Source: Desulfobacula sp.
Lineage (GTDB): Bacteria; Desulfobacterota; Desulfobacteria; Desulfobacterales; Desulfobacteraceae
Direction of reading: 5' to 3'
Assembly: GCF_021107415.1 (NCBI RefSeq)
Contig: NZ_JAIOSW010000136.1
Location: forward strand, 1-23,767
DNA length: 23,767 nucleotides
The notes below the pieces were generated by a model. That model was given only the letters and a program-made list of their open reading frames with translations, ran no database searches and was not told the origin of the DNA. A program made the position numbers and the translations under genes. Positions 1 to 23,767 of the stretch are shown one piece after another (the first letter of the stretch is position 1; each line of letters starts with the position of its first letter).

Positions 1-198
1 AGGGCATTAATGGATCTGGTCTGTTTTAGAAAACTTTCCTGGGAAGGCATGGACTGGCTTTTAGAAGGCCTGCGAATTGATATGGAATCATTGGCCGGCA
101 TTACCGGTAATGATATTAAAATTTTGAAACTGATTTACAAACATAAACGAGTACAATTATATTTATCTTCTCTCACCGGGGAATTAAACTTTGATTGA
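1..198 (+). CDS. C-terminal fragment of an AbiEi-like antitoxin (cut by window edge)
   Basis: The reading frame is open to the left edge, so the 5' end of the gene lies outside the window. The visible 65 residues begin RALMDLVCFRKLSWEG, which resembles the ALxDL segment near the C-terminal part of AbiEi-type transcriptional regulators. The stop codon overlaps the start of the next gene, which encodes an AbiEii-type nucleotidyltransferase, by 8 bp. This translational coupling is typical of the antitoxin-toxin order of type IV AbiE modules. The fragment by itself is too short for certain assignment; the call rests mainly on its neighbour. A generic regulator upstream of a nucleotidyltransferase is the alternative. 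Confidence 0.55.
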   Translation, partial: RALMDLVCFRKLSWEGMDWLLEGLRIDMESLAGITGNDIKILKLIYKHKRVQLYLSSLTGELNFD

Positions 199-1045
199 TT
201 TGATCCAGAAAAAATTAGCTGCCTACGGTGCGGCAAATCAGCTGGAAGAAGAGTATGCCATTAAAGAAATTTTACAGGACATTGCCTTATATGGTCTGTG
301 GCGCGCTGGATTTTTTGAGGTGGCGGGATTCCAGGGAGGTACCAGTCTGCGGATTTTATATGGAATGACAAGATTTTCCGAAGATCTTGATTTTATATTA
401 AAAGTACCTGATTCTGAATTTGTCTGGCCTGTTTACCTTCAGGGTATGCTTGATTGTTTTGAGGAATTTGGATTAAGGTCAGAGGTATTAAACAAAAGTA
501 GAATGGATCAACGGGTAAAAAAAGCCCTGATCAAAAATAACTCAATCTGTAATCAGCTCAATTTGTTATTTTTCAGAGGCAGCCCGAAAAAAACGCAAAA
601 AATCAAATTAGAGATTGATGTCGATCCGCCGAATAATTCCGGTTTTGAATATACTTACCTGGATTTTCCTCTTGATTTTGAAGTCTGCCATCAGGATTTG
701 AGCAGTAATTTTTCATTAAAAATCCATGCACTGCTTTGCAGGCCGTATCTGAAAGGCAGGGACTGGTATGATTTTAGCTGGTATGTAAAGCAAGGTGCCC
801 AAGTCAACCTTCCACATTTGCATGCGGCCTTGTTTCAGTGGGGACCATGGGCAAATCAGAAAATAGATCTAAATATAAAATGGCTGAAACATCACTTGAC
901 CCAAAAAGCAGCCCGTATCGACTGGCAGACTGCAGCAATTGATGTTCAACGATTTCTCAGACCGTCGGAGCAGCATAGCCTGAGCTTGTGGAGTAAAAAA
1001 TTTTTTATGCACAAAATAGAAAAACTCAGTTCTGAACAGGGGTAA
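191..1045 (+). CDS. AbiEii/AbiGii-family nucleotidyltransferase toxin
   Basis: This 284-residue protein carries the marks of the AbiEii (DUF1814) toxin family of type IV toxin-antitoxin systems, which are nucleotidyltransferase-fold proteins. Motif I is GGTSLR at about residues 49-54, followed by the metal-binding EDLDF at about 64-68. A further acidic motif, KLEIDVDPP, lies in the middle, and a KIHALLCRP...GRDWYDFSWYV segment lies at about 178-201, matching the conserved RDxYDLxW-type motif. The start is a TTG at 191, inside the end of the upstream gene and the only start that gives the normal N-terminus. The gene ends 13 bp before the next plus-strand gene, so read-through into it is possible. 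Family assignment is firm; whether it acts in phage defence or plasmid-like maintenance is not visible. Confidence 0.85.
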   Translation: MIDLIQKKLAAYGAANQLEEEYAIKEILQDIALYGLWRAGFFEVAGFQGGTSLRILYGMTRFSEDLDFILKVPDSEFVWPVYLQGMLDCFEEFGLRSEVLNKSRMDQRVKKALIKNNSICNQLNLLFFRGSPKKTQKIKLEIDVDPPNNSGFEYTYLDFPLDFEVCHQDLSSNFSLKIHALLCRPYLKGRDWYDFSWYVKQGAQVNLPHLHAALFQWGPWANQKIDLNIKWLKHHLTQKAARIDWQTAAIDVQRFLRPSEQHSLSLWSKKFFMHKIEKLSSEQG

Positions 1046-1058
1046 AATCGACCTGAAT

Positions 1059-2702
1059 ATGTTTTTATTTACAGTATTTATTCTTTCGTTATTTTTAACC
1101 ATTGCCCTGGTGCCGGTGTTCAAGCGCCTGGCATTCAGGATGCATATCATGGATGTCCCGGATGAAAGGAAGGTGCATGTTGTACCTATGCCCAAAACCG
1201 GCGGCATTTCCATTGCTATGGGTGCGTTTATTCCCATGCTCTTATGGGTGTCAAAAGATGATTTCGTCAGCTCTGTGCTGATTGGTTCGATCATTATAGT
1301 TGTTTTTGGGCTTGTTGACGATATCAGACCATTGAGCGCAAAGCTGAAGATCCTTCCCCAGATTGCTGCAGCTTTGATTGTGATTTTCTTTGGTGGTGTG
1401 GAGATTACCTGCCTGGGTGAACTGGCACCGACGGACTGTATCCTGCCCTGGTTTGTGTCTGTTCCGTTGACCCTGCTGGTTATCCTGGGTGTAACCAATG
1501 CCATTAATCTTGCGGACGGTCTGGACGGGCTTGCAGGGGGAATTTCCATGCTCAGTTTTATTTTGATCGTGTTTTTGGCATACCAGTCCGGAAACACTCA
1601 GATTGCCATCATGGCAATGGCCATGGTGGGTGGGATTGCAGGGTTTTTAAGATTTAATACCCATCCTGCGGTTTTGTTCATGGGGGATGCCGGCAGTCAG
1701 CTTTTAGGATTTTTATCCATTATTTTTGCCATTGTCCTGACCCAGGCAAATACCCCTTACAGCAAAATTCTTTCTTTACCTCTTATTGGATTTCCTATTC
1801 TGGATACCCTTACTGTTATGGTCGAACGAATTGCTAAAAAGCGATCTCCATTTTCTGCCGACAAGAATCATTTCCATCACAGGCTTTTGCGATTTGGATT
1901 TTTTCATACCGAAGCCGTGCTGAGTATTTATATTATCCAGGCCTGTTTTATTGCCATGGCCCTGATATTCCGGTTTTATTCAGACTGGGTACTTGTTTCG
2001 GGTTTTCTGATCATGTCTTCTGTGATTCTTTTATCCTTTTATATCGCCAGGGTAAACGACTGGGAGTTTAGAAGAGACGGCAGTTTTGACACAGTGGTTA
2101 AAAAACGCCTTAAGGTTTTTAAGGAAAAGAACATTTTTATCAGGATCTGTTTCGGGGCGTTGAAATATGGATTTCCCCTGCTTCTGGCTTTCCAGATCAT
2201 GATACCCAGACAGATTCCAATTTATTTATCCATTATTGCCATCTGCCTGATTGTTTTGATCGGGGGAAGTTATTATTTAAATTTTATTCGGTTTAGAGAG
2301 CATGTTTTAAGGTTTGCCACCTATCTGATTGTACCTTTGCTGGTTTATCTGGCAGAGACTGATCCCGCATTGTGGATAAAAAGTTCCTGGCTTGAGGCGA
2401 ATAATATTGCTTTTATTGGTCTTGTTTTATTTGTTGTTTTTACAATGAACCTGACCCGGCGGATAAAGGGATTCAAGATCACACCCCTGGATATCCTGGT
2501 ATTTATAGTGATTTTAGTGTTCCCAAATTTGCCGTCCATGCATTTGCAGGGGTTTGATGCCGGTATAACGCTTGCAAAGGTGCTGGTATTGTTTTTCAGC
2601 TTTGATGTTCTCATCGGCGAATTAAGAGGTCATTCTGGTTTTCTGGCAAAGCCGTCTATTTGTATTTTGGCTATTCTGGCTGTAAGGGGTTTTATTGGCT
2701 GA
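1059..2702 (+). CDS. WecA/MraY-type undecaprenyl-phosphate sugar-1-phosphate transferase with C-terminal membrane extension
   Basis: The N-terminal ~320 residues are a polytopic glycosyltransferase family 4 enzyme of the WecA type, which transfers a (N-acetyl)hexosamine-1-phosphate from a UDP-sugar to undecaprenyl phosphate at the inner membrane. Visible motifs are DVPDERKVH...PKTGG (about 32-49), LVDDIRP (about 90), the catalytic NLADGLDGLAGG (about 150-161), MGDAGS with D210, and the HHR motif in KNHFHHRLL (about 272). Family members are usually 330-370 residues; this one has 547. The extra ~200 residues contain about six or seven further hydrophobic segments with no motif that I recognise. 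It lies upstream of an export operon, so it probably starts repeat-unit synthesis for that polysaccharide. The Shine-Dalgarno sequence is weak. Substrate sugar is unknown. Confidence 0.88.
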   Translation: MFLFTVFILSLFLTIALVPVFKRLAFRMHIMDVPDERKVHVVPMPKTGGISIAMGAFIPMLLWVSKDDFVSSVLIGSIIIVVFGLVDDIRPLSAKLKILPQIAAALIVIFFGGVEITCLGELAPTDCILPWFVSVPLTLLVILGVTNAINLADGLDGLAGGISMLSFILIVFLAYQSGNTQIAIMAMAMVGGIAGFLRFNTHPAVLFMGDAGSQLLGFLSIIFAIVLTQANTPYSKILSLPLIGFPILDTLTVMVERIAKKRSPFSADKNHFHHRLLRFGFFHTEAVLSIYIIQACFIAMALIFRFYSDWVLVSGFLIMSSVILLSFYIARVNDWEFRRDGSFDTVVKKRLKVFKEKNIFIRICFGALKYGFPLLLAFQIMIPRQIPIYLSIIAICLIVLIGGSYYLNFIRFREHVLRFATYLIVPLLVYLAETDPALWIKSSWLEANNIAFIGLVLFVVFTMNLTRRIKGFKITPLDILVFIVILVFPNLPSMHLQGFDAGITLAKVLVLFFSFDVLIGELRGHSGFLAKPSICILAILAVRGFIG

Positions 2703-2714
2703 ATCTTTAAAATA

Positions 2715-2742
2715 TTGAATAATTATGTAAATATGTTATATT
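2715..2742 (+). promoter_or_regulatory. Candidate sigma-70-type promoter for hicBA
   Basis: TTGAAT at 2715-2720 and TATATT at 2737-2742 are separated by 16 bp in the 100-bp AT-rich gap before hicB. The position suits a separate promoter for the toxin-antitoxin pair. The match is moderate, and AT-rich DNA produces such matches by chance. Confidence 0.4.
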
Positions 2743-2802
2743 ATTTTTATGCTTGTTAGAAGGTGTTAATGAACTTAGAGAATATTTATAAGGAAACATA
2801 TA

Positions 2803-3012
2803 ATGCAAGTATTCACAGCAGTTGTGGAGAGATGCTCCGAGACAGGTCTTTACGTGGGCTTTGTCCCAGGTTTTTCTGGAGCCCATACTCAGGGTGAGAC
2901 CTTGGACGAACTCAACAAGAATTTAAAAGAGGTCATTGAGATGCTCCTTGAGGATGGTGCTCCAAAGTTGGAAACCGAATTCATTGGTACACAGACAGTC
3001 AAGGTAGCTTGA
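2803..3012 (+). CDS. hicB: HicB-family antitoxin, short form
   Basis: A 69-residue protein with the HicB fold pattern: an N-terminal strand MQVFTAVVERCSETGLYVGFVPG, then the conserved GAHTQGETLDELNKNLKEVIEMLLE helix segment. HicB binds and neutralises the HicA mRNA interferase. This is the short form: the chain ends after the partial RNase H-like fold and has no ribbon-helix-helix or helix-turn-helix tail, so it may not bind DNA alone. An AAGGA ribosome site lies 8 bp before the ATG. hicA follows after a 1-bp gap, so the antitoxin is made first. Confidence 0.85.
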   Translation: MQVFTAVVERCSETGLYVGFVPGFSGAHTQGETLDELNKNLKEVIEMLLEDGAPKLETEFIGTQTVKVA

Positions 3013-3013
3013 A

Positions 3014-3238
3014 ATGGGTAACATTCCAGTCCTGAGTGCGAAGAAAATTGCTTCTATCTTGGTACAGCTTGGCTTTCAGGAGGTGCGCCAGCATGGTTCT
3101 CATAAGCAATTCCGACACATTGATGGACGAGGTACAACTGTTCCCTTCCACTCTGGTAGAGACATTTCCCCAATTTTATTCCGGAAAATTTGTAGAGATA
3201 TTGGACTCTCAGTGGAAGAGTTTATTCAAAATCGGTAA
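3014..3238 (+). CDS. hicA: HicA-family mRNA interferase toxin
   Basis: A 74-residue protein typical of HicA: a dsRNA-binding-like fold with the signature GFQEVRQHGSHKQFRH, where the histidine of GSH (H30) is the expected catalytic residue. It is followed by TTVPFHSGRDISPILFRKICRDIGLSVEEF, the usual C-terminal half. HicA cleaves mRNA independently of ribosomes when free of HicB. Full length and motifs intact suggest it is functional. The pair lies between a sugar-phosphate transferase gene and the exopolysaccharide operon, neither of which it is known to serve, so it is likely an inserted accessory module. Confidence 0.88.
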   Translation: MGNIPVLSAKKIASILVQLGFQEVRQHGSHKQFRHIDGRGTTVPFHSGRDISPILFRKICRDIGLSVEEFIQNR

Positions 3239-3282
3239 TCCAGATAGAATCCACCGCATCCAGGTGACTTTTTCTGCAAAAA

Positions 3283-3288
3283 TATAAT
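3283..3288 (+). promoter_or_regulatory. Possible -10 element for the exopolysaccharide operon
   Basis: A perfect TATAAT lies 63 bp before the first gene of the operon, in the 112-bp gap after hicA. No good -35 element is found at 16-18 bp upstream, so the call is weak. The gap has no other obvious promoter and no hairpin terminator after hicA. Confidence 0.3.
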
Positions 3289-3350
3289 CAAGATTGATAA
3301 AAACTTTGTGCCATTGTGGCTTTGTGCAAGAATTAAAAAAGGAGTAATAG

Positions 3351-5765
3351 ATGAAATCGTTTTTTTGTAAACCGCTGATTTTTATTTTCATATCTGCACT
3401 TTTGATGCTCTTTATGGGATGTTCAAGTCCTGATGATAAAAAGCAGGCGTTTATTGATAAAGGAAATCAACTGTTTGAGCAGAAAGATTTTGTAAAAGCA
3501 AGACTTGAATATAAAAATGCGATCCAGATTGATCCGGAATTCGCACAGGCATATTTCCTGCTCGGGAAGACCGAACTTGCATTGAAAAATTTCAAGCAGG
3601 CTTATGGGATGCTGTTAAAATCCGTTGAACTGAATCCTGACAACATTGAGGCACGCATTATACTTGGTAAAATCCTTTTGGGTGGAAAAGCCCTGGACAG
3701 GGCTCAAGAGCAGGCAGATGCCGTGCTGGCAAGGGATAGCGGACATATTGACGGCAATCTTTTAAAGGCATCCATCCATTTTGTAAAAAAAGAATATGAT
3801 AAAGGAGAGCAGATTCTTCAGGATCTTTATAAATCCGGGTCGTCTTCAGCAGATATGTTTGTGATGCTGTCTTCCGTGGCAAGGCTCAGGCAGGACAAGG
3901 AGCAGATGCGGGAATACCTTAAAGAAGGGTTGGGGAAAAATCCTGACCACGTTCCCCTTCTTTTGAGCCTGGCCCAGCTGGAGGCAAACGAGAAAAATTT
4001 TGATGCAGTTGAATTAAACCTTCAAAAAGTCATTGAACTGAAACCGGATGTGATCCTTTACAAGCTGAATTTAGCCAAGGTATTTCTGGCCCAGGGGAAA
4101 AAAGAATCCGCAGAAAAGGTTTTGAATCAGGCCCTGGTTGAAAACGGTCAGGATGAGAAGACAAGGATTGGTATTGCAAGTTTCTGGCTGTCTGCAAGGG
4201 AAGTCAAAAAAGCGGAAAATTTGATCAAGAAAGGCCTGCAGACAAGTCCTGACAGTTTTACTTACAGGCTGTTTTTAGCAGAGGTCTATGCCAAGACCAG
4301 ACGAATTGATGATTCTGAAATGATTCTGCGTCAGGCCCTTGAATTAAATCCGGATCCTGCTCATCCCGAGATTATCAAAACAAAGATTGCACTGGCAAAG
4401 ATATTATTGGTCAAGGCCAGGCTGACAGAGGGAGAGCAGCTTATTGATGAAGTAATAGAAAATGATCCCAAAAACGTGGATGCTCATTTTCTTAAAGGAA
4501 AACTCTATCTTTCCAGAAATGACGGCACTAATGCTGTGCCGGAATTCAGGCTAGTGGTAGAGGACAGGCCCCAGGTGGTAGAAGGGCATTTGAATCTTGC
4601 CCAGGCTCATACGCTGAACAAAGAATATAATCTGGCAGCAGACGTGCTGGAAAAAGCATATGCGAAAATGCCCAAGGCGGATGTTCTTTTAAAGGGCATG
4701 GCAAGGTTGAATATATTGAAAAAAGATATGGATGCGGCAGAAGCCAATCTCCACATGGCTGTTAAGGCCAACCCGAAAAACCTGCAGTCAATTGTTGATT
4801 TGGGTGATTTCTACATGGCATCAAAAAAATACAAAAAAGCTTTGGAACAGTATCAAATCATTATAGGAAAAAAACCTGACCTGGCTCAAGGGTATCTAAA
4901 GATTGCATCAGTATACAGAATTCAAAAACAGAATAAAAAAGCCTTGGATGAATTGAAAACCGGGTATAAGAAAAATCCGGATTCAGCCCTTATGGTGACG
5001 AGTCTTGCAAAATTGTATATTGATGATAAAGATTATGCTTCAGCCATCAGGCTCTGTAATGCCCGTCTGGAAAAGAATAGGCAAGAAGCATATACCTGGA
5101 ACCTGCTTGGAAGTGTTTATCTGGCAAAAAAAGAGCTTGCAAAAGCACAGGTGGCTTTTGAAAAAGCTGTGGAAATCAAGCCTGCATGGGGAAAACCCTA
5201 TGACAATCTTGCCCGGATTTATCTTGCCCGGGGAGAAAAACACATTGCAGTTCAAAAATTTAAGGCTGCCCTGGAAAAAAATCCTAAGAACAGGGCGGCA
5301 TGGATGATCCTTGGGAGTATTTACGAGAAAGACAAAGAATATGAAAAAGCAGTTCAAATCTATGAACAGGCATTTGAAAAAAATCCGGGATTGTGGGCTG
5401 CGGCAAACAATTATGCGTTTATTAAATCTGAGTTTTCAAAATCCGAGTCTGATCTCCAGCGCGCTATGGAGTTTGCAAGAAAGGCTGAAAAACTCAATCC
5501 CAATGCCGGTGTAGTCCTGGATACCCTGGGCTGGCTTCAGTTTAAGATGGGCAATATAGATGAAGCTTATGTCAATGTCCGAAAAGCCATTGAACAGCAT
5601 CCGGACAATAACATGCTTAACTACCATATGGGAATGATCCTGGACAAGCAGGGAAAAACCAAAGAAGCCAAATTATACTTTGAAAAATCCCTGGTTTCTG
5701 ATAATGACTTCTTAGGCGCACAAATCGCAAGAAAGCTTTTGAATGAATATAACACCAATAACTAA
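3351..5765 (+). CDS. prsT: XrtA/PEP-CTERM-type TPR-repeat lipoprotein
   Basis: An 804-residue lipoprotein with a hydrophobic N-terminus ending in LFMGC (C24 would be lipidated; the Phe at -3 is not the commonest lipobox). The remainder is nearly all tetratricopeptide repeats. Many carry the A...Y..A....P pattern, for example KARLEYKNAIQIDPEFAQAYFLLGK and KAVQIYEQAFEKNPGLWAAANNYA. The size and position as first gene of an export operon match the PrsT/PEP_TPR_lipo family found in exosortase-linked polysaccharide loci, where it probably forms a periplasmic scaffold near the outer membrane. An AAAAAAGGAG ribosome site lies just upstream. Family members usually have about 900 residues, so this is a somewhat short version. 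Specific role in polymer export is inferred from the family. Confidence 0.85.
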   Translation: MKSFFCKPLIFIFISALLMLFMGCSSPDDKKQAFIDKGNQLFEQKDFVKARLEYKNAIQIDPEFAQAYFLLGKTELALKNFKQAYGMLLKSVELNPDNIEARIILGKILLGGKALDRAQEQADAVLARDSGHIDGNLLKASIHFVKKEYDKGEQILQDLYKSGSSSADMFVMLSSVARLRQDKEQMREYLKEGLGKNPDHVPLLLSLAQLEANEKNFDAVELNLQKVIELKPDVILYKLNLAKVFLAQGKKESAEKVLNQALVENGQDEKTRIGIASFWLSAREVKKAENLIKKGLQTSPDSFTYRLFLAEVYAKTRRIDDSEMILRQALELNPDPAHPEIIKTKIALAKILLVKARLTEGEQLIDEVIENDPKNVDAHFLKGKLYLSRNDGTNAVPEFRLVVEDRPQVVEGHLNLAQAHTLNKEYNLAADVLEKAYAKMPKADVLLKGMARLNILKKDMDAAEANLHMAVKANPKNLQSIVDLGDFYMASKKYKKALEQYQIIIGKKPDLAQGYLKIASVYRIQKQNKKALDELKTGYKKNPDSALMVTSLAKLYIDDKDYASAIRLCNARLEKNRQEAYTWNLLGSVYLAKKELAKAQVAFEKAVEIKPAWGKPYDNLARIYLARGEKHIAVQKFKAALEKNPKNRAAWMILGSIYEKDKEYEKAVQIYEQAFEKNPGLWAAANNYAFIKSEFSKSESDLQRAMEFARKAEKLNPNAGVVLDTLGWLQFKMGNIDEAYVNVRKAIEQHPDNNMLNYHMGMILDKQGKTKEAKLYFEKSLVSDNDFLGAQIARKLLNEYNTNN

Positions 5766-5778
5766 TGTTGGGAGGCTT

Positions 5779-6333
5779 ATGAAACGAAAAATTGTAATTC
5801 TGACAGCTGCTGTATTTTTGTTTGCGGCAGCAGTTTCTGCTGCATATGCCGGGGATTACAGGATCGGACCTGGCGATGTTCTTGATATCTCAGTATGGAA
5901 GAATCCGGATTTGACAAAACAACTGGCTGTTCTTCCGGATGGCATGATTCACTTTCCACTTGTCAAGGAGCTTAAAGTGGGAGGCATCACAGTTAATGAG
6001 TTGGAAAAGATGCTGGTTGACAAGCTGAAAAAATATGTGCCTGAACCTGATCTTTCCATCAGTGTTGTCCAGGTAAACAGCATGATGATCTATGTTATTG
6101 GAAAGGTGAATCATCCCGGCAGATTTTCAATCAATACAAATATCGATGTGATGCAGGCTCTGGCTGTGGCAGGGGGGCTCAACCCCTTTGCTAAAGAAAA
6201 AGAAATCGTTATTTTCAGAAAAAGGGATGGTAAAACAATCAGCTTCAATTTTAATTATGAAGAGGCTTCCGAAGGTAAAAATCTTGCACAGAACATCATG
6301 CTGGTACGCGGTGATGTGATTGTGGTCCGATAG
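5779..6333 (+). CDS. Periplasmic polysaccharide export protein (Poly_export + SLBB)
   Basis: A 184-residue Wza/EpsA-like export protein. MKRKIVILTAAVFLFAAAVS followed by AYA is a signal peptide probably cleaved near residue 24. The mature protein opens with YRIGPGDVLDISVWKNPDL, the typical start of the polysaccharide export domain. An SLBB segment follows, MIYVIGKVNHPGRF...NIDVMQALAVAGGLNPFAKE. I chose the ATG at 5779 because the signal peptide begins there and GGGAGG stands directly upstream, although the spacing is short. An in-frame ATG at 5743 would add 12 residues before the signal peptide and overlap the previous gene. Unlike Wza there is no lipidation cysteine and no long C-terminal helix, as is usual for the short XrtA-type version. 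It probably works with the downstream barrel. Confidence 0.88.
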   Translation: MKRKIVILTAAVFLFAAAVSAAYAGDYRIGPGDVLDISVWKNPDLTKQLAVLPDGMIHFPLVKELKVGGITVNELEKMLVDKLKKYVPEPDLSISVVQVNSMMIYVIGKVNHPGRFSINTNIDVMQALAVAGGLNPFAKEKEIVIFRKRDGKTISFNFNYEEASEGKNLAQNIMLVRGDVIVVR

Positions 6334-6341
6334 GAGATGCC

Positions 6342-7562
6342 ATGATAAGGTTTAAGTTTAGTTGTATGACAACAATCCTTTTGTGTTTTGTTCTGTCATT
6401 GCCGGTATTTGCCGAACCTGGTAAAATAGTGCCATTTGTTTCCATCAAGCAGGAGTATTCAGATAATATCCTTTTTAGCAGCAGCAATGAAGAAGAAGAC
6501 TTTATCACAACGGCTACAGCCGGTGTGATCTATTTTTATGATAGTGAGAGAGTTGATGCAAAATTGGATGGTCGGCTGTACCACCTGTTTTACTGGGACA
6601 ATGACCAACTGGATTCAACGGACGGGTCAGTATCCGGTAACTGGGATTATCAGGTTACCGAAAGAGTCGGTGTGGGTGCCGCAGCCAACTATAGAAATGA
6701 TTCCAGGCGGGATATGGATACGAATATAACAGGCTTGCTTTTATCCGGTGACAGGGAAGCGGTAAATTTTTCCGTTTCATCAAACTACATGTTTTCTGAA
6801 GTAACAAGGGGTGAGGCCACTTTTACATACGGATGGGTTGAAATAGATGAAATCAATGACGATGAGGACAACGATACCATAAGGCTGAATCTTTCTTTTT
6901 CAAAAAACTTGTCCAAAACATTTAAAAACACCATGGGGTTGCTTGATTTCAGTTATCTGCATTACACTGCTGATTTGGAGAATATTAGTACTGCAACACC
7001 AGGCATGACCACCTACCGGGATTTTACGTCTGATGTACTGCAATTGTATACCGGTTTTTCGCGGGATATAACTGAATTATATAATGTTTATCTCCAGATC
7101 GGTGCCAGTTACACAGATACAACAGAAAGTCAGAGGATAAATCAGACCATTCTGAAGGACCAGAGCACTTCAAGCTTTGGCGGAGTACTGGCATCAGGAT
7201 TGAACTATGACGGTCTTTATTATGATGTTGGTTTTTCCATTTCCCATGATGTGAGGGGTGGTTCAGGCACGAACGGTACAGTCGAACGGTCAGCCGTTTC
7301 ACTGGGAATTGACAGAAAAGTTTCAGATGATTTTTTTATTACATTTGACACGTCCTGTTACTTGAACCGGAACGACCGGGAAACCCAGGCAGACCTGGAT
7401 GAATTGACGATTAATATCCAGCCCGGTTTCAGGTACAAGTTTTTCGATACGTTCACACTTACCGGAGTTTACCGATATACAATAGTTGAAAACAGGCAGA
7501 ATGATACCACAAGCGAAAGAAACATGGTATATCTTATGATCCGAAAAGATTTTGACTTATAA
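6342..7562 (+). CDS. Outer-membrane beta-barrel protein of exopolysaccharide export (XrtA-locus type)
   Basis: A 406-residue protein with a signal peptide (cleavage probably after VFA, near residue 24) and then many short amphipathic strands of alternating hydrophobic residues, rich in Tyr, Phe, Asp and Asn. The mature start, VSIKQEYSDNILFSSSNEEEDF, has the EYSDNI...DFITT pattern typical of the PEP-CTERM-associated barrel family. It lies between the export protein and the chain-length protein, the usual order. It probably forms or lines the outer-membrane exit for the polymer. The terminal residue is Leu rather than the Phe most barrel proteins end with. TAGGAGA, overlapping the previous stop codon, serves as ribosome site. 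Confidence 0.78.
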   Translation: MIRFKFSCMTTILLCFVLSLPVFAEPGKIVPFVSIKQEYSDNILFSSSNEEEDFITTATAGVIYFYDSERVDAKLDGRLYHLFYWDNDQLDSTDGSVSGNWDYQVTERVGVGAAANYRNDSRRDMDTNITGLLLSGDREAVNFSVSSNYMFSEVTRGEATFTYGWVEIDEINDDEDNDTIRLNLSFSKNLSKTFKNTMGLLDFSYLHYTADLENISTATPGMTTYRDFTSDVLQLYTGFSRDITELYNVYLQIGASYTDTTESQRINQTILKDQSTSSFGGVLASGLNYDGLYYDVGFSISHDVRGGSGTNGTVERSAVSLGIDRKVSDDFFITFDTSCYLNRNDRETQADLDELTINIQPGFRYKFFDTFTLTGVYRYTIVENRQNDTTSERNMVYLMIRKDFDL

Positions 7563-7581
7563 ATATTGTCGAGGAAAATGA

Positions 7582-9189
7582 ATGGAAGAAAACGTATTAT
7601 CACCAAATGATTATATAAAGATATTAAAAAGAAGGATCTGGTCTCTGATTATCCCGTTCATGATGATTGTGATCATTGCCGGGGCTGTGGCCCTGTTGCT
7701 GCCTCCGGTTTATAAATCAACCTCCACCATCCTGATTGAACAGCGTGAAATTCCGGCTGAATATGTTACATCCAGCATGACGACGTTTGCAGAACAACGG
7801 ATGCAGAGCATTAACCAGCGGGTGTTGACATCATCCCGGCTCTTAGAGCTGATCAATAAGTTTGATCTTTATGCAGACCAGAAAAAGAAAAAAACAATCG
7901 ATGAAATTATTGCAAAGATGAGGGAGGATCTTGTTCTTGAGCCGGTTAATGTTGAAATCGCTGACAGGAAATCCGGCAGAACGGCAACTGCAACCATCGC
8001 TTTTACACTTTCCTATGAAGGAAAGGAGGCCCAAAAGGTTCAGCGGGTTGCCAATACCATTACATCCCTTTTTCTTAAAGAGGATTTAAAAGTAAGAAAA
8101 CACCAGGCATCCAGTACATTCGAGTTCCTGGAAGCGGAAAAAGAGAAGGTCCGGGGAAAAGTAGCTGAATATGAGAAAGCGATTGCCGAGTTTAAGAAGC
8201 AGAATGCCCAGTCCCTTCCTGAATTATTCCAGATGAACATGCAGGCCATGGACAATCTTCAGCGCAATATTGACGGGGCAAAGGAAAACCTTCGGGCTTT
8301 AAAGGAAAAAGAAAGCGAACTGGCAGAGCAGCTGACCAACACACCCGTGGATCTTGAGTCAACCATGCCCCAAAGAGAAATCAAGGAGGATGATGAACGG
8401 CGGCTTGAAGCCTTGAAGATGGAGTTGATAAATTTGAAAACCAAGTTTTCCGATTTGTATCCGGATGTAAAAAAACTTAAGCAGGAAATAACAGAACTGG
8501 CTGTAAAGGTCGAACAGTCTAAAAAGGAAAAAGAGGCGGAAGAAGCAAGTAAAAAAGACGAGGCCATTAAAAATCCTGCCTATGTAACCCTTTCTTCACG
8601 GCTTGCAGGAATCCGGTCTGATATTGGCTCTGTAAAAAATAATTTAAAGGACCTTAAGAAAGAAAAAGATATTTGCAAGGCAAAACTTACGGCAACACCA
8701 GGGGTTGAAGAAAAGTATAGCGCCCTTTTGATTGAACGAAATATTTTAAAAAGCAAATTTGCCGATCTGCAGGCTAAAATGATGGAGTCCCAGGTGGCTG
8801 AAGAGCTCGAGTCAAAGCAGAAAGGAGAGCGATTCACCCTTGTTGAGTCTGCGCGCCTGCCTGAAAAACCGTATAAACCCAACAGGCTTGCCATTATGCT
8901 TATCGGTATTGTTCTGGGTATTGGTGCCGGCGTGGGATTTGCTTCAATTGTTGAATTTTCAGATACCTCGTTCAGGGATGGGGAAGCCCTTGCCCGGGCA
9001 ACCGGATTTCCAGTTTTGACGGAAGTGCCCAACATTATTACCCGGGAAGATAGAATGAAAAGAATGATCAAGCGGCTGGTGATTTTTTCTGCCATTGTTG
9101 TGATAATTGTGATCAGCATCTTTTTGTTTGATACATATGTTATGGATCTTGATGTACTCTGGGCTAAGATCATGCGCAGAATCTCATAA
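7582..9189 (+). CDS. Wzz/GNVR-type polysaccharide chain-length determinant
   Basis: A 535-residue inner-membrane polysaccharide co-polymerase. The first transmembrane helix lies near residues 18-40. A Wzz domain follows (YKSTSTILIEQREIP), then a long coiled-coil region from about 170 to 400 rich in Glu, Lys and Ala. The GNVR-like end is ERFTLVESARLPEKPYKPN, and a second transmembrane helix starts directly after it. A third hydrophobic segment near 490-512 and a short tail follow a GFPVLTEVPNI stretch. The kinase part found in one-piece Wzc proteins is absent here and is supplied by the next gene. It sets polymer length together with that ATPase. The GAGGAAA ribosome site is good. Confidence 0.9.
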   Translation: MEENVLSPNDYIKILKRRIWSLIIPFMMIVIIAGAVALLLPPVYKSTSTILIEQREIPAEYVTSSMTTFAEQRMQSINQRVLTSSRLLELINKFDLYADQKKKKTIDEIIAKMREDLVLEPVNVEIADRKSGRTATATIAFTLSYEGKEAQKVQRVANTITSLFLKEDLKVRKHQASSTFEFLEAEKEKVRGKVAEYEKAIAEFKKQNAQSLPELFQMNMQAMDNLQRNIDGAKENLRALKEKESELAEQLTNTPVDLESTMPQREIKEDDERRLEALKMELINLKTKFSDLYPDVKKLKQEITELAVKVEQSKKEKEAEEASKKDEAIKNPAYVTLSSRLAGIRSDIGSVKNNLKDLKKEKDICKAKLTATPGVEEKYSALLIERNILKSKFADLQAKMMESQVAEELESKQKGERFTLVESARLPEKPYKPNRLAIMLIGIVLGIGAGVGFASIVEFSDTSFRDGEALARATGFPVLTEVPNIITREDRMKRMIKRLVIFSAIVVIIVISIFLFDTYVMDLDVLWAKIMRRIS

Positions 9190-9213
9190 AAAGCACAGGA
9201 GACTAAAAAACAA

Positions 9214-10008
9214 ATGAAATTAAGGAAAGCGCTTGATAAAGCCAGGGATACCAGGAACAGTGAATTTGAACAGACTGCGGCCCAGACGGTGACCGGGACT
9301 GCACCTGTAAAAGATAAAAATGTCTGGGCTCCACCTAAATATACGAATTCAATTCAATACAGGATGGACCCGGATGTTGTGGAAAAAAACCGTGGTGTCA
9401 GTATAAATCCTGATGCCAAAGAAATCGAGCAGTACAAGATTCTGAGGACGCGGATACACCAGCAGGCCAAGAACCGGAAGATGAATACCATCATGATTAC
9501 AAGCCCCAATAGAAATGAGGGGAAAACCGTCACTGCGATAAACATGGCATTTACCTTTGCCAGGGATCTGAAACAGACGGTTCTTTTGGTCGACTGTGAT
9601 TTTAAAGGTCAGGATATCCATAATTATCTGGGGATTGACAGCAAATTCAGTCTGATTGATTACTTTCTGGATGATACACCATTAAACGAACTGATTATAT
9701 GGCCGGGAATCGAAAAATTGACCCTGATTTCCGGTGATCGGACCGTTTATGATTCTTCAGAACTGCTATCGTCTGAAATGATGGAAAAACTGGTACTGGA
9801 AATGGGGACACGGTATGATGACCGATATGTTTTTTTTGATGGTGCACCTATATTGGAGCGTGCTGAGGCCATTTCCATGGCACCGATGATGGATGGGATT
9901 ATTATGGTGGTTGAAGCCGGTAGTACATCCAGGAAAGATGTTCTAAAAGCGGTCTCACTGCTGCCAAAAGATAAGTTCCTTGGGTTTGTCCTCAACAAAC
10001 AGGAATAG
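9214..10008 (+). CDS. CpsD/CapB-like (BY-kinase family) ATPase of exopolysaccharide synthesis
   Basis: A 264-residue cytoplasmic protein of the bacterial tyrosine kinase family that partners Wzz-like proteins. The Walker A region is SPNRNEGKTVTAINMA (about 98-113), Walker A' is VLLVDCDFKG (D127 and D129), and the Walker B-like segment is YVFFDGAPI. The EIEQYKILRTRI helix before the ATP site is the usual oligomerisation segment. Two departures from typical kinases are visible. The Gly normally preceding EGK is Asn, and the C-terminal tyrosine-rich cluster is missing: there is no Tyr in the last ~55 residues. A tyrosine-independent regulatory ATPase is therefore possible. A ribosome site, AGGAG, lies 11 bp upstream, and the next gene starts 3 bp after the stop. 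Confidence 0.82.
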   Translation: MKLRKALDKARDTRNSEFEQTAAQTVTGTAPVKDKNVWAPPKYTNSIQYRMDPDVVEKNRGVSINPDAKEIEQYKILRTRIHQQAKNRKMNTIMITSPNRNEGKTVTAINMAFTFARDLKQTVLLVDCDFKGQDIHNYLGIDSKFSLIDYFLDDTPLNELIIWPGIEKLTLISGDRTVYDSSELLSSEMMEKLVLEMGTRYDDRYVFFDGAPILERAEAISMAPMMDGIIMVVEAGSTSRKDVLKAVSLLPKDKFLGFVLNKQE

Positions 10009-10011
10009 TCC

Positions 10012-11127
10012 ATGTATAAAGAATTTTACGGGTTTAAGGAAAAACCATTTAACCTGGTCCCCAATCCGTCTTATCTTTTTTTAAGTAACAAGCACGCCAA
10101 TGCTTTGAGTTTTCTTGAGTATGGTCTGACGGAAAAGGTGGGCTTTGTCATGCTGACCGGAGAGATCGGTATTGGAAAGACAACCATTGTTCGCTATCTT
10201 TTGAACCAGATTGAATCAGATATGGATGTGGCTGTGATTTTTAACACCAATGTGCTTTCAGATGATCTGATTAATTTGATATTGAGTGAATTTGAAATTG
10301 AGTACGACGATGGCATTACCAAGGCTAAGGCTTTGGCATTGCTCTATGAGTTTCTAATAGAAAAATACTCAAAGGGCAGAAAAGTCCTCTTGATCATTGA
10401 TGAAGCTCAGAATTTGTCCGAAGATGTTCTGGAGGAAATCCGCATGCTGTCAAACCTCCAGACAGATGAGGAAATGCTTTTACAGATCATGATCGTAGGA
10501 CAGCCGGAACTCAGGGATAAAATAAGTGATCCCAAACTTGAGCAGTTTGCCCAGAGGATTTCCGTCAGTTATCATCTGTCTGCCATGACCCTTGAAGAAA
10601 CCGGGGAATATATCGCCTACAGGCTTGAGAAGGCTGAGGGAAAGCCAGAACTTTTTTCCCTGGATGCTGTAAAAAAAATATACGAGATGTCCACAGGCAT
10701 TCCCAGGACGATCAATCTTTTGTGTGATGCATCACTTGTGTATGGATATGCCGATGAAAAACAGGCAATAGATTTAGACACTGTGGATATGGTTGTCGAA
10801 GACAAGGGCGGTATGGGAGTCTTTACCAGAAACAGACTCAAGCAGAATTCAGTACAGGCCGGTTCATCCACAGCTGCACACAAAGCTTCACAGGACGATT
10901 TAATCAAGAAAATTACTAATGTTGAAAATCATTTTTCCCAGTTAAAGGAATTTTACCATAACTATATCAAGGAAATGGAATCAAGGGCGCAATTTTGCAG
11001 GGATGAAATGGTATCAGAGCTGAAAAGCTCTATGACCAGGGAAAAAACAAGAAATGAAGAATTGCTGCTCGAATATGGAAAACTTAATGAAAGGTATCGT
11101 CTTCTCCTTAGAAAATTCAGAAAATAA
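10012..11127 (+). CDS. XrtA-locus AAA ATPase (ExeA/GspA-like)
   Basis: A 371-residue AAA+ ATPase. It opens MYKEFYGFKEKPFNLVPNP, the conserved start of the ExeA/GspA and PEP-CTERM-locus ATPases. Walker A is GEIGIGKTT (about 50-58) and Walker B is VLLIIDEAQNL (about 125-135). Sensor-like stretches follow, including GQPELRDKI and the STGIPRTINLLCDASL segment. After about residue 275 the family core ends. A charged, helix-forming tail with coiled-coil character continues to the end (VENHFSQLKEFYHNYIKEMES onward). It is the last gene of the operon. Its role in polymer secretion is known only by association with such loci. Confidence 0.85.
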   Translation: MYKEFYGFKEKPFNLVPNPSYLFLSNKHANALSFLEYGLTEKVGFVMLTGEIGIGKTTIVRYLLNQIESDMDVAVIFNTNVLSDDLINLILSEFEIEYDDGITKAKALALLYEFLIEKYSKGRKVLLIIDEAQNLSEDVLEEIRMLSNLQTDEEMLLQIMIVGQPELRDKISDPKLEQFAQRISVSYHLSAMTLEETGEYIAYRLEKAEGKPELFSLDAVKKIYEMSTGIPRTINLLCDASLVYGYADEKQAIDLDTVDMVVEDKGGMGVFTRNRLKQNSVQAGSSTAAHKASQDDLIKKITNVENHFSQLKEFYHNYIKEMESRAQFCRDEMVSELKSSMTREKTRNEELLLEYGKLNERYRLLLRKFRK

Positions 11128-11150
11128 AAACTAAAACATCATCAGACAAG

Positions 11151-11187
11151 AAAAAGGCAGGAGAATGTGAAGTTTCCTGCCTTTTTT
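11151..11187 (+). terminator. Bidirectional intrinsic terminator
   Basis: AAAAAGGCAGGA at 11151-11162 pairs perfectly with TCCTGCCTTTTT at 11175-11186, around a 12-nt loop, 24 bp after the last exopolysaccharide gene. The run of T on the right terminates plus-strand transcription. The run of A on the left gives a U-run on the minus strand, where it would end the PIN toxin transcript. Confidence 0.88.
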
Positions 11188-11259
11188 GTTGTGAAACAAT
11201 ATGTAAAAATTCGGGGGAAGCAACATTGGCCATCACTGGAGGTCTAAAAAGGGATATTT

Positions 11260-11685
11260 TTAACCTGCTTTATTCACAAAAGTAGTGGCATCAATAATCT
11301 GTATCCGCTGAAAATGTTTGATATTCCGCAGGTGTGGATCCCTTGAGACGATATAATCCGCGTTGCCCTCCAGGGCACAGGCAATGAACATGTCGTCTTC
11401 GGGATCCAGAGAGATACCGTCAATATGATATGTGTTTTTGGTAACCATGGCATTTCCTATGATCATGCCTACAAACTCATCAATATTTTGTTTTGAAGGA
11501 TTAAACCGCTGGACGATGTGGGGATAATGTAAAACCTCATACAATTCTCTCAGGATCGGTTTTGAGGTCACCATGGTAAATGCATTGTCTGCTATCAGAT
11601 CCCGCATTTTTCTGGCTATCCCTTGTTTTGCAAAAGCGACACTGACCACTACGCTGGTGTCAATAACCGCTTTAAGAATGGGCAT
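11260..11685 (-). CDS. PIN-domain toxin (putative ribonuclease)
   Basis: A 141-residue PIN-domain protein of the toxin-antitoxin PIN family. The acidic metal-binding residues expected for the nuclease are present: D9 in AVIDTSV, E46/E50 in ILRELYE, the DPEDDMF cluster (94-98), and D116 in VSRDPHL. Full length and intact active site suggest a working RNase toxin. Its start lies inside the upstream XRE gene (14-bp overlap), and a GGTAAGGA ribosome site sits within that gene, so translation is coupled. Downstream the pair shares the bidirectional terminator with the exopolysaccharide operon. Confidence 0.88.
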   Translation of the reverse strand: MPILKAVIDTSVVVSVAFAKQGIARKMRDLIADNAFTMVTSKPILRELYEVLHYPHIVQRFNPSKQNIDEFVGMIIGNAMVTKNTYHIDGISLDPEDDMFIACALEGNADYIVSRDPHLRNIKHFQRIQIIDATTFVNKAG

Positions 11686-12166
11686 ATTTTTTTGTCCTTA
11701 CCGCTTCCACTGCTTCATCAATAACATCGTCGATATTGTCCTGAGAATAGTCTTCTGCACCTTTTGCAAGCCTGTCGGTAATATTTCTAAATCTCTCTGA
11801 CCAGGATTCTTCTGCCTTTGGTCTTATAACCTTTTCGATCTGATGCTTCACAATGACGCCTTCAAGAACTTTTTTAACCACATACTTTTCATCCTCACTC
11901 ATTCCGGATATGGACTCAAACTGTTCCAAGAGTTCACGGTCAATAATCTTGTTTTGTGCCACGCCGGTGGCTTTATTAAAGACCATCTCATCTATGGAGA
12001 CACCGAGTACTGAGACCAGTTTTATGATGGCATCAAGTGATGGTGTGGATTTATCTGTTTCATAACGTCTGATTTGAGAAATGGCAACGCCACTTATTTT
12101 TACAAGTTCTTCCTGTGTTAATCCTTTTTCTTTTCTGACTTTTGCGAGATTTTTTCCAAAAGACAT
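11672..12166 (-). CDS. XRE-family HTH antitoxin/regulator of the PIN toxin
   Basis: A 164-residue protein with an N-terminal Cro/C1-type helix-turn-helix (about 4-60: GKNLAKVRKEKGLTQEELVK, then SQIRRYETDKSTPS). A charged C-terminal half ends in ESWSERFRNITDRLAKGAED, which probably binds the toxin. The frame is open up to 12271, but I place the start at 12166. The HTH begins there, AAGGGGG lies just upstream, and a strong -10 element lies between this ATG and the longer start. It overlaps the PIN gene by 14 bp. An XRE partner is less common for PIN toxins than AbrB or ribbon-helix-helix partners. Self-repression through the palindromes upstream is likely. Confidence 0.85.
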   Translation of the reverse strand: MSFGKNLAKVRKEKGLTQEELVKISGVAISQIRRYETDKSTPSLDAIIKLVSVLGVSIDEMVFNKATGVAQNKIIDRELLEQFESISGMSEDEKYVVKKVLEGVIVKHQIEKVIRPKAEESWSERFRNITDRLAKGAEDYSQDNIDDVIDEAVEAVRTKKYAHS

Positions 12167-12211
12167 ATCGCCCCCTTCTGGTATGCATAATGTTTTGTAT
12201 AAATTGATTTT

Positions 12212-12217
12212 ATTATA
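12212..12217 (-). promoter_or_regulatory. Extended -10 promoter of the XRE-PIN pair
   Basis: On the minus strand TGGTATAAT gives a consensus -10 element with the TG extension. The -35 region is poor, as is allowed for extended -10 promoters. Transcription would start near 12205, leaving a leader of about 40 nt before the ATG at 12166. Confidence 0.6.
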
Positions 12218-12233
12218 CCACATGTTTTTAAAT

Positions 12234-12267
12234 ATCTTTTCAAAAGATGGCTTGATATTATAATATC
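12234..12267. promoter_or_regulatory. Two palindromes, candidate operators of the XRE antitoxin
   Basis: ATCTTTT-C-AAAAGAT (12234-12248) is a perfect 7+1+7 palindrome over the -35 region. GATATTATAATATC (12254-12267) is a perfect 14-bp palindrome just upstream. Their place relative to the -10 element fits repression by the dimeric XRE protein. Confidence 0.5.
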
Positions 12268-12387
12268 TCATGTGCTATTAAAAATATCTAATAAGACATC
12301 AATCTTTTTTTTATGCTTTGGCAATATTTTTTTGGCGGCCTTTTAGCGGGGTATACTGAAAATGATTTTACTACCGGCAGATGTTTT

Positions 12388-14166
12388 TCACGGGACTTCT
12401 GTTATGTCTATATTTTCGTCGTCTTTCTCCTTTTCAGGGGTACTGCCAATATAAGTCTGGGCAATATTTGCAGAATATAATAGAATCTGTTTCATAAGAT
12501 CCATTAGTTCCATATGGACTCTGCTTGTTCCAACAGACTCTTGTTTTTCAGAGATAATTCTTTCAAGATGCGCAGCTCTGTATTTGGCTTCCAGATCAAG
12601 ATATTTTTTTTCTTTTTTTACAATATGATATGCAATCTTCAGGTCAGTTGAAGCAAACGCTTTGCGTATTAAATTTATCTGTTTTAAAACTTTGCTCTGA
12701 TAAATTAAAAGTTCTTCTTTGCCTTCATCGCAAAAATCATAATGGAGGCCTTTTTTTTTGGTTATTAAGGGGATCATATTCCTATGAATTATATCTCCAA
12801 TACTTTCCATGTCTTTTACAATGGAAACCATGCCAAATACTTCCCTTACCTGTTCTTTAGTTATATTACGCCGTGCTATTCTGGCAAGGTAGGCAGTGAT
12901 TTTTTCTTCTAAAAAATCTATTTTTTTTTCACGCAGATCAATGCCCTCAAGAAGCGAAAGTTCAGGAAATATTTGATCTCTTGTTGGAACTTCTTTAATA
13001 AGCAGTCGTGCGTCTTCATCTTGGCCTGCTTGTTTTGCGATATATTTTTTATCAGAAATAAAAGGGATTATTATAGCATTTAGCATCCTGCCCAGAAGAT
13101 TTGCCATGCGTGATATTTCTAAACGAACCAGATCAATTGCAAGCACCGGTGTTTCAAGCATAGCATCATCAATGTGGAATGTGACAATTTCAAGATTTTT
13201 TTTCTTTTCTTTTTTCGGGAAAATATAATAAATGATTTTAGAAAAAAATGAAATAAAGGGAAGGAAAATCAAACCGATACTTACATTAAATATAGTATGA
13301 GCATTTGCTATTTGTCTTGCTGTCCCTGAATCAAATTGATTTGCTAAAATTCTGATTATATCAGCAAATTGCGGAATCCAGAAAACAAACAGACAAACAC
13401 CTGCAATTTTGAACATTACATGTGCAATAGCAACACGTTTGGCTTCCCTTGAAGCACCGATCACTGCAAGTCCTGCTGTAACACAGGTGCCGATATTTGC
13501 ACCAAAAATAACAGGGATGCCTGCTTCAAGGGAAATAAGCCCCTGTTGTGCCAGCACTATAAGGACACCGGTTGTCGCACTGCTGGACTGGACAATCGCA
13601 GTAAACCCTGCTCCTATTATAATGCCCATAAAAGGGTTTTCCATGTCTTTCATTAAGTCAATGAATGGAGCATATGTTCTCAAGGGCTCCATTACATCGC
13701 TCATGAGCTTCATTCCAAAGAATAAAATTCCAAATCCCAGAATGATATCTCCAATATCTTTTGGCTTTTTGGTTTTGGCGAGCATCTTAAGAAGAAAACC
13801 AATGGCTACCATAAGAAGGGCATAATCCGTAAGTTTAAATGCAACCATCTGGGCTGTAATGGTGGTTCCAATGTCTGCCCCTAATATTATACCCATGCAC
13901 TGAACTAAATTTAAAAGGCCTGCCTGGACAAAGCTCACAAGCATCACAGTCGTAGCGCTGCTGGATTGGATAACAACGGTTACAAAAGTTCCCACAATAA
14001 GAGCGACGACACGATTTTTTGTAAGAGAAGCAAGAATTGAACGCATTTGATTCCCAGCTGTGCCTTTCATGCCCTCGCTCATTTTCTCCATACCATAAAG
14101 GAAAAAAGCAAGTCCGCCTGCAATTCCAATAAATATGTTTGCCCATGAAAAGTCTGCCTGCATCAA
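12388..14166 (-). CDS. Na+/phosphate cotransporter-family protein with PhoU-like tail
   Basis: A 592-residue protein of the NptA/PNaS family (SLC34-like). The membrane part (about 1-330) contains the two inverted repeats, each with the signature QSSSATT (residues 67-73 and about 192-198). These sit in the segments IQSSSATTVMLVSFVQAGLL and IVQSSSATTGVLIVLAQQGLI. The C-terminal part (about 340-575) is hydrophilic, helical and PhoU-like, as in many bacterial members. The predicted activity is Na+-driven phosphate movement across the inner membrane. Its ATG overlaps the stop of pntB by 4 bp (ATGA), so it is translated with the transhydrogenase, which is an unusual partner. No terminator is evident after the gene. 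Confidence 0.88.
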   Translation of the reverse strand: MMQADFSWANIFIGIAGGLAFFLYGMEKMSEGMKGTAGNQMRSILASLTKNRVVALIVGTFVTVVIQSSSATTVMLVSFVQAGLLNLVQCMGIILGADIGTTITAQMVAFKLTDYALLMVAIGFLLKMLAKTKKPKDIGDIILGFGILFFGMKLMSDVMEPLRTYAPFIDLMKDMENPFMGIIIGAGFTAIVQSSSATTGVLIVLAQQGLISLEAGIPVIFGANIGTCVTAGLAVIGASREAKRVAIAHVMFKIAGVCLFVFWIPQFADIIRILANQFDSGTARQIANAHTIFNVSIGLIFLPFISFFSKIIYYIFPKKEKKKNLEIVTFHIDDAMLETPVLAIDLVRLEISRMANLLGRMLNAIIIPFISDKKYIAKQAGQDEDARLLIKEVPTRDQIFPELSLLEGIDLREKKIDFLEEKITAYLARIARRNITKEQVREVFGMVSIVKDMESIGDIIHRNMIPLITKKKGLHYDFCDEGKEELLIYQSKVLKQINLIRKAFASTDLKIAYHIVKKEKKYLDLEAKYRAAHLERIISEKQESVGTSRVHMELMDLMKQILLYSANIAQTYIGSTPEKEKDDENIDITEVP

Positions 14167-16139
14167 TTTTCTGCCTTTAATGCATGAATCAATTCATTTG
14201 CCGTTAACGCTGCATCACCCAACATCATTATTGTTTTCGGGTTCTCATATAAGGTGTTCTCAACTCCGGAATAGCCCGGGTTTGCATCAAAATTGCAGAT
14301 GATTATTTTTTTTGCATCATGTGTCATCAGTATCGGCATTCCGGAAATAGGAGTGCCTTCAGTCTCCATTGCTGCAGGGTTTACCACATCACAGGCACCA
14401 AAAACAAGAACAACATCTGTTTGTGAAAATTCAGGATTGATTTCATCCATCTCGCAAAGTTGGTCATAATCAACTTCTGCTTCAGCAAGAAGCACATTCA
14501 TGTGCCCGGGCATTCTTCCGGCCACCGGATGAATGGCAAATTTCACTTGTGCACCCATTGATTCAAGGATTAATGACAGCTCTACCACTTTAAACTGCGC
14601 CTGTGCCAGAGCCATCCCATATCCCGGGATAATAATAATTTTTTTGGCTGATGACAATGCAGTTATGGCTGAATCCAAAGGGGACTTTTCAGAGGATTCT
14701 TCAATAGCAGGGGGTGTCTCTGAAAGAGCTTCATTCAATTGGCGAATCGTTTCCTTGGCATCTCCGAGAAGCAAAAGGGTATTATTGTTTTCATACAAAG
14801 GATTTTCAACACCTGAGTATCCGGGTTTGTCATCCAGATTGCAGCAGACAACATTTTTTGATTCATGGGTAAGTAAAATAGGCATACCGGATATGGGTGA
14901 TCCGTCAGTTTCTATGGCTGCGGGATTCACCACATCACACGCCCCGATAACCAGGGTAAAATCAGTGTCCTTGAATTCAGGATTTACGGCATCCATTTCG
15001 TAAAGATTATCATAGTCAACCCCGGCTTCAGCAAGAAGCACATTCATATGACCCGGCATTCTTCCGGCCACCGGGTGAATGGCAAATTTTACATCCTTGC
15101 CCATGGAAAGCATTTTATTTGAAAAATCAATCACTTCAAACTGTGCCTGGGCCACGGCCATGCCATAGCCTGGGACAATAATGATCTTATTTGCTTTCCG
15201 GGCAAGTTCAACCGCTTTTTCAAAGTTATTTTTTTCAATGGATTCATGCTTTACTTCCTTTTCAACCGGCTCTGTAACTTGGGTTTGCTCCTTTTCAACC
15301 GAAGGTTTGTTCAGGGATTCTTCAACAGGAACAAAAACCCTGAAAAGACTGCGATTCATTGCCTTGCACATGACGTGAGTCAGTATTGATCCTGAAGCCG
15401 CCACAGTAGCGCCGCAGGAAATCAACAGCTTGTTTTCAATAATCATGCCGCAAAAGGCCGCAGCCACTCCCGCAGTGGCATTTAAAAATGAAATTAAAAC
15501 CGGCATATCAGCTCCGCCAATGCGGATGGAAAAAATAATTCCAAATAAAATTGACAGGAAAATGATCAGAATATAAAGGAATATCCGGCTGCCCATTGGC
15601 GCATACACTGATGCAATGATCAGTACGATAATGCCGATAAGGTTTATCATGACAAGCCAGGTGTGCTTTGGAAGCATGAGCGGGGTCTGGCTAAGCTTGT
15701 TGGACAGTTTCCCGCCCGCGATCATGGATCCGCTGAAAGTCAATGATCCGATAGCAAGGCCTAAGAGACCGGAAATCTCATTCACCATTCCAAGGTGTTG
15801 AGATCCCCGCATCAGCTCGGCAAGGGAGAGAAAAAAAGCGGCAACCCCTCCGGCACCATGCTGAAAGGCAACCATGGCTGGAATCTGGATCATGGTAATT
15901 TTCCTGGCCACCCATATTCCTACAGCAGAACCAATTACAAGAGATAACACCACAATATAGGGATACAGGGTACCGCTTCGATAAAGAACAAGGCCAGCTG
16001 CACAGGTTAAAGCAAAAGCCGCGGTAAGATTACCGAACTTTGCCCTGTGGGGCCAGTGAAACAGCCAGATCCCTAATATAAGGATACCGATGACACAAAA
16101 ATCCAGGGATAGATTCAGGGCAGAATATGTTTCAGTCAT
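14163..16139 (-). CDS. pntB: NAD(P) transhydrogenase beta subunit with duplicated domain III
   Basis: The N-terminal ~265 residues are membrane domain II. Visible landmarks are MVAFQHGAGGVAA (H94, matching the conserved proton-channel His), GSMIAGGKLSNKLS, GGADMPVLISFLNATAG (N220) and VMCKAMNRS. A charged linker (about 272-310) leads to domain III, the nucleotide-binding part, which is present twice: residues 318-461 and 500-643. Each copy has PGYGMA, KFAIHPVAGRMPGHMNVLLA, GACDVVNPAA and PGYSGVEN. Normal PntB has about 460 residues; this has 658. In both copies the Lys-Arg pair that binds the NADP(H) 2'-phosphate is replaced (N434/L435 and N616/F617). The enzyme should couple hydride transfer between dinucleotides to proton movement, but cofactor choice here is open. 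It overlaps pntAb by 4 bp. Confidence 0.92.
   Translation of the reverse strand: MTETYSALNLSLDFCVIGILILGIWLFHWPHRAKFGNLTAAFALTCAAGLVLYRSGTLYPYIVVLSLVIGSAVGIWVARKITMIQIPAMVAFQHGAGGVAAFFLSLAELMRGSQHLGMVNEISGLLGLAIGSLTFSGSMIAGGKLSNKLSQTPLMLPKHTWLVMINLIGIIVLIIASVYAPMGSRIFLYILIIFLSILFGIIFSIRIGGADMPVLISFLNATAGVAAAFCGMIIENKLLISCGATVAASGSILTHVMCKAMNRSLFRVFVPVEESLNKPSVEKEQTQVTEPVEKEVKHESIEKNNFEKAVELARKANKIIIVPGYGMAVAQAQFEVIDFSNKMLSMGKDVKFAIHPVAGRMPGHMNVLLAEAGVDYDNLYEMDAVNPEFKDTDFTLVIGACDVVNPAAIETDGSPISGMPILLTHESKNVVCCNLDDKPGYSGVENPLYENNNTLLLLGDAKETIRQLNEALSETPPAIEESSEKSPLDSAITALSSAKKIIIIPGYGMALAQAQFKVVELSLILESMGAQVKFAIHPVAGRMPGHMNVLLAEAEVDYDQLCEMDEINPEFSQTDVVLVFGACDVVNPAAMETEGTPISGMPILMTHDAKKIIICNFDANPGYSGVENTLYENPKTIMMLGDAALTANELIHALKAEN
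14211..15188 (-). repeat. Tandem duplication of the pntB domain III coding region
   Basis: Two in-frame copies lie at 14757-15188 (first in the protein) and 14211-14642, offset by 546 bp. A gap-free hand alignment gives 103 identical residues out of 144. Stretches of DNA are also identical, for example the block coding for ASAVLLVN in reverse orientation near 14480 and 15025. The level of identity suggests a recent duplication or ongoing gene conversion. Confidence 0.9.
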
Positions 16140-16435
16140 GACCCTTTGGCCCCCTCTTCTTTTTTCTTAAACAGTTTTAACATCCTGTCAGTAATTGCAA
16201 ACCCGCCCACAAGGTTAAAGGCAGCCATAATAAAAGCGATGGATCCTATAATCTGTTCGGTTCGGGTTGATGAAACTGAGAAAAGAATCAAAACCCCTAA
16301 TATAGTGACGGCAGAGATGGCATTTGTCATGGACATCAAAGGTGTATGAAGCAATGTGGGGATTCTGGAAATCAGAAAATACCCCACTACAAAGGAAAAC
16401 AGAAAAACGCCTGCCATCAATAAAAGATTTGTCAT
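16136..16435 (-). CDS. pntAb: NAD(P) transhydrogenase subunit alpha part 2 (membrane)
   Basis: A 99-residue protein with three hydrophobic helices. The conserved segment IPTLLHTPLMSMTNAISAVTILG matches the start of domain II in the transhydrogenase alpha chain, which in E. coli is fused to domain I but is separate in many bacteria. It assembles with PntB to form the proton-conducting membrane part. It lies 32 bp after pntAa and overlaps pntB by 4 bp. The tail LFKKKEEGAKGS is cytoplasmic. Confidence 0.93.
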   Translation of the reverse strand: MTNLLLMAGVFLFSFVVGYFLISRIPTLLHTPLMSMTNAISAVTILGVLILFSVSSTRTEQIIGSIAFIMAAFNLVGGFAITDRMLKLFKKKEEGAKGS

Positions 16436-16467
16436 TGGTTTACTCCTGGAAATTTTGCATGATCATT

Positions 16468-17622
16468 TTAACCCATGGCCTTGAGAGTACCTTCATGATA
16501 AAGTTTACCCTTGTGCGTAACAAGGGAATTTTTGATGATTTCATCATTCATGTCAAATTCATCAGCCCCGTTTTTAAACAGGTTCTCAACAAAATAATAA
16601 AGATTATTGGCATAGAGCCATGAAGAATGAACCGGCAGGGAACCGGGTATATTTTTAATCCCGCATATGTAAACGCCTTGATGAGTTAATTCTTTTCCAG
16701 GATCTGTCATTTCACAATTTCCGCCCTGATCAATGGATACATCAATGATAACAGATCCGGGTTTCATTGTTTCAACCATTTCTTTCGTGATCAGATGCTG
16801 GGCAACTTCCCCGGGCACAAGGGCACTGAGAACTATGATATCAGATTCTGCAACCAAAGGGGCCAGTGCCTGTCTTTCCTTTTCAAGCCATTCCGGCGGA
16901 AGTGCTTTGGCATACCCGCCTTCTCCAAGGACCAGCTCTGACGGAGCATCAAACCCCACCACCTTGACGCCTAAGCTCTCGGCCTCTTTTTTTGCATCCG
17001 GCCGGATGTCAACCGCCTTGACAATACCTCCCAGTCTTTTTCCTGTTGCAATTGCCTGAAGCCCGACAACACCGGTGCCTATCACTAAAATATTGGCCGG
17101 TTTTATCATCCCAATGGACGTACCGACCATGGGAATGAATTTTGGAAAATTTGCGGCTGCGATAATAATAGATTTATAGCCGGTTATGGCACTCATGGAT
17201 GTCAACGGATCCATGCGCTGGGCTCTTGAAATTCTGGGAATACCGTCCATTGTGAATGTGGTGATATTTTTGGCTTGCATTTTTTTCACATCCCCATGAT
17301 TTGAAGGGGCAGCCGGATGCAAAAAAGTAATAAGAATCTGGTTTTCCTTTAGCATGTCAATCTCATGCTTATTGAACTGATCATTAAACAATGGTTCCTT
17401 GACTTTCAAAATAACATCTGATTTGTCAAAAACCTCTGCTGCATCTCCTGCAATCTGCGCCCCGGCCTTCCGGTATTCTTCATCGTCCGTAAAGGCACCG
17501 GCACTCGCCTTTGTTTCAACAATCACATCAAATCCCAGTTTTTTAAATTTTTCAATGGTTTCAGGAAGTGCTGCAACCCTGTTTTCCTTGTACATTATTT
17601 CTTTGGGTATTCCAATTAACAT
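16468..17622 (-). CDS. pntAa: NAD(P) transhydrogenase subunit alpha part 1 (NAD-binding domain I)
   Basis: A 384-residue soluble protein, the NAD(H)-binding domain I, related to alanine dehydrogenase. Visible are MLIGIPKEIMYKENRVAALP at the N-terminus, SRAQRMDPLTSMSAITGYK, the Rossmann segment ILVIGTGVVGLQAIATGKRLG, VKAVDIRPDAKKE, and the late motif NIPGSLPVHSSWLYANNLYYF. The start at 17622 is chosen because IPKE is the usual N-terminus and AAGGAG lies 7 bp upstream. An in-frame ATG at 17664 would add 14 residues of no family likeness. It is the first gene of the minus-strand operon, divergent from the sensor kinase gene. Confidence 0.93.
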   Translation of the reverse strand: MLIGIPKEIMYKENRVAALPETIEKFKKLGFDVIVETKASAGAFTDDEEYRKAGAQIAGDAAEVFDKSDVILKVKEPLFNDQFNKHEIDMLKENQILITFLHPAAPSNHGDVKKMQAKNITTFTMDGIPRISRAQRMDPLTSMSAITGYKSIIIAAANFPKFIPMVGTSIGMIKPANILVIGTGVVGLQAIATGKRLGGIVKAVDIRPDAKKEAESLGVKVVGFDAPSELVLGEGGYAKALPPEWLEKERQALAPLVAESDIIVLSALVPGEVAQHLITKEMVETMKPGSVIIDVSIDQGGNCEMTDPGKELTHQGVYICGIKNIPGSLPVHSSWLYANNLYYFVENLFKNGADEFDMNDEIIKNSLVTHKGKLYHEGTLKAMG

Positions 17623-17777
17623 GATTTGTCTCCTTTTATTATTCATAAATCCTGAGTCTTTCAAAATTCATCATTCATATCTTCTCATATGAATGAAAAT
17701 CATAAAAGCGCAATAAATCTTTTTTTAGGGAAACACAAGATATTTTTATATCATCTGCAATAAAAGTTTTACCTTGC

Positions 17778-17840
17778 TTTTTACAACCTGTAAAAAATAC
17801 CGACATAATTATATTTAATTGTAAAAAATACTGACACAAT
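17778..17840. promoter_or_regulatory. TGTAAAAA half-site array, candidate operator
   Basis: TTTTTACA (17778-17785) and TGTAAAAA (17789-17796) form a perfect inverted repeat with a 3-bp spacer. A third half-site lies at 17820-17827. The longer unit TGTAAAAAATACYGACAY occurs twice, 31 bp apart, about three helical turns, so bound proteins would face the same side. It lies about 155-215 bp before pntAa. The binding protein is unknown. Confidence 0.45.
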
Positions 17841-17868
17841 GCCATTTTTCTAAGGTTAACTATTGATT

Positions 17869-17995
17869 CCATTATACTGATATTATTCTATATTTTTAGA
17901 TAGTTAATACTTTTTGCTGACAAATTTATATTTGGCATAAAGATTGCTCTTTGAAATTAGGGGAATCAGGGAAGTCATGGAAATCAGTATAATGG
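17869..17995. repeat. 13-bp inverted repeat pair flanking the sigma-54-type promoter
   Basis: CCATTATACTGAT at 17869-17881 and its exact reverse complement ATCAGTATAATGG at 17983-17995 stand on either side of the -24/-12 element, 101 bp apart. They could be binding sites for an activator or a looping protein. No other copy was noticed in the window. Confidence 0.5.
17933..17948 (+). promoter_or_regulatory. Sigma-54 (-24/-12) promoter for the REC-Cache kinase gene
   Basis: TGGCATAAAGATTGCT has the invariant GG (17934-17935) and GC (17946-17947) with exactly 10 bp between them, and TGGCA and TTGCT agree with consensus. The start of transcription would be near 17959, about 80 bp before the chosen ATG. 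A sigma-54 activator would be required; none is encoded in the window. Confidence 0.75.
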
Positions 17996-18039
17996 GCTGA
18001 ATCTGAATTTAGCAGGTGATGCAGAAAGGCAAAAGACAA

Positions 18040-20085
18040 ATGACAAAAATAAATATAATGCTGGTGGATGATGAGGAAAGATTTCTTTCTACCACTAAAA
18101 AACTTTTAGAAAGAAAGGGCTATACAGTACAAACCGCTTCAAGTGGCATACAAGCACTTGAAAAATTAAAAAATCACCATATTCAAGTTGTTATTTTAGA
18201 TGTCAAAATGCCGGGTATGGATGGCATTGCAACCTTAAAGAAAATCAAACGTGATTTTCCTTTGATTGAAGTGATTATGCTCACCGGACATGGTACGGTG
18301 GAATCTGCTGTTGAAGGCGTCAAGTTAGGAGCGGCAAATTATCTGGTAAAGCCGGCTGACATTGATGATATTTCCCAAAAGATTCAGGAAGCCTTTGCGA
18401 AAAGACAAACCATCGGCGTACAAACCGATAAAAGAAAACAATATTTTAAAAAACTTAGAATGCAACTGGGCGTTGGACTCCTAGCGGCTTTTATGCTGCC
18501 CTACGCAGCATTTTTTGCCTATTTTCAAATCCAGTTCAGCTCAACATTGAAAGATACCGGACGGCTTAATCTGGAAGCACTTTCAAACAGCAAAAAAAAT
18601 ACGATTGACCTTTTTTTACAGGAACGGGTTGTTAATATTTTCAGTCTCTTTCACAGTGTTGATTTCAGCCTTAATCCTTCCCAGAATAAAATGCATCATT
18701 ACCTTCAGGACTTAAGACAGGTTAATGATGCATTCATTGATGTCGGATTTCTCAATCCAAAGGGAATTCAGACAGGATATGCCGGCCCCTTTCCCTATCT
18801 TCAGGGCAAAAATTACAGCAATGAAATCTGGTTTAAAACCCTGCTTGATCAGGAACGGCACTACTATATCAGTGATATTTACCTGGGGTTCAGGAAAAAA
18901 CCACACTTTACCATTGCCGTCAGGCAGATAATTGACGGGAATCCTTATATTATGCGGTCTACACTGGACCCTGATAAGTTTTATATGTTTTTACGTTCCA
19001 TCAGTCGTGGAAAAGATGTCGAATCCGCCATTATTAATAAAGAGGGGCTGTACCAAATTGTTGATCCGGACAGGGGGGAACTGCTTGGCAAAAGCGAGTA
19101 TATTCCTTCGCAAACCATTGAATCCGGAGTAAAGGAGATCAATAATAACGGTGATCCCGTCCTCATTGGGTATGCATGGTTGAAAGAAACGCCCTGGGCG
19201 CTGATTGTCCGGCAGCCTTTGAATATTGCTCACGCAGGGATGTATCAGAGCAGACGGGTTATGACGATTATCCTTGCATTGGTCTTTTTTTGCATTGCAG
19301 CAGGAATATGGTTTGCAAATGGCAGACTGCTAAGGAATGTCCAGGTTGCTGCTGAAAAAAGTGAGGAACTGAAACATCAACTCTTTCATGCATCAAAACT
19401 TGCTTCTGTTGGAGAACTGGCCACCGGGGTCGCCCATGAAATAAACAATCCGCTGGCCATCATCGTTGCAACCAGCGGGGTTGTCCGCGATATGCTTGAT
19501 CCTGAATTTAACGTAAATCCAAGTCCTGAAGAAATCATTAAAGAGATTGATATCATAGATTCAGCGGCTTTCAGGGCAAGAACCATCACCCGGCAGCTAT
19601 TGGCTTTTGGACGTAAAAATGAATCAAAGCTTACGCCCTGTAATGTAAATGAGGTTCTGGATGATGTAATGAGCGGACTCAAAGAACGCGAGTTTAAAGT
19701 AGCAGATATTGAAGTTCTGCGTGAGTATGATCCCGGTTTGCCGGAAATCATGCTGGATCATGACCAGATCCGCCAGGTATTTTTGAATCTTATCAACAAT
19801 GCAGGTGATGCTATTTCAGGGCCCGGTAAAATTACGATTACCACCAATAGAAATGACCGGGATATACAAATCACAATTAAAGATACTGGAAAAGGAATGT
19901 CTGCTGAACAGCTCAGTGAGATATTCAATCCTTTTTTCACTACAAAAGAAGTGGGGAAAGGAACCGGGCTGGGTCTCAGTGTTTCACTTAATATTATAGA
20001 ATCACTGGGTGGCGCAATCGATGTCCAGTCCTTAGAGGGTGCTGGAAGTTTATTTATGATATCACTGCCGATTCGCAGGGCTTAA
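18040..20085 (+). CDS. Membrane sensor histidine kinase with N-terminal receiver domain and Cache sensor
   Basis: A 681-residue kinase. Residues 1-120 are a receiver domain with the acidic pair DD (10-11), phospho-acceptor D54 in LDVKMPGMDG, Thr in LTGHG and Lys in VKPAD. A transmembrane helix (about 143-166) leads to a periplasmic double-Cache region with YISDIYLGFRKKPHFTIAVRQ. A second helix lies at about 407-427. No HAMP domain is evident. HisKA has the phospho-acceptor H466 in GVAHEINNPLA. The HATPase domain shows LNLINNAGDA, DTGKGM and GKGTGLGLS. The placing of the receiver before the sensor is uncommon. I chose the ATG at 18040, with AAAGG upstream; GTG 18016 or ATG 18019 would add eight or seven residues. 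It probably phosphorylates the receivers encoded downstream. The ligand is unknown, but Cache domains often bind organic acids. Confidence 0.9.
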   Translation: MTKINIMLVDDEERFLSTTKKLLERKGYTVQTASSGIQALEKLKNHHIQVVILDVKMPGMDGIATLKKIKRDFPLIEVIMLTGHGTVESAVEGVKLGAANYLVKPADIDDISQKIQEAFAKRQTIGVQTDKRKQYFKKLRMQLGVGLLAAFMLPYAAFFAYFQIQFSSTLKDTGRLNLEALSNSKKNTIDLFLQERVVNIFSLFHSVDFSLNPSQNKMHHYLQDLRQVNDAFIDVGFLNPKGIQTGYAGPFPYLQGKNYSNEIWFKTLLDQERHYYISDIYLGFRKKPHFTIAVRQIIDGNPYIMRSTLDPDKFYMFLRSISRGKDVESAIINKEGLYQIVDPDRGELLGKSEYIPSQTIESGVKEINNNGDPVLIGYAWLKETPWALIVRQPLNIAHAGMYQSRRVMTIILALVFFCIAAGIWFANGRLLRNVQVAAEKSEELKHQLFHASKLASVGELATGVAHEINNPLAIIVATSGVVRDMLDPEFNVNPSPEEIIKEIDIIDSAAFRARTITRQLLAFGRKNESKLTPCNVNEVLDDVMSGLKEREFKVADIEVLREYDPGLPEIMLDHDQIRQVFLNLINNAGDAISGPGKITITTNRNDRDIQITIKDTGKGMSAEQLSEIFNPFFTTKEVGKGTGLGLSVSLNIIESLGGAIDVQSLEGAGSLFMISLPIRRA

Positions 20086-20136
20086 TGAAATAATATAATT
20101 TTTTTTACATTTTAATCTTAACCAGAAGGAAGGACT

Positions 20137-22212
20137 ATGGAAGACCAAAAAATCACAAATGGGAATAACAAAAAATTGAAAGTATTGTTGATTGATGACG
20201 AAGACCGGTTCCGGGAAAGTCTGGCAAAGCAGCTGAGCCTTAGAGGATTCGATGTTCTTGATGCAAGCAATGGTGAAGATGCCATAAAAATAGTCCGTCA
20301 TGATAATCCTGAAGTGGTAATCCTTGACCAGAAGATGCCCGGGATGGACGGGATTCAGACCTTAAAGGAAATAAAAAAACTGCGGCCCGAAGTCCAGGTG
20401 ATCATGCATACCGGCCATGGCAGTATTGAATCAGCCAGGGTTACGGGAAAATTTGATGTATTTTCTTACCTGGAAAAGCCTTGTGCCCTGGATGACTTAA
20501 TTAAAGAAATCAAGGCGGCAGCTGAGGAACGGGTTTATGCAATGGCCAGAAATGAAATCCCCGACGTACAGGGAACAAGTCTTAAAAACTGGCTCATCGG
20601 TGTACAAAATGCCCGTCCCGGAATAATTCTTCTTGGGGCCATTCTTTTTCTAACCATGGTGTTTATACCAGCACCACAGCAGTTGACAGATTTTTTGTCT
20701 GCAAAGAAAACCGGTAATCTCAGTGAAAGCATTGCCGGATACGCAGAATATCAAAAAATGGAAAAAGGCCAGACAATTGTAGAGTACTATGGTAAAAAAG
20801 CAAAATTGTATACCAAAACAAAAGCCGCTGACGGGAAAGTCACAAAAACAGCTCCCGGTGTGGAGAAAATAGCTTTTAAGGCAAAGGTGATGATTGGTGT
20901 ATTGATCGTTGCCGCCCTTTTCTGGGCAACCGGCGCTGTTCCCATAGGCATTACCGCTCTTCTTGTGGGCGTGTTAATGTATTTTTTCGGGGTTTTTCCC
21001 CCCAGCATGGTGGCCAAAGCATATGCAAAGGATTCGGTAATTTTTATCTTTGGTGTGCTTGCATTTGCCGCTGCCATCAGCAAAACAGGTCTGGATCGTC
21101 GGATTGGAATCCTTTTGCTGGGAACCAGCACATCCCTTCGCAGGTTTGCGCTTATCTTTGCACCCCTTCTGGCCGTAACAGCCTCTTTTCTTTCCGAGCA
21201 TGCTCTGGTGGCGTTTATTGCTCCGATTTTAATGCTGGTATACATGGGAACAATACAGGCAGCCGGTATAAAAAAAGACAAGGGACTGGTGGTCATGCTG
21301 CTGTTAATGCTGACATTCTGCGCCAATATAGGAGGGCCCGGATCACCTGCAGCAGGCGGTCGTAATGCAGTAATGCTTGGTATTTTTTCAGATTACGGCA
21401 TTAGCATCTCGTTTGGCCAGTGGGTAAAAATGGGGCTCCCCTTTGTGCCGGTAATGGCGCTTACCATTGCTACATATTTTCTTGTTGTTTTTAGAAAGAA
21501 AATCAAGGTTAAAGATGTCAATGTTGCAGCCCGGGTTAAACGGGAAGGGGAAAAAATCGGCAGGATGACTTTGGACGAATATAAAGCTGCAGCAGTTCTG
21601 ATACTTGTTATTGTGTTGTGGGTGGGTTTTTCCGATAAAGTCGGCATGGGAGGGCCGGTTATTTTATGTCTGGTTCTCTTAAATATTTTAGGCATTCTGC
21701 GCTGGAAAGATATCAACGGTATCAGCTGGGATGTTGTGGCACTTTATGCTGCGGCAAGTGCCATGGGTGTGGGTCTTGCCTCCACCGGTGCTGCGCTCTG
21801 GCTTGCAAACACTTTTATTTCCATACTTCCTGATTTCCTAAGAAGTGGAACCGGGCTTTGTATGTCCACAAGCCTTATTACCGGTATTCTGACCAATTTT
21901 ATGAGTGACGGAGCCACTGTGGCTGCAGTTGGTCCCATAACCGTGCCAATGGCTACCCTTTCCGGGACATCGCCGCTCATGGTCGGGCTTGCTACAGCAT
22001 TTGCTTCGTCTTTTGCTCATATGCTCATCATCGGCACACCTAACAATGCGATTGTTTACAGTCTGGCAAAGGATCCTGAAACCGGAGAGCAGCTGGTTAC
22101 AATGAAGGATTTTTTCGTTCATGGCTTTGCTGTTTTTCTTCTGAGTATGGCAGTGTTGTGGATATGGGTATTTTTCGGCTATTGGAAATGGTTGGGAATA
22201 GGCGGTGTTTAA
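20137..22212 (+). CDS. Receiver domain fused to an SLC13/DASS-family permease
   Basis: A 691-residue fusion. Residues 14-130 are a CheY-like receiver with all key residues: DD at 20-21, D64 in ILDQKMPGMDG, T92 in HTGHG and K114 in LEKP. After a helical linker, residues 162-691 form a polytopic SLC13/DASS (ion transporter superfamily) permease. The two hairpin regions are ANIGGPGSPAAGGRN (396-410) and ASSFAHMLIIGTPNNAIVY (623-641). The SNT sodium-site motifs of well-studied members appear replaced by SEH (353-355) and SDG (590-592). A hydrophilic loop of about 65 residues (181-247) follows the first helix. DASS proteins carry dicarboxylates or sulfate; the substrate here is unknown. The gene lies 51 bp after the kinase gene, with an AAGGAAGG ribosome site. 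Phosphorylation of D64 probably gates or otherwise controls transport. Confidence 0.9.
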   Translation: MEDQKITNGNNKKLKVLLIDDEDRFRESLAKQLSLRGFDVLDASNGEDAIKIVRHDNPEVVILDQKMPGMDGIQTLKEIKKLRPEVQVIMHTGHGSIESARVTGKFDVFSYLEKPCALDDLIKEIKAAAEERVYAMARNEIPDVQGTSLKNWLIGVQNARPGIILLGAILFLTMVFIPAPQQLTDFLSAKKTGNLSESIAGYAEYQKMEKGQTIVEYYGKKAKLYTKTKAADGKVTKTAPGVEKIAFKAKVMIGVLIVAALFWATGAVPIGITALLVGVLMYFFGVFPPSMVAKAYAKDSVIFIFGVLAFAAAISKTGLDRRIGILLLGTSTSLRRFALIFAPLLAVTASFLSEHALVAFIAPILMLVYMGTIQAAGIKKDKGLVVMLLLMLTFCANIGGPGSPAAGGRNAVMLGIFSDYGISISFGQWVKMGLPFVPVMALTIATYFLVVFRKKIKVKDVNVAARVKREGEKIGRMTLDEYKAAAVLILVIVLWVGFSDKVGMGGPVILCLVLLNILGILRWKDINGISWDVVALYAAASAMGVGLASTGAALWLANTFISILPDFLRSGTGLCMSTSLITGILTNFMSDGATVAAVGPITVPMATLSGTSPLMVGLATAFASSFAHMLIIGTPNNAIVYSLAKDPETGEQLVTMKDFFVHGFAVFLLSMAVLWIWVFFGYWKWLGIGGV

Positions 22213-22227
22213 AAGAGTCGGCTTGCT

Positions 22228-22305
22228 GTGTGGGAGCATATTTGGGTTGTGATAATAAGTGCCATGGAAACTTTCCCGGCCGAAAATGCTCCCACACGGT
22301 TTTTT
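22228..22305 (+). terminator. Hairpin with T-run after the permease gene
   Basis: GTGTGGGAGCAT (22228-22239) pairs perfectly with ATGCTCCCACAC (22286-22297). The 46-nt loop contains a small GGAAA-C-TTTCC hairpin (22266-22276), and CGG then TTTTTT follows the stem. It could terminate or attenuate transcription between the permease and the next receiver gene, or be a dispersed palindromic element that also ends transcription. Confidence 0.55.
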
Positions 22306-22337
22306 AAGATTGATGGTCACGTAAAAGGAGTGATGAC

Positions 22338-22826
22338 ATGGAAAAAGAAAAAATAAATTTATTAATAGTGGATGATGAAGAACAATTTCTGGCATCAATC
22401 ACTAAAAGCCTGGAATTAAGGGATTTTAATGTGATTGCGGTGAACAGAGGTGAAAAGGCCATTGAGGCTGCAAAAAACAATCCCATAGATATTGCCCTTG
22501 TGGATTTGAAAATGCCGGGAATATCCGGCGAAGAAACTTTAAAATTGCTTAAGCAGGAACATAAATGGATGGAAGTCGTCATACTGACCGGCCACGGTGC
22601 TGTCGATTCTGCGGTTGAGTGCACAAAAAGCGGTGCATATTCTTATCTGCAAAAACCCTGCGAGCTTAATTCACTTCTTTCTGCCCTGCAGGATGCATAT
22701 AAAATGAAAGTGATGAACAAAAAGAAAATTGAAGAAAAAAAGATGAATGAATTGTTAAATATCTCCTTTTCCAGCAGCCCAAGGGAAATTCTTCGCAAGT
22801 TAAGGGAAATGGACCAAGGGGACTGA
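22338..22826 (+). CDS. Stand-alone response regulator (receiver domain with charged tail)
   Basis: A 162-residue protein. Residues 5-125 are a receiver domain with DD (12-13), D56 in LVDLKMPGISG, Thr in ILTGHG and Lys in LQKPCE. The remaining ~37 residues are highly charged and helical (MNKKKIEEKKMNELLNISFS onward) and contain no DNA-binding or enzyme domain. It resembles the receiver of the permease fusion (both end in KPC plus an acidic/polar stretch). It may act as a phosphate sink or shuttle, or as a protein-protein regulator. AAGGAG lies 6 bp before the ATG. Confidence 0.87.
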   Translation: MEKEKINLLIVDDEEQFLASITKSLELRDFNVIAVNRGEKAIEAAKNNPIDIALVDLKMPGISGEETLKLLKQEHKWMEVVILTGHGAVDSAVECTKSGAYSYLQKPCELNSLLSALQDAYKMKVMNKKKIEEKKMNELLNISFSSSPREILRKLREMDQGD

Positions 22827-22851
22827 TACCGGTCCGTCACTTATCGACTAG

Positions 22852-22897
22852 CATGAAGAACATGAAGAAAACTAATAATTTCTTCGTGTTTTTCATG
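22852..22897. repeat. Stem-loop of the CATGAAGAACA / CTTCGTGTT type
   Basis: The 19-nt arms 22852-22870 and 22879-22897 pair with two G-T type mismatches around an 8-nt loop. The following bases, ATCTTTATGGTTAAAA, continue the pattern of a palindromic intergenic repeat that I recall as common in Desulfobacterota genomes. It starts 25 bp after the receiver gene. It lacks a clean T-run, so it is more likely a dispersed repeat than a classical terminator. Confidence 0.5.
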
Positions 22898-23116
22898 ATC
22901 TTTATGGTTAAAATATTTTCAATCTATTTAAAGCAGCCAAAGCATGGCCCCACAATAAATTCCTCAAAATTCAAAATTCTCATCTAAATTTATTTACAAT
23001 TTGGAAAAAAACCTGACACTTTTTTGAAAATATTTTTTCTTGCCCTCAAGCTTTAAAAATAAAAATATCTTTTATATTTCAAATACTTATATTTTTTGTT
23101 GTATTTAGAATCAACC

Positions 23117-23132
23117 CGGCATCATAGTTGCT
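23117..23132 (+). promoter_or_regulatory. Sigma-54 (-24/-12) promoter for the second Cache sensor gene
   Basis: CGGCATCATAGTTGCT has the invariant GG (23118-23119) and GC (23130-23131) with exactly 10 bp between them and an exact TTGCT. It differs from the first such site by C in place of the leading T. The transcript would start near 23143. A TTGACA at 23141-23146 with a poor -10 element is a weaker sigma-70-type alternative. Confidence 0.65.
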
Positions 23133-23180
23133 CTTAGTCTTTGACAGAGTATCGGATGAATATAAAAATAAGGGTACGTC

Positions 23181-23767
23181 ATGGATAAAAACGGTCACGA
23201 ACGTAAAGAAAAAGAAAATCGGCTCAAACGATCCATTTTAACTAATATGATCATCGTTCCATTTATTCCTTTTTTACTGGCCATAGGTGTCAGTTTTTAC
23301 TTTTTCACCACGGCACTTGAAGATAAGACCGTCAACAGTTTAAACCGAATAGTGGGAGATCATAGAGATATGATCGAGTCCTTTTTGATAGAACGTAAAT
23401 CAGACCTTGAATTCATCACAAACACTTACGATTTTGAAGAAATTAACGCTGCCAATGCCATTAATACCATATTTGAAAATTTAAAAAACCGGTCAGGTGC
23501 GTTTATTGATCTGGGTCTGTTTGATTCCCGGGGCATCCACGTAAGATATTCCGGCAAGTATCAATTAAAAGGAAAAAAATATAAGGATGAGGTATGGTTT
23601 GAAAAAGTAATGGAAACCGGAACCTATATCAGTGATATTTTTTTAGGATATAGAAATATTCCTCATTTTATTATTGCAGTTCGCCAGGGCAGCGGGAATA
23701 AAACCTGGGTACTCAGGGCAACCATTGATACACAGTATTTTTGTACGCTGGTATCAAAGGTGAGAAT
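23181..23767 (+). CDS. Cache-domain membrane sensor protein, probable histidine kinase (cut by window edge)
   Basis: The frame starts at ATG 23181 (AAGGG 6 bp upstream) and stays open for 195 codons to the right edge. A basic N-terminus precedes a transmembrane helix (about 19-43, MTNMIIVPFIPFLLAIGVSF-like). A periplasmic Cache region follows with GAFIDLGLFDSRGI, GKKYKDEVWF and YISDIFLGYRNIPHFIIAVRQ. These blocks match the Cache of the first kinase nearly motif for motif, so the two are paralogous sensors. Unlike that kinase it has no N-terminal receiver. The kinase domain would lie outside the window; its presence is inferred from the paralogue. Confidence 0.8.
   Translation, partial: MDKNGHERKEKENRLKRSILTNMIIVPFIPFLLAIGVSFYFFTTALEDKTVNSLNRIVGDHRDMIESFLIERKSDLEFITNTYDFEEINAANAINTIFENLKNRSGAFIDLGLFDSRGIHVRYSGKYQLKGKKYKDEVWFEKVMETGTYISDIFLGYRNIPHFIIAVRQGSGNKTWVLRATIDTQYFCTLVSKVR

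Follow-up and report, generated by a model that had tools for sequence, protein, structure and literature searches.

We identified, in a 23,767-nucleotide stretch of DNA from Desulfobacula sp. (hereafter the window), a forward-strand gene at positions 20137..22212 that encodes a receiver domain and a permease of the DASS/SLC13 fold as one protein of 691 aa, REC-DASS. The ORF starts with an ATG that follows a likely ribosome-binding site (AGAAGGAAGG), and has no internal stop; the fusion was further characterized by Pfam matches, homologues, genomic loci and an AlphaFold2 model. We lean modestly towards the explanation that REC-DASS is an importer of sulfate or another sulfur oxyanion that is switched post-translationally via phosphorylation of its own receiver, with products of neighbouring genes acting as partners. 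The presence of the fusion across phyla, in sulfur-metabolising bacteria, suggests that a kinase switches uptake at the transporter itself.

The first-pass annotation had described an apparently phosphorylatable receiver with D64, T92 and K114, in one frame with an SLC13-type permease, and both descriptions were borne out. PF00072 matched aa 16-125 (20182..20511) with 92.3 bits against a cut-off of 30.2, and PF00939 (Na_sulph_symp) matched aa 240-687 (20854..22197) of the same ORF with 136.5 bits against a cut-off of 27. When counted on the translation, the phospho-acceptor D64 falls at 20326-20328, T92 at 20410-20412 and K114 at 20476-20478; with the acidic residues D20/D21/E22, all of the residues that mark membership of the receiver family (acidic pair, Asp, Thr/Ser and Lys) are present. 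Conservation and fold matches to the receivers 1zy2, 3crn and 4d6y likewise identify this domain, and alignments and fold matches identify the transport region. Pfam returned no DNA-binding output domain in REC-DASS, the output part being the permease. Between the two domains lie the rest of a long helix (residues 118-138) and a linker, together aa 126-157 (20512..20607; alignment A2 and AlphaFold2), with G155 in the linker and the R160/P161 that follow invariant in alignment A2. According to the secondary structure of the AlphaFold2 model, the first transmembrane helix (approximately aa 158-178) is followed by a loop of about 60 residues (aa 179-240; helix and loop, 20608..20856), which is probably periplasmic if sidedness follows that of the DASS fold. 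The model, for which alignment A2 of 60 natural sequences was the input (the window, 57 of the first 80 loci described below, L088 and L089), had a mean pLDDT of 85.6 and a pTM of 0.78, and was weaker at residues ~91-110 and 131-160. In VIA-align 2, model residues ~146-691 matched NaDC3, NaCT, NaS1 and VcINDY, whilst residues 13-145 matched receivers, amongst them 3crn and phosphorylated NtrC1.

The same architecture is found well beyond the window, as a true fusion with homologues should be. Both domains were present in the best 120 of 1938 homologues passing the threshold, at identities of 75-94%. A scan of genome contigs with two search patterns, one of them SEHALVAF, yielded 95 loci, of which 80 were kept for analysis; in 78 of these, receiver and permease share an ORF, and the other two start at contig ends. 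A sequencing or assembly error that joined two genes by frameshift is therefore ruled out by the uninterrupted ORF, the independent fused homologues and loci and the AlphaFold2 model, and we regard it as vanishingly improbable. Amongst the rows reaching the respective columns, the window being one row, D64 is kept in 78/79, T92 in 78/79 and K114 in 79/79. The sole exception, L072 (9989-12058), carries D64A, D21P and T92S, and represents a natural non-phosphorylatable form; a CBS gene lies just upstream of this fusion, and a profile search covering 10 kb upstream and only ~240 bases downstream detected no kinase and no separate receiver. The fusion is present in several phyla, beyond the Desulfobacula lineage, and occurs in chromosome-titled records of Phycisphaerales (L054), Gemmatimonadota (L062) and Zixiibacteriota (L071). 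As the taxon labels were taken from the titles of the records, and some bins (e.g. L018) seem to be mis-sorted, we give no exact count of phyla. A search of a plasmid collection at 1e-50 returned no match to the fusion.

The gene neighbourhood places potential signalling partners beside the fusion, as had been proposed. Directly upstream, at 18016..20085 of the forward strand, lies a probable partner kinase of 689 aa with the order REC-dCache-HisKA-HATPase (ORF list and Pfam), its dCache match of 39.4 being under the Pfam cut-off of 45. At 62 of the 80 loci, a same-strand kinase of more than 500 aa ends no more than 1.5 kb upstream of the fusion, with H-box and ATP-binding motifs kept. Within 6 kb of the fusion we found a kinase at 71 loci, receiver-only genes at 72, a separate CBS protein (~188 aa) at 47 and a second DASS gene at 18; these counts cover all 80 loci, only 32 of which extend 6 kb on both sides, and are thus lower bounds wherever a gene was absent. 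In those 32 loci a kinase and a receiver-only gene were each found in 30. Downstream of REC-DASS, at 22338..22826 (+), the window encodes a receiver-only protein of 162 aa (Pfam, alignment and tree), the window copy of which gave no DNA-binding domain match in Pfam. It is a close relative of the fused receivers with a conserved C-terminal tail, and its phosphorylation residues are kept in 50/50 sequences, one from the window and 49 from the loci. A second dCache sensor, probably also a kinase, starts at 23181 and runs past the window end (23181..23765, +; ORF list and Pfam); at the matching place in another Desulfobacula locus (L002) there is a kinase of 584 aa. The proposal that the fusion lies between a kinase and a second, related sensor thus holds in so far as dCache genes flank it on both sides, but the receiver-only gene intervenes before the second. 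The usual order, read from 71 of the 80 loci (nine were without a selected main gene), is kinase - (CBS) - REC-DASS - receiver-only - (kinase - receiver - second DASS - REC-CBS). The REC-CBS proteins encoded in the same clusters (L002, 18017-18946, and other loci) are a second non-DNA-binding receiver output, and at two loci (L056, 14680-16137; L063, 9039-10346) a receiver is joined to a cytidylate-kinase-like domain near the fusion. Regulators combining a receiver with a sigma-54 domain were found within 6 kb at 9/80 loci, sigma-54 proteins without a receiver match at five more, and LuxR-type regulators near the fusion in L044 (two) and L061; DNA-binding regulators of other types were sought only among receiver proteins. 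A transcriptional arm therefore exists at some loci, where such regulators are nearby.

The gap that separates REC-DASS from the receiver-only gene contains a strong hairpin followed by T6 (22225-22304; MFE -37.8, z -5.8). A reading as a conserved attenuator was rejected: the 11-base hairpin arm had no exact match in 90 loci, and the hairpin is absent from the corresponding gaps of L001 and L002. As the arm is unmatched, the element is probably a lineage-specific palindrome or terminator, and an Rfam scan of 17600-23767 at gathering scores returned no RNA element. Elsewhere, the window contains an exopolysaccharide export cluster of the XrtA/PEP-CTERM type (3351-11127), in which PrsT scored over its cut-off, whilst the export protein, chain-length determinant, tyrosine autokinase and ATPase were best matches that all fell under theirs. 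On the reverse strand follow an RstR-like HTH regulator gene overlapping that of a PIN-domain protein, resembling a toxin-antitoxin pair (11260-12271), a Na/Pi symporter with a PhoU domain (12388-14166), and a transhydrogenase beta subunit (658 aa; 14163-16139) in which PNTB occurs as two stretches and the C-terminal part resembles a repeat of the preceding domain.

With regard to the origin of the fusion, a midpoint-rooted tree of 281 receivers placed the 81 fused receivers in one clade (support 0.997), the sister group of which has 73 members, namely 72 receiver-only proteins and a longer one (parent support 0.874); 66 of these 73 start right beside the point where a fusion gene ends. As the fused receivers are monophyletic and their sisters are mainly the neighbouring receiver-only proteins, the tree fits a single fusion following a receiver duplication. 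Unfused relatives were sought in 148 genomes drawn from the phylum of G001, where eight DASS matches at 1e-80 comprised one fused protein (in G001) and seven relatives that were 40-47% identical. The frames of six of the seven are too short to include a receiver; the seventh (L087, in G356) is truncated by a contig start, which leaves six that count as unfused. The closest relatives, L081-L083, have the motifs SEH, GGPGSPAAGGRN and SDG as in the fusion, and the other four of the seven have SAH and GGVGSPAAGGRN. Separate receiver genes and a kinase lie near four of the six unfused relatives (L081, L082, L083 and L085), with a CBS protein also near L081, L083 and L085, whilst a CBS protein alone was found in the stretches examined around L084 and L086. 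What is one protein here is thus two neighbouring proteins in unfused relatives, a Rosetta-stone argument which suggests that receiver and permease work together. Nevertheless, as these relatives share the motifs of the fused form, a fused receiver would not be required for transport, which counts against the phospho-switch that we favour.

The assignment of the permease to SLC13/DASS was upheld in part. It is supported by the PF00939 match and the SLC13 fold; however, against the curated NCBIfam DASS subfamily TIGR00785 the protein scored 174.9 bits, under the cut-off of 198.6, and it is without the SNT motifs of VcINDY. These are the substrate motifs of VcINDY-type DASS carriers. In the alignment with VcINDY, the first SNT corresponds to SEH (aa 353-355, 21193-21201) and the second to SDG (aa 590-592, 21904-21912); a further aligned motif, GGPGSPAAGGRN, occupies aa 399-410 (21331-21366), and the GSPPN loop of VcINDY is replaced by AGGRN, which places an arginine in the loop. 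SEH was present in 81/81 rows, a count that is partly ascertained by the use of SEHALVAF as a search pattern, and SDG in 79/79 rows reaching it. Because the SNT motifs are replaced and the loop aligned with GSPPN carries an arginine, both the substrate and the coupling ion may differ from those of VcINDY. Homologues carry the automatic names dicarboxylate transporter 2/3/5; the site motifs do not match those of VcINDY, and we advise against relying on the name 'dicarboxylate transporter'. Nor did comparison of folds single out a substrate: the top Foldseek row for the model was human NaS1, with NaCT, NaDC3 and VcINDY about equally good.

The substrate is probably sulfate, as judged from genome content and not from the binding site. 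In 43 bearer genomes selected from the 80 loci, dsrA exceeded the curated cut-off in 36 (in 14 control genomes it never did, although 8 had matches at E 0.001), aprA was present in 37, and one or the other in 39; G009 and G012 had only partial or dsrB-like matches. In the phylum of G016 (118 genomes), dsrA was detected at 1e-30 in 29/30 bearers vs 18/88 other genomes (Fisher 3e-14), and in 24/25 bearers when five genomes already known from the loci were set aside (Fisher 3e-12), although the relatedness of the genomes makes these Fisher values too strong. Two of the 29 dsrA-positive bearers had partial or dsrB-like matches, and with over-cut-off dsrA only the contrast was 27/30 vs 16/88; 27 of the 30 bearers have receiver-length frames, those of G070, G076 and G130 being too short. 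The phylum of G031 (200 genomes) gave dsrA in 3/3 bearers vs 2/197 others. In the phylum of G001, dsrA occurs in 74/148 genomes and the fused form in G001 only; thus, dissimilatory sulfur metabolism does not depend on the fusion. The receiver-permease family could nonetheless serve as a genomic hint of such metabolism. Since the fusion co-occurs with dsrA and aprA, a sulfur oxyanion is favoured over a dicarboxylate. The same switch might instead act on a different substrate, such as a di- or tricarboxylate, sulfite, thiosulfate or another anion, a reading with which the automatic names, the unusual binding motifs, the equal matches to NaCT, NaDC3 and NaS1, and two bearers (G022 and G035) with neither dsrA nor aprA matches all agree; in view of the dsrA co-occurrence in two phylum samples, and of dsrA and aprA in the bearers, we consider it quite unlikely. 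Regarding the direction of sulfate transport, the detection of DsrD in only 13/43 bearers counts against import and raised an oxidative, sulfate-exporting role. DsrE/TusD was over the cut-off in 0/43 bearers, with weak matches in five and the E. coli control matched, and import is therefore preferred, though not decisively.

The mechanism that these observations would support begins with the neighbouring dCache histidine kinase, which may sense an outside signal, perhaps sulfate, and would phosphorylate D64 of the fused receiver. Once phosphorylated, the receiver would act on the first transmembrane helix by way of the long helix (residues 118-138) and the conserved linker, and would thereby change how the transport domain is gated or makes its elevator movement, switching transport either on or off. 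The downstream receiver-only protein may compete for, drain or relay phosphate from the same kinase, and in lineages having a CBS protein the latter could add an energy-state (adenylate) input. We infer the substrate, phosphotransfer, direction of control, coupling path and the roles of the receiver-only and CBS proteins from architecture and conservation. That kinase and receiver-only neighbours are conserved, with few DNA-binding regulators nearby, supports such a phospho-switch, and the first-pass annotation, which had proposed one, is plausibly right. If the kinase gates the permease, uptake could be matched to supply faster than via new protein synthesis, and secondary transporters would join the outputs on which response regulators act directly. 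We hold only tentatively, and with some doubt, the wider reading that a single ancient fusion created a phosphorylation-gated sulfur-oxyanion permease, itself a core module of dissimilatory sulfur metabolism across phyla, in which a largely non-transcriptional circuit of kinase, receiver-only protein, CBS protein and receiver-permease sets sulfate entry directly.

The conserved kinase and receiver-only relative would also accompany a transceptor, in which the permease is the sensor and substrate flux or occupancy alters the gain or loss of phosphate by the receiver, to be reported to the kinase and the receiver-only protein; transporter-kinase fusions such as CbrA are known. However, the kinase has a dCache sensor of its own, the fused part is a receiver and not a kinase, and few nearby genes could pass such a report to DNA, so that we find this arrangement unlikely. 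The receiver might also be a mere assembly or docking module that provides a dimer contact or clusters the permease with the kinase, without gating transport. Receivers often dimerise, the DASS fold is itself a dimer, and unfused relatives manage without a fused domain; a passive dock would, on the other hand, not need the phosphorylation residues that are almost invariably kept, which makes this role very unlikely.

Sulfate reduction begins with the entry of sulfate, a step that strongly influences the rate of the process (PMC5840216). The same study describes DASS Cii as a putative sulfate transporter group of sulfate reducers that includes TOL2_19410 and HRM2_38300, and reports TOL2_19410 from the membrane fraction as a putative sulfate transporter, which favours a sulfate importer. 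The Desulfobacula toluolica homologue P0008, 89% identical to REC-DASS and of 691 aa, is probably TOL2_19410. In that account the group belongs to the DASS family, with lengths of up to 691 aa, equal to that of REC-DASS, and proline replaces S260 in TOL2_19410 and HRM2_38300; the terms 'response regulator', 'receiver' and 'two-component' occur zero times in the main text of PMC5840216. As it is contradictory on the expression of HRM2_38300 (one passage has it at high sulfate and two at low), we gave this source less weight. A more recent study, PMC11887813 (2025), describes a DASS sulfate gene cluster in Desulfosarcina variabilis and relatives that is widespread in sulfate reducers and in which, as in the loci analysed here, DASS carriers are accompanied by CBS proteins and numerous two-component genes. 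Its model speaks against direct gating, in that kinase sensing controls transporter formation via WalR-type response regulators; CBS proteins form a second level, with putative protein-protein contacts in a figure, whilst in its text the word 'receiver' occurs zero times and a permease-borne receiver is unmentioned. The fusion itself is already noticed in a UniRef name, the Desulfobacula toluolica protein being listed as 'Response regulator modulated sodium/sulf...', and a search of literature mostly outside subscription journals found no paper on a receiver-SLC13 fusion.

Unlike REC-DASS, the matched chains of VcINDY and of human NaCT, NaDC3 and NaS1 (SLC13) are without a receiver. Fusions of transporters to kinases include CbrA (SLC5-kinase) and Amt-kinase proteins, which resemble REC-DASS in that a permease is covalently joined to a two-component part. 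In these, however, permease and kinase are joined for signal input, whereas in REC-DASS a receiver takes the place of the kinase, with the permease as a candidate output. Thus, the domains and the gene cluster were already known, and what appears to be added here is the permease as a candidate output of a response regulator.
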